Assembly: GCA_001314705.1 (NCBI GenBank)
Contig: LJSU01000032.1
Span: 1-64,000 of the forward strand
Length of the DNA stretch: 64,000 nucleotides
Source of the DNA: Rhodobacteraceae bacterium HLUCCO07
GTDB lineage: Bacteria; Pseudomonadota; Alphaproteobacteria; Rhodobacterales; Rhodobacteraceae
Direction of reading: 5' to 3'
The notes under the pieces were generated by a model. That model searched no databases. It had not been told where the DNA came from and was given only the letters and a program-made list of their open reading frames with translations. The position numbers and the translations under genes are program-made. Of the stretch, positions 1 to 64,000 are shown piece by piece. Every line of letters begins with the position of its first letter. Within the stretch, counting starts at the first letter, position 1.

Positions 1-97
1 GCGCTATTTGGTGGCCGCTCGCCTGTGGGCTTTGCCACCTCGGGGGTGGGTCATTTTTGGATGATCACACTGGGCCACTTTTGAATGCACATTGACA
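1..97. mobile_element. Probable right end of an IS21-like element
   Basis: Two imperfect 18-bp direct repeats lie at 47-64 (TGGGTCATTTTTGGATGA) and 71-88 (TGGGCCACTTTTGAATGC), followed by a terminal-looking TTGACA at 92-97. Multiple internal repeats of the TGGGNCANTTTTG type just inside a TGACA/TGTCA tip are characteristic of IS21-family ends. The istA/istB genes would lie upstream, outside the window, so the family assignment rests only on these end repeats. No target duplication can be checked here because the other end is missing. Confidence 0.5.
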
Positions 98-103
98 GAC
101 CGG

Positions 104-337
104 ATGCCCGCAAAGCAGCGGATCGTGTCGCCGCAGGAACTGGCCGACCGGCTGATCGGTGATGATGTGCGGCAGGCCCGCGCGGCCATCGCGGCAGTGA
201 AGCAGGCGCACCAGCGCGCCCTGAACGCTGACCGCGAGTTCGCATCTGGCCGCCGCAATGCCACCGCCCGGATCGCATCGGCGCTGGCCGACCGGGACGC
301 GGCGAAGAACGCAGGCGCGGCGGTGGAGGCGGGGTGA
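104..337 (+). CDS. Hypothetical small protein, possibly 5'-truncated by the IS end
   Basis: This frame encodes about 77 residues from ATG 104; a TTG at 92 lies inside the presumed insertion-sequence end. The product is helical, basic and alanine-rich, with a coiled-coil-like middle (DDVRQARAAIAAVKQAHQ) and no domain I recognise. No Shine-Dalgarno sequence is visible before ATG 104, because the sequence upstream is the mobile-element tip. The original start may therefore have been lost when the element inserted. It overlaps the next gene by one base (TGATG) and is probably co-transcribed with it. Function unknown. Confidence 0.45.
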   Translation: MPAKQRIVSPQELADRLIGDDVRQARAAIAAVKQAHQRALNADREFASGRRNATARIASALADRDAAKNAGAAVEAG

Positions 338-717
338 TGGATCTGGTCTGGTCGCAGCGGATCGCAGAGGCATACCCGACCCTGTTCCCGCGCCGCCTTC
401 GGCAGGCCCATATGGCGCTGATCTCCTGGGCCGAGGACGCCAACCCGGACGGTTGGCCCACACCCTCGGATGTGGAACGCTTCGCGCGGCTCTACGGTGT
501 GCCGCGCGGCCCCCTCGGGGCCTTGGTCGGACTGTTGTCGCGCCAGCCGGTGAATGACCGGCGGGTGGTGGTCTGGGTCGATGCCGTGCGCGATCCCGAC
601 GCCGCCACGCCGCACCTGATCCGCCAGCACGACCACAAGGTGGTCCGGGCCTTCGGATGGTTCTGCGCGACGACCGATCTGGGCTGGCTGAAACTGCGCG
701 CGCCGGTCCTGCATTGA
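337..717 (+). CDS. Hypothetical protein of the accessory block
   Basis: This frame encodes 126 residues from ATG 337, chosen because GGAGG at 326-330 sits six bases upstream and the ATG overlaps the previous stop codon; GTG 334 is an alternative. The protein is mostly helical, with several tryptophans and a WPTPSDVERFARLYG segment that resembles a small DNA- or protein-binding helical fold. I recognise no family. It is followed by a strong hairpin at 778-807. The small tight genes near an IS end and an R-M system suggest a plasmid or phage-derived island, but this is inference. Confidence 0.5.
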   Translation: MDLVWSQRIAEAYPTLFPRRLRQAHMALISWAEDANPDGWPTPSDVERFARLYGVPRGPLGALVGLLSRQPVNDRRVVVWVDAVRDPDAATPHLIRQHDHKVVRAFGWFCATTDLGWLKLRAPVLH

Positions 718-777
718 CCCTCTGAGGGAACGGCGGCGGGGTGGCGCGAATGCGCCGCGCCTGATCCCACGGAAACA

Positions 778-810
778 GGCCCGCGCCGGTGATGACTGGC
801 GCGGGCCTTT
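778..810. terminator. Bidirectional terminator hairpin between convergent small genes
   Basis: A perfect 10-bp stem (GGCCCGCGCC at 778-787, GGCGCGGGCC at 798-807) with a 10-nt loop is followed on the plus strand by TTT. It separates the plus-strand gene ending at 717 from the minus-strand gene ending at 821, so it can serve both, although the T-tracts are short. Confidence 0.6.
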
Positions 811-820
811 CGGGGTGGTG

Positions 821-1180
821 TCAGAACGGCACGTCATCCCCGAGCGGCGCGAAGTCCGGCCCGTGCAGGTCTTCGGGGTCGATGAAGATGTAGGCCCCGC
901 CGGGACCGTCGCGCGGCTCCTTCGCGGGCAATTCGTCCAGCGTCACAATCTCATCGAGGCCGCCGTGGGCGTTGGTCACGCGGACAAACTTGCCGCCCTC
1001 TCGCTCCCGCAGCCAGTTCAAGGCCGAGATGCTGACCGCAGCCCCTCCCCGGGGCGACCGGCCCCGGCACCAGAGGCAGACGTTGCCTGCCGCATCCTGA
1101 TAGGCATGGTGGCGCGACCCGCCGGGCCGCCGGTTGAAGTGCCGCGCAGTGGCGGCGTTGAAGTCTTGTTGTTCGCCCAT
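821..1180 (-). CDS. Hypothetical protein with SSB-like acidic C-terminal tip
   Basis: This frame encodes 119 residues. ATG 1180 is chosen because GGAGA lies about six bases upstream; the frame stays open further upstream but would run across the terminator at 1238-1288. The N-terminal half is basic with a CLWC motif (GNVCLWCRG), and the C-terminal half is acidic, ending in GDDVPF. Bacterial SSB proteins end in an acidic DDDIPF-type tip that recruits repair and replication partners, so this ending is suggestive of a mobile-element protein that docks on the same partners. No domain is recognised and the tip could be coincidental. Confidence 0.55.
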   Translation of the reverse strand: MGEQQDFNAATARHFNRRPGGSRHHAYQDAAGNVCLWCRGRSPRGGAAVSISALNWLREREGGKFVRVTNAHGGLDEIVTLDELPAKEPRDGPGGAYIFIDPEDLHGPDFAPLGDDVPF

Positions 1181-1237
1181 TTGGCGTCTCCGATTTTGCC
1201 GGAGCGCTGGCAGTCGGCGCGAGCCTCGCGGGCGCAC

Positions 1238-1288
1238 AAAAAAAAGCCGACACGCCAGCGCAACCGGGATTGCACTTGCTGTGTCGGC
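1238..1288 (-). terminator. Rho-independent terminator (minus strand)
   Basis: On the minus strand GCCGACAC (1288-1281) pairs with GTGTCGGC (1253-1246), followed by eight consecutive T residues (1245-1238). The 27-nt loop can form a smaller inner hairpin. It lies downstream of the methyltransferase stop at 1453 and ahead of the small gene starting at 1180. A second, weaker hairpin at 1382-1407 (GGCCCACCTC against GAGGTTGGGCC) lies between it and the methyltransferase. Confidence 0.8.
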
Positions 1289-1452
1289 TCGCGGGTGGTC
1301 TTTACGCCCGCGATGAGGGCCTAGCCGAACCCGTTTCAGGGCTCCCGTTCCACCGGGATTTGATCGACCGCGCGCCAATTTGGCCCACCTCCATTAGAGG
1401 TTGGGCCTTTCCCCCTGCATTGCAAGCGAAGGTTTTCCCTGACCTTCTAGGC

Positions 1453-2658
1453 CTAGAAGAACGCCTTTGCGATCTGCGTCGCAAGCGTGGCGGCAAGCAG
1501 CGGGGGAACCGCATTGCCGACCTGCGTGAATTGTCGTGCGGTCGGGCCGATGAATTTGTAGTCATCGGGAAAGGTCTGCAAGCGGGCGCATTCCCGGACA
1601 CTAAGGGTGCGCGGTATCTCGGGGTGAAGGTGGGAGCGTCCGCCGCCGTTAGTCCCGCCTGCAATCACTGTCTTTGAGGGGCGCGAGGGGGTCAGGCGGT
1701 CAACCCGGCCCAACTGGTCGCGCTTTCCGTAGTCGAGGACCATGTAGCGGGCAACGGATGCCACCTTGTGCCGCCGCGTCTCGTGGTTCAGCGCGTCAGG
1801 CGCGGGCAGTTCAGATAAGACACTGCCCGCGCCGATGTGGTCGCGCTTCTTGGGCATCTCGAAACAGCCCTGCTTCCGCGAACCCACGACAAACATCCGC
1901 TGGCGGTATTGTGGGACGCCGTAGTCCGCCGCGTCCCAAACCTCGGGCTCCTCCACGTTGTATCCCGCTGCCGTCAGGATCGAGATGGCCTCGCTGAGTT
2001 GTTCGCCCCCGTCAAGGTCGCGCAGGCCCGGGACGTTCTCGATGACGAACGCGGCAGGCCGGAAGTGCACGACCAAATCCACGAAGTCGAACAGCAGGTT
2101 GCCGTTCTTCTCGTGCGCAAAGCCGACCCTCTTGAAGTTCTCCCCGGCCTTCGAGAAGCGCTGGTTTGCGGCAATCGAGAACGGCTGGCAGGGCGGTCCG
2201 CCGACGAACACGCCCTCAAATGGTGTGTCGATCACCGGGCTCAGTTGAGTGATGATCTCATCTGTTTTTGACACGTCGCCGTTTTGGAAGGGGGGGCCGA
2301 AAACCTTCCACTTGGGCCGGTTCACCCGGAGCGTCTTGCAGAAAATCTCGTTGAATTCAAATGCCGCCTTGTGCTCGAAGCCGACCGCCTCAAAACCCAA
2401 GTCCATCCCGCCGCAACCGGTGAAGAACGACACCAGCGGCACCCCTTTCCCGAGTTTCTTGAATGATGTGAGCTTCGGGGGCTTCGCGCCCGACCAAGTG
2501 ACCGCCCGGCTCTTTGAGTAAACCAGATCATCAATCGACTGGCCGACCGACTCCATCACGTCGCAGATGTCGGCGCTCCCGTCTGCCTGTTCCATCAAGG
2601 TCCGCTGGCTCTCAAATCGCGCCTCTGGTGCGTCGGGATTTGTGTTTTTCATCAACAT
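1453..2658 (-). CDS. DNA (cytosine-5-)-methyltransferase of a type II R-M system
   Basis: About 401 residues. It methylates cytosine at C5 in a DNA target site, protecting host DNA from the adjacent nuclease. The C5-methyltransferase motifs are in order: motif I FFTGCGG near residues 78-84, the catalytic Pro-Cys in GGPPCQPFS (Cys about 157), ENV at about 207, QYRQR at about 250, and QVGNAVPP near the C-terminus. The segment between motifs VIII and IX, which carries target recognition, looks short. ATG 2658 lies two bases after the nuclease stop and is preferred over an upstream in-frame start inside that gene; ATG 2652 is also possible. It is translationally coupled to the HNH nuclease. The recognition sequence cannot be deduced. 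Confidence 0.93.
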   Translation of the reverse strand: MLMKNTNPDAPEARFESQRTLMEQADGSADICDVMESVGQSIDDLVYSKSRAVTWSGAKPPKLTSFKKLGKGVPLVSFFTGCGGMDLGFEAVGFEHKAAFEFNEIFCKTLRVNRPKWKVFGPPFQNGDVSKTDEIITQLSPVIDTPFEGVFVGGPPCQPFSIAANQRFSKAGENFKRVGFAHEKNGNLLFDFVDLVVHFRPAAFVIENVPGLRDLDGGEQLSEAISILTAAGYNVEEPEVWDAADYGVPQYRQRMFVVGSRKQGCFEMPKKRDHIGAGSVLSELPAPDALNHETRRHKVASVARYMVLDYGKRDQLGRVDRLTPSRPSKTVIAGGTNGGGRSHLHPEIPRTLSVRECARLQTFPDDYKFIGPTARQFTQVGNAVPPLLAATLATQIAKAFF

Positions 2659-2660
2659 GT

Positions 2661-3833
2661 TCAGGCTGCCCCGTATTCTTGTTTTGCTTGGTCGTAGACT
2701 GCCTTCGCTTCGCTGGCGTCTACAAAATCCTTCTGCCCACGGTCCTTGAGCCACTTGTCATAATACCTGTGGACGCCTCGGTGGCACGTTGGGCAAACAG
2801 CCACCAAGTCATCCAGAATCGTCCCCTGTTTCGAGGTCCGCGCACCAGAACACAGTGGCAACAAATGGTGAACATCTAGTATACGATTTGTCCACGGATA
2901 GGAAGCCCCCGTGTCCATCCCACAGAAGTCGCAGGCAGCGGAAGGATTGGCCTTGAAGAACGCCTCCCTGATCTTGCCGTTGCGTTCGATCACGAGGTGG
3001 GTCTTGCGGGACTTCGCGCCTTCAGCAAAGGACGTGCCCGACGCGAAGCCCGCATCCTCAACGTCGCTGATAGCTGACGACACGTAGTCCAGCTCAAATT
3101 CGGAGGTGGCCGCGACGAATTGGTCGGTCCGCCTCTTGATCTCCGCGTTGCCGTCAGAGACCGGCTCGCCGGGGAGGGCGGACAACTGGTCGAACACGTC
3201 GCTGGCATCATCGCGGGACAGGGAAACGGATATTACGTTCCCAGCGAGGCTCAGGTATGAGATTTGGGCGAGGACGCGAAGGCTTTCAGCAGGTTGCCGG
3301 TCGATCGTCCCGGTGTCGGATGTGGTGACAACAAGGGCTTCAAAGCCCGCTGCGTCCTCCTCGCCTGTAAACCCGCTGGCATCGTAAGCGGAGCCAATCT
3401 CGGACAGTGTCGTCTGTTCGAGGCCCTTAGCAGCCTTTGCTAGGAGGTATTTGAGGGCGAACAGGAGGGGGTATCTAAGGTCTGCGGAGCTGTCCCAGCC
3501 CTTCAGGGCGGGTGATGGTGACGAGGTGTATTCCGCGAGGAAGTGAAAGTATTCGTCTGTGGTGATGCTTCCATCGTCGGCCAGCAACTTCGCTATCTCG
3601 GTTGGCTCCGCAGCCTCACCCTTCTGATATACCAGCCCCATGCTCTTGAAGGTGCGCGCGTAGTTGCGCCATGGTTTGTAGTCTGCCTGTTTGGGCGAAA
3701 AGGGCAGGCCAACCGCAGACACCAAGGCGTCATGTTCCTCAGCGCGGAGGTCATGGCTCAGCGCGAAGCGGGCGATCTTCTTGAGGTTGTCAAACTGGAA
3801 GTAGTCCAGCCTGCCTTGATCCCAACTCCACAT
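2661..3833 (-). CDS. HNH restriction endonuclease
   Basis: 390 residues. The C-terminal HNH/zinc module contains CDFC (301-304), the catalytic His-His in DVHHLLPL (322-323), and CPTCHRGVH (347-355), matching the McrA-like Cys4 HNH nuclease family. The N-terminal 280 residues, beginning MWSWDQGRLDYF, are not a domain I can name and presumably recognise DNA. Its position directly upstream of, and coupled to, a C5-cytosine methyltransferase supports a type II restriction role rather than a homing or phage HNH. Expressing the nuclease gene first is somewhat unusual, since many systems express the methyltransferase first or control timing with a C protein; no C-protein gene is visible. Confidence 0.88.
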   Translation of the reverse strand: MWSWDQGRLDYFQFDNLKKIARFALSHDLRAEEHDALVSAVGLPFSPKQADYKPWRNYARTFKSMGLVYQKGEAAEPTEIAKLLADDGSITTDEYFHFLAEYTSSPSPALKGWDSSADLRYPLLFALKYLLAKAAKGLEQTTLSEIGSAYDASGFTGEEDAAGFEALVVTTSDTGTIDRQPAESLRVLAQISYLSLAGNVISVSLSRDDASDVFDQLSALPGEPVSDGNAEIKRRTDQFVAATSEFELDYVSSAISDVEDAGFASGTSFAEGAKSRKTHLVIERNGKIREAFFKANPSAACDFCGMDTGASYPWTNRILDVHHLLPLCSGARTSKQGTILDDLVAVCPTCHRGVHRYYDKWLKDRGQKDFVDASEAKAVYDQAKQEYGAA

Positions 3834-3955
3834 CCTGTCGCTGCCCCTGCCAAAACCACATTATTTTGTGGCGTATTGTGCAACAGGTGGGCTTGATTCC
3901 TCAACCTCAAAAGTGCTCGGGGCACTGACAGACCCAACACCGGGGCCGCGCCCCG

Positions 3956-3987
3956 AGCCTTACGCGAGCCTTACTTTTCAGCCTTAC
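3956..3987. repeat. Three direct AGCCTTAC repeats between the R-M operon and tRNA-Asn
   Basis: AGCCTTAC occurs at 3956-3963, 3967-3974 and 3980-3987, with start-to-start spacings of 11 and 13 bp, roughly one helical turn. They sit 122-154 bp upstream of the nuclease start and about 60 bp from the 3' end of the tRNA. An inverted repeat (GCTCGGGG 3915-3922, CCCCGAGC 3951-3958) overlaps the first copy. The arrangement fits binding sites for a small DNA-binding protein, such as an integrase/excisionase arm site or an R-M regulator. The function is inferred. Confidence 0.55.
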
Positions 3988-4007
3988 GTGAAATAATCCG
4001 TGAAAAG

Positions 4008-4037
4008 AAAAACCCTCTAAGTCTTTGACCTAGAGGG
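4008..4037 (-). terminator. Rho-independent terminator of tRNA-Asn
   Basis: On the minus strand CCCTCTA (4037-4031) pairs with TAGAGGG (4019-4013), with an inner GTC/GAC stem, followed by TTTTT (4012-4008) and then CTTTT. It begins seven bases after the encoded CCA of the tRNA. Confidence 0.85.
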
Positions 4038-4044
4038 CTTATCT

Positions 4045-4119
4045 TGGCTCCGGCGGTAGGGATCGAACCTACGACCAATTGATTAACAGTCAACTGCTCT
4101 ACCGCTGAGCTACGCCGGA
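4045..4119 (-). tRNA. tRNA-Asn (anticodon GTT), CCA encoded
   Basis: The reverse strand folds as a standard cloverleaf: acceptor stem TCCGGCG (4119-4113) pairs with CGCCGGA (4055-4049), the discriminator G is at 4048, and CCA is encoded at 4047-4045. The anticodon stem-loop is GTTGACTGTTAATCAAT with anticodon GTT, and the T-loop is GTTCGATCC. Its 3' end faces the accessory block at lower coordinates, as expected for a tRNA used as an integration site. Confidence 0.97.
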
Positions 4120-4444
4120 ACTTGGCGTGTGAGATAGCAAAGCCCGCGGCGCGCGTCCAGAGGGTTTAGCGACAAAATAATGCCTTTTGCCGATCGGGTT
4201 CGTGACATCCTCATCCATCCTTCATCCGGGCATTATTTGCGATTGTGAATGGAATTCTCCTGCGGGAATCCGGCCGCCTTGTTTCGTTGATACAAGCTGT
4301 GTCGGTGCTCACTGTTGCCCGTGTGCGAAAAGGTCACCATGCGACCCGTGCAGGCTCTTGCTTGCCATCCCCGTACAACGAGATGAGCGGCACATGTCGC
4401 GAAATCCTTGTATGGTCTGAACTACCCCCTGAGGGGAGCCATCC
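4120..4444. other. Intergenic region without a supported gene
   Basis: No coding frame here looks real. It contains a 10-bp inverted repeat, AAATAATGCC at 4175-4184 and GGCATTATTT at 4229-4238, separated by 44 bp, whose role is unclear. The segment from about 4411 (CTGAACTACCCCCTGAGGGG) runs into the transposase remnant that follows. Confidence 0.5.
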
Positions 4445-4568
4445 ATGAGGTGACCTGTCTTCATCGGCATTGAGCCGGCCAAGGCCATCGTTCGTGTTCA
4501 ACTGCTTGAGGAGTTCGAAACGACGGTCATAAGGCGCGGACTTTACCGGCCGCGTGCGGCGCAGTAGC
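4445..4568 (+). pseudogene. Degenerate IS110/IS1111-type transposase N-terminus
   Basis: Reading from ATG 4445 gives Met-Arg, an immediate TGA stop, then VFIGIEPAKAIVRVQLL and TTVIRRGL before a TAG at 4566. This resembles the start of IS110-family transposases (pattern GIDLAKxxFQVHGVD followed by VxRRxL), with the catalytic-region Asp replaced by Glu in GIEPAK. Only the first 35-40 codons survive. The downstream sequence is the sulfotransferase gene. This is probably a relic of an insertion near the tRNA; the assignment rests on pattern similarity. Confidence 0.45.
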
Positions 4569-4576
4569 GTTCGCAC

Positions 4577-5224
4577 ATGATCATTTCGCGGGGCCGGTCC
4601 TATATCTTTGTGCATATCCCCAAGACGGGGGGAACGGCGCTGGCATTGGCGCTGGAGGGGCGGGCGATGCGCGATGACATCATGCTCGGCGACACGCCCA
4701 AGGCCATGAAACGACGCCGGAAATTGAGCGGCGTGCAAAGCCGGGGGCGGTTGTGGAAACATTCGACCCTGGCCGATATCGACGGGCTGATCGAGGTCGA
4801 CGAGATCGCGGACATGCTGTGTTTCACGCTGGTGCGCAACCCTTGGGACCGGATGGTGAGCTATTACCATTGGCTGCGTGAACAGAGCTTTGACCATCCG
4901 GCGGTGCGGCTGGCGCAATGCGAGGATTTCAGTGGCTTTCTCAACCATCCGCAGACACAGACGGTGATACGGGCGAATCCCTATGCCGCCTATATGCGCG
5001 ACACGACCGGCGCCGAGCGGGCCGGGCTTTACATACGGCTGGAGCATTTCGACACCGACGCCGGGCCGCTTTGGTCGCATCTGGGCTTTCGGCTCGACCT
5101 GCCGATGGCCAACCGGTCGGAGCGGGCCCCTGATTACCGTGGCTATTACAGCGACGCGGACCGCCGCCTCGTGGGCGCGCTTTGTGCCGAGGACGTGGCG
5201 CGGTTCGGCTACGAGTTTGACTGA
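4577..5224 (+). CDS. Sulfotransferase family protein
   Basis: 215 residues. Cytosolic sulfotransferases move a sulfuryl group from PAPS to an acceptor, often a carbohydrate or lipid. The 5'-phosphosulfate loop HIPKTGGTAL (PKTGGT at 15-20) is preceded by a beta strand, and the 3'-phosphate-binding segment LVRNPWDRMVSYY (86-92 core) is present with its conserved Arg and Ser. The length matches the compact bacterial sulfotransferase group common in Roseobacters. The acceptor is unknown. No clear Shine-Dalgarno sequence precedes ATG 4577. It lies next to a transposase relic, so it may have been acquired with the accessory region. Confidence 0.87.
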   Translation: MIISRGRSYIFVHIPKTGGTALALALEGRAMRDDIMLGDTPKAMKRRRKLSGVQSRGRLWKHSTLADIDGLIEVDEIADMLCFTLVRNPWDRMVSYYHWLREQSFDHPAVRLAQCEDFSGFLNHPQTQTVIRANPYAAYMRDTTGAERAGLYIRLEHFDTDAGPLWSHLGFRLDLPMANRSERAPDYRGYYSDADRRLVGALCAEDVARFGYEFD

Positions 5225-5348
5225 GCCGCGCCGGTCGAGACCTATCGCCCGTCGGCATGTTCTTCCAATGCGAGCAGTTTCTTGGTATCGTTCGGATTGA
5301 GGTTGCGCAGGGCAGGCGCACATAAATCAAAACAGGCAGTGTTCAATC

Positions 5349-6065
5349 ATGTCCCTTATGAAACGGCGTGTCTGCGCCTATCGGCATCTCGACGCGGGAT
5401 GTTCGCGCTGCGGTGGAAGTGGCCTGGTCGAGGGTGCGCATCTGGCCACCCAAGACGGGCAATGGCCCCTGGGTGCATTGGAAGAAGGTGCAAGGCTGCC
5501 GGTTTTCCCGGGTGGAGAAAGACTTTTGACGGCCATCGGTCATGAGCGAATCTGGCTCGACCCGGTAGATTGTCCCAGCGTGGTAAAGCCGATCGCCGTG
5601 CCGGAAGGGGCGTTGGGCAACGCGCACGCGGTTTTGCTGCAGGCCGATACCCGTATCCTGTTCCACGACGAGGCGATGATCGAGCCGCTGGGCGTTGCCT
5701 GGCTGACGCTGCGGGCGGGCGACATGGAAGGGTTTCGGGGGATCGGCCAGGTCGAGCCGCCACGACAGGCGCGGCTTTACCGGCTGCAATTCGAGGATGC
5801 CGAATTCGTCACGGTCGAGGATGCCTTTCAGGTTCTCGTGGTCCCGGTTTTCATCACGATGGACAAGGCAGTCGGGCGGTCGGGGCTGCGCCGGTGGTTC
5901 GGATCGCAGGAGGTCGTTCATCTTGACCAGGAACAGGCCGATGCCTACCTTGCATTCCTCGAAACCGAACTGGGCCGTGCAGACGCGGCCTGGCCGCGCG
6001 ACCGCACGATGTTCAGACCCGGTTCTCGGGCTGGCAAGGAAAGATCGCGGAAAGTGTCGGGATAG
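5349..6065 (+). CDS. Hint-domain (hedgehog/intein-like) protein lacking the usual nucleophile
   Basis: 238 residues. The core matches the Hint_2-type proteins that are frequent in Rhodobacteraceae: block A-like GLVEGAHLATQDG (about 25-37), then VPEGALGN (about 84-91), MEGFRGIGQVEPP, and LYRLQFEDAEFVTVEDA, where a beta strand and His/Asp block would sit. In autoprocessing Hint domains the first residue of block A is Cys or Ser; here that position appears to be Gly (SGLVEG). Self-cleavage is therefore doubtful unless the preceding Ser is used. ATG 5349 or 5358 could be the start; no strong Shine-Dalgarno is visible. A long opposing frame covers the same bases but has no recognisable product. 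Confidence 0.68.
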   Translation: MSLMKRRVCAYRHLDAGCSRCGGSGLVEGAHLATQDGQWPLGALEEGARLPVFPGGERLLTAIGHERIWLDPVDCPSVVKPIAVPEGALGNAHAVLLQADTRILFHDEAMIEPLGVAWLTLRAGDMEGFRGIGQVEPPRQARLYRLQFEDAEFVTVEDAFQVLVVPVFITMDKAVGRSGLRRWFGSQEVVHLDQEQADAYLAFLETELGRADAAWPRDRTMFRPGSRAGKERSRKVSG

Positions 6066-6664
6066 ATTTTGGGTCGCCTGAATGTGTGCTGAGCACTGTC
6101 TATCCCTGTCTCGGACAATAGGTCGAAACGCTTTATGCACACCGCGCTTTTGCGCGGTGTGCATAAAGATCGTACCGGATTCTCCGAGGCGTTCGATGAT
6201 CTTGAGCATCGACATGCCAGCTTCTTCTGATGTCGTTTCCGAGGGTGCATCATGCTGCCTGCCCCTTTGCGTGCATCCGGCGCGCGCCACCACCGAACAG
6301 CGCAAGGCGTGGCGGGGCGACAGCGGGTGTGCAGATCGGCACCTTCTGCACGGCCTGTGCCCAGGCCGCCGCTGCGTCATTTACCGTGTGGGTCAGGTCA
6401 GGTGCGCCCGTTGCGATACCCTTGCGACGGTCCGAAGTTCTCATGTCGGACATGACACCGGATTGCGATACAATCGTCTCGATTTTCCGGCGTCCCGGTC
6501 GGGTCATGGACCCTTGGGTCGGCATCGATGTCGATCCGCTTGACGCTACAAGGATTCCTGAATCCCAATGAACGGAGCGTCGCCACCAGCGTGGTGACGG
6601 CCCTCTCGACCCTCCTGCCAAGCGGCAACCGTGATCCGGCCAAAGACCGAAATCCGGTCGCAAC
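6066..6664. other. 600-bp intergenic region, no supported gene
   Basis: Frames of 80-150 codons exist on both strands but none shows a recognisable motif or Shine-Dalgarno sequence. The notable feature is the long perfect hairpin at 6131-6168. The remainder, next to the metallo-hydrolase stop at 6665, may hold the 3' end of that operon's transcript. Confidence 0.5.
6131..6168. repeat. Perfect 17-bp inverted repeat with TTTT loop
   Basis: CTTTATGCACACCGCGC (6131-6147) and its exact complement GCGCGGTGTGCATAAAG (6152-6168) flank a four-base TTTT loop. It lies about 65 bp after the Hint-like gene. There is no T-tract on the plus strand after the stem (ATCGTACC), so it is not a classical intrinsic terminator there. 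It may be an mRNA-end stabiliser, a cruciform, or a relic of a small mobile repeat. Confidence 0.9.
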
Positions 6665-7534
6665 TCACCGTGGATCGAATTTCCCGATCGGGATTTTGAG
6701 GTAGTTGTGTCCATCCGCTTCCGCATCGGGCAGGTGCCCGCCCCGGATATTGACCTGAAGCGCCGCGAGCATCCGTGCGGGCAAGGGCAGGGTTGCGTCG
6801 CGGGCGCGCCGCGATGCGATGAACTCGGCCTTGCCGATACCGTCCTTGACATGTCGGTTGGACAGGCGGTGTTCGGCCACCGTTGCCATGTACTCGGGCG
6901 CCGCGGCCTCATCGGGGTAGTCATGGCCGACGTAAAGCCGCGTATCGTCCGGAAGATCGAGGATCGCGCGCAGCGAGTTCCAGAGATCCTCGGTGCTGCC
7001 ACCCGGGAAATCGGTCCGGCTAGTGCCGCTTTGCGGCATCATCAACGTGTCATGCACGAACGCCGCATTGCCCGCGACATAGGTGATCGAGGCAAGCGTA
7101 TGGCCTGGCGAGAACATCACCCTGACTTGGATTTCGCCGACCATGAACTCTTCGCCCTCGGCGAACAGGCGATCCCATTGCGATCCGTCTGTCGGGAAAT
7201 CGTTGTCGAGATGGTAGAGGTCTTTCCACAGTTTCTGGACATCCGTCACCTTTTCACCGATCCCGGTGGGTGCGCCGAGTTCCTGCGAAAGATATGGTGC
7301 CGCGCTGAAATGATCGGCGTGGGGGTGTGTGTCGAGGACCCAGACCACCTCCAACCCCTCTTGACGAACATAGCCCAAGATCTCGTCTGCGCTTTCGGTC
7401 GTGACCGCCCCGGCTTCGGGATGGAAATTCCACACCGGGTCAACGATGGCTGCCTTCTTGGTTTCGGGACAATGGAAAACATATTGCAGGCTGCCTGTCG
7501 GCCTGTCGAAAAAGGGGCGTATTATCGGGATCAT
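6665..7534 (-). CDS. MBL-fold metallo-hydrolase, persulfide dioxygenase-like (BLH/ETHE1 group)
   Basis: 289 residues. The family oxidises glutathione persulfide to sulfite using a mononuclear iron. Metal ligands are visible: THPHADH (His70, His72, Asp74, His75), FSPGHT (His145), the bridging Asp in VHDTLMMPQSG (162) and YVGHDYP (His204). The SGTSRTDFPGGS segment and the C-terminal NIRGGHLPDAEADG...YLKIPIGKF are typical of the BLH-type persulfide dioxygenases. It is 24 bp downstream of a ZIP transporter gene and probably co-transcribed. No rhodanese domain is fused, and no BigR-type regulator is adjacent. Confidence 0.85.
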   Translation of the reverse strand: MIPIIRPFFDRPTGSLQYVFHCPETKKAAIVDPVWNFHPEAGAVTTESADEILGYVRQEGLEVVWVLDTHPHADHFSAAPYLSQELGAPTGIGEKVTDVQKLWKDLYHLDNDFPTDGSQWDRLFAEGEEFMVGEIQVRVMFSPGHTLASITYVAGNAAFVHDTLMMPQSGTSRTDFPGGSTEDLWNSLRAILDLPDDTRLYVGHDYPDEAAAPEYMATVAEHRLSNRHVKDGIGKAEFIASRRARDATLPLPARMLAALQVNIRGGHLPDAEADGHNYLKIPIGKFDPR

Positions 7535-7558
7535 GGATATTTCCTTTAGTTAGCGGTC

Positions 7559-8302
7559 TCAATGGGCCAGAACGAGCATCTGGAAGGCCATCATGGCGGA
7601 GAAGGCCAGCGTCACGGCGGTAGCCGCCGACCCGCTTGGGACCTTCTCCAGCGCATCGGGAAAGAGTTCAGAGAACACCATCCAGATCATCGCGCCTGCA
7701 GCCAGGCCCAGGCCAACAGGCAGGAACGGTCGAAACGTTTCGACGAAAACATAGGCGGGCGCGGCCATGATCGGCTGGGGCAAGCTGGTGAAGATCGCCC
7801 ATAAAACGACTTTCCAGACGGGTGACCCGCGTGGCACCAGCACCAGCGCGATGGCCAGCCCCTCGGGCACGTTGTGGAACGCGATCGCCGTGGTGATGTA
7901 GGCTCCAAGCCCCTCAGACCCGGCAAAGGAAACGCCGACGCCCACGCCCTCGGCAAAGGAATGCGCGGTCATGATCCCAAGAATCAAAAGCGCCTTGGCC
8001 GCGCCTGCACCCTCCAGTTCTGCGACCTCCACATCGCCGGCGCCCGACAGGAGCCTGTCTGCCAGGACGATCGCGCCGAGACCTCCGAGAACGCCAACTA
8101 TCGTCAGCGTGATATCGAGCGATACACCCTCGTCAATCAGGCTGTGACTGGCGGCCAGCATCAGGCCCGCTGCGGCCGCGTTCGACCAGCCAACGCTGCG
8201 CTTGCCAAGATTCTTGACAAACAGAAACGGCAGCGCCCCCGCGCCCGTCATTATTGCAGTAAAAAGGGCCGCGGCGACGACGATCCAGAGGGAAGTTTCC
8301 AT
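7559..8302 (-). CDS. ZIP-family divalent metal transporter
   Basis: 247 residues, about eight hydrophobic segments. ZIP proteins import Zn2+, Fe2+ or related ions into the cytoplasm. The signature metal-site helices are present: HSFAEG (113-118, TM4) and HNVPEG (142-147, TM5). The variable loop between TM3 and TM4 is short and acidic (DVEVAELEGAG) rather than His-rich. It is the first gene of a two-gene operon with the persulfide dioxygenase-like enzyme, so it may supply that enzyme's metal; this link is inferred from context. Confidence 0.88.
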   Translation of the reverse strand: METSLWIVVAAALFTAIMTGAGALPFLFVKNLGKRSVGWSNAAAAGLMLAASHSLIDEGVSLDITLTIVGVLGGLGAIVLADRLLSGAGDVEVAELEGAGAAKALLILGIMTAHSFAEGVGVGVSFAGSEGLGAYITTAIAFHNVPEGLAIALVLVPRGSPVWKVVLWAIFTSLPQPIMAAPAYVFVETFRPFLPVGLGLAAGAMIWMVFSELFPDALEKVPSGSAATAVTLAFSAMMAFQMLVLAH

Positions 8303-8451
8303 TACGTGCTTCGGGATGAGTCCATGCTATCGATAATCGGCCTTGAACACCTCCCAAGTGCTGGTTGCCCTCTATATGGGCACGTCAAACAACGCGCCTC
8401 GCAAAAGGCCCGAAGGTCCCGGAATGGCCATTCAAAGTGTAGCGGCCTACT

Positions 8452-8739
8452 TCACTTGAACCGCGAGAAAGCGCTGTTGAATGCGTCGGAAATGCTGTCC
8501 CATGCCTTGTCAAAACCCTTCTTCATGTCGTCCCAAGCATCGTCGCTGGACTCTCGGACCTCTTTCAACTTGGCCTCGGCCTCGTCACGCTTGCTGCGCA
8601 TTTCGTCAAGCTGCTTTTGATATTCGATCTTGGCACCGGCCTCGGCCTCTTTGACCTTGGCCTTCATCTTGTCGATATCGGCATTCCACTGTTCAATGCG
8701 GGCCTTGGCTTTCTCGATATACTGTTCGCGCTCGGACAT
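8452..8739 (-). CDS. Small coiled-coil protein, sll1863-type stress protein
   Basis: 95 residues, almost entirely charged helix. Long heptad-like stretches (YIEKAKARIEQWNADIDKM, EAEAKLKEVRESSDDAWDDM) are followed by an amphipathic C-terminal helix, KKGFDKAWDSISDAF, which resembles the tail of the sll1863-like small stress-response proteins. No catalytic motif. A good Shine-Dalgarno (GAGGAG) lies about seven bases before ATG 8739. It is monocistronic by spacing. The role is probably structural or stress-associated. Confidence 0.7.
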   Translation of the reverse strand: MSEREQYIEKAKARIEQWNADIDKMKAKVKEAEAGAKIEYQKQLDEMRSKRDEAEAKLKEVRESSDDAWDDMKKGFDKAWDSISDAFNSAFSRFK

Positions 8740-9285
8740 CCGTGTTCTCCTCTTGATGCTGATAGGTCAATTGATAAAAGTGTATCTTATCTCATGAATG
8801 CGCCTTCCGTGTTGATTTGAGTCAATGACGGTCGGCGATTCTGGCCAGCACGCAATGCTTGGCATGTCTCAGGATGAGACAAGTTGTTTCGCAACCCGGA
8901 CGAGGCGCGGCCCGGCCACATCCCGGCGCTTCGGTCTGAGCGCGTGCAGGTCATTTTTCGTGTGTGGGCCGGGCCGTGATCCGGCCCCGAACCCAAGATT
9001 TGACGGCGATCCGCGCGACGCGCCAGAACTTGCCTTGCAGCATTGGTGAAAGCGACACGGTTTCGCGATAGATTTGCACCGTGATTGTTCACCAGGTCGA
9101 TCGAAGCACACAGTCGCTGCGCCGCCTCTGTGTGCGGGTTGCCATTCTCGTCAAGATTGGCGGCACGTTCGCTAAACTCGAAAGTGAGCGGTCTACTCAT
9201 ATCCGATCCCAAGATTTGCCTCCAATGCATGGAACCACAAAAGTTAGGCGATGGGAAACCCGAATCCGATTGGGGCCGACAGGTT
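8740..9285. other. Intergenic region with one weak minus-strand frame
   Basis: A minus-strand frame from ATG 9200 (MSRPLTFEFSERAANLDEN...) to 8787 starts plausibly, but its second half is low-complexity Arg/Gly/His, as expected of a non-coding frame, and no Shine-Dalgarno sits at the right distance. I do not call a gene. The AT-richer stretch at 8760-8820 probably contains the promoter of the coiled-coil gene. Confidence 0.4.
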
Positions 9286-10545
9286 CTATGAACGGACCGG
9301 CGGGACGAAATGCGCCATGTTCCGGCCCAGCGTGGCCTTGGCGCGTTTCAATTCCTCTCGTGCGATGACTTTCAGATGCACCTCGTCGGGGCCGTCCAGG
9401 AACCGCATCGCGCGGCCCCATGTCCAAAGATAGCTGAGCGGCGTGTCGGGAGTGATGCCGGCCGCGCCGAACACCTGCATGGCGCGATCGACGACGGTTG
9501 TTTGCAGCCGTGCCGCCATCACCTTGATCGCGGAAACATCGACGCGGGCCGCGCGTGCGCCTTCCATGTCCATCCTCCAGGCGGTTTGCAGCATCAGCAG
9601 ACGTGCAGCGTCGATCTCGATTCGTGACTGTGCGATCCAGTCCTGGATATTGGCGTTGTCGGCCAGCGCCTTGCCGAATGTCTGGCGTTCCAGGCCGCGT
9701 TCGCACATCAGTTCCAGTGCCAGTTCGCATTGTCCGATGGTGCGCATGCAGTGATGGATGCGGCCCGGCCCCAGCCGTGCCTGCGCGAGCATGAAACCGT
9801 CACCCTCGTTGCCAAGCATCGCGTCGACCGGCACACGCACATTGCGCATCACGATCTCGCAATGACCCTCGGGGGCGTGGTGATGCATGATCGGCACGTC
9901 GCGCACCACCTCGAATCCTGGCGTGTCCATCGGTACGAGGATGAAGGAATGCTTGCGGTGCCGGTCGGCATCCGGCGATGCGTCGGATACGCCGAACACG
10001 ATGCAAAGATTGGCATTGGGGTGCTTGGCCCCTGTCGAGAACCATTTGCGTCCGTTGATAACGTATTCATCACCCTCGCGCTGGATGGTGGTGGCCAGGT
10101 TGGTCAGGTCGGACGAGGCCGCATCGGGTTCGGTCAAACCGACAACCGAGCGCAGTTCTCCCCGCAGCAGCGGATCAAGATAGCGCTCTTTCTGCTCGGG
10201 CGTGCCGAATTGCATCAGGATTTCCATGTTGCCGGTATCGGGTGCGTTGCAATTGAACACCTCGGGACTCCACGGCACGCGGCCCATCGCTTCGGCAAGG
10301 GGTGCGTATTCCAGGTTCGTCAGCCGGGTGCCCGGGTGGTGATCCTCCAGCTCGGGCGAGAACATGTTCCACAGCCCGGCCTGGTATGCCTTGGCCTTGA
10401 GCGGTTCGATAACCTCGGTCGGGTAGGCACCGGTATGGGCAATCTCGTGAAACTGCCGGTTCGCAGGCAGAACGTGATCCTCCATGAAATCCTGCAACTG
10501 GCTCAGCATGGCCTTGGTCTTGTCGGAATAGGCGAAATCCATCAT
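9286..10545 (-). CDS. Acyl-CoA dehydrogenase, ACAD10/11-like
   Basis: 419 residues with the three-part acyl-CoA dehydrogenase fold: helical N-terminus, FAD-contact strand GLTEPDAASSD, RKWFSTGA in the middle, and C-terminal helices ending in the GPDEVH motif typical of ACAD10/ACAD11-like enzymes (FLDGPDEVHLKVIARE). ATG 10545 is supported by AGGAG five to six bases upstream; ATG 10542 is adjacent. It lies eight bases after an APH-type kinase gene, the same pairing that is fused in mammalian ACAD10/11 and separate in the levulinate operon of Pseudomonas putida. With the kinase it may convert a 4-hydroxyacyl-CoA to an enoyl-CoA. The substrate is inferred only. Confidence 0.88.
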   Translation of the reverse strand: MMDFAYSDKTKAMLSQLQDFMEDHVLPANRQFHEIAHTGAYPTEVIEPLKAKAYQAGLWNMFSPELEDHHPGTRLTNLEYAPLAEAMGRVPWSPEVFNCNAPDTGNMEILMQFGTPEQKERYLDPLLRGELRSVVGLTEPDAASSDLTNLATTIQREGDEYVINGRKWFSTGAKHPNANLCIVFGVSDASPDADRHRKHSFILVPMDTPGFEVVRDVPIMHHHAPEGHCEIVMRNVRVPVDAMLGNEGDGFMLAQARLGPGRIHHCMRTIGQCELALELMCERGLERQTFGKALADNANIQDWIAQSRIEIDAARLLMLQTAWRMDMEGARAARVDVSAIKVMAARLQTTVVDRAMQVFGAAGITPDTPLSYLWTWGRAMRFLDGPDEVHLKVIAREELKRAKATLGRNMAHFVPPVRS

Positions 10546-10553
10546 GTGCTCCT

Positions 10554-11564
10554 TCAGGGCGTGAGGGGTTTGTCGGTGGACAGCAGCATCTCGGCGAGAT
10601 CCGCGAATTCGGGGGCCAGCGCACCGACGGCGCACGCGTCAGCGCCGGCGGCATGCCCTGCTTCCGCGCGTGCGATGATCCCTTCGAGGATCACGGCCAT
10701 GCGGAACATCGCAAAGGCGCGGTGGAACACGCCCAATGCAGCGGGGCAGCCACCCGCTGCCCGGTATGTATCAAGAAACTCCTCCCGGTCCGGCAGGCCG
10801 AGCGCCTTCAGGTCGAGTCCGGACAACCCGCCCATCTGATCAGGGCGCAGGTCATAGAACATCGACCAATGCGCCAGGTCTGCCAGCGGATCGCCGAGCG
10901 TGGATAACTCCCAATCCAGCACGCCGGTGATGCGCGCGGGTTCGCGTGCAAAGATGACGTTGCCGATGCGATAGTCGCCGTGAACGATCGTGGCGGGGTT
11001 TTCGGGCGGAATGTTGCTCGCGAACCAGTCTGCCATGGCGTCGATGCGGGCATCCTCGCGAGCTTCGAGAGCCTGCCACTGCCCACGCCAGCGGCGCACC
11101 TGCCGGTCGTAATAAGCCGTGGAACGACCGAAATCCTCGAGCCCCAGCGCCTTGATGTCCTGGCTGTGCAGATCGGCAAGAATGCGCGCGGCATCCAGAT
11201 GTACCGCGCGGCGGCCGGCGGCACCCAGTTCCGGCAGGTCGGTGCGGCCCGAAACCGTGCCATCGATCCGCTCCATCAGGTAGAATGCAGTGCCGATCAC
11301 GTCGGGATCGGATTCGAACAGGACCAGCCGCGGCACCGGAACCGCACTGTCTTGCAGCGCGGAGATCACGCGATACTCCCGTTCGATCGCGTGGGCGCTG
11401 TCGAGGGTCGCGCCAAGCGGCTTCTTGCGCAGCACGAGGTCACGCCCATTGCATGTGACGAACCATGTGGGGTTGGACTGTCCACCATCTATCGCGGTCA
11501 GGCGCACCGGCCCACCAAGGACAGGTTCCAGCAAGGCTGGATCAAAATCGGGCTGCCCTGTCAT
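10554..11564 (-). CDS. Phosphotransferase (APH family), ACAD10/11- or LvaA-like kinase
   Basis: About 336 residues. The aminoglycoside-phosphotransferase/choline-kinase fold is intact: N-terminal GGQSNPTWFV and LVLRKKP (ATP Lys), catalytic loop IVHGDYRIGNVIF with the HGDxxxxN motif, and the metal-binding VLDWELSTLGDPLADL. Kinases of this group that sit beside acyl-CoA dehydrogenases phosphorylate hydroxyacyl-CoAs (LvaA) rather than antibiotics. ATG 11564 is chosen because the only upstream in-frame start is a TTG at 11612. It is transcribed away from the GntR gene and is likely controlled by it through the site at 11645. Confidence 0.86.
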   Translation of the reverse strand: MTGQPDFDPALLEPVLGGPVRLTAIDGGQSNPTWFVTCNGRDLVLRKKPLGATLDSAHAIEREYRVISALQDSAVPVPRLVLFESDPDVIGTAFYLMERIDGTVSGRTDLPELGAAGRRAVHLDAARILADLHSQDIKALGLEDFGRSTAYYDRQVRRWRGQWQALEAREDARIDAMADWFASNIPPENPATIVHGDYRIGNVIFAREPARITGVLDWELSTLGDPLADLAHWSMFYDLRPDQMGGLSGLDLKALGLPDREEFLDTYRAAGGCPAALGVFHRAFAMFRMAVILEGIIARAEAGHAAGADACAVGALAPEFADLAEMLLSTDKPLTP

Positions 11565-11644
11565 TCGGTGATCCGAGCGGTTGGTATCATTTTGGCGTGT
11601 TTCGTCTGGCAATATCGGTACATGAAGCCCAATCGATCTGGAGT

Positions 11645-11665
11645 GTCTGACAATGCGACATAATG
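11645..11665 (+). promoter_or_regulatory. Candidate GntR operator, copy 1
   Basis: GTCTGACAAT-GC-GACATAATG, 80 bp upstream of the kinase start. Its near-identical partner lies at 11886-11906 in mirror orientation (19 of 21 positions match). It contains TGACA/GACA half-sites. Assignment to the neighbouring GntR protein is inferred. Confidence 0.65.
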
Positions 11666-11700
11666 CGCGGCACGTCGACGGTCAATCACTTTCATGACAT

Positions 11701-11724
11701 GCGCCTGCGGGCTCTTGCAGGCGC
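11701..11724. repeat. Hairpin in the divergent kinase/GntR spacer
   Basis: GCGCCTGC (11701-11708) and GCAGGCGC (11717-11724) form a perfect 8-bp stem with an 8-nt loop. No T-tract follows directly. It lies between the two operator-like sites in the 444-bp spacer, which has no supported gene, so it may end an unseen transcript or insulate the two promoters. Confidence 0.6.
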
Positions 11725-11885
11725 TGTCGGGCTTTCCTGCAGGCCACTGAAATAGCTGTCGCAAACATCAGAAATACTTGCGTCTCTGCCTTTGAAGGCG
11801 ATGGTTTGCCCATGGCGCAGTGAAGTGTCACGGAAACGTTTGGGGAGGAGGGATTGGGCTGTTGACAGAATGTGGGAATCGCGAT

Positions 11886-11906
11886 CATTATGTCATATTG
11901 TCAGAC
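11886..11906 (-). promoter_or_regulatory. Candidate GntR operator, copy 2
   Basis: On the minus strand this reads GTCTGACAAT-AT-GACATAATG, differing from copy 1 only at the two central bases. It lies 102 bp upstream of the GntR start. With copy 1 it makes a symmetric pair about 220 bp apart, suited to autoregulation and to repression of both divergent operons. Confidence 0.65.
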
Positions 11907-12008
11907 CATAACGGATCTTCGGATGCTGAGTTGCCGCCCTTCCATCACCTGTGCTCGCCGGGCCCGGCTTGTGCCTGTCAGTTGCGCGTCGCGTGGCGGG
12001 AGTTTTGC

Positions 12009-12749
12009 ATGAGCCTGACAGCCAAACCGATCCACGTCACCTACGCGTATCAGCAGATCGCCGAAGAGATCGAGGCGCAGATCCTGCGCGGTGAACTCAA
12101 GCCAGGCGATCAGCTTCCGGGAGAAGCGGAATTGGGCGCGCTGTTCGGCGTTACCCGCTCGACCGTGCGCGAAGGGTTGCGACAACTGGAAAGCGACGGC
12201 CTGGTGCACCGTCCCTCGCCCCGGCGGCTCGAGGTGGCCGTGCCGCAGGCCGACCAGCTGACGACGCGCGCTGGTCGGGCGATGGCGCTGATGAAGGTGA
12301 CCTTCCGAGAGCTGTGGGAGGTGACCATGGTAACCGAGCCCCTGGCCACACGGCTGGCGGCGCAGCGTGCCTCAAGCGACGAAATCGATGCCCTTCAGGC
12401 GTTGCATGGCGATCTGGTTGGCAGCGAAGGCGAGATGGCGCGCACGATCGAGTTGGATGAACGGTTCCACTCCCGGGTTGCGGAAATGGGTCATAACCGT
12501 GTGCTCGGGCTGGCGCGCGAGCCGATCGCGCTCCTGCTCTTTCGCGGTTTTGCCCAGATCGCGCCCTTCGCGCCGAAATTCTACAAGCGCCAGATCGAGG
12601 CCCATTCGAACATCATTGCGGCGCTGCGTGATCGTGATGCCGACCGCGCCGAAAAATGGGCGCGCATGCATATCGAGGATTTCTGGCGCGGTGCCCAGAT
12701 CGCAGGACTGGAAGATGAGATCGCCTTGAATGCCCGGGCGTTGTCATAG
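12009..12749 (+). CDS. GntR-family regulator, FadR/FCD type
   Basis: 246 residues. The N-terminal winged HTH (about 13-75; LPGEAELGALFGVTRSTVRE is the recognition-helix region) is followed by an all-helical FCD ligand domain containing the metal/acid-binding pattern ELDERFH...H. FCD-type GntR repressors respond to small organic acids or acyl-CoAs. ATG 12009 is preferred because GGGAG lies eight bases upstream and homologues start near this point. It heads the operon with two crotonases, a TRAP transporter and an acyl-CoA synthetase, and is divergent from the kinase and dehydrogenase genes, making it the likely controller of both. Confidence 0.9.
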   Translation: MSLTAKPIHVTYAYQQIAEEIEAQILRGELKPGDQLPGEAELGALFGVTRSTVREGLRQLESDGLVHRPSPRRLEVAVPQADQLTTRAGRAMALMKVTFRELWEVTMVTEPLATRLAAQRASSDEIDALQALHGDLVGSEGEMARTIELDERFHSRVAEMGHNRVLGLAREPIALLLFRGFAQIAPFAPKFYKRQIEAHSNIIAALRDRDADRAEKWARMHIEDFWRGAQIAGLEDEIALNARALS

Positions 12750-12785
12750 GTGTTGGACCCACACATGATACAGGATTCTAGGACA

Positions 12786-13676
12786 ATGACTGGCCAGACG
12801 ATCACGACCGACCTTGACAGTGGGGTCATGACCCTGACGTTGAATCGACCTGACCGCATGAATGCCTTTACGCGGGTCATGATGGACGAGATGCTGGCGG
12901 CCCTTGATGCGGCCGATGCCGACGACGATGTGCGTGCCGTCATCGTCACCGGGACCGGGCGCGGCTTCTGCGCGGGCGTGGACCTTGACGACGACAACGC
13001 CTTTACCGCGGCGCGGGTCGATCCGGCGGCGACAGATCCGGATGTGTGGGACGATGCGGGCAATCGGGACATGGGCGGAATCCTGGCGCTTCGGCTGTTC
13101 AACTGCCTGAAGCCGGTGATCGCGGCGGTCAACGGCCCTGCCGTGGGCATCGGGGCTACCATGCAACTGCCGATGGACATCCGCATCGCGTCGGAGACCG
13201 CACGTTTCGGCTTTGTCTTTGCCCGGCGTGGAATCGTGCCCGAGGCAGCTTCGAGCTGGTTCCTGCCACGCCTCGTGGGCATGAGCCAGGCGCTGGAATG
13301 GTGCTATTCGGGCCGTGTGTTTGATGCGGACGAGGCGCGAGCGGGCGGGCTGGTGCGCTCGGTGCACGCGCCGGGCGACCTGCTGGAGGCGGCCAATTCG
13401 GTCGCCCGCGAAATCGCGGACAACACGGCGCCGGTGTCCATCGCGCTGACCCGTCAGATGATGTGGCGCATGGCCGGAGCCGATCACCCGATGCAGGCGC
13501 ATCGAATCGACAGTCGCGCCATTGCTGCGCGCAGTTCATCCGGTGACGCTGCCGAAGGTGTGGCCAGTTTCCTTGAGAAGCGCCCGCCTGCCTTTTCCGA
13601 CAGGGTTTCGCGTGACATGCCGGGCTTCTACCCTTGGTGGCAAGAACCGGGCTGGAGCGCAGGAGGGGACAAATGA
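12786..13676 (+). CDS. Enoyl-CoA hydratase/isomerase family protein
   Basis: About 296 residues, crotonase fold. The oxyanion-hole strand GFCAGVDLDD and NGPAVGIGATMQLPMD are present, followed by ARRGIVPEAASSWFLPR with the hydratase-type catalytic Glu. A longer-than-usual C-terminal tail ends in FYPWWQEPGWS. The start is uncertain: ATG 12786 or 12765, with GTG 12750 also in frame. It starts 36 bp after the GntR stop and overlaps the next crotonase by four bases (ATGA). It probably hydrates an enoyl-CoA produced by the acyl-CoA dehydrogenase of this locus. Confidence 0.88.
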   Translation: MTGQTITTDLDSGVMTLTLNRPDRMNAFTRVMMDEMLAALDAADADDDVRAVIVTGTGRGFCAGVDLDDDNAFTAARVDPAATDPDVWDDAGNRDMGGILALRLFNCLKPVIAAVNGPAVGIGATMQLPMDIRIASETARFGFVFARRGIVPEAASSWFLPRLVGMSQALEWCYSGRVFDADEARAGGLVRSVHAPGDLLEAANSVAREIADNTAPVSIALTRQMMWRMAGADHPMQAHRIDSRAIAARSSSGDAAEGVASFLEKRPPAFSDRVSRDMPGFYPWWQEPGWSAGGDK

Positions 13677-14452
13677 GCGACGCAATCCTGATCGAACGCG
13701 TGGGTGCGGTGACGACCCTGCGGCTGAACGATCCCGCCACGATGAACGCGATGACGCCGCAAATGGCGCAGGACTTGCGCACGCTATTTCATTCGGAACC
13801 CGCAAATGGCGCGCGCGCGATCGTTTTGGCGGGCAGTCCGCGGGCGTTTTCCACCGGTGCAAATCTCAAGGCGGCGATGCCCGAGGATATTGCAGGATTC
13901 GACGTGGGGGCCACTCTGGAAGAGGATTACAACCCGCTGATGCAAACGATCCGCGATCTGCCGGTGCCGCTGATTTCGGTGGTGCGGGGCGCTGCGGCCG
14001 GGGTGGGGGCGTCGCTGGCGTTGTCCTGCGATATTATCGTGGCGGGCAAGGGCGCCTACTTCCTCGAGGCTTTCGCGAGAATCGGCTTGGTTCCTGATGG
14101 TGGGGCAACATGGTTGCTGACCCGTGCGGTCGGTCGCGTGCGCGCGATGGAGATGATGCTGCTGGCCGAAAAGATCTCGGCAGAACAGGCCTTCGACTGG
14201 GGGCTGGTCACCCGCCTGACCAAAGATGACGTGGCGGAACACACCGCGCAGAACATTGCGCAAAAGCTGGCCGAGGGGCCCAGCCAGAGTTATGCGTTGA
14301 TCCGCAAGGCGGCTTGGAGCGCGGCCGACAGCGATTTTGACACCGCGCTGGAGACCGAGCGCCGGTTACAGAGAGCGGCGGGCGAGACGCGTGATTTTGC
14401 CGAAGGCCTGGCAGCATTCCGCGAGAAGCGCCAGGCGCGGTTCGAAGGATGA
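13673..14452 (+). CDS. Enoyl-CoA hydratase/isomerase, PaaG-like
   Basis: 259 residues, crotonase fold, with AGGAGG at 13661-13666 before ATG 13673. The oxyanion-hole segments AFSTGANLK and RGAAAGVGASLALSCD are intact. The catalytic loop reads ARIGLVPDGGATWLL: an Asp stands where true hydratases have Glu, as in PaaG-type isomerases (GLxPDxGGTWLL). A double-bond isomerase function is therefore more likely than hydration. It is translationally coupled to the upstream crotonase, and having both enzymes fits breakdown of an unsaturated or hydroxylated acyl chain. Confidence 0.88.
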   Translation: MSDAILIERVGAVTTLRLNDPATMNAMTPQMAQDLRTLFHSEPANGARAIVLAGSPRAFSTGANLKAAMPEDIAGFDVGATLEEDYNPLMQTIRDLPVPLISVVRGAAAGVGASLALSCDIIVAGKGAYFLEAFARIGLVPDGGATWLLTRAVGRVRAMEMMLLAEKISAEQAFDWGLVTRLTKDDVAEHTAQNIAQKLAEGPSQSYALIRKAAWSAADSDFDTALETERRLQRAAGETRDFAEGLAAFREKRQARFEG

Positions 14453-14570
14453 GCCATCGGTGCGCTGGAAGGGGCCTGCAGCGGGCGATCAGTGACGCCA
14501 CATGATGAATTTCCGGCCACCCAGGGCCGGGCAAGACTGGAAAACCATGGTCAAACGGGAGGAATCCACC

Positions 14571-15707
14571 ATGAAAACGACAATCAAGACCTTGCTTGCC
14601 GGAGCATCCGTTCTGGCGGGCGCTGGTGCGGCCAATGCCGCCAATCTCAGCTTTGCCGGGGGCTGGCCGCCCAACTCGGCGCCAACCGCCAAGATCGAGG
14701 ACTACGCCAAGGCGGTCGAGGAATATAGCGACGGCGATGTCACCGTGAAAGTGTTTCCCTTGTCCCTGCTGAGCTTTTCCGAAATCAACGCCGGTCTGCG
14801 CGACGGTATCGCCGATGTGGCGGGCAACCTGCTGGCCTATTTCCCGGGAGAATATCCGACGCTTAACATGCTGGCCGAGTTTTCCGAGTTGGTCGAGCTG
14901 GAGGAATTCGCCGGCGAGCTGAGCAGCCTCGCCTTTACCGGCGCCATCATGGAATACGTGATGAACGATTGCCCCGCCTGCATGGACGAGATGTCGGCGC
15001 AGAACCAGGTGTATCTGGGAGCGTCCTCCACCACCTCCTACGTGCTGCAATGCGCGGTGCCTCTGACCGGTACGGACGATCTCGAGGGCAAGCGCATCCG
15101 CGCCGCGGGCGCATATTGGTCGCGTTGGGCGGAGTCGGTCGACGCGACACCGGTCTCGATGTCGGTAAACGAAACGCTTGAGGGCCTCAGCCAGGGCGTC
15201 GTCGATTGTACCATGTCGAACACCGCTGATTTCGTGAATTTCGGCTTCATCGACGTGGTGGACTATGTCTATGTCGGCGCGCCGGGTGCACAGTTCAACG
15301 TACCCTTCACGATGAACAAGGACAGCTGGAACGGTCTTTCTGATGATTCCAAGGCGGCGATGATGCGCGCGCATGCCGAGTTGGCCGCCGATATCGCCTG
15401 GGTCTATATCGAAGAGGGTCGTGCCGGACGCGAACGTGCGCCCGACATGGACATCGAATACGGCCCCGCCCCTGATGACATCGTGGCGATGAACCGCCAA
15501 TTCATCGAGAATGACAAGGACGCCATCGCCGAAATCTATAACGAGCGGTTCGGCATTGAAACCGGCGCCGAGGCCGCCACCGCCCTGACCGAGAGCCTCT
15601 CGCGCTGGACCGAGCTGACCAAGGATGTCGACAGCGGCGAGGAACTGGCCGAGATCTACTGGGACGAGATCTTTTCGAAGATCGATGTCGCCAGCTACGG
15701 CAAGTAA
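14571..15707 (+). CDS. dctP: TRAP transporter substrate-binding protein (DctP family)
   Basis: 378 residues. Cleavable signal peptide of about 23 residues (MKTTIKTLLAGASVL...GAANA, cut before ANLSFAGG). The mature protein has the DctP fold, including GKRIRAAG and the NTADFVNFGFIDV ligand region. ATG 14571 is chosen for GGAGG at 14558-14562 and the signal peptide; an in-frame ATG at 14502 is spurious. It delivers a periplasmic carboxylate to the DctQM permease encoded next. Two cysteines in NDCPACMDE and others further on could form disulfides. The ligand is unknown but is presumably the acid activated by the CoA ligase at the operon end. Confidence 0.92.
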   Translation: MKTTIKTLLAGASVLAGAGAANAANLSFAGGWPPNSAPTAKIEDYAKAVEEYSDGDVTVKVFPLSLLSFSEINAGLRDGIADVAGNLLAYFPGEYPTLNMLAEFSELVELEEFAGELSSLAFTGAIMEYVMNDCPACMDEMSAQNQVYLGASSTTSYVLQCAVPLTGTDDLEGKRIRAAGAYWSRWAESVDATPVSMSVNETLEGLSQGVVDCTMSNTADFVNFGFIDVVDYVYVGAPGAQFNVPFTMNKDSWNGLSDDSKAAMMRAHAELAADIAWVYIEEGRAGRERAPDMDIEYGPAPDDIVAMNRQFIENDKDAIAEIYNERFGIETGAEAATALTESLSRWTELTKDVDSGEELAEIYWDEIFSKIDVASYGK

Positions 15708-15730
15708 CATCACGTTCCGTGACGAACACT

Positions 15731-15753
15731 GGGCGCCACCACTCTTGGCGCCC
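15731..15753 (+). repeat. Intercistronic hairpin after dctP
   Basis: GGGCGCCA (15731-15738) pairs exactly with TGGCGCCC (15746-15753) around a 7-nt loop, in the 72-bp gap between the binding-protein and small-permease genes. With no T-tract it probably acts as a 3' stabiliser that raises binding-protein mRNA above that of the permease. Confidence 0.7.
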
Positions 15754-15779
15754 GGCCCCTTGGCTGATGGAGACAACCC

Positions 15780-16316
15780 ATGTTCATGATCGGCAGAGCC
15801 TTGTCGCATCTGGCGAAATTCGCGTCCCTGATCGGGGCGATCTGTGTCGTTCTGATGATGCTGCACGTCACGGCCGACGTGCTGGGACGGTATCTGTTCA
15901 ACGCGCCCGTGCCCGGCACGATCGTGGTGGTGGCCAACTACTACATGGTCTTCGTCGCCTTCATCGCGCTGGGCGTGGCAGAGGAAAAGCGCGCTCATAT
16001 CTCGGTCGAGATTCTGACCGACCTGATGCCACCACGGCCGCGCAACGTGCTTTCGGTGTTCTCGGGCGTGCTCACGGTTGCGGTTCTGGTGGTCGTGATG
16101 ATCGGTGGCTATACCGAGGCTGTCAGCAAAACGCGTGGCGGCGCCACGATGGAGCAGGGCAGCCAGCTGGTCGAGATCTGGCAAAGCTTCTGGTTTGTTC
16201 CTGTGGGCGCCGCGTTGATGGCGCTGATCGCGGCCTATCGTGTGATCGCCACCGTAACCGGTGCGCAAAACGGCCTGAGCGAAACCGATACGGATGTGAA
16301 ATTCATAAATGACTGA
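15780..16316 (+). CDS. dctQ: TRAP transporter small permease (DctQ family)
   Basis: 178 residues with four predicted membrane helices (starting about 15, 50, 90 and 135). The conserved VTADVLGRYLFNAPVPGT region after helix 1 is typical of DctQ. The ATG follows GGAGA by six bases. It overlaps dctM by eight bases. It forms the membrane complex with DctM and is driven by a sodium or proton gradient. Confidence 0.9.
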   Translation: MFMIGRALSHLAKFASLIGAICVVLMMLHVTADVLGRYLFNAPVPGTIVVVANYYMVFVAFIALGVAEEKRAHISVEILTDLMPPRPRNVLSVFSGVLTVAVLVVVMIGGYTEAVSKTRGGATMEQGSQLVEIWQSFWFVPVGAALMALIAAYRVIATVTGAQNGLSETDTDVKFIND

Positions 16317-17616
16317 TGTTGAAATCGGCCTGACCGGCCTTGCCGCACTGATTGCCCTGATCGCGGTGCGCGTGCCCATCGGAATCGCGCTGATCGCGGT
16401 GTCTTTCACCGGGCTTTACGTTTTGATGGGGCCGCGCGTGGCCTGGGGCTCGATGAGCATCATCCCCTATAAATTCGCCTCGAGCTGGCTACTCAGCTCG
16501 ATCCCGATGTTCCTGTTCCTGGGCTTCATCAGCTATCACACGCAGCTGACACGCGGCATGTTCAACGCCGCGCGCATCTGGCTGGCCAGCCTGCCGGGTG
16601 GACTGGCGATCGCGTCGATCTTCGGCTCGGCCGGGTTCGCCGCTGTCTCTGGCTCGTCCATCGCGTGTTCGGCGGCGATGGGGCGCATCGCCATACCCGA
16701 GATGATGAAGCAGCGCTATCACCCGGAACTGGCGACCGGCACGGTGGCGGTGGCTGGCACGATCGGCGCGCTCATTCCACCCTCGATCATCCTGATCCTT
16801 TATGGCGTTATCGCGCAGATCTCGATCTCGGCCCTGTTTCTGGGTGGGATCGTCGCCGGCCTGATGACGGCAGTGGGGTATACGCTGGTTGTGCTGCTGC
16901 GGGTGTGGCTGAACCCCGACCTTGCCCCCGAGCGTGACTCCAGCGTGACGCTGCGCGAGAAGCTGATAGCGCTGCGTGAGACCTGGCCCATTCTGCTGAT
17001 CATCATCGGTATCTTCGGCGGATTGTTCGGCGGGGTATTTACACCGACCGAGGCGGGCGCCGTGGGTGCGTCTCTGGCCTGCCTCGTGGCCACTGTCAGC
17101 GGAAGGATGACTTTGGACCGCTTTATGACCGCCGCGCGCGAGACGCTGATGACGACCGCCGCGCTGCTGATCATCGCCATTGGTGCCAGCCTGCTGACAC
17201 GGTTCCTGGCGCTGTCCGGGGCGGGCGATTTCCTTTCCGAAGGCATCCTTTCCATCGCGTCCAGCCCGGTGTTGCTGATGATCGGCATCGTATGTGTCTA
17301 TCTGTTGATGGGCATGTTTCTGGAACCCATCGGCGCCATGCTCCTGACGCTGCCGATCATCCTGCCAGTGGTCGATGCCGCGGGCTGGAGCCTGCTGTGG
17401 TTCGGCATCGTGCTGACCAAGCTGCTGGAAATCGGGATGATCACGCCGCCCATCGGCATGAACGTGTTTGTCATCAAAAGCGTAGTGGGCAACCTCGTGA
17501 CAACCTCGGCCATCTTCCGCGGCGTGGCCTGGTTCATCGTGATGGACCTGGTGCTGGTTGCGATCCTGTGCGCCTTTCCGGACCTGGTGCTGTGGCTGCC
17601 GAGCCTGAGGGACTGA
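16309..17616 (+). CDS. dctM: TRAP transporter large permease (DctM family)
   Basis: 435 residues, hydrophobic throughout with about 12 membrane segments. DctM features include the GSAGFAAVSGSSIACSAAMG region, AVAGTIGALIPPSIILILYG and FTPTEAGAVGA. It is the ion-coupled transport subunit, translationally coupled to DctQ through an 8-base overlap. It lies 61 bp ahead of the acyl-CoA synthetase gene, separated by a hairpin. Confidence 0.93.
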   Translation: MTDVEIGLTGLAALIALIAVRVPIGIALIAVSFTGLYVLMGPRVAWGSMSIIPYKFASSWLLSSIPMFLFLGFISYHTQLTRGMFNAARIWLASLPGGLAIASIFGSAGFAAVSGSSIACSAAMGRIAIPEMMKQRYHPELATGTVAVAGTIGALIPPSIILILYGVIAQISISALFLGGIVAGLMTAVGYTLVVLLRVWLNPDLAPERDSSVTLREKLIALRETWPILLIIIGIFGGLFGGVFTPTEAGAVGASLACLVATVSGRMTLDRFMTAARETLMTTAALLIIAIGASLLTRFLALSGAGDFLSEGILSIASSPVLLMIGIVCVYLLMGMFLEPIGAMLLTLPIILPVVDAAGWSLLWFGIVLTKLLEIGMITPPIGMNVFVIKSVVGNLVTTSAIFRGVAWFIVMDLVLVAILCAFPDLVLWLPSLRD

Positions 17617-17626
17617 ACCGAACGGG

Positions 17627-17646
17627 CCGGCGCGGGGCCGCGCCGG
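17627..17646 (+). repeat. Intercistronic hairpin after dctM
   Basis: CCGGCGCGG (17627-17635) and CCGCGCCGG (17638-17646) make a 9-bp stem with a two-base spacer (nearly a pure palindrome). It sits between dctM and the acyl-CoA synthetase and has no T-tract, so read-through is expected. Confidence 0.6.
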
Positions 17647-17677
17647 TTGAGCAACGACAAGACAAGGGGATGAAACC

Positions 17678-19261
17678 ATGCAAACCGAACAACTGATCCG
17701 CCGCGCCCGCGGGCAACAACTGGCCGACATGCTGCGCCGTTCGGCGCGTCGCGTGCCCGAAAAGGTGGCACTGGTTTTTCGCGACCAGACCGACACGTTC
17801 GCCCAACTGGACACCGCGGTAAACCGCGCAGCCAACGCGCTGGCCGCACGGGGCGTTGCCATGGGCGACCGCGTGGCGTTGTTCACGCACAACAACCGCG
17901 CCTTCGTCGTGCTGCGCTACGCGCTCGCGCGGCTGGGGGCGGTCACGACGCCCGTGAACTTCATGCTGACCGCGCCCGACGTGGCCTACATCCTGGGTCA
18001 TTCCGGCGCAAAGATGATGATTGCCGAGGATGCGCTTTGCGAAACCGCCGACGCCGCCCTGACCGAGATGGGGCAGGGCGACATGCCGCGTTTCGCCATC
18101 CCGCACGCGGGCGTGACCCCGCCCGACGGCTGGCAGCCGGTTGCGGACATTCTGGATCATGATGACACCACCGAGGTCTGGCACGACGTTCATGCCGACG
18201 ATCCTATCCAGATGATGTATACCAGCGGCACCGAAAGCCGACCCAAGGGCGCGCTGCTGACCTCGGGGGCGCTTTATGCACAGTATTCCAGTTGCATCAT
18301 CGACGGGGAAATGACCGAGGACGCCGTGTCGCTGCATTGTCTGCCGCTGTTTCACTGCGCACAGCTGGATTGCTTTCTCAGCCCGGATCTCTATCTGGGC
18401 GTGACGTCGATCCTGCACGACAAGGCCGACCCGGCGGCGATGCTGGAAGCCATCGAGGCGCATGGCGTGACCAAGCTTTTCTGCCCGCCGACGATCTGGA
18501 TCGCCCTGCTGCGCCATCCCGACTTCGACAAGCGTGACCTCAGCAGTCTGAACGCGGGCTATTACGGCGCGTCGATCATGCCCACCGCGGTGATCGAGGA
18601 ACTGTCGCAGCGCCTGCCGCAGATGCGGCTGTTCAACTTCTATGGCCAGACGGAAATGGCGCCGCTCGCCACCATCCTGAAACCACAGGACCAACTCCGC
18701 AAGCTGGGCTCGGCCGGACGCCCCTCGCTGAACGTCGAAACGCTGGTGGTGGATGACGATGATATCCCCGTCCCCGTGGGCGAGGTGGGTGAGATCGTGC
18801 ACCGCAGCCCGCACCTGATCACCGAGTATTACAACGATCCCGAAAAGACGGCCGAGGCCTTCCGCAATGGCTGGTTCCATAGTGGCGACCTGGGCCGTTT
18901 CGATGAGGACGGATACCTGTATGTGGTCGACCGCAAGAAGGACATGATCAAGACCGGGGGCGAGAACGTGGCCAGCCGCGAGGTTGAAGAAGCGATCTTT
19001 CGCCATCCCGACGTGGCCGAGGTCGCGGTGTTCGGTGTGCCGCATCCCAAGTGGATCGAGGCCGTGACTGCCGTGGTCGTGCCGAAGTCAGGCGCCACAT
19101 TGAGCGCAGATGCGGTGATGGCGTATTGCCGCGACGCGCTGGCCCATTTCAAGGCTCCGAAACATATCGAAGTCACGGATCAACTGCCCAAGAACGCCAG
19201 CGGCAAGATCCTGAAACGCGATCTTCGGGTCACGTATGCGGGGGTATTCGACGAAGGATAG
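17678..19261 (+). CDS. Acyl-CoA synthetase (AMP-forming)
   Basis: 527 residues of the ANL adenylating superfamily: P-loop MMYTSGTESRPKG (about 179-191), NFYGQTEMAP (A5 motif), WFHSGDLGRFDEDGYLYVVDRKKDMIKTGGENV (A7-A8 region) and the C-terminal catalytic Lys in KNASGKILKRDLR. It activates a carboxylic acid with ATP and CoA. As the last gene of the GntR-crotonase-TRAP operon, it most likely activates the acid imported by DctPQM. The Ser-Arg within the P-loop (SGTESRPK, where SGTTGxPK is usual) is a small departure that is common in this subgroup. Confidence 0.9.
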   Translation: MQTEQLIRRARGQQLADMLRRSARRVPEKVALVFRDQTDTFAQLDTAVNRAANALAARGVAMGDRVALFTHNNRAFVVLRYALARLGAVTTPVNFMLTAPDVAYILGHSGAKMMIAEDALCETADAALTEMGQGDMPRFAIPHAGVTPPDGWQPVADILDHDDTTEVWHDVHADDPIQMMYTSGTESRPKGALLTSGALYAQYSSCIIDGEMTEDAVSLHCLPLFHCAQLDCFLSPDLYLGVTSILHDKADPAAMLEAIEAHGVTKLFCPPTIWIALLRHPDFDKRDLSSLNAGYYGASIMPTAVIEELSQRLPQMRLFNFYGQTEMAPLATILKPQDQLRKLGSAGRPSLNVETLVVDDDDIPVPVGEVGEIVHRSPHLITEYYNDPEKTAEAFRNGWFHSGDLGRFDEDGYLYVVDRKKDMIKTGGENVASREVEEAIFRHPDVAEVAVFGVPHPKWIEAVTAVVVPKSGATLSADAVMAYCRDALAHFKAPKHIEVTDQLPKNASGKILKRDLRVTYAGVFDEG

Positions 19262-19890
19262 GTCCGCTTGCCAAATCGGCCACGGCGAGCGCGCTTTGAT
19301 CGCTGAGCATGAGTTTGTCCGAGAGGATCCGGTAAGGCTTTTCCAGCATCAAAGCGGTCGCGTCATTGATGTTGTGGGCGATATCGGCGCCGATGCCGGT
19401 GCGCGTAGGGTGACACCCCTGGAGTCGGGCCAGTGAGCCCTTGTTTTCGACAATCGGCGCCCGGAAGCGGTTTCCCTCGAGTTCTCTCGGACGGATGCCG
19501 CACAATCTGACAAGACCGTCCTTGCCGCAAGCCCGGTGGTCGTGCCGGGGCGGGCTTTACCGGCGTGGTGGGGCACCTGTCGCGTCTGCGCCATTCGTCA
19601 TCCTCGCGCACGCCCCTTTCTTGATATGCCGCGATCGCGCCCGACCATGCGGCAAATCGCACGCGAATGCGGGTACTGGGTCATCGGATGCGCGAGCTTG
19701 ATCGAGGCATCGATTTTCCCGCTGCGTGTGCGTCGCCATGCAAGTTCGATGTTGCCGGACATCATGCCCGGCCGGACGTGTTCAGTCTGCATGTAAACCG
19801 GGCGCGGCAATCGCCGATTGCGTTCGAATAAATGGACACAAACCCGGACATGGCCAGCCCCATCCCGCGAGCCTGAGTCTGGCAATGAAA
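19262..19890. other. Intergenic region, possible decayed coding remnant on the minus strand
   Basis: No intact gene is supported. Two minus-strand frames look partly protein-like: 19885-19598 (with MQTEHVRPGMMSGNIELAW) and 19505-19230 (with GIGADIAHNINDATALML), in different frames, as might remain from a frameshifted gene. I cannot name the family. The plus-strand operon ends at 19261 without an obvious intrinsic terminator. Confidence 0.35.
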
Positions 19891-19920
19891 CTCGCCCTCG
19901 CAGAATTCTGCGAGGGCGAG
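19891..19920 (-). terminator. 30-bp perfect palindrome, terminator of the beta-oxidation operon
   Basis: CTCGCCCTCGCAG (19891-19903), AATT, then CTGCGAGGGCGAG (19908-19920). On the minus strand it starts 13 bases after the stop of the FadB-like gene and is followed by TTTCATT, so it is most likely that gene's terminator. Confidence 0.75.
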
Positions 19921-19933
19921 ACGTGCTTGCGCC

Positions 19934-22138
19934 TCAGGCGGCCTTGGCCTGGTCCGGGGCAAATCGACCGTAGAAGGTTTCACCCTTCTCGGCCATCTCG
20001 CGCAGGAGCGCGGGGGGCGTGAAGCGATCGCCGAATTTCGCGGCCAGTTCCTCGCAGCGTTCGACCGCGTAAGGCGCGCCGATGATGTCGAGCCAGGAGA
20101 ACGGCCCGCCCGACCATGGCGCGAAACCCCAAGCGAGAACCGCGCCCACGTCGCCTTCGCGGATGTCTTCGAGCACGCCTTCCTCCAGCGCGCGCACCGC
20201 TTCGAGCACCTGCGCGAACATCAGCCGGTCCTGCACCTCTTGCAGGGGGGGCTGCTCATCGGCCAGCGGGTACTTGTCGAGGATGCCCTTCCAGTATCCC
20301 AGCCGCTTGCCGTTTTCGTCATAGTCGAAATACCCGGCCTTGGACTTGCGACCGAGGCGGCCCTGCTCCTCCATCCAGAACACCAGGTCGTCGGCCTCGG
20401 AGGCCGGGTATTCATTGCCCATCGCCTCCTTGGTGGCGCGGGTGATCTTGGCGGCGAGGTCGATCGAGGTTTCGTCGCCAAGCTGGATCGGCCCGACCGG
20501 AAAGCCCAGTTGCCGCGCGGCATGGTCGATCAGCGGCATGGCGACGCCCTCGGTGACCATGCGCGTGGCCTCGTTGCCATAGGGGATGATGCAACGGTTG
20601 CAGTAGAAGAACCGCGCATCGTTGACCACGATCGGCGTTTTGCGGATCTGGCGCACGTAGTCGAGCGCTTTGGCCACGGCGCGCGGGCCGGTTTCGCGGC
20701 CCTTGATGATCTCGACCAGGAACATCTTTTCCACCGGCGAGAAGAAGTGGATGCCGATGAACTGCTCGTGGCGCTTGCTGGCCTTGGCAAGGTCGGTGAT
20801 CGGCAAGGTCGAGGTGTTGGAGGCAAAGATGCACTCCTCGTCGATCACCTCTTCAACCTTCCGGGTCATGTCGGCCTTCACTTTCGGGTCTTCGAACACC
20901 GCCTCGATGATCAGGTCGGCACCCTCGAGCGCGGAAAGATCCGCGGTGGCGTTGATCAGGCCAAGCGCCTTTTCCTTTTTCTCGGGTGTGGCCTTGCCGC
21001 GCTTGATCCCCTTGTCGAAATAATCGGCCGAATAGGATTTGCCGCGTTCGGCGGTCTCGTCGTCGCGGTCGATCAGCACGACCTCGATCCCCGCCATGGC
21101 CGAGACCAGTGCGATGCCCGAGCCCATCATGCCCGCCCCCAGAACGCCGATCTTCTTGACCGACTGGTCGGGAACGTCCTTCGGTCGAACGGCACCTTTC
21201 TCCAATGCCTCCTTGTTGACGAAGAGCGAGCGCATCATCGCCGCAGACGATGGGTTCATCAGAATGTTGGTGAACCAGCGTGCCTCGATCCGGAGTGCGG
21301 TGTCGAACGGCACCTGCGCGCCCTCGTAAACCGCAGAAAGCAGTGCCTTGGCCGCCGGGAAGGCGCCCTGGGTCTTGCCATGCACCATGGCCGAGGCACC
21401 CACGAAGGTCGTGAATCCCGCCGGGTGATAGGGGGTGCCGCCGGGCATCTTGTAGCCCTTGGCATCCCAAGGTTTCACGAGATCGGCGTCCTTGGCATTC
21501 AACACCCATTCTTTCGCGGCAGCGAGCGGATCGTCGGCCACCTCGTCGATGAGACCGGCCTTTTGCGCCTTGTCGGGCGCGACCATCTTGCCTTCGAGCA
21601 GGTAGGTCGAGGCGCCCATTGCGCCCAGTTTGCGCACCAGCCGCGTGGTGCCGCCGGCACCGGGGAAGATGCCGACCATGATCTCGGGCAGGCCGATCTT
21701 GGCCTTGGGATTGTCGGCGGCAAAGATGCGATGCGTGGCCAGCGGCAACTCGAGCCCGATGCCCGCAGCGGTGCCGGGCAGGGCGGCGGCGATGGGTTTG
21801 CCGCCCTTCTTGGTCTTGAGGTCCATGCCCGCAAGCTCGATCTTGCGCAGGAGCCCGTGCATCTGCATCACGCCCTCGAAAAGGCCGCGCGCCGGTTCGT
21901 CGCCCGCGTTGGTCTTCATGTCGGCCAGAACGGTCAGGTCCATGCCGCCGGCAAAGCTGTCGGGCTTGCCGGAGGTGATGACGATGCCCTTGACGGCGTC
22001 ATCGGCAAGCGCCTCGTCGATCAGCTTGTCGAGTTCGAGCAGCGCGTCGGCGCGCATGACGTTCATGCTCTTGCCGGGCACGTCCCAGGTGATGACAGCG
22101 ACGCCATCGGCGCCTTTTTCCATTGTGAAATCAGCCAT
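19934..22138 (-). CDS. fadJ: Multifunctional enoyl-CoA hydratase / 3-hydroxyacyl-CoA dehydrogenase
   Basis: 734 residues. The N-terminal crotonase domain (1-300) carries [15 protein letters not shown] (Glu 130) and [15 protein letters not shown] (Glu 152). The central NAD-binding domain has [14 protein letters not shown] (GxGxxG about 331-337), with FSPVEKM and the C-terminal dimer domains following. It catalyses the hydration and NAD-dependent oxidation steps of beta-oxidation. ATG 22138 follows AGGAG by eight bases. It is 19 bp downstream of the thiolase with which it would form the trifunctional complex. FadB and FadJ types cannot be separated by eye; the symbol is the closer guess for a gene following an acetyl-CoA acetyltransferase. 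Confidence 0.93.
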
Positions 22139-22157
22139 GTCTTGTGCTCCTTTGCGC

Positions 22158-23369
22158 TCACACGCGTTCGATGATGGTGGCCGCGCCCATGCCCGAGCCG
22201 ATGCAGAGCGTGGCAAGGCCGACTTCCTTGTCGGCGCGTTCGAGTTCGTCGAGCAGAGTGCCGAGGATGATCGCACCGGTCGCGCCCAGCGGGTGGCCCA
22301 TGGCGATCGAGCCGCCGTTGACGTTGACGCGTGCGTGATCGACGCCGAAGGACTGTTCGAAAAGCAGCACGACGCTTGCGAAGGCTTCGTTCACCTCGAA
22401 GAGGTCGATATCGCCGATCTCCATGCCGTTCTCGGCGAGGATCTTTTTCGTCACGGGCACGGGACCGGTGAGCATGATAGTTGGGTCGGTACCGATCTTG
22501 GCGGTGGCGCGGATGCGGGCGCGGGGCTTCAGCCCGTGTTTCTCACCGAATTCCTTGTTGCCGATCAGAACGGCTGCTGCACCATCGACGATGCCCGAGG
22601 AATTGCCGGCGTGGTGGATATGGTTGATCCGCTCTAGCTCGGGATATTTCAGAAGCGCGACATTGTCGAAGCCCGGCATCTGTTCGCCGATCTGCTGGAA
22701 GCTGGGTTTCAGCGCGCCCAGTGTCTGCATGTCGGTGCCCGGGCGCATGTATTCGTCGCGATCGAGGATCGGCAGGCCGTTCACGTCGTGCACCGGTACG
22801 ATCGAGCGGGCGAAACGCTTGTCGTCCCAAGCGGCCTTGGCGCGTTTCTGGCTCTCGACGGCCATGGCATCGGCGTCGTCGCGCGAGAAACCGTATTTCG
22901 TGGCGATGATGTCGGCGCCGATACCTTGCGGCACGAAATAGTGGTCGAAGGTGATTTGCGGATCGACAGCGATGGCGCCGCCGTCGCTGCCCATGGGCAC
23001 GCGGGACATGCATTCGACGCCGCCCGCGATATAGCCGTCGCCGGCGCCGCCGCGCACCTGGTTGGCGGCGACGTTCACGGCCTCGAGTCCCGAGGCGCAG
23101 AAGCGGTTGATCGAGAGGCCGGGGATGGATTCATCAAGATCCGAGGCCAGCACGGCGGTGCGCGCAAGGCAGGCGCCTTGTTCACCGATCTGCGTGACGT
23201 TACCCCAGACCACGTCCTCGACGGCGTGGCCTTCGAGATTGTTGCGATCCTTCATGGCGTTGAGCGCGATGGCAGAGAGCCGCGCGGCTGTCACCTCGTG
23301 CAGGCTGCCATCGGCGCGGCCCTTGCCGCGCGGTGTGCGCACGGTGTCGTAGATATAGGCGTCGGTCAT
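22158..23369 (-). CDS. Acetyl-CoA C-acyltransferase (thiolase)
   Basis: 403 residues. Thiolase catalytic residues are visible: nucleophilic Cys in [13 protein letters not shown] (about 89), His in GHPLGATG and the second Cys in [10 protein letters not shown]. It performs the thiolytic cleavage of 3-ketoacyl-CoA. ATG 23369 is supported by AGGAGACCAAA immediately upstream. The gene lies between a glutathione S-transferase-like gene (26 bp upstream) and the FadJ-type partner. Confidence 0.93.
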
Positions 23370-23395
23370 TTTGGTCTCCTTTTCGCGGGTTCCGG

Positions 23396-24028
23396 TCACG
23401 CCCTGTCGGACGGATTGCCGGGCATCAGGTCATAGGGGTGTTTCCAGCCCGGGGTGCCTTCGATATTGGCAAGCCACCGGTCGATATTGGCCCAGTCCTT
23501 GCGGTCGAAACCGAAGGGTTCGGGATAGAAGAGATAGCCACAGCACGAGAGATCGGCATTGGTGATCCCGTCGCCCACGATCCAGTCGCGCCCCGCAAGG
23601 TGGGTGTCGAGCACCTGGTAGGCGGGTTTGAGGCGGCCCTGCATGAAGGCGATCACGTCGGCAGGGCGCTTGTCCTCGGGCAGGAAATTCATCAGGAAAC
23701 GGGTCATGCCGGCGGGCGAGCTGAGCTTGTGATTGTCCCACAAGACCCAGCGCAGCACCTCGTATTTCTCGTCCGGCGTGCCGCCGAACTTGCCGGTCTG
23801 GTCGGTGATCCATTGCTGGATCACGCCGGACTGGGTGAGACAGAGGTCACCGTCTTCGAGCATCGGCGCCTCGCCCATCACGTTCCGGGCGCGGTATTCG
23901 GGGCTGCGCGCCGCGCCGCCGAAGAAATCGACGAAGACCGGCTCCCATTCGAGGCCGGAGAGTTCGAGCGCGAGCGCGGCCTTGTAGGAATTGCCGGATT
24001 CGCCGAAGCAATGGAGTTTGAGGGTCAT
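23396..24028 (-). CDS. Glutathione S-transferase family protein
   Basis: 210 residues: N-terminal thioredoxin-fold domain (1-80; MTLKLHCFGESGNSYKAALA, GEAPMLEDGDLCLTQSGVI with the cis-Pro and Ser-Gly glutathione contacts) and an all-helical C-terminal domain with DWIVGDGITNADLSC. It is probably a conjugating or peroxidase-type GST. It is the first gene of the GST-thiolase-FadJ unit, and GSTs are often embedded in Rhodobacteraceae beta-oxidation clusters without an assigned role. Confidence 0.85.
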   Translation of the reverse strand: MTLKLHCFGESGNSYKAALALELSGLEWEPVFVDFFGGAARSPEYRARNVMGEAPMLEDGDLCLTQSGVIQQWITDQTGKFGGTPDEKYEVLRWVLWDNHKLSSPAGMTRFLMNFLPEDKRPADVIAFMQGRLKPAYQVLDTHLAGRDWIVGDGITNADLSCCGYLFYPEPFGFDRKDWANIDRWLANIEGTPGWKHPYDLMPGNPSDRA

Positions 24029-24085
24029 CGGTGGCTCCCTGTTTGCAAATGCGGACCGGGGGTTTCACACCCCCGGACCCCCGTG

Positions 24086-24282
24086 GAGTATTGCCGGCAA
24101 GATGAAGGGGCTTTTTTACCGGAAGTTAAGGTTAATGCCTCATGTTTCGAGGCGCGGAACAGGCTGGAGAGCCGATGACCGCGCAAGGTGAAGCCCCGCC
24201 CGCCGGTGTCATGGCGCCCGAGGCAGCAAAGCGTCGGGGGCGGGGTGGACCATCCCTTGGCTTCATCTTGCCAAAAATACTC
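24086..24282 (+). repeat. Intergenic repeat element A (possible small RNA)
   Basis: The element is bounded by inverted 22-bp motifs: GAGTATT...AAGATGAAG at 24086-24107 (plus) and the same pattern on the minus strand at 24282-24261. The centre (24159-24188) is a 30-nt sequence that recurs at 38364-38393 with one mismatch. The core contains GGCT-GGAG-AGCC, a short stem with a GGAG loop, then GATGACCGC and CAAGG. It is followed by a GC-rich stem (CCCCGCCC 24194-24201 with GGGCGGGG 24238-24245). No frame across it looks coding. It separates the GST operon from the acyl-CoA dehydrogenase gene. It could be an sRNA or a mobile repeat. Confidence 0.6.
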
Positions 24283-24329
24283 TCCGCGAAGCGTTCTTAA
24301 GGGGACATCATGCGCTGTCGTGGGATGCA

Positions 24330-25466
24330 TCAGAGCGACCTCGCGATCAGTTCCTTCATGATTTCGTTAGTGCCGCCATAGATGCGTTGCACTCGGGCAT
24401 CCGACCACATTTCGGCGATGGCATATTCCTGCATGAAGCCGTATCCGCCATGCAGTTGGAGGCAATCGTCGAGTACTTCGCCCTGCGTGTCGGTGGTCCA
24501 GTATTTCGCCATCGCGGCCTTTTCGACGCTGAGCTCGCCGCGCATGTGTTCGCTGATGCATTCATCGAGGAAGGCGCGGGCGATTGTGAGCTTGGTCTGG
24601 CACTCGGCGAGCTTGAAGCGGGTGTTCTGGAATTGCGTGAGCGGGCCGCCGAAGGCTTCGCGCGTCTTTGCATATTCGATGGTCCGCTCCACCGCGCCCT
24701 GCATGGCGCCCACGGCACCACAGGCGATGATCAGCCGTTCCTGCGGCAGTTGCTGCATCATCTGGTAGAAGCCGCGGCCTTCTTCCAGCCCGAGGATGTT
24801 CTCGGGCGGAATCTCGACATTGTCGAAGAACAGTTCGGACGTGTCGGCGGCGTGCATCCCGATCTTTTCGAGATTGCGGCCACGTGTGAAGCCCGATGCG
24901 CCCTCGGTCTCGACGACCACGAGCGAGACTCCCTTCGCCCCCTGTGATGGGTCGGTCTTGGCGGCGACGATGATCAGTTCGGCGTGCTGGCCGTTGGAGA
25001 TGAAGGTTTTCTGGCCCGAGAGGCGATACGAGTTGCCGTCCTTGACGGCCCGGGTCTTGATCGCCTTCACGTCCGAGCCGGTCGAGGGTTCGGTCATGGC
25101 GAGCGCGCCGACCATCTCGCCCGAAACCATCTTGGGCAGCCAGCGTTGTTTCTGCTCCTCGGTGCCATAGGCGAGGATGTAATGGGCGACGATGCCGGAA
25201 TGAATCGGGTTGCCCCAGCTGGCAAGGTTGGCGCGCGGGTGTTCCATCATGATCACCGCTTCGTGGCCGAAATCGCCGCCCGCGCCACCATATTCCTCCG
25301 GGATCGAGGGACAGAGCAGACCCAGTTCACCGGCCTGGTTCCAGGCCGAGCGGTCCATCTGGCCCTGTTTGCGCCAGCGTTCGAAATGGGGCGCCCATTC
25401 CTCGGCGATGAAGCGCGCCGTCATGTCGGCCAGCATCTTGTGATCTTCGGTCATCCAGGATGACAT
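24330..25466 (-). CDS. Acyl-CoA dehydrogenase
   Basis: 378 residues with the standard fold: [18 protein letters not shown], the FAD-contact [30 protein letters not shown], and C-terminal [39 protein letters not shown], which carries the catalytic-region helix. It oxidises acyl-CoA to trans-2-enoyl-CoA and passes electrons to ETF. ATG 25466 follows GGGAGGGGAGC. It is 20 bp after a 70-codon gene and belongs to the beta-oxidation block. Confidence 0.92.
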
Positions 25467-25486
25467 GTGCTCCCCTCCCAAGGATA

Positions 25487-25699
25487 TTATCGTTTGCGCG
25501 CGTCCAGTTCGGAATTGAAAAGGCGCAGTCGCGCGGTCAGGTTCTCGTGATTGGTGACGCTGTCGAAATGTTCGAACAGGAAGCTCAGTGCCTCGCCCTC
25601 GTCGAGCCCGGCCTCGGTGGCGAACCGCTTGAGCCTGCGATAGCCGTCCTCGGTCATCGCGACGGGAAAGCGGCGGGTCAAGCGAAAGCGTTTGGGCAT
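25487..25699 (-). CDS. Small conserved-looking protein between two acyl-CoA dehydrogenase genes
   Basis: 70 residues, with GGAGGAG five bases before ATG 25699, so translation is well supported. The protein is charged and helical: [20 protein letters not shown] followed by [19 protein letters not shown] and a basic tail. The N-terminal beta-like [20 protein letters not shown] followed by helices resembles a ribbon-helix-helix or small antitoxin-like DNA-binding layout, but no family is recognised. Its position between two beta-oxidation genes, with gaps of 20 and 46 bp, suggests a conserved functional link. Confidence 0.65.
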
Positions 25700-25745
25700 G
25701 TCTCTCCTCCGGGTGGTGTGGGGGCCGGGGTGTGCCCGGCCCGGC

Positions 25746-27521
25746 TCAGAACGCCTCGGCGTCGAGCGCCATCACAGGGTCGGCCCCGCTTTCGATTCGC
25801 GCAAGGTGCATGGCCGTGGCAGGCAGGCGACGGGTCATGTAATAGCGCCCGGTGGCAAGCTTTGTCTCGTGGAACGCGGCGTCCGGGGTGCCATCCTCCA
25901 GCGCCTTGAGCGACGCGCGGGCCATCATGCCCCACATCAGGCCAAGGCAGACATGGCCGAAAAGATGCATGAAATCGTTCGACCCGGAAAGTGCCGCATT
26001 GGGGTTCTTCATGCCGTTCTGCATGAAATACATGCCTGCGGCCTGAAGGTCCTTGGACGCTTTCTTGAGCGGCTCGACGAAATCGGCCATGCCCTCGACA
26101 TCCTTGTTCTCGGCGCAGAAATTCTTGACCAGGTCAAAGAAGGCCATGACATGCTTGCCGCCGTCCTGGGCCAGCTTGCGACCCACAAGGTCGAGTGCCT
26201 GCACGCCGTTGGCGCCCTCGTAGATCATGGCGATGCGGGCGTCGCGGGCGAATTGCGACATGCCCCATTCCTCGATGTAACCATGGCCGCCAAAGACCTG
26301 CTGGGCGGTGATCGTCATGTCGAAGCCCTCGTCGGTCAGGAACCCCTTGATGACGGGGGTCATGAGCGAGATCAGGCCGTCGGCGTCCTTGTCCTCGGCG
26401 CGGTGCGCCTTGTCGATGAGCGACGCGCCCCAGAGGATGAAGGCGCGCCCACCTTCGACAAAGCTCTTCTGATCCATCAGCATGCGGCGCACATCGGGGT
26501 GCACGATCAAGGGATCGGCCGGGCCATCGGGGTTCTTGGCCCCGGTCACGTCGCGGCCCTGCAGCCGGTCCTTGGCATAGGCCAGCGCGTTCTGATAGGC
26601 GACATCGGCCTGCGCCAGCCCCTGCATGCCGACACCGATACGGGCCTCGTTCATCATGGTGAACATGGCGCGCATCCCCTTGTGTTCCTGGCCGAGAAGA
26701 TAGCCGGTGGCGCCGTCATAGTTCATCACACAAGTCGAGTTGCCGTGAATGCCCATCTTTTCTTCGAGCTTGCCACAGGTGACGCCGTTGCGATCACCGA
26801 GAGAGCCGTCGTCCTTGACGAGAAACTTGGGCACGATGAAGAGCGAGACACCCTTGATGCCCTCGGGGCCACCGGGGATTTTCGCAAGCACGAGGTGAAT
26901 GATGTTCTCGGCCATCTCGTGTTCGCCCGAGGAGATGAAGATCTTCTGCCCGGTGAGCTTGTAGGTGCCATCGTCCTGCGGTTCGGCCTTGGTGCGCATC
27001 AGGCCCAGGTCCGTGCCGCAATGCGGCTCGGTCAGGTTCATGGTGCCGGTCCATTGGCACGACACCATCTTGGGCAGGTAGGTGTCTTTCTGTTGATCAC
27101 TGCCATGGGCGAGAATGGCAGAGGCCGCGCCATGGGTCAGGCCCTGGTACATGGTGAAGGCCTGATTGGCGGCGGAAAACATCTCGCCTACCGCCGTGCC
27201 CAGCACGTAAGGCATGTTCTGGCCACCGTATTCCTCGGGCATGTCGAGGCCGGGCCATCCGCCTTCGCGAACCTGGTCGAATGCTTCCTGGAAACCGCTG
27301 GGCACGCGCACGACGCCGTTTTCAAGCTTGCAGCCCTCGGTATCGCCCACGGCGTTGAGCGGGGCGATCACCTCGGAAGTCAGTTTTCCGGCCTCCTCAA
27401 GCACGGCAGAGGTGAAATCGGGTTCAAGCTCGGCATAGCCGGGGACATCGGAGTCCGAGACATGCAGCACGTCATGCAGCACGTATTGCAGGTCTTTCGT
27501 CGGGGCGGTGTAGCTTGGCAT
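25746..27521 (-). CDS. Acyl-CoA dehydrogenase with C-terminal extension (DmdC/FadE-like)
   Basis: 591 residues, longer than a classical acyl-CoA dehydrogenase because of an extra C-terminal domain (about 470-591) typical of the AcdH/DmdC group. Visible motifs are [31 protein letters not shown] (FAD), [11 protein letters not shown] and the [23 protein letters not shown] segment with [18 protein letters not shown]. This group includes long-chain acyl-CoA dehydrogenases and 3-methylmercaptopropionyl-CoA dehydrogenase of DMSP demethylation; context favours fatty-acid oxidation. It is 52 bp downstream of a MerR regulator gene. Confidence 0.9.
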
Positions 27522-27573
27522 GGATCTTGTCCTGTCGGTCTGTCGTTTCGGTCTCTGGGTCTGGTTTGCCGAC

Positions 27574-27981
27574 CTATTCGGCGGCCTTTTTCGCCTGGTT
27601 CATGGAGGCGATGATCTTGGCGCCCCAGTCGAGCTGTTCCCTCAATTCGGCAATCGCCTCGTCGAGCTCGGCACGCTGGCGCTCCATGTCGGCCAGACGA
27701 TCCTGGGCGATCTCATAGGTGCGCTGAAGCTGGGTCTGCTGCTGGTCGCCGATGTTGTAAAGCTCGAGCAGCTGGCGGATTTCCTCGAGCGAGAACCCGA
27801 ACCGCTTTCCGCGCAGGATCAGCTTGAGCCGGGCGCGGTCGCTCTTGGTGAAGAGGCGTTTCTGGCCTTCTCGGACCGGGAAAAGCAGTTCCTTGGATTC
27901 GTAAAACCGCAGGGTGCGCGGCGTCACGTCATAGGCCGCGCACATCTGGCGAATGGACATCAGGTCTTCAGAATCGGGCAT
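27574..27981 (-). CDS. MerR-family regulator, LiuR-like
   Basis: 135 residues: N-terminal MerR winged HTH (about 8-75; [27 protein letters not shown]) and a C-terminal coiled coil ([19 protein letters not shown]). No metal-binding cysteines are present in the C-terminus, as expected for the LiuR group that senses acyl-CoA or branched-chain intermediates rather than metals. It heads the acyl-CoA dehydrogenase genes, and a palindrome of the LiuR type lies 68 bp upstream of its start. ATG 27960 is an alternative start. Confidence 0.85.
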
Positions 27982-28048
27982 GAGTCCGGCTCCGGCTACG
28001 TGTCAGATGCCATGAACCTGATGATTTGATAGCGGCGATTCAAGTAAA

Positions 28049-28066
28049 GCTTACGTTGACGTAAGC
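28049..28066. promoter_or_regulatory. LiuR-type operator palindrome
   Basis: GCTTACGT-TG-ACGTAAGC: perfect 8-bp arms around a two-base centre, in the 96-bp gap between the two MerR genes and upstream of the first. The ACGTnnACGT core matches the motif described for LiuR-type MerR regulators (TTTACGT..ACGTAAA, from memory of comparative-genomics work). It probably controls the downstream beta-oxidation operon. Confidence 0.7.
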
Positions 28067-28077
28067 GTAACGTGGCG

Positions 28078-28530
28078 TCACTTCGCCTTTGCCGGTTCGT
28101 CGGGGCGAAACTCGATCTCGATATTGGGGCGGAAGGCCTCGCCGATATCGCCGCCCTCATCCTCGATCTCGATCAGTTTCACGGTGCCGTCGCGCGATTG
28201 TTCCAGCGTCGCGATCGCTTCCTTGAGCTCTTCAAGCTGCGCGCGCAGCACTTCGAGCTGGTTGTTGGCCGATTTAACCCATGCCTTTCGGGCGTGATAG
28301 CCGTCCTTTTCATAGATCAGCAGCCATTGGCGGATACCTTCGAGCTGAAAGCCCCACTTGCGGCCGCGCAGGATGAGAATCATGCGCTCGATCTCGCGTT
28401 CGCCATAATAGCGGGCGCGGCCCTCGCGCTCGGGCTGGAGCAGTTCGATATACTCGTAATATCTCAGGGTGCGGGGTGTCACGTCGAACCGCTCGCACAT
28501 TTCCTTGAAGGACAGTCGGATCTCGGACAT
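28078..28530 (-). CDS. MerR-family regulator, second paralogue
   Basis: 150 residues with Mer[24 protein letters not shown], a longer coiled coil ([23 protein letters not shown]) and an acidic then basic tail ending PDEPAKAK. It shares the TPRTLRxYE block with the adjacent MerR protein, so the pair probably arose by duplication. ATG 28530 is chosen over 28566 because AAGGGG lies about seven bases upstream. Its own target may be its promoter and that of the divergent thioesterase operon at 28773. Confidence 0.83.
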
Positions 28531-28772
28531 CGTGGTTCCCCTTTGCTCGGGATGGTATTGCGTCACGCCGACAAGGGCAACTGCCCGCGCAGCCCCGTGG
28601 CGGGCTTCGAGGTGAGGCGTCCTCCCGCTGCTTCTGCGCTGCAGTATTGAAATTTCCGCGCCTGCATCAAGGCCCCCCAGTGAAAGGACGCAAGGTCATT
28701 TCCCCGCTTGCGGTGCCATGGCATACCTGCTCAAACATGGCTGCAACCCCGAAAATGGGAGTGACGAGTGCG

Positions 28773-29189
28773 ATGGACAAGACAAAGATCGCAAGACAGT
28801 TCATTCAGGCGATCCCGCATTCCAAGGCGCTTGGGATGGAATTGACCCATATCGGCGACGGGGTGGCGGAGATCGTCATGCCATATGACGCCCGCTTTGT
28901 CGGCGACCCGGAAACCGGCGTGATCCATGGAGGGGCGGTCTCGGCCCTGATGGACACCTGTTGCGGTGCGGCGGCGATGAGCCATCCGGCCTCACCGGCG
29001 AGCACCGCAACGATCGACCTTCGAATAGACTACATGCGCCCCGCCACCGCCGGGCAGGCGATCAAGACGCGGGCCGAATGCTATCACATCACCCGCTCGG
29101 TCGCCTTTGTCCGCGCCGTGGCCATGGACGAGGACGAAAGCCGCCCCGTCGCGACGGCCTCCGGGGCCTTCACGGTGGAGGCGAAGTGA
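28773..29189 (+). CDS. PaaI-family hotdog thioesterase
   Basis: 138 residues, hotdog fold. The core [21 protein letters not shown] contains the [10 protein letters not shown] motif with catalytic Asp typical of PaaI/YbgC-related thioesterases. It hydrolyses acyl- or aryl-CoA. ATG 28773 follows GGGAG by ten bases; ATG 28755 is possible. It is divergent from the MerR pair and overlaps the second thioesterase gene (TGATG). Confidence 0.87.
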
Positions 29190-29698
29190 TGGCGCACAGG
29201 AAACCCGAGCCGGTCCAGGTGATCAAGCAACGCCGCGATGCCGCGCTGGCGGCGCTGGTGCATGGGGTGCCCTATATCAACTACATGGGGATCGAGTTCG
29301 AACGGCGCGGCGACGAGCTGACCGCGATCATGCCCTTCGACGAAAAGCTGATCGGCAATCCGCTCCTGCCGGCGCTGCATGGCGGCGCGACCTCGGGTTT
29401 TCTAGAGGTGACGGCGGTGATCGGGCTGAGCTGGGCGGTGCTCTGGGACGAAATCCAGAGCGGCGAGCAAATGGTCGAGGACATCGTCAGGGGCCATTTG
29501 CCGCGCCTGCCAAAGACCATTGATTTCACGGTGGATTACCTGCGCTCGGGCCTGCCGCGCGATGCCTATGCGCGGGCCGAGGTCAACCGCTCGGGACGGC
29601 GCTATGCCAGCGTGCATGTCGAGGCGTGGCAGGACAACCGCAACCGTGCCTATGCCCAGGCGACGGGGCATTTCCTGATGCCGCCGCGCCATGGCTGA
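29189..29698 (+). CDS. Second PaaI-family thioesterase
   Basis: 169 residues. The PaaI motif is visible as LPALHGGATSGFLEVTAVIG: Glu occupies the usual catalytic Asp position after GGATSGFL. A longer insertion (LWDEIQSGEQMVEDIVRGHLPRLP) separates it from TIDFTVDYLRSGLPRDAYARA. The two tandem thioesterases may act as a heteromeric hotdog pair. It overlaps the MATE gene by eight bases. Confidence 0.83.
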   Translation: MAHRKPEPVQVIKQRRDAALAALVHGVPYINYMGIEFERRGDELTAIMPFDEKLIGNPLLPALHGGATSGFLEVTAVIGLSWAVLWDEIQSGEQMVEDIVRGHLPRLPKTIDFTVDYLRSGLPRDAYARAEVNRSGRRYASVHVEAWQDNRNRAYAQATGHFLMPPRHG

Positions 29699-31022
29699 GG
29701 CCGCGCAGGGCGGCGGCACGATCACCCATGCCCGTGTCCTGAAGATCGCCATTCCGATCCTGCTGGCCAATGTCACCGTGCCGATCCTCGGGGCGGTCGA
29801 TACGGCGGTGGTGGGCCAGATCCCCGCACCCGAGCCGATCGCGGCGGTGGGCGTGGGGGCGATCATCCTTTCGGCGATCTACTGGATCTTCGGCTTCCTT
29901 CGGATGGGGACCACCGGCCTCACCAGCCAGGCGGCGGGGGCGGGCAACCGCGCCGAGGTCGCGGCGCTCCTCACCCGGTCGCTGATGATCGGGCTGGCCG
30001 GGGGTGCGGTTCTGATCGCCTTGCAAGGGCTCGTTTTCGCAGGCGCGTTCCGCGTGGCCCCGGTCAGTGACACGGTCGAAGTGCTGGCCGGTGAATACAT
30101 GCGCATCCGCATCTGGTCCGCCCCGGCGGCGATCGCGATCTATGGCATCACCGGCTGGCTGATCGGGCAGGAGCGCTCGCGCGGAATGCTTTGGCTCTTG
30201 TTGTGGATGAACGGGGCCAACGTGGTGCTCGACCTCTGGTTCGTCCTGGGGCTGGAGATGGGCGTGGCGGGCGTGGCCTGGGCCACGTTCCTGGCCGAAT
30301 GGTCGGCGCTTGGGTTCGGGCTGTGGCTGTGCCGGGCGGCGTTCCGGGTGCCGGACTGGTGCGACTGGACGCGCGTGTTCGACCGCGCAAAGCTGCGCCG
30401 GATGGCGGTGGTCAACACCGATATCCTGATCCGGTCGGTCCTGTTGCAGGGGATTTTCGTGTCCTTCCTGCTGCTCGGGGGCAAGTTCGGCGACGTGGCG
30501 CTGGCCGCGAACCAGGTGCTTTTGCAGTTCATCCATATCACCGGATACGCAATGGACGGATTCGCCTTTGCCGCCGAGGCGCTGGTAGGGCAGGCGTTTG
30601 GCGCGGGGGCGGTGGCGCGGTTGCGGCGTGCCGCCATCATGACGAGCCTTTGGGGCGCAATCGTCGCATTGGTCATGGCGGCCGCGTTCTGGGGGTTCGG
30701 ACCGTTGATCATCGACCTTATGGCCGTGGACGAGGAGGTCCGCGCGGCGGCGCGTGTTTATCTGCCCTGGGTGATCGCGGCGCCGGTGATGATCCTCGGC
30801 CTCGTCATGCTCGACGGCATCTTCATCGGTGCCACGCGGACGGCGGACATGCGCAACATGATGCTGGTGACGTCGGTGATCTACGGGCTGGCGGTCTGGG
30901 CGCTGATCGGACCGCTTGGCAATCACGGGCTGTGGCTGGCGATGCATGTCTCTTTCGTGGTGCGTGGGGTGACGCTGGGGATGCGTTACAAGGCGCTGGA
31001 ACGGGCGGCCGCGCTGGCCTGA
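29691..31022 (+). CDS. MATE-family efflux transporter (DinF-like)
   Basis: 443 residues with 12 predicted membrane helices in two homologous halves. AIPILLANVTVPILGAVDTAVVG near the N-terminus and the matching second-half segment are typical of MATE/DinF proteins, which expel organic cations or other small molecules using Na+ or H+. ATG 29691 overlaps the thioesterase stop, so the gene is co-translated with the two thioesterases. A role in exporting acids freed by the thioesterases is conceivable but untested. Confidence 0.9.
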   Translation: MAEAAQGGGTITHARVLKIAIPILLANVTVPILGAVDTAVVGQIPAPEPIAAVGVGAIILSAIYWIFGFLRMGTTGLTSQAAGAGNRAEVAALLTRSLMIGLAGGAVLIALQGLVFAGAFRVAPVSDTVEVLAGEYMRIRIWSAPAAIAIYGITGWLIGQERSRGMLWLLLWMNGANVVLDLWFVLGLEMGVAGVAWATFLAEWSALGFGLWLCRAAFRVPDWCDWTRVFDRAKLRRMAVVNTDILIRSVLLQGIFVSFLLLGGKFGDVALAANQVLLQFIHITGYAMDGFAFAAEALVGQAFGAGAVARLRRAAIMTSLWGAIVALVMAAAFWGFGPLIIDLMAVDEEVRAAARVYLPWVIAAPVMILGLVMLDGIFIGATRTADMRNMMLVTSVIYGLAVWALIGPLGNHGLWLAMHVSFVVRGVTLGMRYKALERAAALA

Positions 31023-31117
31023 CCCGAATTCCGCCTATGGCAGGCTCCGGGCTTGTGCCGAATCTCGCCTTGCATCACACTCGGGGAAAACAGAAAATCC
31101 GGGCAGAGGCGGGGCAA

Positions 31118-32371
31118 ATGACTGTCACGAGACGTTTTTTCACGATGGGAGCGATCGCCGGGCTGGCTGCAGGGTGCCGTGCGGGACCGGGGCGCATGAC
31201 AGCGGCCACGGTTCCGGACGATCCGGGCCTGCAACCGCAATCGAACCCCGGCTACGACGCCTGGGTGGCGTCCTTCCGCGAGCGGGCCGAGGCGGCGGGG
31301 ATTTCGCGCGCCACGCTCGATGCGGCGTTTCGCGGGGCGGGATACCTGCCCGGCGTGGTGGAACGTGACCGCAACCAGGCCGAGTTCACCCGCACCACCG
31401 AGGATTACCTTGCCATCGTCGCGTCGGAGGAAAAGGTCGTGCGGGGGCGGGCGGCGTTTGCGCAACACGGTGCCATTCTGGGCGAGATCGAGGAGCGGTT
31501 CGGTGTGCCGCCCGAGATTGTCGCGGCGATCTGGGGGGTGGAGAGCCAATTCGGCACGCGGCGTGGCGATATCCCCGTGATTTCAGCGACATCCACGCTG
31601 GCCTTTGACGGGCGGCGGGGGGCGTTCTTCGAAAGCCAGCTTCTGGCCACCCTGCGCATCCTTGAGCGTGGCGATACCACGCCCGCGCGCCTGACCGGGA
31701 GCTGGGCCGGTGCAATGGGGCATACCCAATTCATTCCAACCACTTACCAGTCCTACGCGGTGGATTTCCGGGGCGATGGAAAGCGCGATATCTGGTCCGA
31801 CGATCCCACCGATGCGCTGGCTTCGGCGGCGGCTTACCTGGCGAAATCCGGCTGGACCCGTGGTCGCCGCTGGGGGCTGGAAGTCGTTGTGCCAGAAGGG
31901 TTTGACGCCGCCCTGGCCGGGCGCGGCAAGGGGCGCGCGGTGAGCGAGTGGGCAAGGATCGGGGTGCGACCGGCGGCGGGGGGGAACCTGCCGGATCATG
32001 GCGCCGCCTCGATCCTTCTGCCCGCGGGGCCGGACGGGCCGGCCTTCATGATCTTCAGCAATTTCAATGTCCTGCTGCGATACAACAATTCGGAAAACTA
32101 TGCGCTCGGCGTGGGATACCTGTCGGATCGGCTGGCCGGGGGCGGGCCGCTCAGGGGGCGGTTCCCGCCGGATGAAAACGGGCTAACCATCGACGATCGC
32201 AAGAAAATCCAGCGCCGCCTGACGGCGCGGGGCTATGACACGGGCGGGGCCGACGGGGTCATCGGCAAGAAGAGCGAAGCGGCGATCCGCGACTGGCAGG
32301 CGGCGCAGGGTGTCGCGGTCACGGGCCGCCCGTCGCGCGGGTTGCTGACCGCGCTTGGCGGCGGAGGTTAA
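31118..32371 (+). CDS. Lytic murein transglycosylase (MltB family) with peptidoglycan-binding domain
   Basis: 417 residues from ATG 31118. The N-terminus MTVTRRFFTMGAIAGLAAGC combines a twin-arginine pattern with a possible lipobox Cys at 20, suggesting a Tat-exported lipoprotein. The catalytic SLT_2 domain (about 40-330) has the catalytic Glu in AAIWGVESQFGT (142) and GAMGHTQFIPTTYQ. A C-terminal peptidoglycan-binding repeat (about 350-410; KKIQRRLTARGYDTGGADGV) follows. It cleaves glycan strands in the periplasm. The much longer in-frame extension upstream overlaps the MATE gene and is not coding. Confidence 0.9.
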   Translation: MTVTRRFFTMGAIAGLAAGCRAGPGRMTAATVPDDPGLQPQSNPGYDAWVASFRERAEAAGISRATLDAAFRGAGYLPGVVERDRNQAEFTRTTEDYLAIVASEEKVVRGRAAFAQHGAILGEIEERFGVPPEIVAAIWGVESQFGTRRGDIPVISATSTLAFDGRRGAFFESQLLATLRILERGDTTPARLTGSWAGAMGHTQFIPTTYQSYAVDFRGDGKRDIWSDDPTDALASAAAYLAKSGWTRGRRWGLEVVVPEGFDAALAGRGKGRAVSEWARIGVRPAAGGNLPDHGAASILLPAGPDGPAFMIFSNFNVLLRYNNSENYALGVGYLSDRLAGGGPLRGRFPPDENGLTIDDRKKIQRRLTARGYDTGGADGVIGKKSEAAIRDWQAAQGVAVTGRPSRGLLTALGGGG

Positions 32372-32611
32372 CGCGCCGCCAAGCGGGGTTAACGCGATTT
32401 TCCGCGAGAATTCGGGGGGTGATTCACGTGCACCGTCCGGCTGTCGCCCGGCTGCCGGGCGAAATGGTGGTGGACGAAACCGAAATTCGTTAACGCGGGC
32501 GGCGACCGTGGCTACGGCGACGAAATTGTCAGGCTGGGGGCCGGGTGGTATGTGAGGCTGAGTCGGGAGCGGCCCGGGCCGCCCCTGCGCGCAATCCGGG
32601 GGATTTGAGAC
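32372..32611. promoter_or_regulatory. Spacer with three GTTAACGCG repeats upstream of the TonB operon
   Basis: GTTAACGCG occurs at 32367-32375 (over the transglycosylase stop), 32388-32396 and 32489-32497, all in the same orientation. No coding frame is supported here. The repeats could be sites of a TTAAC-type regulator such as CtrA, although the canonical TTAA-N7-TTAAC spacing is not met. Confidence 0.4.
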
Positions 32612-33046
32612 ATGGGATTTCGGGGAATTCATCTGGCGCTTTCGCTGGTCTGCCTCGTCGCTGCCGCGCTGCCGGGGCAGGCTGAGGAGGATCAGGGCGC
32701 GGGGGTGCGAATCGAGCTCAATTCGCTCGATCCCGTAGAGGGGGCCTGCCGGATCAGTTTCGTGATCCAGAACGGTCATGGGCATGACATCGACAACGCG
32801 GTGTTCGAGGCGGTGCTTTTCGATGCGGAGGGCCGGGTCGAGCGGTTGACCCTGTTCGACTTCGGCGCGCTGCCTGCGGCGCGGCCCCGGGTGCGGCAAT
32901 TCGTGGTGCCGGGGCTGGCCTGTGACGGGCTGGGCCGGGTGCTGATCAACGGGAGCGAGACCTGCGCGGGCGACGGGTTGCCGCCGGGGGCCTGCATGGA
33001 GGGGCTGGAGCTTGAGAGCCGGACGGACGTGGAGCTGATCGGGTGA
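32612..33046 (+). CDS. Secreted protein of unknown function heading the exbB-exbD-tonB operon
   Basis: 144 residues. Clear signal peptide (MGFRGIHLALSLVCLVAAALPGQA, cut after GQA), then a small beta-rich domain with two or three cysteine pairs (EGACRISFV; PGLACDGLG; NGSETCAGD; PGACMEG). No named family is recognised. It overlaps exbB (GTGATG), so it is an integral operon member, presumably a periplasmic partner or regulator of the Exb/Ton system. Confidence 0.75.
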   Translation: MGFRGIHLALSLVCLVAAALPGQAEEDQGAGVRIELNSLDPVEGACRISFVIQNGHGHDIDNAVFEAVLFDAEGRVERLTLFDFGALPAARPRVRQFVVPGLACDGLGRVLINGSETCAGDGLPPGACMEGLELESRTDVELIG

Positions 33047-33684
33047 TGGGGCAACTCTCGGAGGCGCTGGCGCGGATCGCCGACCTCGGCGGGCCGGTGG
33101 TCCTGCTCCTGGGCGCGCTGTCGGTGCTGGTGCTGGCGGTCGTGCTTTACAAGCTGTGGCAATTCGCGGCCGCCGGGGTCGGGCGGCACCGCGCGCTCAG
33201 CGATGCGGTCGCGGCATGGGACCGGGGCGCGGGAGACGAGGCGCAGCGCCACCTCGACCGCTCGACCAGTTACCTGCGCCCGGTGGTGGCGATGGCAATG
33301 GCCGGCGCGGCGGATGTGCGGCGGCTGGAGGCCGAGGCGGAGCAGCGCTTTGCACGACTCGAATCGGGGTTCCGGCTGCTCGATTCGGTGGCGCAGCTGG
33401 CCCCGCTCCTGGGGCTGTTCGGCACGGTTCTGGGCATGATCTCGGCGTTCCAGGCGTTGCAGGCGGCGGGGGCGCAGGTCGATCCTTCGGTTCTGGCCGG
33501 GGGGATCTGGGTGGCGCTGCTGACCACGGCGGTGGGGCTGGCGGTGGCGATGCCGACGGCGCTGCTCCTGAGCTGGTTCGAGGCGCGGATGGATGCCGAG
33601 CGGGTGCTGGCGCAAAAGGCGCTTCACACCATCCTGGCCCCTGCGGGCAGGCCCGGCGCAGCGGGCACCACGGGCGATGCGTAG
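33046..33684 (+). CDS. exbB: ExbB (MotA/TolQ/ExbB proton channel)
   Basis: 212 residues. Three membrane helices: residues about 15-35, then two after a large cytoplasmic loop. The TolQ/ExbB signature SVAQLAPLLGLFGTVLGMISAFQAL and the TTAVGLAVAMPTALLLSWFEARM helix with its conserved Thr are present. It forms the proton-conducting pentamer that energises TonB. ATG 33046 overlaps the preceding stop; GTG 33043 is also possible. It overlaps exbD by eight bases. Confidence 0.92.
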   Translation: MGQLSEALARIADLGGPVVLLLGALSVLVLAVVLYKLWQFAAAGVGRHRALSDAVAAWDRGAGDEAQRHLDRSTSYLRPVVAMAMAGAADVRRLEAEAEQRFARLESGFRLLDSVAQLAPLLGLFGTVLGMISAFQALQAAGAQVDPSVLAGGIWVALLTTAVGLAVAMPTALLLSWFEARMDAERVLAQKALHTILAPAGRPGAAGTTGDA

Positions 33685-34057
33685 GGCCCGGCGACGACGC
33701 CGGATGTCGATGACATCGCTCATCGACGTGATTTTCCTTCTGCTGCTGTTCTTCATGCTGAGTTCGACATTCACCCGTTTCGGCGAGGTCGATCTGACCA
33801 CGGCGGGGGCCGGTGCGGTGTCGGGCGAGGCGCGGCCGGTGTTCCTGCGGCTTGGTCCCGGGCGGGTGAGCGTGAACGGGATCGAGGCCGGGCTCGACGA
33901 GGTGGCCGGGGCATTGGACGCTCTCTCCGAGGGGGACGGCGAGATGCGGGTGATCGTGGCGATGGGCGCGGCGGTGACGGCGCAGCGGCTGACCGATCTT
34001 CTGGTCGTGCTGCGCGAGGTTCCGGGGCTGCGCGTGACGGTGCTGGAGGCGGGATGA
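33677..34057 (+). CDS. exbD: ExbD-family protein, first copy
   Basis: 126 residues: short basic N-terminus (MRRARRRRRMSMTSLID), one membrane helix with the critical Asp in SLIDVIFLLLLFFML, and a periplasmic alpha/beta domain. The Asp provides the proton path with ExbB. It overlaps the next ExbD gene by four bases. Confidence 0.9.
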   Translation: MRRARRRRRMSMTSLIDVIFLLLLFFMLSSTFTRFGEVDLTTAGAGAVSGEARPVFLRLGPGRVSVNGIEAGLDEVAGALDALSEGDGEMRVIVAMGAAVTAQRLTDLLVVLREVPGLRVTVLEAG

Positions 34058-34458
34058 GGCAGGGCATGGGCAGCGCGGGGTTGCGCCGGTCGGGCGTTCG
34101 CAAGGACCGCGAGCCGACCATCGCGCTGATCAACATCGTGTTCCTGATGCTGGTGTTCTTCCTCGTGGCGGGCACGCTGGCGCGGCCGCTGGAGCGCGAG
34201 TTGCGGCTGGTGCAGGCGGCCGATCTCGACGGGGTTGCCCCGGCGGATGCGCTTGTGATCCTGCCCGATGGCGGGATGCGCTGGCGCGGCGAGCCTGTCG
34301 AGGATGTGGCGGATTTCGTTGCCGCACAGCCCGGCGCGGAGCGTGTGCGCGTGGTGCCCGACCGTGACCTGCCCGCCGCCGACCTGGTGCGGATTGGGCG
34401 GGCGCTGCGCGCCGCGGGGGCCGGGCAGGTGGTGATCGTGACCGAGCGGGGACTGTGA
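34054..34458 (+). CDS. exbD: ExbD-family protein, second copy
   Basis: 134 residues, same layout as the previous gene: cytoplasmic basic N-terminus, one membrane helix (TIALINIVFLMLVFFLVAG) and a periplasmic domain. At the position of the essential membrane Asp the sequence reads ALINIVFL, an Asn in place of the Asp of SLIDVIFL. This copy may therefore not relay protons and may act as a regulatory or structural subunit alongside the first ExbD. Confidence 0.85.
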   Translation: MRQGMGSAGLRRSGVRKDREPTIALINIVFLMLVFFLVAGTLARPLERELRLVQAADLDGVAPADALVILPDGGMRWRGEPVEDVADFVAAQPGAERVRVVPDRDLPAADLVRIGRALRAAGAGQVVIVTERGL

Positions 34459-35346
34459 ATGGTGGCCGGGTCCAACATCGCGAAACTGGTGGCCCTGGGG
34501 CTGGCGGTGGCGGTGCACGGGGCGGTGCTCCTCGGCTTCGGGCCGGTCGGTCGCGAGGCGGCCGAGATCGAGGGCGCGTCGGGCGCGGGCGAGGTGCGTT
34601 TGGGCCAGGGGTTTGCCGACATGGCGGCGGGGCGCCTGCAGGCCGAGGCCCCGGTGGACGCGGTGCAGCCTGAGGCGCCCGAGAGGGCCGAGGCCGCGCG
34701 GGCCGAGGTGGCCGAGCCGGTCGCGGGAGAAACCGCGCGCGCGGAGCGGGCCGAGACCGTGGATGCCGAAGCCGGGCGTCCCGAGCGGGCCGCGCCGGTC
34801 GAGGCAGAGGCGGCGCTGCCGGCCGAGGCCCCGGCCCGCGCCGATGACGCCCCCCCGGCGCAGGAGCGGATCGCGGGGGCCACGCCGGAAAGCGCGGCGG
34901 TGGAGCAATCCGTGCGTCCCAGGCGGCGCGACCCGGCCCGCGAGGAGGCCCGCCCGGCCCCTGCGCGCGACCCCGCCCCGAAGGGTAACGCCGCGCGCGA
35001 CAACCGGGCCGGCACGGCCACCGGGCAGGCACAGGCCCCGGCCACGAGCCGCGCGACGCAGGGCGAGGCGGATGCGGCGGGCGATGCGGCGGCAAGCAAC
35101 TACCCCGGGCAGGTGATGCGCAAGCTCACGCGGGCGGGGCAGCCGCGGGTCGATGCGCGGGGCGAGGCGGTGGTGGGCTTTACCATCGCCGACAACGGCG
35201 CGCTGGCCGAGGCGGGCATCGCGCGCAGTTCGGGATCGGACGCGCTAGACCGGGCGGCGCTGGGCATCGTGCGCGGGGCCGCGCCGTTCCCGAGGCCGCC
35301 GCAAGGCGCGCAGCGGCGGTTCTCGATCCGGATCAGGGGCCGCTGA
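34459..35346 (+). CDS. tonB: TonB-family energy transducer
   Basis: 295 residues: N-terminal membrane anchor (about 8-28, LVALGLAVAVHGAVLLGFG), a long Ala/Glu/Arg/Pro-rich periplasmic linker (about 60-205), and a C-terminal TonB domain (NYPGQVMRKLTRAGQP...VVGFTIADNGALAEAGIARSSG...). It passes the ExbBD-derived force to outer-membrane TonB-dependent receptors. The ATG immediately follows the exbD stop. The linker is dominated by Ala-Glu and Arg rather than the Pro-Glu/Pro-Lys repeats of E. coli TonB. No TonB-dependent receptor is in the window. Confidence 0.88.
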   Translation: MVAGSNIAKLVALGLAVAVHGAVLLGFGPVGREAAEIEGASGAGEVRLGQGFADMAAGRLQAEAPVDAVQPEAPERAEAARAEVAEPVAGETARAERAETVDAEAGRPERAAPVEAEAALPAEAPARADDAPPAQERIAGATPESAAVEQSVRPRRRDPAREEARPAPARDPAPKGNAARDNRAGTATGQAQAPATSRATQGEADAAGDAAASNYPGQVMRKLTRAGQPRVDARGEAVVGFTIADNGALAEAGIARSSGSDALDRAALGIVRGAAPFPRPPQGAQRRFSIRIRGR

Positions 35347-35371
35347 TCGAGGAAAGCGCGCACCCTGCGCG

Positions 35372-37153
35372 CTACAACGGCCAGATGAAGGGAATGACCG
35401 CGCTGGCCAGCAGCCCCACCGACAGGTTGAGCGGAATGCCCACCTTCATGAAATCGGTGAACCTGTATCCGCCCGGCCCGTAGACGAGCGTGTTGGTCTG
35501 GTATCCGATGGGCGTGGCGAAGGCCGCGCTCGCCGCCACCATCACCGCCACCACGAAGGGGCGCGGATCGACCCCCATCGCCTCGGCAAGGCCGATGGCG
35601 ATGGGCGTGATCACCACCGCCACGGCGTTGTTGCTGACCATCTCGGTCAGGACGCTGGTCAGAAGATAGATCGCCCAGATCATCAGGGCCGCGGGCAGGA
35701 GTGACAGCAGCGGCGCCACCGCCTCCACGATCAGGCGCACCGCGCCCGAGCTTTCCAGCGCCACCCCGATCGCCAGCATCGAGAAGATCAGCGCCAGAAG
35801 TCGCCCGTCGATGAAGGAAAACGCCTCGTCCGCGTCGATACAGCGGCTCAGAAGCACCACCGCCACGGCCAGTACCGCCAGCAGGAAGATCGGCGCCACC
35901 CCCAGCGCCGCCAGGCCGACGATCGACAGAAGCGCCAGCACCGCCACCGGCGCGTGGCCGCGCCGGAACGCCCGCGCCGAGGGGTGCGAGACATCGACAA
36001 GCTCCATGTCCGCGGCCAGCCGCTGAATATCCTCGGGCGTTCCCTCCAGCAGCAGCGTATCGCCCACCCGCACCACCAGGTCGTCAAGCTGGCGCCCGAT
36101 ATTCTGGTTCTTGCGATGCACTGCCAGCGGGTAGACCCCGTAACGCCGGCGCAGCCTGAGCTTGCCCAGGCTGCGCCCCACCATCTTGCAGCCCGGCGTG
36201 ATCAGAACCTCGACCGTCGTGGTCTCGACCGCGCTCACCTGGTCCACCCGCTTGAGCTCCTTGTTGCGCTGAAGGCTCAGAAGCTCGGCCATGCGCGTGC
36301 GCAGCACCACCCGGTCGCCGACCTGCAACGTTACCCCCTCGAGGTTGCGGCGCAGCGAGGCATCGCCGCGGATGACATCGACGAGCCGCACCCCTTCGCG
36401 CTTGAAAAGCTGCACGCCGGTCACCTCGCGGCCAATGAGGTTGCTTTCGGGCGGGATCACCGCCTCGGTAAAGAACTTCATCTGCGATCGGTCCGACAGG
36501 AGCATCGCCATGCTGTCCCGCTCGGGCAGCAGGAGCGGCGCGATGAAATGCAGGTAGATCATCCCCCAGGCCACCAGGATCGCGGCCAGCGGCGTCACCT
36601 CGAAAATCGTGAACGGCGCCATCCCCTGCGCCCGCGCCACCCCGTCGACCAGGAGGTTGGTGGATGTCCCGATCAGCGTGAGCGTTCCGCCGAGAATCGC
36701 CGCGTAACTCAGCGGGATCAGCAGTTTCGAGGCGGAAACCCCCAGCGACCGGGCCAGTTGCACGAAAACCGGGATCATCACCACGACCACCGGCGTGTTC
36801 GACACCACGGCGCTGGCCAGCACGACGAAAGCCATCAGCAGCCCGATGGCCAGTCTCGGACTGGTCCGCGCCTTGCGGTCGGCGAGGCTCGTGAATGCAT
36901 CCAGCGCCCCGGTGCGCACCAGTGCACCCATCACGATGAACATCGCCGCGATGGTCCAGGGCGCAGGGTTCGACAGCGCCTGCACCGCGCTGTCATAGGG
37001 CAGCACGCCCAGCGCCAGCAGAACCGCGACCCCGCCGATCGCCACCACCTCGGTGGGATAGCTCTCGCGCAGGAAAAGCACGAACATGCCCAAAACCACG
37101 GCCAGCGTGACAATCGCCTCGCCGGTCTGGGAAAATGCGAAAACCTGCATCAT
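35372..37153 (-). CDS. SLC13/DASS-family permease with two TrkA-C domains
   Basis: 593 residues. Two membrane halves (1-195 and about 410-593) flank a soluble part with two RCK/TrkA-C ligand domains (about 205-385; for example VTGVQLFKREGVRLVDVIRG and GRSLGKLRLRRRYGVYPLAV). The helical-hairpin motifs SNTPVVVVMIPVF and SNNAVAVVITPIAIGLA, and GGTLTLIGTSTNLLVDG, are those of SLC13-type sodium:anion carriers (sulfate, dicarboxylate). It converges with tonB with only 25 bp between stops. Substrate unknown; sulfate is a reasonable guess for the TrkA-C-containing group. Confidence 0.87.
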   Translation of the reverse strand: MMQVFAFSQTGEAIVTLAVVLGMFVLFLRESYPTEVVAIGGVAVLLALGVLPYDSAVQALSNPAPWTIAAMFIVMGALVRTGALDAFTSLADRKARTSPRLAIGLLMAFVVLASAVVSNTPVVVVMIPVFVQLARSLGVSASKLLIPLSYAAILGGTLTLIGTSTNLLVDGVARAQGMAPFTIFEVTPLAAILVAWGMIYLHFIAPLLLPERDSMAMLLSDRSQMKFFTEAVIPPESNLIGREVTGVQLFKREGVRLVDVIRGDASLRRNLEGVTLQVGDRVVLRTRMAELLSLQRNKELKRVDQVSAVETTTVEVLITPGCKMVGRSLGKLRLRRRYGVYPLAVHRKNQNIGRQLDDLVVRVGDTLLLEGTPEDIQRLAADMELVDVSHPSARAFRRGHAPVAVLALLSIVGLAALGVAPIFLLAVLAVAVVLLSRCIDADEAFSFIDGRLLALIFSMLAIGVALESSGAVRLIVEAVAPLLSLLPAALMIWAIYLLTSVLTEMVSNNAVAVVITPIAIGLAEAMGVDPRPFVVAVMVAASAAFATPIGYQTNTLVYGPGGYRFTDFMKVGIPLNLSVGLLASAVIPFIWPL

Positions 37154-37285
37154 GGCTGTTGTCCCGCCCGATCTGCCGCCCTGACGATACGGGGCGGGTA
37201 TTGTGCATCAATCATCAATACAGCCCGCCCCGGCAGGGAACAATCCCGCCCGGACCGGGCGAGAACGCGGCATTCCGCCCGCGCA

Positions 37286-38098
37286 TCAGGGCGTCGATGG
37301 CTGCAACCGTCCGCCCAGCCGGACCATTTCGACGCGCGTGGCCTGCCCGGTGCGGTCATCGGTCTCGACATAGACCCCCGACAGCGTCGCCTCGCCCATG
37401 GCTGGGGTGAAGCGGGTCTTGCCCATGCCGGTGACGAAACGGCGCATCGGCTCGGCCGGGTCCATGCCGATCACGCTCAGGTAATCGCCGCACATCCCCG
37501 CGTCCGACTGGTAGGCCGAACCCTTGGGCAGGATCTGCGTGTCGGATGTCGGCACATGGGTATGCGTGCCAACCACCAGGCTTGCCCGCCCGTCGCACCA
37601 AAGGCCCATCGCCATCTTCTCGGACGTGGCCTCGCAATGCACATCCACGATGACCGCCTGCACCGCGCCACCCAGTGGATGCGCCCTGAGCACGGTTTCG
37701 ATCTGGCTGAACGGGTCGTCGAAGGCGCGCTTCATGAATACCTGCCCCAGCACCTGCGCCACCAGAACCTTGCGCCCGCGCGTCGCCTCGAAAACACGCG
37801 CGCCCTTGCCCGGCGCCACCTTGGCGAAATTCACCGGCCGGATGACCCGCGTCTCGGTCTCGATGAATTGCAGCATGTCCTTCTGATCGAACGCATGATC
37901 GCCCAGCGTCACGCAATCGGCACCGGCATCCAGCAACAGCTTTGCATGTTCGCCGGAAAGCCCCGCGCCATTGGTCGCGTTCTCGCCGTTGACCACCACG
38001 AAATCGAGGCCCCAGTCCTCGCGCAGCCGCGGCAGCCGCTCGCTGATGGCGGCCCGTCCGGCCCGGCCCATCACATCACCCAGAAAAAGCAGTTTCAT
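37286..38098 (-). CDS. YmdB-type metallophosphoesterase (TIGR00282 family)
   Basis: 270 residues. Metal-binding motifs are LFLGDVMGRAGR (Asp 8), VVNGENATNGAG, LGDHAFDQ and VVGTHTHVPTSD. The family hydrolyses 2',3'-cyclic mononucleotides and affects global regulation in Bacillus. ATG 38098 is chosen as the family start (MKLLFLGDVMG); the frame remains open upstream through structured non-coding DNA. The 5-formyl-THF cyclo-ligase gene lies upstream on the same strand, beyond the 450-bp spacer that holds repeat element B. Confidence 0.88.
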   Translation of the reverse strand: MKLLFLGDVMGRAGRAAISERLPRLREDWGLDFVVVNGENATNGAGLSGEHAKLLLDAGADCVTLGDHAFDQKDMLQFIETETRVIRPVNFAKVAPGKGARVFEATRGRKVLVAQVLGQVFMKRAFDDPFSQIETVLRAHPLGGAVQAVIVDVHCEATSEKMAMGLWCDGRASLVVGTHTHVPTSDTQILPKGSAYQSDAGMCGDYLSVIGMDPAEPMRRFVTGMGKTRFTPAMGEATLSGVYVETDDRTGQATRVEMVRLGGRLQPSTP

Positions 38099-38292
38099 GG
38101 TGAGATCCCTAGGCCCAAGATCGCCAGGGGGCAAGCCCTGCCCACAGGTCAGGCGACGCGGCGGCGAAGCGCCCCGGGCCTTGCGCCGCGGCGATGCCGC
38201 GTCGCGGCGGGGGCCTCGCTTCGCTTGGCCCCGAAACGCCGCCCCCGCGGGCGCCGTCGCAAACACGGTGCGTGCCGCGAGGCCGCGCATGT

Positions 38293-38497
38293 GAGTATTT
38301 TTCCCAGGAAAGAGCGGTGATTCACGGTTTGTTAAAGGCGATGCGCGAGGCTGGCGATGCGGTACAGGCTGGAGAGCCGATGACCGCCCAAGGAAGAGCC
38401 CATGCTCTGCCCGCCCCGGTCACCCCCGCAACGGGGTGCCGGGGCGGTTTCGTTTGCAAGTGGGAATGATCGGTTCTCTTTCTTGGTGAAAATACTC
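38293..38497 (+). repeat. Intergenic repeat element B (possible small RNA)
   Basis: Bounded by inverted GAGTATTTT-type motifs: 38293-38314 on the plus strand and 38497-38476 on the minus strand. The central 30 nt (38364-38393) match element A at 24159-24188 with one difference, including the GGCT-GGAG-AGCC hairpin. Here the following stem is terminator-like: CCGCCCCGG (38411-38419) with CCGGGGCGG (38439-38447), then TTTCGTTT. That supports a short plus-strand transcript ending near 38456. The two copies differ in length and sequence between the conserved parts, as expected of a structured RNA or an old repeat family. Confidence 0.62.
38411..38456 (+). terminator. Terminator-like hairpin in repeat element B
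   Basis: Nine-base outer stem (CCGCCCCGG/CCGGGGCGG) with an inner ACCCC/GGGGT stem and a short loop, followed by TTTCGTTT. It would end a plus-strand transcript that starts upstream of the conserved core; no plus-strand protein gene precedes it. Confidence 0.6.
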
Positions 38498-38551
38498 GAA
38501 CATCCCGGCTCTCCACCTGCACCCGGCAGGAAAGGCGCCCGTCCTTCGCAT

Positions 38552-39112
38552 CTATCCGACCTCGATCACCTCGGTCTCGGTCACGATCATGTCGAGCGGT
38601 TGATCGGTCGGCTCGAGCGGCAGCGCGTCGGCCTCCTGTGCAGCATAGGCGAACCCTATGGCCAGCGTCGGCCGCTTGGCCCGCAGCATCTCGAGCGTGC
38701 GGTCATAGAATCCGCCGCCATAGCCCAGCCGCCCGCCGCGCCGGTCGAACGCCACCAGCGGCACGATCAGGAGCTCGGGCTCGATGAATTCGTCCACTGC
38801 CGGGATCATCGCGCCGAACGGGCCTTCGCGCAGCGCGCAACCCGGCCGCCAGCGCGAGAACCTGAGCGGCCGGCCCTGGCCCATGATCACCGGCACGCAG
38901 ACCGGTCCATGCGCGGCGGCTTCCTCCATCGCGGGCATCGGGTCGATCTCGGTGCGGATCGCCATGTAGCCTGAAAGCGGCACGCCCCTGTGCCCGGCCA
39001 GAACCTCGCTCAGCCGCCCGGCCTCACCCGGCCCCGCCGCCTCGTGCGCGGCCTTGCGGCGCGCGAAACCCGCCTTGCGCGCCGCCGCCTTGATCTCTGT
39101 CATGTCGTTCAT
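38552..39112 (-). CDS. 5-formyltetrahydrofolate cyclo-ligase
   Basis: 186 residues. The family converts 5-formyl-THF to methenyl-THF with ATP. The C-terminal signature LVAFDRRGGRLGYGGGFYDRTLEML is intact, as is the N-terminal basic helix (KAAARKAGFARRKAA). ATG 39112 overlaps the mgtE stop (ATGA), so the pair is translationally coupled. A much longer in-frame extension upstream is an antisense-type frame of mgtE and is not coding. Confidence 0.9.
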   Translation of the reverse strand: MNDMTEIKAAARKAGFARRKAAHEAAGPGEAGRLSEVLAGHRGVPLSGYMAIRTEIDPMPAMEEAAAHGPVCVPVIMGQGRPLRFSRWRPGCALREGPFGAMIPAVDEFIEPELLIVPLVAFDRRGGRLGYGGGFYDRTLEMLRAKRPTLAIGFAYAAQEADALPLEPTDQPLDMIVTETEVIEVG

Positions 39113-40503
39113 AGCAACACCCATGCCGCCAGCCCCAGAAAGGCGAAAAAACCCACCACGTCGGTCACCGTGGTCACGAACGGCCCGGAGGCCAGCGCCG
39201 GGTCGATCCGCAGCCGGTCGAGCAGGATCGGGATCGCGATCCCGCCAAAGGCCGCCGCGGTCTGGGTCAGCAGCATCGCGCTGCCGATGACCACGGCCAG
39301 CATCGGCACCCCGAACCAGAACGCCGCCACCAGCGCCATGGTAAGGCCGAACAGCGCCCCGTTGAGCGCCCCGACCACGAGCTCGCGCCGGATGATGCGC
39401 CATGCGTTCTGCCCGGTCAGGTCGCGCGTGGCGATGGCACGCACCGCCACTGTCATGGTCTGTGTGCCCGCGTTGCCGCCCATCGAGGCGACGATCGGCA
39501 TCAGCACCGCCAGCGCCACCATCTGGTTGATCGTCTCCGAGAACTGGTCGATCACCAGCGAGGCAAGGATCGCCGTGATCAGGTTGACGAACAGCCACGT
39601 GGCCCGCCCGCGCAGCGTGTTCAGCACGTTGTCCGACAGGCTCGCCTCCTCGCTGACGCCCGCCATGCGCAGGATGTCCTCCTCGTGCTCCTCGTCCAGC
39701 ACGATCATCGCGTCGTCGATGGTGATCACCCCCGCCAGGCGGCCCTCGTCGTCCACCACGGGCGTGGAAATCAGGTGATACTGATTGAACGCATAGGCCA
39801 CCTCGGCCTCGTCCTGGTCGACGGGGATGGTGCGGAAACTGTCCTCGGTCAGCTCCTGCAAGGCCTGCGCACGCGGCGCCGACATGATCTTGCCCAGCGT
39901 CACGTATCCCGTGGGCCGGTGGCGCGGATCGACCAGGATGACGTGATAGAACTGCTCCGGCAGGTCGTCCTCGCCTCGCATGAAGTCGATCGCCTCGCCC
40001 ACGCTCCAATGCTCGGGGACCGCCACCACCTCGCGCTGCATCAGGCGGCCGGCGGAATCCTCCGGATAGCTCAGCGCCTGGCGCACAACCATCCGGTCGG
40101 CGTCGTCGAGCGCGCCGAGGATCGCCCTTTGCTGCGGCTCTTCGAGGTCTTCCAGCAGGTCGACCACGTCGTCGCTTTCCAGCTCGCGCACCGCGTCGGC
40201 CAGAACCTCGGGATGCAGGACCCCGATCACTTCCTCGCGGATCGATTCGTCGAGCTCCGACAGGATGTCGCCGTCGAACTCGACCCCGTAAAGCGCGATC
40301 AGGCGGCGCCGTTCATGGCTGTCGATCTGTTCGAGAAGGTCGGCGATGTCGGCCGCGTGCAACGGCTCCATCAGCTCGATCAGCGCGTTGCGGTCGTCCA
40401 TGTCCACGGCCTGGAGAATGGCCGACACGTCGCGCCGGCTCAGCCCGTATCCCTCCTCGTCAACGGGGATTTCGTCCTCTGCGATTCGCTCCTGATCGTC
40501 CAT
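39109..40503 (-). CDS. mgtE: Magnesium transporter MgtE
   Basis: 464 residues: N-terminal superhelical MgtE_N domain (about 20-140), tandem CBS domains (about 150-270; LMQREVVAVPEHWSVGEAI and DSFRTIPVDQDEAEVAYAF), and a five-helix membrane domain (about 290-464) with ASMGGNAGTQTMTVAVRA, the conserved pore helix. It is a Mg2+-gated Mg2+ channel. ATG 40503 follows AAGGGG. No M-box or other Mg2+ riboswitch is apparent in the 137-bp upstream spacer. Confidence 0.94.
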   Translation of the reverse strand: MDDQERIAEDEIPVDEEGYGLSRRDVSAILQAVDMDDRNALIELMEPLHAADIADLLEQIDSHERRRLIALYGVEFDGDILSELDESIREEVIGVLHPEVLADAVRELESDDVVDLLEDLEEPQQRAILGALDDADRMVVRQALSYPEDSAGRLMQREVVAVPEHWSVGEAIDFMRGEDDLPEQFYHVILVDPRHRPTGYVTLGKIMSAPRAQALQELTEDSFRTIPVDQDEAEVAYAFNQYHLISTPVVDDEGRLAGVITIDDAMIVLDEEHEEDILRMAGVSEEASLSDNVLNTLRGRATWLFVNLITAILASLVIDQFSETINQMVALAVLMPIVASMGGNAGTQTMTVAVRAIATRDLTGQNAWRIIRRELVVGALNGALFGLTMALVAAFWFGVPMLAVVIGSAMLLTQTAAAFGGIAIPILLDRLRIDPALASGPFVTTVTDVVGFFAFLGLAAWVLL

Positions 40504-40640
40504 GGCGCGCCCCTTGTCCCGTTCACCCGGACCATAGGCACAAACCCGCCCGAGGAACAGCCGCAATGCGGCGAATGAGGCCGGTTTCGCGGCCTCTCCG
40601 GCGCCGCAGCCGACATCCTGTTCAGGGGGGCAACCTGGCC

Positions 40641-41981
40641 TCAGGCCCCGGCGGCGAGCCGCGCCGCCAGCGCCCTTTGCCGCGCCAGCACCGCGCGCAG
40701 ATCGAGCGTCACCATCCGCCCGTCGCGCACCACCGTGCGCCCCTCGACCAAGAGATCGCGGACCCCGACCGGACCGGCCAGCAGGAGTGCCGCCGGATCC
40801 CAGCTTCCCGCGCTCTCGATGCCGCCCACATCCCAGATCGCGAGGTCCGCCCGCTTGCCCGGCGCGATCCGGCCGCAGTCGTGACGGCCCAGCACCTCGG
40901 CCCCGCCGCGCGTCGCGATCTCGAGCGCCTCGCGCGCGCTCATCACATCGGCCCCGCGCGCCACCCGCTGCAACAGCATCGCTTGCCGCGCCTCAAGCAT
41001 GAGGTTCCCCGCGTCGTTGCTGGCGGATCCATCCACACCCAACCCCACGCGCAACCCCGCATCGCGCATGTCGCGCAGCGGCGCGATCCCGCTGCCAAGG
41101 CGGCAATTGGAACAGGGGCAATGCGCCACGCCGGTGCCCGTGCGCGCGAACAGATCAATCTCCTGCCCATCCAGTTTCACGCAATGCGCATGCCACACAT
41201 CCTCGCCCACCCAACCCAGATCTTCGGCATATTGGCCCGGGCGACAGCCGAACGTCGCAAGGCTATAGGCGACATCCTCGTCATTCTCGGCCAGGTGGGT
41301 GTGCAGCATCACCCCCTTGTCACGGGCCAGCAGCGCCGCATCGCGCATCAATTCGCGGCTTACCGAAAACGGCGAACAGGGTGCCACGCCGACCCGCAGC
41401 ATCGCGCCTTCGCGCGGGTCGTGATGCGCGTCGATCACCCGGAGGCAATCGTCGAGAATCGCCGCCTCTTCCTCGACCAGCGCATCGGGCGGCAACCCGC
41501 CCGCGCTCTCGCCGATGCTCATCGCGCCGCGGGTGGGGTGAAACCGAAGCCCGATCTCGGCCGCCGCCGCGATCGTGTCGTCGAGCCGCGCGCCGTTGGG
41601 ATAAAGGTAAAGGTGATCCGATGTCATCGAACAGCCCGACAGCGCCAGTTCGGCCAGCCCGGCCTGCGCGCTGGCAAAGATCTCTTCCGGCCCCATCCGC
41701 GCCCAGATCGGGTAAAGCGTCTTGAGCCAGCCGAAGAGCAGCGCGTCCTGCCCACCCGGCACCGCCCGCGTCATGCTCTGGTAAAGGTGGTGGTGGGTGT
41801 TGACCAGTCCCGGCGTCACGACGCAGCCCGCCGCCCCGATCACGTCGCCTGTCGTGCTGAGCCCGTGCCCCACCTCCGCGATCACCCCGTCGCGGATCAG
41901 GATGTCGGCACCGCGAAGCTCGTCGCGCGCATCGTTCATGGTCAGGATGTGATCGGCATTGCGGATCAGGATGTCGGGCAT
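40641..41981 (-). CDS. 8-oxoguanine deaminase-like amidohydrolase
   Basis: 446 residues, amidohydrolase (TIM-barrel) family. Metal ligands are in LVNTHHHLYQSM (63-65), LHTHLAEN, WHAHCVKL and the catalytic Asp of LGVDGSASND. These features, with the FGWLKTLYPIW and GCSMTSDHLYLYP segments, match the 8-oxoguanine/guanine deaminase clade of the cytosine-deaminase-like group. It hydrolyses the amino group of a purine, possibly in purine salvage or detoxification. Confidence 0.85.
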   Translation of the reverse strand: MPDILIRNADHILTMNDARDELRGADILIRDGVIAEVGHGLSTTGDVIGAAGCVVTPGLVNTHHHLYQSMTRAVPGGQDALLFGWLKTLYPIWARMGPEEIFASAQAGLAELALSGCSMTSDHLYLYPNGARLDDTIAAAAEIGLRFHPTRGAMSIGESAGGLPPDALVEEEAAILDDCLRVIDAHHDPREGAMLRVGVAPCSPFSVSRELMRDAALLARDKGVMLHTHLAENDEDVAYSLATFGCRPGQYAEDLGWVGEDVWHAHCVKLDGQEIDLFARTGTGVAHCPCSNCRLGSGIAPLRDMRDAGLRVGLGVDGSASNDAGNLMLEARQAMLLQRVARGADVMSAREALEIATRGGAEVLGRHDCGRIAPGKRADLAIWDVGGIESAGSWDPAALLLAGPVGVRDLLVEGRTVVRDGRMVTLDLRAVLARQRALAARLAAGA

Positions 41982-42344
41982 GGCATGTCCCCTGGGTTCG
42001 GACTGCCCCCCTCATCTGCAATCGTCGGGCGCGGTGGAAAAGGGACCGAAGAACCGCGCAACCGGGGCCAGTATCCCGGCCAGGGGCGCGCCGGGCAAGT
42101 CCATTTTCCCGACCCGTCGCGCAGCGACGGGATGCGCCCGCCCGCCCCTAGGCGGGCGCATTCTGCGCCCACCCGTGCGGGCGCACCCCATCGGTCGAAC
42201 CGTGGGCAATCCTCAAGTTCCGCCAAACCCGCCGCACGCCCCGTTCACACTCGCCCTGCAAGTGCCCCGTGCCGGACCCGGCAGCCGGGCAGCAGCCGGG
42301 CGGTGCACGCAAGTCACCCCCCGTTTCCCGCCCGGGCCGAATCG
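41982..42344. other. Spacer with a cluster of strong hairpins (42113-42185)
   Basis: Three successive stems: CCCGTCGC/GCGACGGG (42113-42131, 3-nt loop), ATGCGCCCGCC/GGCGGGCGCAT (42132-42161, 8-nt loop) and GCGCCC/GGGCGC (about 42165-42185). They abut without gaps. No gene is supported. The cluster lies 160-230 bp downstream of the IMPase-family gene and upstream of the deaminase, both on the minus strand, so it may be a structured terminator region or an RNA. Confidence 0.55.
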
Positions 42345-43154
42345 TTAACCTTCGGCGACCACCCGGCCCAGAATCTCCAGCGCCGCCGCGTGCTGCGCGC
42401 GTCCTGCCGCCGCGATCACCCGACCGCCGTCCAGCGCCGGACCACCCTGCCAGTCGGTGACGATGCCCCCCGCCGCCTCGATCACGCCGATGGGGGCCTG
42501 GATGTCATAGTTCGACAGTCCCGCCTCGATCACGAGGTCGATGTGACCGGCCGCCAGAAGCGCGTAGGCATAGCAATCCAGCCCATAGCGGGTAAACCTG
42601 CAAGCCCTTGAAACTTCGCGGAAAGCCGCGCCCTCGATCGTGCTCCCGACCTCGGGAAAGGTGGTGCAGAGAATCGCCTGCGCGAGCGGTCGGTCGCCAC
42701 GTGTCTTCAAATCCCGCGCGCCCTGCGGGCCGCTCATGCGCGCCTGCCCGAACCCGCCCCAGAACCGCTCACCGATATAGGGCTGGTCGATCATCCCGAG
42801 ACGCACGCCGCGTTCGTCCGACGCGGCGATCAGAACCCCCCATGTCGGGCTGCCCGCGACAAAGCCCCGCGTCCCGTCGATCGGATCGAGAACCCAGGTC
42901 AAGCCACTGGAACCATTTGATTTTCCAAATTCTTCGCCGATCACCGAATCGTTCGGTCGCCGTGCCCCGAGCACCGCGCGCATCGCCTTTTCGGCGGCGC
43001 GGTCGGCCTCGGTCACCGGGTCGAAACCGCCATCGGCGATCTTGTCGCCCTTGTCCTCGGCCACGAGGTTTTCGGTCCGGAAAAATGGAAGGACCGCCAG
43101 TCGCGCGGCATCGGCCATCGCATGGGCGGTCCTTTCGATGTCGTCGTCGTTCAC
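42345..43154 (-). CDS. Inositol monophosphatase-family phosphatase (HisN-like)
   Basis: 269 residues. Mg2+-binding motifs of the family are present: GEEFG, WVLDPIDGTRGF (about 90-101) and the C-terminal NYDIQAPIGVIEAAGG (WDxAA equivalent). GTRGFVAG and the length fit histidinol-phosphatase HisN and related IMPases in Alphaproteobacteria. The substrate could also be inositol phosphate, and no his gene is adjacent. Confidence 0.85.
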   Translation of the reverse strand: MNDDDIERTAHAMADAARLAVLPFFRTENLVAEDKGDKIADGGFDPVTEADRAAEKAMRAVLGARRPNDSVIGEEFGKSNGSSGLTWVLDPIDGTRGFVAGSPTWGVLIAASDERGVRLGMIDQPYIGERFWGGFGQARMSGPQGARDLKTRGDRPLAQAILCTTFPEVGSTIEGAAFREVSRACRFTRYGLDCYAYALLAAGHIDLVIEAGLSNYDIQAPIGVIEAAGGIVTDWQGGPALDGGRVIAAAGRAQHAAALEILGRVVAEG

Positions 43155-43230
43155 GTGCGCCGCCCCTTTCCTGCAATATCAGGCCCAGAGGTAACGCGCG
43201 CCGCGCCGGGGCTCAAGCCGGTCCGTCGGT

Positions 43231-43605
43231 TCAGGCAACCTCGGACAGGACACGCGCAAGATCGAACAGGCGCCGTCGCTGGTTCTCGGGAATGGAATAA
43301 TAGGAGCGCACAAGATCAAGTGCCTCCTTGTCGCCAAAGAGGTCGGCAGGGACCGAATCGATCTGGTCTTTCGCGACCTCGGCCTCGACGTCCATTCCTT
43401 CGAAAAAGAAGCTCACCGGAACATCAAGTGCTTCCGAAATATCCCAAAGGCGGGATGCGCTCACGCGGTTGGCCCCCGTTTCGTATTTCTGGATTTGCTG
43501 GAACTTGATTCCGACCTTTTCGGCCAATTGTTGTTGCGTCATGCCCAGAAGCCACCGACGGTGACGAATGCGCTTTCCGACATGCACGTCTACAGGGTGT
43601 GCCAT
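43231..43605 (-). CDS. XRE-family helix-turn-helix regulator
   Basis: 124 residues. The N-terminal HTH (about 10-68; RIRHRRWLLGMTQQQLAEKVGIKFQQIQKYETGANRV) is a canonical Cro/C1 domain. The C-terminal half is a helical dimerisation region (DKEALDLVRSYYSIPENQRRRLFDLARVL). The SYYSIPENQRRRL segment is shared with many alphaproteobacterial single-domain XRE regulators. It is apparently monocistronic; the AT-richer region 43606-43780 probably carries its promoter. Confidence 0.87.
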   Translation of the reverse strand: MAHPVDVHVGKRIRHRRWLLGMTQQQLAEKVGIKFQQIQKYETGANRVSASRLWDISEALDVPVSFFFEGMDVEAEVAKDQIDSVPADLFGDKEALDLVRSYYSIPENQRRRLFDLARVLSEVA

Positions 43606-43922
43606 TCACATCTCCTCTTCAAATCATTCCTCGTAAACCAGGCTCACACCCCCAAATGAAATCGTGGGTTTTGCCGGCAACCTGGAGCCGAGCCCAAGAT
43701 GGGCAAATGCGCGCTTTGACGTTTGTAGCATGGTGGTACGGAATTTCAACAATTTTACACCCGATTTTGGCGAGCCTTCCCTAACGTCAATCTATTCCAG
43801 CGTGTTGAGCTTGCGAGGAAAGCATTGAAAACAAAGACCTTCTTGCAAAATGTGGAAAACCCGGTCCAACTGGCGTATCGAGCCTGTCACCGGATTCGTC
43901 AGATTCACACAGGGCCCTTGTC
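43606..43922. promoter_or_regulatory. Divergent promoter region between XRE regulator and quinone oxidoreductase genes
   Basis: A 317-bp spacer, visibly richer in A+T than the genes (for example AATTTCAACAATTTTACACC at about 43741-43760). No coding frame is supported and no operator palindrome stands out. It must contain promoters for both divergent genes. Confidence 0.5.
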
Positions 43923-44882
43923 ATGCACGCCTTCCAGATCGAGACCTTCAATACACCACCTCGCTTGGCTCAGGTTAACACGCCTGAACCCGTAAAAGGA
44001 GAGATTCGCTTGCGCATCCACGCCTGTGGATTGAATTTCGCCGATCTGCTGATGAGCGAGGGCAGGTACCAGGAGACCCCCACTCCGCCATTCACGCTCG
44101 GCATGGAGGTCGCGGGTGTGGTCGACGCGCTGGGCCCCGATGTGACCGGCCCCGCGCCGGGCACCCGTGTCGCAGTGTTCGGCGGGCAGGGCGGGCTGGC
44201 CGAGATGGGCTGTTTTCCCGCCGAGCGGGTCACACCCATCCCTGACGACATGCCCTTTGCCGATGCCGCCGCGCTTCAGATCGCCTATGGAACAAGCCAT
44301 GTCGCGCTTGATCACAAGGCGCGGCTGCAACCGGGTGAAACCCTTCTGGTTCTGGGCGCGGCGGGGGGCGTGGGCCTCACCGCGGTCGAGATCGGCAAGC
44401 TGATGGGCGCCCGGGTCATCGCCTGCGCCCGCGGGGCAGACAAGCTCGAGATCGCCGCGCGGGCCGGGGCCGATCACCTCATCGACGCGCAAACCCAGGA
44501 CATCCGCGAGAGCGTCAAGGCGCTGGGCGGGGCTGACGTGGTCTATGACCCGGTGGGCGGCGATCAGTTCACCGCCGCCCTGCGCGCCTGCAACCCCGAG
44601 GCGCGCATGCTCGTCATCGGGTTTGCCAGCGGCGATGTGCCGCAGATTCCGGCCAACCATCTTTTGGTTAAAAATGTTGATGTTCTGGGCTTCTACTGGG
44701 GCGGCTACCTCAAGTTCCGCCCTTCGATCGTGACCCAAAGCCTCTCCACCCTCCTCGACTGGTATCGCCAGGGGCGAATCGAGCCGCATGTCAGCCACGT
44801 GTTGCCGCTCGACCGCGCCGCCGAGGGGCTCGACCTGCTGCGCCGCCGCGCCTCGACCGGCAAGGTCGTGATCACCGTATGA
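43923..44882 (+). CDS. NADPH:quinone oxidoreductase family protein (zinc-independent MDR)
   Basis: 319 residues, medium-chain dehydrogenase/reductase fold: GroES-like N-terminus (ACGLNFADLLMSEGRYQ) and Rossmann domain with LVLGAAGGVGLTAVEIGKLMGA (about 140-165). It lacks the zinc-ligand cysteines, matching the quinone/enone reductase group. DVVYDPVGGD and VDVLGFYWGGYL are typical of this subfamily. Its role is likely reduction of quinones or conjugated carbonyls. Confidence 0.88.
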   Translation: MHAFQIETFNTPPRLAQVNTPEPVKGEIRLRIHACGLNFADLLMSEGRYQETPTPPFTLGMEVAGVVDALGPDVTGPAPGTRVAVFGGQGGLAEMGCFPAERVTPIPDDMPFADAAALQIAYGTSHVALDHKARLQPGETLLVLGAAGGVGLTAVEIGKLMGARVIACARGADKLEIAARAGADHLIDAQTQDIRESVKALGGADVVYDPVGGDQFTAALRACNPEARMLVIGFASGDVPQIPANHLLVKNVDVLGFYWGGYLKFRPSIVTQSLSTLLDWYRQGRIEPHVSHVLPLDRAAEGLDLLRRRASTGKVVITV

Positions 44883-45033
44883 CGGACTTCGATCAGGGCA
44901 TGGGTTGAAACAGACAATTCGACAGTCTTCGGTTCGGAAACGCTTGAAAAGTGAAGAAGGCTCACCGATATTCAAAATGAAGGCCCGGTAGCATGACGCG
45001 CCCGGGAAAGCATGTTTCAAATCGGAGGCTTTG

Positions 45034-45810
45034 ATGGCTGAACTCAACACGATCCGGACTACGGCGGGTGCCCGCTCTTCCGCGATTGATGAAGGGCTGC
45101 GCGCCCATATGAACAAGGTCTATGGCACCATGTCCATCGGCATGCTCATCACCGCGCTCGCGGCTTGGGCGATTGCCGGGCTTGCTGTCACGACCGACCC
45201 TGCCAACGCCGTGGGCGAGATCGGCAACGGCAAGATGCTGACCGCTCTTGGCGCCGCGATCTACACCTCGCCGCTGCGCTGGGTGGTGATGCTCGCGCCG
45301 CTGGGCATGATCTTTGCCTTCGGTGCGCTCACCAACCGTATCTCTGCGGCGGGCGCACAGCTCTTCTTCTGGACCTTCGCTGCGCTGATCGGCGTTTCGC
45401 TCAGTTCGATCTTCATCTTCTACACGTCCTATTCGATCATCCAGACCTTCCTCGTGACGGCAATCGCCTTCGCGGGGCTGTCGCTCTGGGGTTACACGAC
45501 GAAAAAGGACATTTCGGGCTGGGGCAGTTTCCTGATTATGGGTGTGATCGGTCTTCTGGTCGCGATGATCATCAACTGGTTCCTCCAGTCGCCGGCGATG
45601 ATGTACGCGATCTCGATGATCGGCGTCCTGATCTTTGCGGGTCTCACCGCCTACGACACCCAGAGGATCAAGAGCACCTATCTCGCTCATGCCCATCACG
45701 GCGATACGGAATGGCTTGAGAAGTCGGCGATCCACGGGGCGCTGAACCTCTATCTCGACTTCCTCAACATGTTCCAGTTCCTGCTCATGTTCCTCGGTCA
45801 GCAGGAATAA
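45034..45810 (+). CDS. BAX inhibitor-1 / YbhL-family membrane protein
   Basis: 258 residues with seven predicted membrane helices. GGAGG lies at 45024-45028, five bases before ATG 45034. The family signature near the last helices (YDTQRIKSTYL and the acidic region AIHGALNLYLDFLNMFQFLL) is present, including the conserved Asp residues of the pH-gated calcium-leak channel BsYetJ. It is followed by a strong terminator at 45834-45862, so it is monocistronic. Confidence 0.9.
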   Translation: MAELNTIRTTAGARSSAIDEGLRAHMNKVYGTMSIGMLITALAAWAIAGLAVTTDPANAVGEIGNGKMLTALGAAIYTSPLRWVVMLAPLGMIFAFGALTNRISAAGAQLFFWTFAALIGVSLSSIFIFYTSYSIIQTFLVTAIAFAGLSLWGYTTKKDISGWGSFLIMGVIGLLVAMIINWFLQSPAMMYAISMIGVLIFAGLTAYDTQRIKSTYLAHAHHGDTEWLEKSAIHGALNLYLDFLNMFQFLLMFLGQQE

Positions 45811-45833
45811 CGCGTCACCCGATGGCAGAGTCG

Positions 45834-45862
45834 AAGGGCCGGTCATGAAGACCGGCCCTTTT
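45834..45862 (+). terminator. Rho-independent terminator
   Basis: AAGGGCCGGTC (45834-45844) pairs perfectly with GACCGGCCCTT (45850-45860) around ATGAA, ending in TTTT. It lies 23 bases after the BAX-inhibitor-like gene stop. Confidence 0.88.
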
Positions 45863-46058
45863 GCGTTGGTGCTGGTGGTCGCCTGTCGCGCCGGGATCTT
45901 CTGAACCTGTCGTCGTGCCCTCAAGAAAATCCGTGGCGCAACATGCCAAAGTCGAGATCGACGCGGTGTTGCCGAGCGTACCGACACGGACCGACCCGGC
46001 TGCGTATCGGGCGGTTCGTGCGCTTCTGTCCGGGGTGCTGTGGCGTCGGTTGGATTTT

Positions 46059-46080
46059 GAGTATTTGGTGCAAGATGAAG
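46059..46080 (+). repeat. Solo GAGTATT-type motif upstream of msrB
   Basis: GAGTATTTGG-TG-CAAGATGAAG, the same 22-base pattern that bounds elements A and B. It stands alone here, 100 bp before msrB, without the 30-nt core. The 45863-46181 spacer holds no other recognisable feature. Confidence 0.65.
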
Positions 46081-46181
46081 TGGCGGGCGAGGGATGGCAG
46101 TTATCAAGATTCGGCACGCGGTTCTTGAAATATCGCCGCATCGCGCCCCATCTAGAGTATGAACAACGGCGAGGGGATGCG

Positions 46182-46622
46182 ATGGCATATGAAAAGAGCG
46201 ACGCGGCGCTGGCGCGGCTGACGCCGGAGCAATACCGGGTCACCCAGGAAAGCGGGACCGAGCGGCCTTATACTGGTGAATACGACCGGCATTTCGAGCC
46301 GGGGCTTTATGTCGACGTGGTCTCGGGCGAGCCGCTTTTCACGAGTTCCATGAAATACGATTCGGGCTGCGGCTGGCCGGCCTTTGCCAAGCCGGTGGAG
46401 CCGGACCACATCATAGAGTTGCGCGATGCGTCGCTCGGGATGGTGCGCACCGAGGTGCGTTCGAAATATGGCGATTCGCATCTGGGGCACGTGTTCCCGG
46501 ACGGGCCGCCCGAGTTGGGGGGGCTGCGCTATTGTATCAACTCGGCGGCGCTGCGGTTCATTCCCAAGGCACGAATGGCCGAAGAAGGCTATGGCGATTA
46601 TCTTGACCAGGTGGAGGGCTGA
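46182..46622 (+). CDS. msrB: Peptide-methionine (R)-S-oxide reductase
   Basis: 146 residues. The active-site strand [13 protein letters not shown] contains the catalytic Cys 118; [10 protein letters not shown] (Cys 63, resolving-type position) and GDSHLGHVF are conserved. The two CxxC zinc pairs found in many MsrB proteins are absent, so this is the zinc-free form. It reduces methionine-R-sulfoxide. ATG 46182 follows GAGGGG. It is three bases ahead of msrA. Confidence 0.93.
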
Positions 46623-46625
46623 CGA

Positions 46626-47135
46626 ATGAGCGAGGAACGCGCGGTTCTGGCGGGTGGCTGTTTCTGGGGCATGCAGGATCTGATCCGCAAGCTGCCCGGG
46701 GTGATTTCGACCCGGGTTGGTTACACGGGCGGAGATGTGCCCAATGCGACCTATCGCAATCACGGCACCCATGCCGAAGGAATCGAGGTCATCTTTGACC
46801 CCGAGGTGCTGAGCTATCGACAATTGCTGGAAATGTTTTTCCAGATCCATGATCCGACCACGCCGAACCGGCAGGGCAACGATATCGGGATGAGTTATCG
46901 TTCGGGCATCTATTACGTGGATGACACCCAAAAACGCGTGGCCGAAGAGACCATTGCCGATGTCGAGGCCAGCGGGCTGTGGCCCGGGCCGGTCGTGACC
47001 GAAGTGAAACCTGTGGGCGATTTCTGGGAGGCCGAGCCCGAGCACCAGGATTACCTTGCGCGCTATCCGGGCGGCTATACCTGCCATTTCCCGCGCCCCG
47101 GCTGGGTATTGCCGCGCCGCGACGCGGCCGAGTGA
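46626..47135 (+). CDS. msrA: Peptide-methionine (S)-S-oxide reductase
   Basis: 169 residues. The GCFWG active site is present with catalytic Cys 12, together with GYTGG and the [13 protein letters not shown]-terminal motif. It reduces the S-diastereomer of methionine sulfoxide, complementing the adjacent MsrB. The start is immediately after the msrB stop. Confidence 0.95.
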
Positions 47136-47145
47136 GGCGCACAGG

Positions 47146-48129
47146 TCAGGCCGACGGATAGGTGCGTTCGGCGAGCGGGCTGTTGGCGATCGCGTCTTGC
47201 AAAGCGTCGATCATCAGCTTTTCGGCGCGGTTGAGCCGTTTGCGCGGGTTGGTCAGCAGGTAGATATCGACGGTGGGCGGATCGTCATAGGGCGGCAGGC
47301 GCCACAACCGGCCCTGTTCGACATCGGGCTGCGCGACATGGACGGGCAGGGCGCCGATGCCGAGACCGCACAGGATCATGCGTCGCACCTCTTCAAGATG
47401 CGAGGAGCGGCCGACGATGCGCTGATCGAGTTCGTATTGGCGGCGCAGCAGCGCCACGGGGCGCAGCGCATCGTTGAGATCGTCGGTTTCGAACGAGACT
47501 GCATCAAGCCCCTTGAGCGCTTCGACGCCCAGCCCCTCATGCCCGAAAAGCGGGTGCGACGGGCCGCAGTAGAAGCCGAAGAATTCGCGGTAGAGGTGCC
47601 CGTAATCAAGATCGGGAAAGCGCCGGTTCACCAGGCAGATGCCGAAGCTGGCGGTGCGGTCCTGAACGGCGGCGGCCACGTTGGCCGAAGTGGCCGAGTG
47701 AATCCGGTAGGTCACGCGTGGATGGGCGCGGTAGGTCCGGCCAAGCAGGTCATCGAGCAGCGGCGTGATGACGTGGCTGGCCAGCGCGATGGTCACATGG
47801 CCGGAAATCTCGGATTGGGCCAGCGTTGTCGCCTCGCGCAGCTTGGCGATGCCGGCATGGATATCCAGGCACTCGCGGTAGAGCGCACGCCCGGCGGCGG
47901 TGAGCGCGAAATGACCGCGCCCGCGGTCGATCAGCCTTGTGCCGAATTCCTGTTCCAGCCGTTGCAGCGCAAGGCTGATCGCGGGCTGGCCGCGCAACAG
48001 GCGATGGGCGGCGCGCGTGATCGAGCCCTCTTCGACGATCACGATGAAGGTGCGCAGCAGGTTCCAGTCCAGATTGGCGGTGAAACGGTCAGGTTGCTGC
48101 TCGGCATTGATTGGATTGATGTGCTTCAT
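47146..48129 (-). CDS. LysR-family transcriptional regulator
   Basis: 327 residues. The N-terminal winged HTH (about 20-80; LDWNLLRTFIVIVEEGSITRAAHRLLRGQPAISLALQRLEQEF) is followed by a periplasmic-binding-like effector domain. ATG 48129 is preferred because the longer in-frame start at 48306 would extend into the divergent transporter gene. It is divergent, with a 76-bp spacer, from the ABC transporter/aminotransferase/CoA-transferase operon and is its likely regulator. Confidence 0.9.
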   Translation of the reverse strand: MKHINPINAEQQPDRFTANLDWNLLRTFIVIVEEGSITRAAHRLLRGQPAISLALQRLEQEFGTRLIDRGRGHFALTAAGRALYRECLDIHAGIAKLREATTLAQSEISGHVTIALASHVITPLLDDLLGRTYRAHPRVTYRIHSATSANVAAAVQDRTASFGICLVNRRFPDLDYGHLYREFFGFYCGPSHPLFGHEGLGVEALKGLDAVSFETDDLNDALRPVALLRRQYELDQRIVGRSSHLEEVRRMILCGLGIGALPVHVAQPDVEQGRLWRLPPYDDPPTVDIYLLTNPRKRLNRAEKLMIDALQDAIANSPLAERTYPSA

Positions 48130-48205
48130 AAGGATTATCAATTTGGGCAATTCCTTACACCATGCAACCGTTTTCTCACAGGGAATCCAAAAGCAAACGG
48201 ACGCA

Positions 48206-49078
48206 ATGCCCGAAACCGCCACCCCGATCGACAAGCGGCCCATGGTGCTGCTGACCCCGGCGTTCATCGCGATCATGGCGCTTGTCGTGATCCCGATGTC
48301 GTTCATCCTCGTTTATTCCTTTTACGAGAATGTTGATCTTGCCGTTGACCGCGTCGCGTTTCAGTTCGGCAACTGGGAACAGCTTTTCAGCGACAATTAC
48401 TATCACAGCGCGATCTGGAAGACGCTGAAGATCTCGGTCGTGGTGACGGTATTGGCGGCGGTTCTGGGATACCTGCCGGCCTATTTCATCGCGATGACGA
48501 CATTCCGGCACAAATGGCTGCTTTTACTGCTGCTGATCCTGCCATTCTGGGTGAGTTTCATCATCCGAACGCTGAGCTGGATTCACATTCTGGGCAACCA
48601 GGGGGCGCTCAACGGGTTGTTCCAGTGGCTGGGGCTGGCGGACGCGCCGGTGCGGATGATGTTCAACGAATTCTCGGTCATGGTGGGGCTGATCCACGTG
48701 TTCCTGCCCTACATGATCCTGAACATCTACGTGAGCCTCGAAGGCATTGACCGGAACCTCGAACCGGCCGCGCGCACGCTGGGGGCGACGCCGTGGCAGG
48801 CGTTTCGCGAAGTGACCCTGCCGCTGTCACTGCCGGGGCTGGCGGCGGGGAGCCTGCTGGTTTTCGTGTTGACCGGTGGATCGTATGTGACGCCGCTGAT
48901 CCTTGGCGGGCCGAGCGATTTCCTGTTCGGCAACCTGATCTACGATTCGGTGGTGACGGAGCTCAACTGGCCAATGGGGGCAACGCTCTCCTTCACGTTG
49001 TTGGTGTTGCTGGGCTCGGTGGTGATTCTCTACAGCCGTTTCATGGGGCTGAACCAATTGTCCAAGGCATTCGGGTGA
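48206..49078 (+). CDS. ABC transporter permease (PotB-like)
   Basis: 290 residues, six predicted membrane helices. The EAA-loop region (about 190-210; NLEPAARTLGATPWQAFREVTLPLSLPGLAAGSL) is intact. It is the first gene of the operon divergent from the LysR gene and overlaps nothing upstream. It pairs with the next permease to form the import channel of a spermidine/putrescine-type transporter. Confidence 0.9.
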   Translation: MPETATPIDKRPMVLLTPAFIAIMALVVIPMSFILVYSFYENVDLAVDRVAFQFGNWEQLFSDNYYHSAIWKTLKISVVVTVLAAVLGYLPAYFIAMTTFRHKWLLLLLLILPFWVSFIIRTLSWIHILGNQGALNGLFQWLGLADAPVRMMFNEFSVMVGLIHVFLPYMILNIYVSLEGIDRNLEPAARTLGATPWQAFREVTLPLSLPGLAAGSLLVFVLTGGSYVTPLILGGPSDFLFGNLIYDSVVTELNWPMGATLSFTLLVLLGSVVILYSRFMGLNQLSKAFG

Positions 49079-49085
49079 GGGAGAC

Positions 49086-49877
49086 ATGGGCATGAACGCA
49101 TGGGCCTTTATCCGGTTCTACACGATCATGGTTTACACCTTCATGTTCGCCCCGATCGCGGTGGTCCTGCTGCTGGCCTTCAACAGTTCGCAATTCGGGG
49201 GCTTCCCGATCGAGGGGCTGAGCCTGCGCTGGTTCCATGCGCTTTTCGAGAACGAGGCGATCATGCGGGCGTTTCGCACTTCGTTCTCGCTCGGTTTGCT
49301 GACTGCGCTGGTGGCAACGACGATCGGAATCCTGGCCGCGATGGCATTGGTGCGCTATCAATTCCGTGGCAAGGATTGGGTCACGACCTTTCTGATCTCG
49401 CCGGTTCTTGTGCCCGAGACGGTGCTGGCGGTGGGGCTTTTGATCTTTCTGCGCTGGTTGCACATGCCGCGCAGTTTTACCCTGCTGCTGCTGGGGCATT
49501 CGATCATCGCGCTGCCGTTCGTGGTGCTGGTGGTGCAGGCACGGCTGGTGGGCATACGCCGCGAGTACGAGGAAGCGGCACGCTCACTGGGGGCCAGTCC
49601 GATGCAGACCTTCTTCTCGGTGACATTCCCGTTGTTGTTGCCTGCGATCTTTGCCGGGGCGCTCTTTGCCTTTACCATCTCGTTCGACAACATCACCGCG
49701 ACGATCTTCTGGCGTCCGTCGGGCATGGAGACGGTGCCGACGCAGATTTTCGGGATGCTGCGCCATTCGGTCAGCCCCGAAATCAACGCGCTGGGCTTCG
49801 TGATGATCTGCATCACGGTCGGCCTGCCGCTCCTGGCGGGTGGGCTGGCGCGCTATTTCTCGCGCAGGAAGATATGA
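49086..49877 (+). CDS. ABC transporter permease (PotC-like)
   Basis: 263 residues, six membrane helices, with EAA motif EYEEAARSLGASPMQTFFSVTFPLLLPAIFAG (about 160-192). It starts seven bases after the first permease stop. Together the two permeases form the heterodimeric channel. Confidence 0.9.
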   Translation: MGMNAWAFIRFYTIMVYTFMFAPIAVVLLLAFNSSQFGGFPIEGLSLRWFHALFENEAIMRAFRTSFSLGLLTALVATTIGILAAMALVRYQFRGKDWVTTFLISPVLVPETVLAVGLLIFLRWLHMPRSFTLLLLGHSIIALPFVVLVVQARLVGIRREYEEAARSLGASPMQTFFSVTFPLLLPAIFAGALFAFTISFDNITATIFWRPSGMETVPTQIFGMLRHSVSPEINALGFVMICITVGLPLLAGGLARYFSRRKI

Positions 49878-49924
49878 CCCGACCGACAGGAAACGACCAA
49901 CGATAAACCACCAACAAGGAGAGT

Positions 49925-51097
49925 ATGATGACCAGGAAAATGGACAGCACCAAACGCTATGAGAAGCTGCGCGAGGCGGTGGGCAACGGCGATGTGGATC
50001 GCCGCACCTTCTTTGGCCTTCTGGGGTCGGCCGGGATAACAGCCGGGCTTTCGGGCGGGATCATGACGGCGATGGCGGGCCAGGCCCGCGCCGCCGGCGC
50101 CGAACTGCATTTCGAGGGCTGGGGTGGCGTGGTCTCGGAAGCGCTGCGCAAGCATGCCTTCGATCCCTACGAGGAGGCCACCGGGAACGAGGTGGTCGAT
50201 GCCACCTTTGGCGGCGAGAACGAGGTTCTGACCAAGATCAAGGCGGCAGGCAGCACCTCGGGCCATAACATCCTGCATAGTTCGGGAGTGAGCTGGTACA
50301 AGCGCTGGGTCGATAACGGCTATCATGTGGTTCTGAACGAGGACAACATTCCCAACCTCGAGCACGTGATGACCGCGATGATCGAGGCGTTCCGCGCGAT
50401 CACGCCCGATGGGCTTTCGGCGGTGCCCTACAATTACGGGACCACGGGCATTGCCTATAACACCAAGCACATCAGCGAAGAAAAGGCGAAGGAGCTGGGC
50501 GCTGACCTGCTGCTTGACAAGGAGCTCAAGGGCAAGATCGGCGGCTGGGGCGGCGACTGGGCCAACCGGGCGTGGTACGGCGCGCTGCAATCGGGGCAGG
50601 ACCCCAACAACATCGAGGACTGGGACGCGGTCTGGGACAAGGCGCGCGAGCATCGCGACCTGGTTCTGAAATACTGGAGTTCGGGCGCGGAACTGATGGA
50701 TCTCCTGGCCAAGGAAGAGATCTGGGTAACCGAGGCCTGGTCGGGCCGGGTGGCCGCGCTTCAGGCGCAAGGGCATCCGATCGGTTACATGGATCCGCCC
50801 AACGGGCTGGCATGGATGGAGTCGATGTTCGTGCTCGAAGGTTCGCCGATCGAAGAGGCGGAAGAACTCCTGAACTTCATGCTCGATCCGGAAACCTCGA
50901 TCGCGGTGGCGGCAGGTCAGAAATACCCGTCGGCGCTTGATCCGACCAAGATCGACATGCCCGAGGAAGTGCAGAACTTGCCGGCATTCGACCCCACCGG
51001 CAAGCTCGAGGCGCTGGTGTTCCGCAACCCGGAGACGTGGAACCCGCATGAGAAGAAGCAGGGCGCGATGTGGAACCGGGTCAAGAAGGGCGGCTGA
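49925..51097 (+). CDS. Periplasmic binding protein (PotD/PotF-like), Tat signal
   Basis: 390 residues. The N-terminus has a twin-arginine signal (VDRRTFFGLLGSAG, cut after GQARA about residue 57). The mature protein shows the extracellular solute-binding group typical of PotD/PotF-type polyamine and amino-compound receptors (ELHFEGWGGVVSEALRKHAFDPYEE; GGWGGDWANRAWYG). It delivers substrate to the permease pair. The following spacer carries a hairpin. Substrate unknown; amine or quaternary compounds are common for the group. Confidence 0.88.
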   Translation: MMTRKMDSTKRYEKLREAVGNGDVDRRTFFGLLGSAGITAGLSGGIMTAMAGQARAAGAELHFEGWGGVVSEALRKHAFDPYEEATGNEVVDATFGGENEVLTKIKAAGSTSGHNILHSSGVSWYKRWVDNGYHVVLNEDNIPNLEHVMTAMIEAFRAITPDGLSAVPYNYGTTGIAYNTKHISEEKAKELGADLLLDKELKGKIGGWGGDWANRAWYGALQSGQDPNNIEDWDAVWDKAREHRDLVLKYWSSGAELMDLLAKEEIWVTEAWSGRVAALQAQGHPIGYMDPPNGLAWMESMFVLEGSPIEEAEELLNFMLDPETSIAVAAGQKYPSALDPTKIDMPEEVQNLPAFDPTGKLEALVFRNPETWNPHEKKQGAMWNRVKKGG

Positions 51098-51118
51098 TCC
51101 AGGGCTGAAACCATCGGG

Positions 51119-51148
51119 CCGGGCCGCGCGGGGCTCCGCGTGGCCCGG
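51119..51148 (+). repeat. Intercistronic hairpin after the binding-protein gene
   Basis: CCGGGCC-G-CGCGG (51119-51131) pairs with CCGCG-T-GGCCCGG (51136-51148), one G-T pair, GGCT loop. No T-tract follows, so it is likely a stabiliser that increases binding-protein mRNA, as after dctP. Confidence 0.65.
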
Positions 51149-51185
51149 TCCCAACAGAAACTGACCAGAACGGGGATGGCACGCG

Positions 51186-52265
51186 ATGGCCCGCGTCGAA
51201 CTCAAGCAAATCACCAAGTCCTTTGGTATCCTGAAGGCGGTGCATGAATCCGATGTGGTGTTCGAGGAGGGAACATTCACCACGCTGCTGGGTCCGTCAG
51301 GATGTGGCAAGACGACGATCCTGCGCATGATCTCCGGGTTGGAGAGACCCACCGGCGGGGACATCCTGATCGGGGGCAAGAGGATCAACGATGTGCCGAT
51401 CCACAAGCGCAACCTGGGGCTGGTGTTCCAGAACTACGCCCTGTTTCCGCACCGTACCATCGCCGAGAATATCGCCTTCGGCCTCAAATACCGGGGTGTG
51501 AGCAAGACAGACGCGGCGCAAAAGGTGCGCGAGGCGCTCGATATCGTGCGGCTGCCGGGGGTCGAGGATCGGTATCCCAGCCAGTTATCGGGAGGCCAGC
51601 AACAGCGGATCGCCATGGCGCGTGCGATCGTGATCGAGCCGGATGTGCTGTTGCTTGACGAGCCGTTGTCGGCGCTGGATGCGAACCTGCGCGAAGAGAT
51701 GCGGGTGGAACTCAAGGCCATTCAGCACCGGGTCGGGGTGACGACGATCTTTGTCACGCATGACCAGTCCGAGGCGCTGGCCATGTCCGACAGAATCATC
51801 GTGATGAGCGATGGCCGGGTCGAACAGGTTGGCGCACCCGCAGAGGTCTACAATAACCCGGCGAGCGTGTTCGTGGCCAACTTCCTTGGCGCGTCCAATA
51901 TCGTGGATGTCGATGTGAAGGGGCGCGGTGCGGATGATGTGACGCTCGAGGTGCCGCATTTCGGGGCGGTCACTCTGCGGGCGAGCCGTGCCACCAATCT
52001 GGGCGATGCGTCAAAAGGCAAGCTGATCATGCGGGCGGAGAAGCTGCACCTTGCCGAAGGGGCGGCCCCCGAAGGCACGGTTTCGACGCGCGGCGTGGTC
52101 GAGGCGGTTGATTATCAGGGCCAGCTGGCGCGTTACTTCGTGCGGATTGGCGAGACCCAGCTCCAGGCGATGAACATGATTGATCGGGTGCCCTTTGCCG
52201 AAGGGGACGAGGTGTCGGTGGTTCTGAACCCTGACGATTGCAGTGTATTGGCGAACGAGGCGTGA
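51186..52265 (+). CDS. ABC transporter ATP-binding protein (PotA-like)
   Basis: 359 residues. Walker A GPSGCGKT (36-43), signature LSGGQ (134-138), Walker B VLLLDE (154-159), with a C-terminal TOBE-like domain (about 270-359). It is the energising subunit of the preceding permease/receptor genes. The stop is immediately followed by the aminotransferase ATG, indicating tight coupling of uptake and catabolism. Confidence 0.94.
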   Translation: MARVELKQITKSFGILKAVHESDVVFEEGTFTTLLGPSGCGKTTILRMISGLERPTGGDILIGGKRINDVPIHKRNLGLVFQNYALFPHRTIAENIAFGLKYRGVSKTDAAQKVREALDIVRLPGVEDRYPSQLSGGQQQRIAMARAIVIEPDVLLLDEPLSALDANLREEMRVELKAIQHRVGVTTIFVTHDQSEALAMSDRIIVMSDGRVEQVGAPAEVYNNPASVFVANFLGASNIVDVDVKGRGADDVTLEVPHFGAVTLRASRATNLGDASKGKLIMRAEKLHLAEGAAPEGTVSTRGVVEAVDYQGQLARYFVRIGETQLQAMNMIDRVPFAEGDEVSVVLNPDDCSVLANEA

Positions 52266-53606
52266 ATGAGCCATCTATTCTATCAAAGCCGCCTGGCGCG
52301 GCCGGAACTCGACCGTGCCGAGGGCATCTACATGTGGGACAAGGCCGGCAAACGCTATCTTGACGGCTCGAGCGGCGCGATGGTGAGCAATATCGGCCAT
52401 TCCAACCCGGCCGTTCTGACGGCGATGCGTGCGCAGATGGAGAAATCGACCTTCGGCTATAGGCTGCATTTCCAGACCGAAGCCTCCGAGGCGCTGGCGG
52501 CACGGACGGCCGAACTGTCGCCGCCGGGCCTCAACAAGGTGTTTTTCGTCTCGGGCGGGTCCGAGGCAGTGGAAAGCACGATCAAGCTTGCGCGGCAATA
52601 CGCGATCGCGAAGGGCGAGGCGCAGCGGTTCAAGGTTATTTCGAGGATGCCGTCCTATCACGGGGCGACGCTGGGCGCGCTGGCGGTGACCGGATATGCG
52701 CCGATGAGCGCGCCCTTTGACCCGATGCTGATGCGGATGCCGAAGATTCCCGCGCCGCGCGCTTATCTCGACGGTCTTGATATGGAGGACGTGGCGACGG
52801 GCCACCATTATGCCGACATGCTGGAGCAGAAGATTCGCGACGAGGGGCCGGAAACGGTGCTGGCCTTCATCGTCGAGCCGGTGGGCGGGGCATCAACCGG
52901 GGCCTTGGTGCCGCCAGAGGGCTACATGCAGCGCATTCGCGGGATATGTGACCGCTACGGCGTGCTGCTGATCCATGACGAGGTGATGTCGGGCGGCGGG
53001 CGCACGGGCAAGTTCTGGGGCGCCGAGCATTGGCAGACGGTGCCGGATATCATCTGCATTTCCAAGGGGTTCGGCGGTGGTTACGTGCCGCTGGGCGCGA
53101 TGATTGCGCGCGAGGACATCGTCGAGGCGCTGCTCGACAAGGGTGGGTTCGTGCATGGGCATACCTATGCGGGCAACCCGCTGGCCTGTGCAGCCGGTGT
53201 CGCGGTCCTCGATGAGATCGCGCGCCAAGACATGATTGGCAATGCCGAGCGGATGGGTGCACGGCTCAAGTCGCGGCTCGAGGCGCTGATGCAGCGGTTC
53301 CCGTTCATAGGTGATGTGCGTGGCAAGGGGCTATTGCTCGCCTTCGAACTGGTCAGCGACCGCGAGAGCATGACGCCACTGCCCAAGGATCTGAACGCGC
53401 ATTCCCGGCTGGTCGATATAGCCTATGACAAGGGTCTGATCATCTATTCGCGGCGTACACGCGGCGGGCTCGAAGGCGATCACTTCCTGGTCTGCCCGCC
53501 GATGATCGTGGGCGACGAGGGGATCGACGAGATCATCGAGGGACTGAGCGGGGCGCTCGAGCATTTCGCGGCCGAGGTCGGGCTTGAGACCGGACGCGCG
53601 GCGTGA
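52266..53606 (+). CDS. Class III aminotransferase
   Basis: 446 residues, PLP-dependent fold type I. The catalytic Lys is in IICISKGFGGGYVPLGA (Lys 267), with VSGGSEAVESTIKLARQY (phosphate loop) and IHDEVMSGGGRTG (PLP-ring Asp) present. The group includes omega- and beta-amino acid transaminases. Encoded directly after the transporter ATPase, it probably deaminates the imported compound. A four-base GTGA overlap joins it to the GNAT gene. Confidence 0.9.
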   Translation: MSHLFYQSRLARPELDRAEGIYMWDKAGKRYLDGSSGAMVSNIGHSNPAVLTAMRAQMEKSTFGYRLHFQTEASEALAARTAELSPPGLNKVFFVSGGSEAVESTIKLARQYAIAKGEAQRFKVISRMPSYHGATLGALAVTGYAPMSAPFDPMLMRMPKIPAPRAYLDGLDMEDVATGHHYADMLEQKIRDEGPETVLAFIVEPVGGASTGALVPPEGYMQRIRGICDRYGVLLIHDEVMSGGGRTGKFWGAEHWQTVPDIICISKGFGGGYVPLGAMIAREDIVEALLDKGGFVHGHTYAGNPLACAAGVAVLDEIARQDMIGNAERMGARLKSRLEALMQRFPFIGDVRGKGLLLAFELVSDRESMTPLPKDLNAHSRLVDIAYDKGLIIYSRRTRGGLEGDHFLVCPPMIVGDEGIDEIIEGLSGALEHFAAEVGLETGRAA

Positions 53607-54097
53607 GCGAGGTGCGGATACGTCCGGCGACCGAGGAGGACGTCGATACGATGGACGCGATGTTGCGGGCCTTGTCCGAGCACTTGGGCGATCATGACCT
53701 TCATACAGGCAATGCCGATGGGCTGCGCCGCAATGGTCCATGGGGTGCGGGGTTCTTCGAGGCATTGATTGCCGAGTCCCGGGCCGATGCCTGCGGGATG
53801 TGTCTCTATTTCCGGCATTTCTCGACCTTGCGGGGTGAGCCGGGGGTTTATGTGCAGGATCTCTGGATTGCGCCGGAACAGCGTGGAAGCGGGCTGGGCC
53901 GCCGGTTGCTGGCTGCCGTGGCACGGGAGGCGGCAGCGCGCTGGGGGGCGGCTTATTTGGCGCTGACCGCGGCTCGCGACAATGGCGGCGCGGTGCGATT
54001 CTATGACCGGCTGGGGTTCGAGAGCTTTGCGAATGACCTGCCGATGGCGCTGGCGGGTGTGCGGTTTACCCGTCTGGCACGCGAGGGGGAAACATGA
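53603..54097 (+). CDS. GNAT-family N-acetyltransferase
   Basis: 164 residues, with GTG 53603 as start. The acetyl-CoA pyrophosphate loop is visible in VQDLWIAPEQRGSGLGRRLLAAV (Q/RxxGxG/A), and ALTAARDNGGAVRFYDRLGFE follows. The acceptor is unknown; in this operon it may acetylate the amino substrate or an intermediate, or an enzyme. Confidence 0.85.
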   Translation: MSEVRIRPATEEDVDTMDAMLRALSEHLGDHDLHTGNADGLRRNGPWGAGFFEALIAESRADACGMCLYFRHFSTLRGEPGVYVQDLWIAPEQRGSGLGRRLLAAVAREAAARWGAAYLALTAARDNGGAVRFYDRLGFESFANDLPMALAGVRFTRLAREGET

Positions 54098-54789
54098 AGC
54101 TGGCCGACAAGAGCTGTGCGTTGGAAGAGGCGGTGTCGCGGATCGGCGTGGGCGCCACGGTGATGCTGAGCGGGTTCGGCGTGCCAGGTACGCCTTTCGC
54201 GCTCATACGTGAATTGGTGCGACAGGGGCCGAAGAATCTCACCATCATCAAGAACGACGCCAACGAGAAGGGCATGGGGGTCGATCACTTGCTGGCGGCG
54301 GGGATGGTGAAAAAGCTGATCGTGACGCATATCGGGCTCAACGCGCGGGCGATGGCGATGATGAACGCTGGCGATATCGAGGTCGAGTTCTGTGCGCAAG
54401 GCATGCTCGCCGAGCGGGTGCGCGCGGGCGGCGCCGGGCTTATGGGTTTCGTGACGGATATCGGGCTGGGGACCGAGTTGGCCGAGGGCAAGACGAGGGT
54501 TGAGCTTGGCGGGCGCGAGGGGGTTCTGGAATCCGCGTTGCGCGCCGACGTGGCGCTGATCCATGCGGCGCGCGCCGACACGTTCGGCAACCTGTGCTAT
54601 GCGGCGGCGGCGCGGAATTTCAGCCCACTGATGGCGATGGCCGCCGACCGGGTGGTCGCCGAGGCCGAAGTGGTGGTGGCGCCCGGCGGCATCGTGCCAG
54701 AGGAGGTGCACACACCAGGGCCGTTCGTGGATCACGTGGTGCCGCTGGGCGCATTGGGCGAGGAGTATGGCGTTGTCAGACGTGCGTGA
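54094..54789 (+). CDS. 3-oxoacid CoA-transferase family, subunit A
   Basis: 231 residues of the family I CoA-transferase alpha subunit: GATVMLSGFGVPGTPFALIRELV near the N-terminus and GLMGFVTDIGLGTELAEGK in the middle. It starts inside the preceding gene (ATGA) and overlaps the B subunit by 23 bases. Family I subunits assemble as A2B2 and move CoA between succinate or acetate and a 3-oxo or short-chain acid. Confidence 0.9.
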   Translation: MKLADKSCALEEAVSRIGVGATVMLSGFGVPGTPFALIRELVRQGPKNLTIIKNDANEKGMGVDHLLAAGMVKKLIVTHIGLNARAMAMMNAGDIEVEFCAQGMLAERVRAGGAGLMGFVTDIGLGTELAEGKTRVELGGREGVLESALRADVALIHAARADTFGNLCYAAAARNFSPLMAMAADRVVAEAEVVVAPGGIVPEEVHTPGPFVDHVVPLGALGEEYGVVRRA

Positions 54790-55426
54790 CAGGATGGTGG
54801 CCCGCGCGGCACGCGAGATCGCGCGGGGCATGGTCGTCAATCTCGGCATCGGGTTGCCGACGCGGGTGATCGACCATCTGGCGGCGGATTTCCCGGTCTG
54901 CCTGCATACCGAGAACGGGCTTTCCGGGATCGGCCCGACATTGCCGTATGAGCAGGCCGACCGGAACCTGATCGACGCGGGCGGCGCCTATGTCTCGACC
55001 ATTCCGGGCAGCGCCTTCTTCGACAGTGCGGTGAGTTTCGCGCTGGTGCGAAGCGGGCGGCTGGATCTCACGATGCTGGGCGCCTTCGAGGTGGCGCAGA
55101 ACGGCGACCTGGCCAACTGGAAGATCCCGGGCAAGTTCTCGCCCGGGGCGGGCGGGGGCATCGAACTGGCGCAGAAGGCGCGGCGGGTGGTGGTCCTGAC
55201 CACGCATGTGGATCGCAAGGGCAACCCCAAGCTGCTGGAGCAATGCAGTCTTCCGTTGACCGCAACTGCCTGTGTGAACCGGGTGTTCACGGACATGGCG
55301 GTGGTCGATGTGGCAGAGGGGCGCTTTCACCTGCGCGAGATCGCCGAGGGGCTGAGCGTGGCGGATGTTGTCAAGGCGACGGGGGCCGGGCTGATTGTCC
55401 CAGAGGGGGAGTTGCCGCGGTTCTGA
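54767..55426 (+). CDS. 3-oxoacid CoA-transferase family, subunit B
   Basis: 219 residues. The catalytic glutamate motif of beta subunits appears as CLHTENGLSGIGP (usual SENGxxGxG). MVVNLGIGLPTRVIDHL and GGIELAQKARRVVVLTTH are typical. With subunit A it would activate the product of the aminotransferase step. ATG 54767 is used; ATG 54794 is an alternative. It is the last gene of the operon and ends at a hairpin shared with ectR. Confidence 0.9.
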   Translation: MALSDVRDRMVARAAREIARGMVVNLGIGLPTRVIDHLAADFPVCLHTENGLSGIGPTLPYEQADRNLIDAGGAYVSTIPGSAFFDSAVSFALVRSGRLDLTMLGAFEVAQNGDLANWKIPGKFSPGAGGGIELAQKARRVVVLTTHVDRKGNPKLLEQCSLPLTATACVNRVFTDMAVVDVAEGRFHLREIAEGLSVADVVKATGAGLIVPEGELPRF

Positions 55427-55429
55427 GCC

Positions 55430-55454
55430 GACGATCTTTCGCGAGAAGATCGTC
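55430..55454. terminator. Convergent terminator hairpin
   Basis: GACGATCTT-T-C (55430-55440), loop GCGA (55441-55444), GAAGATCGTC (55445-55454): 10 bp with one bulged T. It occupies almost the whole 30-bp gap between the CoA-transferase stop and the MarR-type gene stop, so it serves both directions. Confidence 0.7.
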
Positions 55455-55456
55455 AG

Positions 55457-55933
55457 TCAGGTGCCGGAACGAATGTCGCGGGAATCGAGCACGGGCGAGG
55501 CGTCGAGATCCTCCGCGTCGAGCATCGTGGCCACCCGTTCGAGCGAGGAGACGATCATCGCCTGTTCCCAATCTTCAAGCGACTGGAACTTGCGCACATA
55601 GCGCTGTTGCAGTGCATCCGGCGCGTCGGCGATGGTTTCGCGCCCCTTGTCGGTGATGCAGATATTGATCTGGCGGCGGTCGGTCTGCGATTTCTCGCGC
55701 ACCACAACGCCCTTGGCCACGAGCTTGTCGACCAGCGAGGTCACGGTCGCCTGCGAGACGCGCATGCGCTGGGCGATCGCGGTGGCGGTGGCATCACCCT
55801 TTTCCGCAACCAGTTGCAGCACCCGGAACTGGGCGGCGGTGAGGCCGGCGGATTGTGCAAGGTCACGCCCGTAAAGATCGGTTGCGCGCAGGATGCGGCG
55901 CAACGCGACAAGACTCGAGTCGATGCGGTCCAT
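55457..55933 (-). CDS. ectR: MarR-family regulator of ectoine synthesis (EctR-type)
   Basis: 158 residues, winged HTH (about 30-115; GLTAAQFRVLQLVAEKGDATATAIAQRMRVSQATVTSLVDKLVAKGVVVREKSQTDRRQI). It is divergent from ectA, as in EctR1-controlled ect operons. ATG 55933 is preferred to 56014 because the longer start would lie in the AT-rich promoter region. The expected role is repression of ectABC at low salinity; this is inferred from position. Confidence 0.85.
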   Translation of the reverse strand: MDRIDSSLVALRRILRATDLYGRDLAQSAGLTAAQFRVLQLVAEKGDATATAIAQRMRVSQATVTSLVDKLVAKGVVVREKSQTDRRQINICITDKGRETIADAPDALQQRYVRKFQSLEDWEQAMIVSSLERVATMLDAEDLDASPVLDSRDIRSGT

Positions 55934-56166
55934 GGTCTTCCCCTTGCGGTGAAACGCGAGAATGTTGGCAGATGGAAAGTTCAAGTTCAATCGCCTCCTG
56001 TAATAATTATGCAAAGGACAATCTAAGCAATTTATGCAGAATTTTCAAAGGAAATCGGCCTGATCGATCTAAAATTGACTGTACTTGCCGAAAAAATGCT
56101 TTGATACTTGAAATAAACTCCAGAACTTGTTACTTAGCTTTCCAAAGCAATAGGAGGCCCATTCAG
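55934..56166. promoter_or_regulatory. AT-rich divergent ectR/ectABC control region
   Basis: 233 bp between ectR and ectA, markedly richer in A+T than any neighbouring gene, with repeats of TTATGCA (in AATTATGCAAAG and AATTTATGCAGA) and CTTGA/ACTTG-type words. A possible -35 TTGACT lies at 56075-56080, but no convincing -10 at standard spacing is evident. AGGAGG at 56152-56157 is the ectA ribosome-binding site. It is the likely site of salt-dependent control. Confidence 0.65.
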
Positions 56167-56703
56167 ATGACCCATGCAGTTGAGCAGCTCAGGAAGAAGG
56201 CACAGCCGGTTCTGCGCAAGCCCGAGGCCGCGGATGGCGCGGCTATCTGGGAACTTGTGCGCGCCTGCAAGCCGCTCGATGAGAACTCGATGTATTGCAA
56301 CCTGCTTCAGGCGGATCATTTCCGCGACACCTGTGTGGTCGCGGAGATCGATGGCGAGATCATGGGGTGGGTCTCGGGCTATGTGCTGCCCTATGATGCC
56401 GAGACCTTCTTTGTCTGGCAGGTCGCCGTGTCATCCAAGGCGCGTGGCATGGGACTTGGCACCCTGATGCTCGATCACCTGATCGGTCGCGACGAATGCG
56501 ACGGGGTGAACCGGCTCCAGACCACGATCACCGCAGACAACGAGGCAAGCTGGGCGCTGTTCCGCAAGTTCTCGGACCTGCGCGACGGCACGATCGACGC
56601 CCAGGCCCATTTCACCCAGTCGCTGCATTTCCGCGGGCGCCACGAGACCGAACACATGGTCACTATCGCGCTGGAACGCGAGACGCTGCGCAAGGCGGCC
56701 TGA
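56167..56703 (+). CDS. ectA: L-2,4-diaminobutyrate acetyltransferase
   Basis: 178 residues, GNAT fold. Family features are AIWELVRACKPLDENSMYCNLLQADHFRDTCVVAE and FVWQVAVSSKARGMGLGTLML (acetyl-CoA loop). It acetylates 2,4-diaminobutyrate at N-gamma, the second ectoine step. ATG 56167 has AGGAGG nine bases upstream. First gene of ectABC-ask. Confidence 0.97.
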   Translation: MTHAVEQLRKKAQPVLRKPEAADGAAIWELVRACKPLDENSMYCNLLQADHFRDTCVVAEIDGEIMGWVSGYVLPYDAETFFVWQVAVSSKARGMGLGTLMLDHLIGRDECDGVNRLQTTITADNEASWALFRKFSDLRDGTIDAQAHFTQSLHFRGRHETEHMVTIALERETLRKAA

Positions 56704-56765
56704 AAGGCTCCCGAACGCCAGCCGCGACAAACAACGAAATCAAAGCAATCCCAAAAGGATACACA

Positions 56766-58052
56766 ATGACTGACAAGTCATCCAAAATTTCTGTCTTCGA
56801 GCGACGCGAATCCGAAGTGCGCTCGTATTGCCGTGGCTTCGACACGGTGTTCACAAGCGCGCAGGGATCGGAAATGACCGATGCCGAAGGGCGCAGCTAT
56901 ATCGACTTTCTGGCGGGGTGCTCCTCGCTCAACTACGGACACAACGACCCGGACATGAAGAACGCGCTGGTCGAGCATGTCATGAGTGACGGGCTTTCCC
57001 ATGCGCTGGACCTGCATACCGACGTCAAGGCGGATTTCCTCGAAAGTTTCGAGAAGCATATCCTGCAACCGCGCGGAATGGATCACCGCGTTATGTTCAC
57101 CGGTCCGACCGGCGCCAACGCGGTCGAAGCGGCGATGAAGCTGGCGCGCAAGGTGACCGGGCGCACGAATGTCATCGCCTTTACCAACGGGTTTCACGGT
57201 GTGACGATGGGCGCGCTGGCCGCAACCGGTAACAGCTATCACCGGGGTGGTGCGGGCATGACGCTCAACGGTGTCACGCGGATGCCGTTCGATGAGTACA
57301 TGGGTCCGGATTTCGACACGGCCGAGTTGCTGGAGAAGATGTTGTCCGACCGCTCGTCCGGCATGGATGCGCCTGCCGCGATCATGCTGGAAACCGTTCA
57401 GGGCGAAGGCGGGCTCAATGCCGCGCGGCCCGAATGGGTCAAGCGGGTGGCCGAATTGGCCCACGAACATGGCGCTCTGTTGATCGTCGACGATATCCAG
57501 GCTGGATGTGGCCGGACGGGCACTTTCTTTTCCTTCGAGAAGATGGGGATCGAGCCTGACATCGTTACCATGGCGAAATCGGTCTCGGGTTTCGGCCTGC
57601 CGATGGCCCTCGTGCTGGTGCGTCCCGAACATGACGTGTTCGGCCCGGCCGAGCATAACGGCACCTTCCGCGGCAATACCCATGCCTTTGTCACCGCAAA
57701 GGTGGCGATCGAGAAGTTCTGGAAGGACGACGCGTTCGAAAAGGAACTTGCCGTGAAGGCGGACGTGATCGCCGAGGGGCTGGCAAGTCTTGCGCTGATG
57801 GTCGAGGGCTCGAACATGAAAGGCCGGGGGCTGATGCGTGGCGTGGATGTCGGATCGGGTGAACTCGCCGGCGAGATTTGCGCGCGCGCCTTCAAGAAGG
57901 GCCTTGTGATCGAGACATCGGGCCCCGAAGATGAGGTGGTCAAGATCCTGGCGCCGCTGACAACGTCCGAAGAAACGCTGCGCAAAGGGCTGAGCATTCT
58001 GCTTGATGCTGCGCGCGAGGTTCTCGACACAACCAAGATGGCAGCGGAGTAA
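56766..58052 (+). CDS. ectB: Diaminobutyrate-2-oxoglutarate transaminase
   Basis: 428 residues, class III aminotransferase: [50 protein letters not shown] and the PLP-Lys in [13 protein letters not shown]. It makes 2,4-diaminobutyrate from aspartate semialdehyde and glutamate, the first ectoine-specific step. It lies 62 bp after ectA with AAAGGAT before the ATG. Confidence 0.97.
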
Positions 58053-58056
58053 TCCA

Positions 58057-58449
58057 ATGATCGTGAGAGATTTCAACAAGATCGTCGAGAACGAGCGCGA
58101 CCGTGTCGTGGCAGACGCGCAATGGACCAGCGTTCGGATGCTTCTGGCCGATGACGGGATGGGGTTCTCGTTCCACATCACCTTTCTCGAAGAGGGATCG
58201 GAGCATGAGTTCGAATACAAGAACCACTTCGAGAGCGTCTATTGCATGAAAGGCAAAGGGTCGATCACCGACATTGCCACCGGCGAGACACACGAGATTC
58301 ATCCCGGGGTGATGTACGCGCTCAACAAGCATGACCGCCACATCCTGCGAGCCGAGGAAGAACTCGTGATGGCGTGCTGCTTCAATCCGCCGGTGACCGG
58401 CAACGAAGTGCACCAGGCCGACGGCTCCTACGCGCTAGAAACCAGTTGA
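58057..58449 (+). CDS. ectC: Ectoine synthase
   Basis: 130 residues, cupin fold: [18 protein letters not shown] start, [26 protein letters not shown] and [19 protein letters not shown] with metal-ligand residues of the family. It cyclises N-gamma-acetyl-diaminobutyrate to ectoine. It begins four bases after ectB. No ectD (ectoine hydroxylase) is found in the window. Confidence 0.97.
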
Positions 58450-58486
58450 AAGAGGGGCCCGGGGCGATACCTCCGGGCCGGAAAGA

Positions 58487-59923
58487 ATGACACTCCAGAA
58501 ACACACCGTCGAGAAGATCGGTGGCACGTCGATGTCGCGGCTTGATGAGTTGCGCGACACGCTTCTGATCGGCAACCGCGAAGGGGCCGAGCTTTACAAC
58601 CGGGTATTCGTCGTTTCGGCCTTTGGCGGGATCACTGACCTGCTGCTCGAGCACAAGAAGACCGGCGAGGCCGGCGTTTACGAGCTTTTCGCCAATGATG
58701 AAAGCGCGCACGGTTGGCATGACGCGCTGACCCGGGTCAGCGAGGAGATGGTCGCCGCGCATGAGGCTGTGCTTGACCAACCTGGTGATCGTACGCAAGC
58801 GAGCGAGTTCGTGCGCGAGCGGATCGAGGGCGCGCGTTCCTGCCTGATCGACTTGCAAAGGCTATGCTCCTATGGCCATTTCCGCCTGTCTGATCACATG
58901 GCGGTCACGCGCGAATTGCTGGCCGGGCTGGGCGAGGCGCATTCGGCCTTCGTGGCTGCGCTGACATTGCAGCGCGCCGGTGTCAACGCGCGCTTTGTCG
59001 ATCTGTCGGGCTGGCGAGACGAGAATGAATACACGCTCGAAGAACGGATCGCGGCGGGGTTCGCGGATGTGGATATGGCCAGCGAATTGCCGATCGTTAC
59101 CGGCTATGCCCAGTGCAGCGAGGGTTTGATGCGTGAATATGACCGCGGCTATTCCGAGGTTACGTTCTCGAACATCGCCGCGCAGACCGAAGCCGCCGAG
59201 GCGATCATTCACAAGGAATTTCACCTCAGTTCGACCGACCCCAAGCTGGTCGGCGAGGATGCGGTGCGCAAGCTCGGGCACACCAACTATGACGTGGCCG
59301 ATCAGCTTTCCAATCTCGGGATGGAGGCAATCCATCCCAATGCGGCCAAGATCCTGCGCAGGGCGGGGATCCCGCTGCGCGTAACCAATGCGTTCGACCC
59401 CGACGATCCTGGCACCTTGATTGACGAGGAGCCCGCTGAAAACGCAGCAGTCGAGATCGTGACCGGGCTGCCGGTGACGGCGCTGGAGCTCTTTGAACAG
59501 GACATGGTTGGCGTCAAAGGGTATGATTCCAAGGTGCTCGAGGTTCTGGCGCGGCACAAGGTGCGGATCGTGTCGAAGGCGACTAATGCCAATACGATTA
59601 CCCACTATCTCGATGCGTCGCGCAAGGCGCTGCGCCGGGTCGAGCGCGATCTGACTGCGCATTTCCCCAATGCCGAGCTGCGGCTCACGCGGCTTGCATT
59701 GGTTGCGGTGATCGGGCGCAGTCTAGAAGGTTTGCACAGTGTCGAGCGTGGTCTCGCCGCGCTGCGCGAGGGTGATGTCGGGGTGCGCGCGGTTCAGCAT
59801 GTTCCCGGTAGCGTCGACGTACAGTTTGTCGTGCCCGAGGATGCCTGTGACACCGCGATCAAATTGCTGCACGGCGCCTTTGTCGAGGCGCCGGAACGCA
59901 AAGCTCCTCAATTGGCCGCGTAA
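58487..59923 (+). CDS. ask: Aspartate kinase specialised for ectoine (Ask_Ect)
   Basis: 478 residues. The N-terminal kinase domain starts KHTVEKIGGTSMSR and contains FVVSAFGGITDLLLEHKK, and tandem ACT regulatory domains follow near the C-terminus (VGVKGYDSKVLEVLARHKVRIVSKATNAN; LALVAVIGRSLEGLHSVERG). Association with ectABC and the DxxD-poor ACT region mark the Ask_Ect branch, which supplies aspartyl phosphate to ectoine synthesis without normal feedback. It ends at a clear terminator. Confidence 0.93.
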   Translation: MTLQKHTVEKIGGTSMSRLDELRDTLLIGNREGAELYNRVFVVSAFGGITDLLLEHKKTGEAGVYELFANDESAHGWHDALTRVSEEMVAAHEAVLDQPGDRTQASEFVRERIEGARSCLIDLQRLCSYGHFRLSDHMAVTRELLAGLGEAHSAFVAALTLQRAGVNARFVDLSGWRDENEYTLEERIAAGFADVDMASELPIVTGYAQCSEGLMREYDRGYSEVTFSNIAAQTEAAEAIIHKEFHLSSTDPKLVGEDAVRKLGHTNYDVADQLSNLGMEAIHPNAAKILRRAGIPLRVTNAFDPDDPGTLIDEEPAENAAVEIVTGLPVTALELFEQDMVGVKGYDSKVLEVLARHKVRIVSKATNANTITHYLDASRKALRRVERDLTAHFPNAELRLTRLALVAVIGRSLEGLHSVERGLAALREGDVGVRAVQHVPGSVDVQFVVPEDACDTAIKLLHGAFVEAPERKAPQLAA

Positions 59924-59979
59924 CGAACGACATGTTGTGCCCGCCCTCATCGTGGGCTGTTCACGGAAATGATCAGTAG

Positions 59980-60008
59980 AGCCGGGTGTCCTGTGCACCC
60001 GGCTTTTT
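59980..60008 (+). terminator. Rho-independent terminator of ectABC-ask
   Basis: AGCCGGGTG (59980-59988) and CACCCGGCT (59996-60004) form a perfect 9-bp stem with a 7-nt loop, followed by TTTTT. It lies 57 bases after the ask stop. Confidence 0.9.
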
Positions 60009-60188
60009 CATGTTCTTGGGCGACTGAACGCGGTGGGGGTTGTGTGATCCGATCTTGTGCCTGCACCGTAATCGGCTTGTGAACACCAGTTCGTGAGGGG
60101 TACGGTTGGTGTTGTAATATGCCGTATTCGCCCCTTAAGGTTGGGGCGCGCGCGCTTTCGCGCCGGGATCAGGAGTCGGAAAGCCCGC

Positions 60189-61298
60189 ATGGCCCTTTGG
60201 AAACAGTTGCTTGTTCTGTGCGTCTTGGTCGTGCTTGGCTATGGCGGATACGAAGGGTATCAGCGTTATTTCGCGTCCGAAGAGGCGGCACCGTCGCAAG
60301 CAGGTGGTGGCTCGCGGGTCGCGGGGGTGGAGGCCGCAAGAGCCGAGTTGCGGGTGTTGCGCGATACGGTCGAGGCAGTCGGCACGACACGGGCGCGGCA
60401 ATCGGTGGAAATCGTCCCAGAGACCTCTGGCCGGATCGAAGAGCTGAATTTCACCCCGGGCCAGAGCGTCGATAAGGGCGATGTCCTGGCGCGCCTCGAT
60501 GACACGATCGAACGTGCCAACCTGGCCGAGATCAAGGCGCGTTTGCAAGAGCACGTGCAAGCGGTGGAACGGTCAACTCAACTCAAGCTGTCCAACGCGG
60601 TGGCCGAGGCCACGCTTGAGGAGGCGGTGGCGCGGCTGGCCGAAACGCGGGCGCGGATCGATCGCGCGACCCAGCGGTTGGAGGATCGGACGATTCGTGC
60701 ACCCTTTGCCGGCATCTTAGGGCTTGCCGAGGTCGATGAGGGCGCACGTGTCGCTGAAGGGCAGTCGATCACGCGGCTGGATGATCTTTCGGTGGTGGTA
60801 GTCGAGTTCTCGCTGCCCGAGACCTTGTTTGCGCGGATTCGCCAGGGCCAGACCATCAAGGCCACCAGCGCCGCGTTCGAGGACCGCATTTTTGAAGGCG
60901 CCATCGAGGCCGTGGACACCCGGATCGATCCGGTGAGCCGTGCATTTCGTGCCCGCGCCGTTATCCCGAACCCCGAAGGTATTTTGCCCGCGGGAATGTT
61001 CATTTCGCTGGAACTGACCTTGGGACAGGCCGAACATGTCGTCGTGCCGGAAGAGGCGATAATCTTTCAGGCTGCGGAAACCTATGTCTTCAGCGTCGAG
61101 GAAGGCGTGGCGCGGCGCGTCACGGTGGAGACCGGCGTGCGGCGCGAGGGAGAGGTCGCGATCCTGTCGGGGCTCGAAAAGGGCGCGGAGGTCGTGGTGC
61201 GGGGGCTGCACCGTGTGCGTGATGGCATTAAGGTTGACGTGCTGGAGGACACCGGCACGTCGGGCGAGTCCGAGATGACGGACGAGGCGGAATCGTGA
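60189..61298 (+). CDS. RND efflux periplasmic adaptor (membrane fusion protein)
   Basis: 369 residues: N-terminal membrane anchor (about 5-25, LLVLCVLVVLGYGGY), lipoyl half (SGRIEELNFTPGQSVDKGDVLARLD), a helical hairpin (about 115-165), the second lipoyl half and beta-barrel (FAGILGLAEVDEGARVAEG). The C-terminus ends in a Glu/Ser-rich tail. It connects the inner-membrane pump encoded next to an outer-membrane channel. GTGA overlaps the RND gene. Long in-frame extension upstream to 60093 is not supported. Confidence 0.9.
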   Translation: MALWKQLLVLCVLVVLGYGGYEGYQRYFASEEAAPSQAGGGSRVAGVEAARAELRVLRDTVEAVGTTRARQSVEIVPETSGRIEELNFTPGQSVDKGDVLARLDDTIERANLAEIKARLQEHVQAVERSTQLKLSNAVAEATLEEAVARLAETRARIDRATQRLEDRTIRAPFAGILGLAEVDEGARVAEGQSITRLDDLSVVVVEFSLPETLFARIRQGQTIKATSAAFEDRIFEGAIEAVDTRIDPVSRAFRARAVIPNPEGILPAGMFISLELTLGQAEHVVVPEEAIIFQAAETYVFSVEEGVARRVTVETGVRREGEVAILSGLEKGAEVVVRGLHRVRDGIKVDVLEDTGTSGESEMTDEAES

Positions 61299-64000
61299 CC
61301 CTATCTGACATTTCGGTGCGCCGGCCGGTTCTGGCGGCGGTGGCGAGCCTTTTGTTGATCGTGTTCGGGCTGAGCGCGCTGCGCGAGATCTCGGTTCGCG
61401 AATTGCCGGATGTGGACAATGCTGTCGTGACAATCACGACCACCTACCGCGGTGCAGCCCCCGAGGTTATCGATACGGATGTGACCGAAACCATCGAGGG
61501 GGCGGTCGCCTCGATTTCGGGGATACGCTCGATCAGTTCTGAAAGTCGCCAGGGCCGGTCGCGCGTCACGATCGAGTTCGACACCGGGCGCGATATCGAC
61601 GTGGCGGCCAACGACGTGCGCGACGCGGTTGGCCGCGTGCGTGCCAATCTGCCTCAGGAAGCCGATCCGCCGGATGTCGAGAAAAGCGATGCCGATGCCG
61701 ACCCGGTGATGCGGCTGGCGGTAACATCGGACCGTATGACCACCGCCGAGATCACCGACTACGTGGACCGTTTCGTTGTCGACCGGCTGGCCACGCTGGA
61801 TGGCGTGGCCAATATCGTCATTTACGGTGAGCGGTCCTTTGCTGTGCGCATCTGGCTGGACCGGCGGGCGCTGGCAGCGCGCAAGCTGACCGTGGCGGAT
61901 GTGGAACAAGCCCTTCTGCGCAACAATATCGAGCTGCCCGCGGGCAAGGTGACGTCCCGCGACCGCGAGTTGACCGTGCGCTTGAACAGCCGGTTGCAGA
62001 GCATCGACGATTTCCGCGACGTGGTTCTCGACCGGGTGGCGGGATACCCGGTGCGGCTGGGTGATGTGGCCCGGGTCGAGGCGGGGGTGGCAGACGATTC
62101 CACCATAGCGCGAAGTGACGGGCGCGATGCGGTCGGCCTGGCCGTGCAGCGCCAGAGCCAGTCGAACACCCTTCAGATTTCCAACGCCGTGCGGGCCGAG
62201 CTCGACTCTCTGCGCCCGACCCTGCCCGAAGGGATGGAGATCATGGTGGGGTCGGATGATGCGCTTTTCGTAGGTGCGTCTATCCGCGAGGTTGTGCTGG
62301 CGCTTATGGTCTCGCTCGGGCTGGTAGTGCTGGTGATCCTCTTCTTCCTGCGCAGTCTGCGTGCCACGCTGATCCCGGCGATCACCATTCCGGTGTCGCT
62401 TCTGGGGTCGTTCATCCTGATCGGGGCCTGGGGGTTCTCGCTCAACACCCTGACACTTCTGGCGCTCTTGCTGGCGATCGGGCTGGTGGTGGATGATGCG
62501 ATCGTGGTGTTGGAAAACATTCAGCGCCGGATCGAGGACGGAGAGAGCCCGCTTGTGGCCAGTCTCAGGGGCGCGCGGCAGGTGACATTCGCGGTTCTGG
62601 CCACATCGGTCACGCTGATCGCTGTGTTCGTACCGCTGTCGTTCATGCCGGGGCAGGTGGGGCGGCTTTTCATCGAGTTTGGTTGGGTCATGGCCGGGAC
62701 GGTGGCATTTTCGACCTTCGTGGCGCTGACCGCCTGCCCGGCGCTGGCTTCAAAAGTGCTGAGCAAGGGCACCGGCGCGTCGCCCACTGACGATGACGGG
62801 CTGCGCGGGGGGGTGCAGCGGTTTTATGCGAGGGTTTTGCGCCGGGCGGTGCGGATGCCGCTGATTGTCATCGTTTTGGGCGGTGCAGTGACCGGGGGCG
62901 CAGTGCTTTTCTATGATGCGCTGCCACGCGAACTGGCCCCGCGGGAGGATCGGGGGGTGGGATTTATCCCGCTCACGGCGCCGCAGGGAAGCACGCTTGA
63001 ATACACAGACAATGCCGCACGGCAAGTCGAGGAGATCCTGCGACCGATGCGCGACGAGGGCGTGATCGAAACGGTGTTTACGTTTACCGGCTGGGGCAAC
63101 CGGGCGTGGCGCTCGTTCGTCGTCTTTCGGCTTGCGCCTTGGGACGAACGCGAGCAGTCGGCGGCGGACGTGGCACAGCGGATCGGGCCAAAAATGGGCG
63201 ATCTGACGTCGGCGCGCGGTTTTCCGGTCACACCGGCGGGGCTTGGCCTGCGCGGGAGTTCGACACCGATCCAGGTGGTGGTGAGCGGGCCGGATTTCGA
63301 CAGTGTCAAGGACTGGGCCAACGCCTTGCAGGAGCGGGCCGGAGAGATAGAGGGGCTGGTCAATCCAGAGATCAATTTCGAGCAGAACCTGCCGCAGCTT
63401 GATGTGCAGATCGACCGCGAACGGGCCGACGATCTGGGCATCAGCGTGGAGGTCATTGCCAATACGATGCAAACCATGCTGGCCTCGCGGCAAGCGACGG
63501 AATTCATGACGAGAGGCCGGGAATACCCGGTGATCGTCCAGGCCGAGGAACGCGACCGGCGTTCGCCCTCGGATATCAACAACATTTTCATCCGTTCGGG
63601 AGATGGGCAATCGCTGGTCCCGTTGGGTGCATTGGTCACGGTTCAAGAGAATGCTGCGGCCCCCTCGCTGCGCCGGTTCGATCGGCTACCCTCGATCCAG
63701 TTGTCGGGTGCGCTGGAGCCGGGCGCGGATCTTGGCAGCGTTCTGGCCCGGGTCGAGGTGGCGGCGGCCGAGATCATACCGCCCAGTGGCAAGCTGGGCT
63801 ACGAGGGCCAATCGCGCACGTTCAAGGACACATCCGCCGGGGCGGGGATGGTATTCGCGCTGTCGTTGCTCATTGTCTTTCTGGTTCTTTCGGCGCAGTT
63901 CGAGAGCTTCATACATCCGGTCACTATTCTTTTGACGGTGCCCACGGGAGTGGCAGGCGCAGTCTATGCAATGGCGCTGGGGGGGCTTTCTCTGAATGTT
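61295..64000 (+). CDS. RND-family efflux transporter, truncated by window end
   Basis: 902 codons are present from GTG 61295 to the window edge. The family is clear: ISVRRPVLAAVASLLLIVFG at the N-terminus (TM1), the FFLRSLRATLIPAITIPVSLLG and IGLVVDDAIVVLENI segment with the conserved membrane Asp pair (near 62482-62520), and large periplasmic loops. It expels substrates by proton exchange, with the upstream adaptor. No outer-membrane TolC-type gene is within the window. Substrate unknown. Confidence 0.92.
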   Translation, partial: MTLSDISVRRPVLAAVASLLLIVFGLSALREISVRELPDVDNAVVTITTTYRGAAPEVIDTDVTETIEGAVASISGIRSISSESRQGRSRVTIEFDTGRDIDVAANDVRDAVGRVRANLPQEADPPDVEKSDADADPVMRLAVTSDRMTTAEITDYVDRFVVDRLATLDGVANIVIYGERSFAVRIWLDRRALAARKLTVADVEQALLRNNIELPAGKVTSRDRELTVRLNSRLQSIDDFRDVVLDRVAGYPVRLGDVARVEAGVADDSTIARSDGRDAVGLAVQRQSQSNTLQISNAVRAELDSLRPTLPEGMEIMVGSDDALFVGASIREVVLALMVSLGLVVLVILFFLRSLRATLIPAITIPVSLLGSFILIGAWGFSLNTLTLLALLLAIGLVVDDAIVVLENIQRRIEDGESPLVASLRGARQVTFAVLATSVTLIAVFVPLSFMPGQVGRLFIEFGWVMAGTVAFSTFVALTACPALASKVLSKGTGASPTDDDGLRGGVQRFYARVLRRAVRMPLIVIVLGGAVTGGAVLFYDALPRELAPREDRGVGFIPLTAPQGSTLEYTDNAARQVEEILRPMRDEGVIETVFTFTGWGNRAWRSFVVFRLAPWDEREQSAADVAQRIGPKMGDLTSARGFPVTPAGLGLRGSSTPIQVVVSGPDFDSVKDWANALQERAGEIEGLVNPEINFEQNLPQLDVQIDRERADDLGISVEVIANTMQTMLASRQATEFMTRGREYPVIVQAEERDRRSPSDINNIFIRSGDGQSLVPLGALVTVQENAAAPSLRRFDRLPSIQLSGALEPGADLGSVLARVEVAAAEIIPPSGKLGYEGQSRTFKDTSAGAGMVFALSLLIVFLVLSAQFESFIHPVTILLTVPTGVAGAVYAMALGGLSLNV

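Follow-up and report, generated by a model that had tools for sequence, protein, structure and literature searches.

Removal of a 4-hydroxyl group by phosphorylation was settled in mammals only in 2024–2025, and bacterial as well as mammalian relatives of the kinase and the acyl-CoA dehydrogenase (ACAD) discussed here perform this phosphorylation and phosphate-elimination chemistry, which in cells is specific for 4-hydroxyhexanoate over the 5- and 6-hydroxy forms (excerpts of PMC12440821 and PMC11342911). The bacterial case that we found in print is the use of levulinate, and the features of the lva operon (Rand et al., 2017) are given here as relayed in excerpts of PMC12440821, PMC11342911, PMC10945470 and PMC6692424. 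As described there, the operon of Pseudomonas putida and its counterpart in P. citronellolis combine an APH kinase, an ACAD with a catalytic Asp and a CoA ligase, with phosphorylation followed by phosphate elimination. We have analyzed a locus with the same three components in a DNA stretch of 64 kb from a marine-type bacterium, hereafter the window. Unlike the lva operon, it has a TRAP importer, which is of another class than LvaF/LvaG, a GntR regulator and two isomerase-like crotonases, and neither LvaB, an LvaD-like SDR nor a histidine phosphatase was identified among its nine genes. An earlier note on this DNA had set the locus apart from the lva operon, and the TRAP import and the absence of LvaD from the unit agree with this.

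The mammalian ACAD10 and ACAD11 proteins share with the window enzymes the active-site residues of both domains named below, but the window enzymes are separate proteins rather than a fusion, and they are accompanied by dedicated uptake and regulation. Little is known about the substrate specificity of TRAP transporters, and the import of azelate through such a system has been proposed in a marine bacterium (excerpts of PMC10945470). The Phycobacter azelate locus, azeTSL-azeR, likewise has a TRAP transporter near a CoA ligase, whereas its regulator belongs to the IclR family, it includes a thioesterase, and a kinase/ACAD11 pair goes unmentioned in those excerpts. Azelate was rejected as a candidate substrate because of these differences. 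Among the matches listed in our literature search, there was no published account of the nine-gene arrangement, no paper combining two of the terms searched that mentioned a TRAP transporter, and no mention of DUF6285.

Gene content and organization of the locus

Nine reading frames, all found intact in a check of the open reading frames of the 64-kb window, occupy positions 9286 to 19261, where a gap of 444 bp separates the kinase side from the divergent GntR side. The features are as follows.

9286–10542, minus strand: enzyme with the acyl-CoA dehydrogenase fold, ACAD10/11-LvaC type; proposed 4-phosphoacyl-CoA phosphate-eliminating enzyme
10554–11564, minus strand: APH-fold kinase, ACAD10/11-LvaA type; proposed 4-hydroxyacyl-CoA kinase
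11640–11656, no strand: predicted operator, kinase side; best score in 64 kb, 13.1 bits
11862–11891, plus strand: sigma-70-like promoter of the GntR arm, TTGACA-18-CATTAT, from the promoter scan
11895–11911, no strand: predicted operator, GntR side; immediately follows the -10 box and ranks second in 64 kb, 12.2 bits
12009–12749, plus strand: GntR/FCD-family regulator (Pfam GntR 8e-20, FCD 1.3e-20); proposed repressor of both arms
12750–13676, plus strand: crotonase ECH1, NCBIfam PRK08260 group (NF006109, 453 bits; cut-off 320)
13673–14452, plus strand: crotonase ECH2, PaaG-like (NF004635, 300 bits, and PaaG model, 250 bits, both below their own cut-offs)
14502–15707, plus strand: TRAP solute-binding protein DctP (Pfam DctP 9e-21)
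15780–16316, plus strand: TRAP small permease DctQ (Pfam DctQ 1e-26)
16309–17616, plus strand: TRAP large permease DctM (Pfam DctM 2e-77)
17678–19261, plus strand: AMP-forming acyl-CoA ligase (NCBIfam PRK08316, 777 bits; cut-off 663)

The expected Pfam family was found for all nine genes and related NCBIfam models for eight, DctQ being without a model. The start of the GntR gene at 12009 is inferred from the length of its homologs, and ECH1 may start at 12750, 12765 or 12786. The ECH1 and ECH2 frames overlap by 4 bp and those of DctQ and DctM by 8 bp, and the 11 bp between the kinase and the ACAD leave no room for an additional gene. With close or overlapping, Pfam-assigned frames for DctP, DctQ and DctM and a ligase that matches PRK08316, the complete transporter and the AMP-forming ligase named in the earlier note are both present. 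A set of genes for FadJ, a thiolase and another ACAD adjoins the locus (19934–27521).

Class and active sites of the kinase and the ACAD

In phmmer searches, the ACAD matched 4hr3 (1.3e-114) and mouse ACAD11 (8v3u, 1.1e-108), compared with 2e-41 for the best protein of another kind, and the kinase matched 3dxp (1.3e-69) and mouse ACAD11 (8v3v, 4.7e-54). The identities to mouse ACAD11 are 44% for the ACAD and 36% for the kinase; a second ACAD copy in the same genome reaches 50.5%.

All seven scored positions of mouse ACAD11 (R626, R631, H634, C635, M636, R637 and D753) are retained in the window ACAD, including the catalytic Asp (D753) that replaces Glu, and the phosphate-holding R626 with the HCMR motif, RLGPGRIHHCMR. 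This R626/HCMR signature is missing from the ACADs of L095 and L009 in the same alignment. The kinase retains all five scored positions, namely the Arg and Glu of helix C, R176, D220 and N225, where the helix-C Arg was matched through the position beside the Glu (84 in our own count, 86 in the ACAD11 structure paper that names these residues). The HGDxxxxN loop, previously described as intact, reads HGDYRIGN, and the assignment of the pair to the ACAD10/11-LvaA/LvaC type is upheld by the ACAD11/LvaC phospho-elimination signature at every scored position.

Residues were scored in 23 of the 54 harvested rows for the ACAD and in 20 of 51 for the kinase. Of the 54, 43 passed a stricter motif test. 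Among the failing rows, L088 and L097 were overlooked by the test, and direct reading gave the motif RLSPARLTHCMR in both; L089, L030 and L031 retain the Asp next to an altered motif, and the other six have neither. Loci that repeat one place (L002, L007, L035–L038 and L069, the last judged to repeat L021) were dropped before the identity, tree and residue work. The trees contained 38 of the 54 ACAD and 39 of the 51 kinase rows, mouse and window included, after thinning of near-copies. In both trees, the window pair forms its own clade, separate from the clusters in Azoarcus and Caballeronia in which genes for phosphatase, kinase, SDR and ACAD are grouped and which served as stand-ins for lva. 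By analogy with the characterized relatives, we propose that the window pair acts on 4-hydroxyacyl-CoA and 4-phosphoacyl-CoA.

Crotonases and transporter

ECH1 has Thr and Phe, and ECH2 has Ser and Phe, at the two aligned glutamate positions that we take to be catalytic in hydratases; both glutamates are present in the window FadJ (19934–22276) in the same alignment. At the acidic position that presumably corresponds to the Asp of PaaG and the Glu of ECI2, ECH1 has Glu (PEAASSW) and ECH2 has Asp (PDGGATW). The PaaG-like Asp previously noted for ECH2 is thus in place, whereas the Glu that had suggested a hydratase-like ECH1 sits at the PaaG/ECI2 position and that reading falls. Lacking the hydratase glutamates, both proteins look like isomerases. 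An ACAD11-type pair was found near only two (G134 and G282) of eight ECH1 relatives located outside the core, which speaks against a tie between crotonase and pair.

Orthologs of DctP with at least 56% identity were identified in 7 of 393 other genomes of the same family. The substrate could not be taken from homology, since the solved relatives are distant (best 3e-19) and their ligand is not transferable; an AlphaFold model of DctP built from five sequences had a pLDDT of 38. The imported acid may itself be a 4-hydroxy acid or a longer hydroxy acid with the hydroxyl at an even position, and the 4-hydroxyacyl-CoA needed by the pair could also be an intermediate in the breakdown of a longer acid.

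The divergent promoter region

All 13 related loci that have an orthologous GntR contain the palindrome TTAGTGTCNGACACTAA. A matrix built from 16 sites of other loci was scored at all positions in the 64 kb, and the two best matches in the window both fall inside the 444-bp gap; the third-best score is 5.7. The window palindromes are degenerate, with four and five mismatches, and single scores as high as these also arise in shuffled sequence (1/10). By eye, TTGACC-N17-TATGTC lies just upstream of the kinase-side operator, reading towards the kinase, in a layout common to L019, L021, L022, L070 and L039, although the promoter scan did not report it as a promoter. Since the scan of positions 9000–20000 returned five promoter-like sites compared with a mean of 2.6 in shuffles, the promoter call in the GntR arm rests mainly on its location before the palindrome.

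The palindrome shared by both divergent promoter regions suggests a single regulon, as the earlier note had it in speaking of one regulated unit, and its presence in all 13 loci together with the co-occurrence of the nine genes makes one dedicated regulon probable. We propose that the GntR protein binds the palindrome and represses both arms.

Conservation and replacement of the kinase/ACAD pair

The linkage of kinase, ACAD, GntR, crotonases, TRAP transporter and ligase is conserved: all nine genes occur together in five other genomes (LH_M48, EhC02, MSM13, G092 and G137). This recurrence, with the conserved palindrome in the promoter region, indicates that the grouping is more than chance. 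The arrangement varies. Two of the five have the whole set reading in a single direction (L039 and L040). In G092 and G137, the pair is inserted between GntR and ECH1 in their orientation, whereas it is transcribed divergently from the core in the window and in L019, L021 and L022, three relatives that have both of its genes; L020 and L070 each lack one gene of the pair. Among genomes of the same family with a close DctP, three of eight are without both pair genes at the locus. In the stretches examined, the GntR-ECH1-ECH2-TRAP core of G215, G128 and G735 is not accompanied by the pair, the kinase is missing from G220 and the ACAD from L020; another signature-bearing ACAD is found elsewhere in the genomes of G215, G128, G735 and L020.

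A plasmid of Pseudosulfitobacter pseudonitzschiae (NZ_CP086932, LOE16_RS20585–20530) shares with the window the palindrome and the GntR-ECH1-ECH2-DctPQM-ligase core, after which follow an ACAD and a kinase of other subfamilies. This pair is non-orthologous (34% and 42% identity, respectively) but retains the same active-site residues, and the row of genes also includes a second ACAD, an SDR and a thiolase. In a second record, the genes follow in the same order and the ACAD motif is unchanged. Replacement by a pair with the same active site counts for the need of the pair, and the three of eight genomes without it count against.

Proposed pathway and alternatives

We consider it probable that the locus is a regulon under GntR control that is dedicated to the catabolism of a hydroxy acid, which would be taken up, activated with CoA, phosphorylated at the 4-position and, after loss of the phosphate, degraded by beta-oxidation. 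The sequence-supported parts of this proposal are the gene content, the active-site residues and the conservation of both the linkage and the palindrome. DctPQM would import a carboxylic acid and the ligase would convert it to its CoA thioester. The 4-hydroxyl may already be there in the imported acid, or it may arise when beta-oxidation shortens an acid hydroxylated at position 6, 8 or another even position. As in the characterized relatives, the APH kinase would phosphorylate the 4-hydroxyl of the acyl-CoA, and in the ACAD11-type flavoenzyme the Asp would take the C2 proton and phosphate would be expelled, yielding an enoyl-CoA with no net oxidation. The crotonases might then shift double bonds into the 2-position, and general beta-oxidation enzymes, with the FadJ/thiolase/ACAD set next door, could complete the breakdown. 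GntR would shut both divergent promoters by way of the palindromes that immediately follow their -10-like boxes, and an inducer would lift this block. The substrate, the crotonase step, the binding of GntR to the palindrome and the direction of regulation are the parts that we infer.

It has to be considered whether the core alone (GntR, ECH1, ECH2, TRAP and ligase) serves the breakdown of an acid, unsaturated or cyclic, from which no hydroxyl has to be removed, with the pair as an optional add-on that lets some strains also use a hydroxylated member of the family. We regard this as unlikely. The cores without a pair in G215, G128 and G735 are consistent with it, as are the ECH1-ECH2 genes of G698 (L129), found with a ligase, a thiolase and an SDR and without a kinase, and the divergent or incomplete pairs of the window and its relatives. 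However, the same palindrome precedes the pair, the pair is placed inside the unit in G092 and G137, and in P. pseudonitzschiae the core is followed by another pair whose active site is the same.

An lva-type operon, in which a reductase gene outside the locus would allow the 4-hydroxyacyl-CoA to be formed from levulinate or another 4-keto acid, would share the kinase/ACAD chemistry and the CoA ligase, but is very improbable given the absence of the three lva components from the locus itself, the position of kinase and ACAD outside the Azoarcus/Caballeronia clade and the transporter class. The pair may also have drifted to another reaction, at a different hydroxyl position or on a dicarboxylate such as azelate, so that the resemblance to ACAD11 is one of fold only. 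The identity to mouse ACAD11, lower than that of the second copy, and the azelate import proposed for a TRAP system (excerpts of PMC10945470) would fit such a drift, which nevertheless seems to us very improbable when all 7 ACAD and 5 kinase positions are retained and the azelate locus has a different gene set.

If the dedicated hydroxy acid regulon is the correct interpretation, a locus with its own importer gives 4-dehydroxylation chemistry an ecological role and offers a route to naming a TRAP ligand, and the predicted operator makes screening for inducers simple. A broader hypothesis, possible though doubtful, is that of a plasmid- or chromosome-borne regulon family in diatom-associated and other marine Rhodobacterales, dedicated to partly unsaturated hydroxy acids that derive from lactones or oxylipins. 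The TRAP importer would be specific for such acids, the paired isomerases would deal with their double bonds, and the kinase/phosphate-eliminating modules would be interchangeable, the same core having acquired them on at least two independent occasions.

A flavoprotein near related loci

Salipiger abyssi has orthologs of the ligase, GntR, kinase and ACAD (63–79%) along with the palindrome, which we count in favor of the proposed regulon; two TRAP systems on its plasmid, about 17 kb and more away, are only distantly related (DctP 28–33%). Beside its ligase is a flavoprotein with FEGESIHTSFW, which we take to be a Baeyer-Villiger-type motif. A lactone-making gene as part of the pathway was rejected and is only a lead. 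The window genome has no match to this flavoprotein at E≤1e-40. In Sphingomonas liriopis, an SDR, a P450 and a similar flavoprotein follow the kinase and ACAD. Matches to the S. abyssi protein were found in 5 of the 11 genomes searched, at 32–41% identity except for G128 (77%), where the flavoprotein and three neighbors stand apart from the core as a module on the same contig.

Organization and conservation of the unit

The nine reading frames of the unit are all intact and divergently arranged, with the acyl-CoA dehydrogenase (ACAD) and the APH-type kinase on a leftward arm, and the GntR regulator, two crotonases (ECH1 and ECH2), the TRAP transporter (DctPQM) and an AMP-forming ligase on a rightward arm. 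There are overlaps of 4 bp (ECH1/ECH2) and 8 bp (DctQ/DctM), the kinase-ACAD spacing is 11 bp, and the G+C content is 62.5%, near the 63.4% of the window; the genome measures 3.43 Mb. Next to the unit (19934-27521) lie genes for a FadJ-type protein, a thiolase, a GST and two ordinary ACADs, a ready beta-oxidation set, no counterpart of which was seen beside the unit in the mapped core loci of relatives. Elsewhere in the window, at 4577-6065, is a Hint-domain protein (Pfam Hint_2) with an adjacent frame that has a sulfotransferase match below the cut-off.

The earlier note treated the pair (kinase and ACAD) and the transport genes as one unit, and the kinase-ACAD-GntR-crotonase-TRAP-ligase linkage does recur: all nine genes are present in the named records LH_M48, EhC02 (counted as genome G764) and MSM13, and in the same-family genomes G092 and G137, where they lie on one strand, the pair coming directly after the leading GntR gene. 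Kinase matches at E<=1e-40 occur in 174 of 295 same-family genomes; of the matches listed, identity above 52% is confined to the window, G092 and G137. DctP is the more telling linkage marker, with matches at E<=1e-40 in 38 of 394 same-family genomes and at least 56% identity in eight, the window's included. ECH1 and ECH2 adjoin DctP in all eight, and the best eight ECH1 places (at least 73% identity), out of 16 places in 13 of 394 genomes at E<=1e-60, fall in the same genomes. Five of the eight carry the ACAD orthologue (G000, which is the window's own genome, G092, G137, G764 and G220), and four of these also the kinase, G220 being without it. The core without the pair is found in G215, G128 and G735, the last of which also misses the ligase orthologue. 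The Sulfitobacter locus L020 has the kinase, a ligase truncated by the contig end, and no ACAD within 10 kb past the kinase. All ten genomes tested have one or more ACAD matches at E<=1e-60 in addition to the unit's own. Since ACAD11-type active-site residues (the signature) are kept in the four extra ACADs taken out, from G128, G215, G735 and the L020 genome, genomes whose unit misses the ACAD may borrow the enzyme from elsewhere in the genome.

Some relatives have, with the pair or the regulator, an additional AMP-forming ligase that the window does not have (33-35% identity to the ligase of the unit):
Loci L019, L021, L022 and L070: after the ACAD
Locus L071: before GntR
Locus L043: after GntR

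Kinase and dehydrogenase

The nearest solved structures are 4hr3 (a putative ACAD) and mouse ACAD11 for the ACAD, with other ACADs far behind, and 3dxp and mouse ACAD11 for the kinase. The structural study of ACAD11 (PMC12440821) names, for the ACAD domain, R626, R631, H634, R637, D753 and the HCMR motif, and for the kinase domain R86, R176, D220 and N225; every one of these is kept in the window's enzymes. The kept residues and the nearest solved structures support assigning the pair to the ACAD10/11 kind, the earlier note having called the dehydrogenase ACAD10/11-like. All seven ACAD positions are kept in 23 of 25 aligned rows (mouse, window and 23 rows picked from 54; the exceptions are the L095 ACAD and L009), and all five scored kinase positions in 21 of 22 (mouse, window and 20 rows picked from 51; the exception is L095_5167). 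A stricter motif test was passed by 43 of all 54 ACAD rows. According to PMC11342911, in-cell phosphorylation was detected for 4-hydroxyhexanoate, not for 5- or 6-hydroxyhexanoate, and a Burkholderia pair substitutes for the ACAD10 domains. On the basis of homology to these characterised enzymes, the kinase would phosphorylate a 4-hydroxyacyl-CoA and the ACAD would eliminate the phosphate.

In the ACAD tree, the window's protein groups with six relatives from its own locus type (98/91), and the Salipiger plasmid ACAD joins them (100/100). Two Azoarcus/Caballeronia proteins sit in a separate group, and a third unites mouse ACAD11 with the own genome's second copy (98/93). In the kinase tree, the locus type forms a single branch (100/98) with Salipiger nested inside, separate from the mouse, lva-like and own-paralogue kinases. 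The levulinate (lva) side of both trees was represented by stand-in proteins from Azoarcus/Caballeronia clusters; these clusters resemble the P. citronellolis levulinate locus in having a phosphatase, kinase, SDR and ACAD.

The own genome's second copies lie on different contigs (loci L102 and L103):
C14:77736-78923, ACAD11-type ACAD, 47-49% identical to the window's, and closer than the latter to mouse ACAD11 (50.5%)
C10:9799-10737, ACAD11-type kinase, 42% identical to the window's

On a Ruegeria sp. AD91A plasmid (L092 6955-14367), an ACAD11-type pair lies near a TRAP transporter other than the unit's, together with genes for an IclR regulator and a GMC oxidoreductase.

Crotonases

At the two hydratase positions, where the aligned FadJ of the window carries Glu, ECH1 shows Thr and Phe, and ECH2 shows Ser and Phe. 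Each crotonase carries an acidic residue, Glu in ECH1 and Asp in ECH2, at what we take to be the equivalent of the PaaG and ECI2 acid position. Because the hydratase Glu is absent and this acid is present, both are better predicted as isomerases than as hydratases. The PaaG-like Asp that the earlier note described in ECH2 was recovered, while its hydratase reading of ECH1 did not hold; the NCBIfam label for the ECH1 group is enoyl-CoA hydratase. Isomerase-type crotonases would fit substrates with double bonds or rings.

Other modules on the same core

DctP matches were obtained on 64 plasmid records, 46 of them in a 60-80% band that, among the matches listed, consists of Pseudosulfitobacter pseudonitzschiae, mostly of diatom source. 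In the two such records inspected, GntR-ECH1-ECH2-DctPQM-ligase is followed by an ACAD, an SDR, a second ACAD, a phosphotransferase and a thiolase. The second ACAD and kinase in one of them (L088) are only 34% and 42% identical to the window's and retain the signature (RLSPARLTHCMR, DGPTEVH and HGDFRCDN). A core that draws on separate subfamilies for one and the same reaction is an argument that this reaction is required by its substrate.

Alternatively, the core could handle an unsaturated or cyclic acid without dehydroxylation, the pair being an optional addition for a hydroxylated member. Outside the core, a signature-bearing ACAD and kinase are linked to ECH1 relatives in only two of eight places (G134 and G282), and G698 combines ECH1-ECH2 with a ligase, a thiolase, an SDR and an ordinary ACAD, with no kinase. 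Because of these loci we grant this alternative some weight, and consider it unlikely.

G134 and Sulfitobacter pontiacus have larger clusters uniting ECH1, ECH2, this TRAP type and kinases; the signature-bearing ACAD of G134 adjoins a kinase 94% identical to a signature-bearing S. pontiacus kinase, and one S. pontiacus pair is without the signature. The latter belongs to a phosphotransferase-DUF6285-ACAD trio (L095 5116-7875, pDSM110277_b), neither enzyme having the ACAD11 residues, within a large cluster that further encodes a CaiB-type transferase, two thiolases and several SDRs.

Predicted operator

The palindrome TTAGTGTCNGACACTAA, derived from 10-mers common to stretches upstream of GntR, is present with at most three mismatches in L019, L020, L021, L022, L039, L040, L067, L068, L070, L071, L087, L088 and L097, and absent at that tolerance from L043, where GntR is only 46% identical. 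In a whole-genome scan, sites with 0-2 mismatches occurred exclusively at the unit in six of 11 genomes (G215, G735, G764, G220 and those of L020 and L022). The unit's site carries three mismatches in G092, G128, G137 and the L019 genome, with further such sites away from the unit in the first three, and the own genome has no site with three or fewer; the reversed pattern matched between 0 and 9 times in a genome. A matrix made from 16 sites of relatives gave its two highest scores over the 64-kb window, 13.1 and 12.2 bits, at 11640 and 11895 (third, 5.7), both inside the 444-bp kinase-GntR gap. Since a score of 13 was surpassed in one of 10 shuffled windows when sites were taken singly, the weight lies in the joint fall of both sites in this gap.

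The GntR-side site is preceded by TTGACA-18-CATTAT, reported by a promoter scan, and the kinase-side site by TTGACC-N17-TATGTC, which was read by eye and is absent from the scan results; the kinase-side layout is common to L019, L021, L022, L070 and L039. The placement of the predicted operators directly after promoter-like boxes suggests repression, and we infer that this GntR protein binds the palindrome. In G220 (L070 7947-8317) the GntR-ACAD interval has no kinase gene, yet the palindrome is retained before the ACAD.

Novelty and candidate substrates

Removal of a 4-hydroxyl via phosphorylation is already known as a reaction type. Among open-licence papers we found no import-linked, operator-controlled arrangement. 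The characterised relatives demand a 4-hydroxyacyl-CoA as substrate. As beta-oxidation removes two carbons per chain shortening, 6- or 8-hydroxy acids would presumably also pass through this intermediate. A Baeyer-Villiger-type flavoprotein adjoins the Salipiger abyssi ligase (L087 4208-5704), with no match at E<=1e-40 in the window's genome, and another lies near the Sphingomonas liriopis pair (L023 14516-16318). These flavoproteins provide a lead, not a decisive one, toward lactone-derived acids; many plasmid carriers have diatoms recorded as their source, a similarly indecisive lead toward algal products.

What the first reader, a model, noticed from the sequence alone, without database searches (positions are those of the whole stretch)
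24086..24282. Shared 30-nt GGAG-loop core inside inverted GAGTATT motifs: element A
Element A (24086-24282) and element B (38293-38497) are 14 kb apart and share 29 of 30 bases at 24159-24188 and 38364-38393. The core folds as GGCT-GGAG-AGCC, then GATGACCGC and CAAGG, followed by a GC-rich stem. Both copies are bounded by 22-base inverted motifs. Conservation of the core while the flanks diverge suggests a structured RNA or repeat under selection. A GGAG loop is also the classic contact of CsrA/RsmA-type proteins and of ribosomal anti-SD interactions, but no such function is shown here.
Basis: partly seen in the sequence, partly recalled or inferred. Interest (0 to 1): 0.66.

Follow-up and report, generated by a model that had tools for sequence, protein, structure and literature searches.

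The report
RNA gene matching genome-wide repeats
Elements A and B are two copies of an undescribed small-RNA gene, found in many bacteria and on plasmids, in which the hairpin loop and the stretch after it spell out a private set of short repeats scattered through the same genome, as an address-carrying guide RNA would.

Summary
A and B are copies of an RNA gene that is not in Rfam 15 (115 of 150 sampled genomes of the family; also plasmids of other alpha-, beta- and gammaproteobacteria). The RNA starts at a -10 promoter, opens with a near-invariant 29-nt hairpin and continues into an 11-12-nt linker. Two segments match DNA repeats of the form xxxx-TATTT-N3-arm: the 4-nt hairpin loop equals the xxxx, and the linker equals the arm, with a regular A-to-G change at linker position 6. 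These repeats flank the RNA gene and also occur dozens of times elsewhere in the genome (66 sites with the arm of A, 56 with that of B). The match is private. Two arm families searched in 18 genomes each occur only where the RNA with that linker exists, with no exception. In one case the loop and linker were predicted from repeats before the RNA was read. CsrA is absent from 150 of 150 genomes. My best reading is a two-part guide RNA that, with an unknown protein, recognises REPIN-like repeats at gene ends and keeps them renewed. The RNA gene and its match to the repeats are well supported; the mechanism is inferred, and no transcript, partner protein or activity has been tested.

The parts
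24154..24182 (+). Element A: conserved 29-nt 5' hairpin of the RNA (GCGG AACA GGCT GGAG AGCC GATGA CCGC)
   Evidence: Covariance model R1 match, E 2.8e-13; pair counts
24166..24169 (+). Element A: tetraloop GGAG, the segment that equals the 4 nt before TATTT in the cognate repeats
   Evidence: Loop-box covariation
24183..24194 (+). Element A: linker GCAAGGTGAAGC, guide-like copy of the arm GCAAGATGAAG with one A-to-G change
   Evidence: Own-arm versus swapped-arm tests
24086..24107 (+). Element A: left repeat GAGTATT(G)-CCG-GCAAGATGAAG
24261..24282 (-). Element A: right repeat (inverted) GAGTATTT-TTG-GCAAGATGAAG
24116..24131 (+). Element A: upstream TTAC/TTAA half-sites of the predicted promoter (TTAA-N7-TTAA-like)
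   Evidence: Profile of 173 copies; read from sequence
38359..38387 (+). Element B: conserved 29-nt hairpin
   Evidence: R1 match, E 7.5e-13
38371..38374 (+). Element B: tetraloop GGAG
38388..38399 (+). Element B: linker CCAAGGAAGAGC, guide-like copy of the arm CCAAGAAAGAG
38293..38314 (+). Element B: left repeat GAGTATTT-TTC-CCAGGAAAGAG
38476..38497 (-). Element B: right repeat (inverted) GAGTATTT-TCA-CCAAGAAAGAG
38415..38450 (+). Element B: GC-rich hairpin followed by TTTCGTTT, a possible intrinsic terminator
   Evidence: Fold of 38358-38460
46059..46080 (+). Solitary repeat of the A family (GAGTATTT-GGT-GCAAGATGAAG) away from any RNA gene

Best explanation
Each element is a gene for a short RNA with a two-part address. 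The RNA starts at or next to the first nucleotide of a 29-nt hairpin; the near-invariant stems and internal loop look like a protein-binding handle. The 4-nt hairpin loop and the 11-12-nt linker are guide segments, read in the same sense as a DNA repeat xxxx-TATTT-N3-arm: loop = xxxx, linker = arm, with linker position 6 a G where the arm has A (a wobble against the other strand). TATTT, the same for all guides, would be read by a protein. The RNA-protein complex is inferred to recognise these repeats in DNA, which sit mostly at gene 3' ends as singles or inverted pairs, and to keep that repeat family copied or converted in the genome. This is REPIN-like behaviour with an RNA in the place of the transposase gene. 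Shown by computation: RNA gene, promoter, helices, one-to-one match of RNA and repeat family, slots that switch family. Inferred: transcription, protein partner, DNA as target, and RNA-driven renewal of the repeats.
For: RNA gene: R1 hits in 115/150 family genomes, usually 1-4 copies each; covarying pairs; TTAA-N7-TTAA and a -10 TAnnnT at fixed distance upstream of the hairpin, nothing conserved further up; no conserved ORF. Guide match: linker vs own right repeat 9.68/12, vs sister copies of the same genome 7.70 (66 better, 7 worse, p=2e-12), unchanged for a control segment (p=0.56); loop vs own 4 nt 3.52/4, shuffled 2.30 +/- 0.055, only in that register; within genomes 3.44 vs 2.08, p=1e-11. 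Genome-wide families: 66 A sites and 56 B sites, 0 for reversed patterns. Cross-genome: TATTT-N3-ACGAGAAGAAG 28/8/19 sites in the three genomes with that linker, 0 in 15 others; AGGTATTT-N3-GTCAGATGAAG 27/25/37 in three, 0 in 15 others. Prediction: from repeats of G002/G001 I predicted an RNA with loop GAGG and linker GTCAGGTGAAG, and found it in both. Maintenance: 4 comparable B sites shared by G000 and G002, which have RNA B; 0 of 4 in G001, where no RNA B was found, one of them turned into an A site in place.
Against: No transcription data and no partner protein. Neighbours outside the family are plasmid partition and replication genes, with no recurrent transposase or nuclease. In copies with a near right repeat, linker-repeat and loop-box complementarity could be intramolecular RNA structure. 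Clean presence/absence of whole repeats with defined insertion ends was not shown; orthologous slots persist and only switch arm, which also fits selection on functional sites. The third RNA of this genome has few repeats (2 sites in about 486 kb scanned, one of them its own). The B comparison rests on four sites and one genome that is 86% complete.
Confidence: 0.5

Rival explanations
1. A trans-acting regulatory sRNA that works RNA on RNA. The transcript runs through the right repeat, whose RNA (arm complement-N3-AAATACTCC) is antisense to the same repeat in mRNA 3' ends. The loop and linker only hold that antisense region in an inactive fold until a target displaces the weaker, wobble-containing helix.
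For: Linker and loop both complement the RNA's own right repeat; the wobble would make target pairing stronger than self-pairing; of 39 intergenic sites 29 have a gene on the left pointing into the motif.
Against: Copies without a near right repeat exist, including plasmid copies with intrinsic terminators. The repeats switch family within a genus, which is hard for a regulon of some 60 targets. Sense and antisense placement in tandem pairs (15 vs 8) is not clearly biased.
Confidence: 0.2
2. The RNA with a protein binds repeats at gene 3' ends as a useful host function, for example a roadblock terminator or insulator, and selection rather than copying keeps the sites. Any slot may use any guide present in the genome.
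For: Sites lie at gene ends and almost never between divergent genes (2 of 39). Slots persist while arms switch, and follow the RNAs present. The RNA gene sits between two of its own sites. Copies lacking a right repeat have stronger U-tract terminators (48% vs 26%, p=0.003).
Against: The terminator difference vanishes among GC-rich copies (p=0.24). Avoidance of divergent regions is also expected for REP-like neutral insertions. 35 of 150 family genomes lack a match at all.
Confidence: 0.18
3. A DNA-only element: the hairpin, loop and linker act as single-stranded DNA recognised by a HUH (IS200/IS605 or RAYT-like) transposase, and no RNA is involved.
For: Tetranucleotide recognition by internal base pairing and REP-like inverted pairs are known for that class (REPIN paper PMC3116915; IS200/IS605 pairing from general knowledge).
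Against: A -10 box and upstream half-sites at constant distance, -10 boxes kept in AT-rich and gammaproteobacterial copies, intrinsic terminators in distant copies, and 29 G-U closing pairs point to RNA.
Confidence: 0.07
4. An orphan bridge RNA/seekRNA of an IS110 or IS1111 recombinase encoded elsewhere.
For: Two short guide segments; a GAUGA stretch resembles box C; IS1111 members have 11-13-bp subterminal inverted repeats.
Against: SeekRNAs match opposite target strands, whereas here both segments match one strand. No transposase gene lies in or regularly near the element. There is no box D (CUGA).
Confidence: 0.04
5. The first reader's CsrA/RsmA or anti-Shine-Dalgarno contact.
For: GGAG in the loop of A and B.
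Against: No CsrA in 150 genomes. The loop changes freely and tracks the repeat box.
Confidence: 0.01

Closest known systems
REP/REPIN repeats with their RAYT transposases
   Same: Short intergenic repeats, tens of copies, singles and inverted pairs, several private families per genome, each tied to one locus flanked by inverted copies of the repeat; rapid family turnover
   Different: The locus is a ~100-nt RNA gene instead of a Y1 transposase gene; no GTAG/CGTC tag; family identity is written in the RNA's loop and linker
IS110 bridge RNA and IS1111 seekRNA
   Same: Small RNA with two short guide segments that read DNA around a fixed core
   Different: No recombinase gene in the element; both segments match the same strand; the sites are a dispersed repeat family, not an insertion target of an IS
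CRISPR-type guides and TIGR-Tas
   Same: Hairpin handle followed by a guide; fixed motif (TATTT) 5' of the matched stretch, like a PAM; split guide as in TIGR
   Different: Single genes and no arrays; guide matches the cell's own repeats; no adjacent effector gene; no box C/D pair
Multi-copy trans-acting sRNAs of alphaproteobacteria
   Same: Own promoter, hairpin at the 5' end, several copies per genome
   Different: Not in Rfam; copy-specific segments covary with genome-wide DNA repeats

Membership tests
Any Rfam 15 family | Score above the curated gathering cut-off | tested here: not met
   Whole window: only tRNA; nine distant loci: none; low-threshold scans give chance-level hits
BjrC68 (RF02353) | Match to the model over cut-off; same conserved core | tested here: not met
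   15.1 bits versus 39; four fetched near-hits (L337-L340) do not contain the 29-nt core
REP-RAYT / REPIN | Inverted doublets forming hairpins plus singles, intergenic | tested here: met
   At least ten inverted B pairs 38-54 bp apart; placement at gene ends
REP-RAYT / REPIN | GTAG or CGTC tag at one end of the repeat | tested here: not met
   Conserved part is GAGTATTT-N3-arm
REP-RAYT / REPIN | Cognate Y1 transposase gene at the flanked locus | tested here: not met
   Space between the inverted repeats holds only the RNA. A RAYT elsewhere in the genome was not tested
IS110/IS1111 guide RNA | Encoded next to a DEDD recombinase gene | tested here: not met
   No such gene in the element; neighbour clusters vary
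IS110/IS1111 guide RNA | Guide segments match opposite strands of the target | tested here: not met
   Both match one strand (compare)
TIGR-Tas | Tandem array with box C/D-flanked spacers and a Nop-domain protein | tested here: not met
   Single units, GAUGA but no CUGA partner (compare)
CsrA/RsmA-titrating RNA | Host has CsrA; conserved GGA in loop | tested here: not met
   loop variants
Small transcribed RNA | Detected transcript of the predicted ends | not testable with these tools
   No expression data; promoter and terminator features only
MITE (mobile unit with terminal inverted repeats) | Empty sites showing exact insertion ends | tested here: inconclusive
   Sites absent or switched in G001, but no clean joint seen

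The most novel reading that the evidence does not exclude
A programmable RNA-guided DNA-recognition system unlike CRISPR, OMEGA, TIGR or bridge RNAs: a 29-nt handle whose tetraloop (4 nt) and trailing linker (11-12 nt, wobble at position 6) jointly read xxxx-TATTT-N3-arm on one DNA strand. It maintains private repeat families at gene ends and spreads on plasmids among alpha-, beta- and gammaproteobacteria.
Probability: 0.4. Interest if true: 0.95.

Novelty: categorically new. Interest (0 to 1): 0.86.

Why it matters
A very common intergenic repeat of this bacterial family would get an origin: an RNA that spells it out. If the RNA reads DNA, it is a new, very small two-part guide whose rules can already be read from sequence (loop = 4 nt, TATTT, 3 free nt, linker = arm), and a protein that uses it remains to be found. 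If the RNA reads RNA instead, it is a global regulator whose whole target set is rewritten between related species. Either outcome can be tested now, because every genome comes with its own matched RNA and repeats.

Tried and rejected
CsrA/Rsm contact. A small conserved protein starting at the ATG of GCCGATGACC: the reading frames end early and differ, for example MTAT and MTVL (and sequences). Known Rfam families including BjrC68. CenR as the promoter regulator: its motif is TGA-N8-TGA, whereas the upstream half-sites here resemble the CtrA TTAA-N7-TTAA site (from general knowledge, not tested). Phage origin: no match in the phage records or viral contigs. A fixed neighbour gene or a partner gene next to the RNA: none found. 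The right repeat as a substitute terminator: only a weak, composition-confounded trend. Literature searches for the sequence and for a matching sRNA found nothing; subscription papers and supplements were not searchable, so earlier mention of the sRNA in an RNA-seq table cannot be excluded.

Full report
WHAT IS THERE. The two 30-base cores share 29 bases, and the inner 21-mer is unique to the two places in the window. A covariance model (R1) built from 31 related copies with the structure ((((....((((....)))).....)))) finds three copies in this genome (A, B and C12:32088), usually 1-4 copies in 115 of 150 sampled genomes of the same family, and 13 of 387 genomes of the class, some in other families with AT-rich genomes. 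It also gave single hits labelled Hyphomicrobium, Hydromonas, Thiothrix and three metagenome bins named as gamma-, betaproteobacteria and Planctomycetota. Plasmid records add Cereibacter, Mesorhizobium, Shinella, Rhizobium, Azospirillum, Legionella and Thiothrix, often beside replication, partition, mobilisation or antirestriction genes.

THE RNA GENE. In 184 copies the 29-nt unit is almost invariant except at its closing pair (GC 115, AU 37, GU 29), the pair closing the loop (UA 109, GC 68, AU 5) and the 4-nt loop. On the 31-sequence alignment 99.6% of pair cells are standard and the covariation score exceeds all 500 shuffles and all slid versions. Upstream, 173 copies show TAAnC at -38 to -34, TTAAnC at -28 to -23 and a -10 box TAnnnT at -12 to -7, with nothing conserved beyond. 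Clear -10 boxes appear in AT-rich and gammaproteobacterial copies. This places the start of transcription at about the first nucleotide of the hairpin; that is inferred, not measured. The ATG inside the hairpin opens no conserved reading frame. The spacer hairpin after the linker varies; in some copies, mainly distant ones, it has a U-tract like an intrinsic terminator.

THE FIRST GUIDE-LIKE SEGMENT. The linker (hairpin nt +1 to +12) complements the copy's own right repeat better than that of other copies (9.56 of 12 against 7.71 +/- 0.05 after swapping), also when swapped only between copies of one genome (9.68 against 7.70; 66 better, 7 worse; p=2e-12), while a control segment of the hairpin shows no difference (p=0.56). 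The linker is a same-sense near-copy of the left repeat. In 207 copies, linker positions 1-3 and 7-9 are 99-100% identical to the left arm, while position 6 is G in the linker and A in the arm in 164 (the reverse in 1). The arms were located by best match with a bonus for G/A, so the percentages describe selected pairs; the swap tests do not use that bonus.

THE SECOND GUIDE-LIKE SEGMENT. The flanking repeats have the form xxxx-TATTT-N3-arm. The hairpin tetraloop equals xxxx: GGGA with GGGATATTT, GGAG with (G)GAGTATTT, GAGG with GAGGTATTT, GGGG with TGGGTATTT, GGCG with (T/G)GCGTATTT. The mean is 3.52 of 4 against 2.30 +/- 0.055 for shuffled boxes, and other registers do not show it except the trivially overlapping one. 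Within genomes it is 3.44 against 2.08 for sister copies (60 better, 3 worse, p=1e-11).

GENOME-WIDE FAMILIES. In this genome 66 sites match GAGTATTT-N3-GCAAGATGAAG (50 exactly) and 56 match the B family. The same patterns read backwards give none. None of the A sites carries the G of the linker. Sites lie at gene ends: 29 of 39 intergenic ones have a gene to the left pointing into them, and only 2 of 39 lie between divergent genes. At least ten B sites form inverted pairs 38-54 bp apart, as REPINs do (PMC3116915).

PRIVATE MATCH OF RNA AND REPEAT. TATTT-N3-ACGAGAAGAAG occurs 28, 8 and 19 times in the three genomes whose RNA linker reads ACGAGGAGAAG, and never in 15 other genomes of the family that carry other linkers. 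When I compared this genome with two of the same genus, an inverted pair at C8:179687/179725 read GAG/GCAAGATGAAG here but AGG/GTCAGATGAAG in G002, box and arm changed together. That predicted an RNA with loop GAGG and linker GTCAGGTGAAG in G002 and G001; both have it. AGGTATTT-N3-GTCAGATGAAG occurs 27 and 25 times in G001 and G002 and 37 times in G095, which also has that linker, and never here or in 14 others.

TURNOVER. Over about 110 kb of synteny, four comparable B sites are shared by G000 and G002, both with RNA B. In G001, where no RNA B was found (86% complete), three are absent and one has become an A site in the same place with flanks conserved. Pairwise identities are 88.4-89.8%. 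At the orthologous locus between a glutathione transferase and an acyl-CoA dehydrogenase (confirmed by Pfam; at least 42 copies), the RNA is kept across genera while loop and linker change. So the gene is inherited and its address drifts.

HOW IT MOST LIKELY WORKS. The constant hairpin stems and internal loop, conserved in sequence beyond what pairing needs, suggest a bound protein. A fixed TATTT with 3 free bases between two RNA-matched stretches suggests that the complex reads double-stranded DNA, protein on TATTT and RNA on both sides. The existence of private families, their turnover, their dependence on the matching RNA and their REPIN-like arrangement suggest that this recognition renews the repeats. 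These steps are inference. The two serious rivals are an antisense regulator acting on mRNA ends and a selected DNA function such as a roadblock at gene ends; the evidence for and against is given in the fields above. What is firmly established is narrower: an RNA gene of undescribed family whose loop and linker correspond one-to-one with a genome-wide repeat family.

COMPARISON. It behaves like REP-RAYT but has an RNA gene where the transposase would be and lacks the REP tags. It resembles bridge RNA and seekRNA in having two guide segments, but both match one strand and no recombinase is attached. It differs from TIGR and CRISPR in having single genes, no array and no adjacent effector.

LIMITS.

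Noticed in passing
window 24028-24330 and relatives (L001, L069, L073 and others): The RNA sits antisense inside a beta-oxidation cluster (thiolase, GST, acyl-CoA dehydrogenase) at the same place in at least 42 copies, while its loop and linker differ between genera: an inherited gene with a drifting address.
   Followed up: partly
L317-L336 (plasmid records): Outside Rhodobacteraceae the RNA is plasmid-borne, close to repA, parA, mob and antirestriction genes, often with its own -10 box and terminator and without a nearby right repeat.
   Followed up: partly
L088, L150, L300, L306, L316, L177, L208, L214, L226: A recurrent subclass with linkers GAAAGGTGAAAG or GAACGGTGAAAG lacks both flanking repeats; whether it has genome-wide repeats was not checked.
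   Followed up: no
L380:4136-4181 (G000 C8:172135-172180) and many places in G001/G002: A 46-bp GC-rich intergenic repeat, 98-100% identical at many places in the genus, turned up in the synteny search.
   Followed up: no
solitary repeats, e.g. L347, L349, L352 and L005, L007, L017: Repeats of one family have two kinds of upstream context, GCCTCCGGCGG or CACCCCCG, before GAGTATTT; in the first the GAG can pair with an upstream CTC.
   Followed up: no
linker positions 6 and 12 across 207 copies: Linker-arm identity is lowest at positions 6 (20%) and 12 (52%), which could mean a six-nucleotide periodicity as in guide RNAs bound by Cas7-like backbones; position 12 may simply be the end of the match.
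   Followed up: no
upstream of Rhodobacteraceae copies: TTAA-N7-TTAA half-sites overlap the -35 region, like CtrA-activated promoters; distant copies lack them.
   Followed up: no
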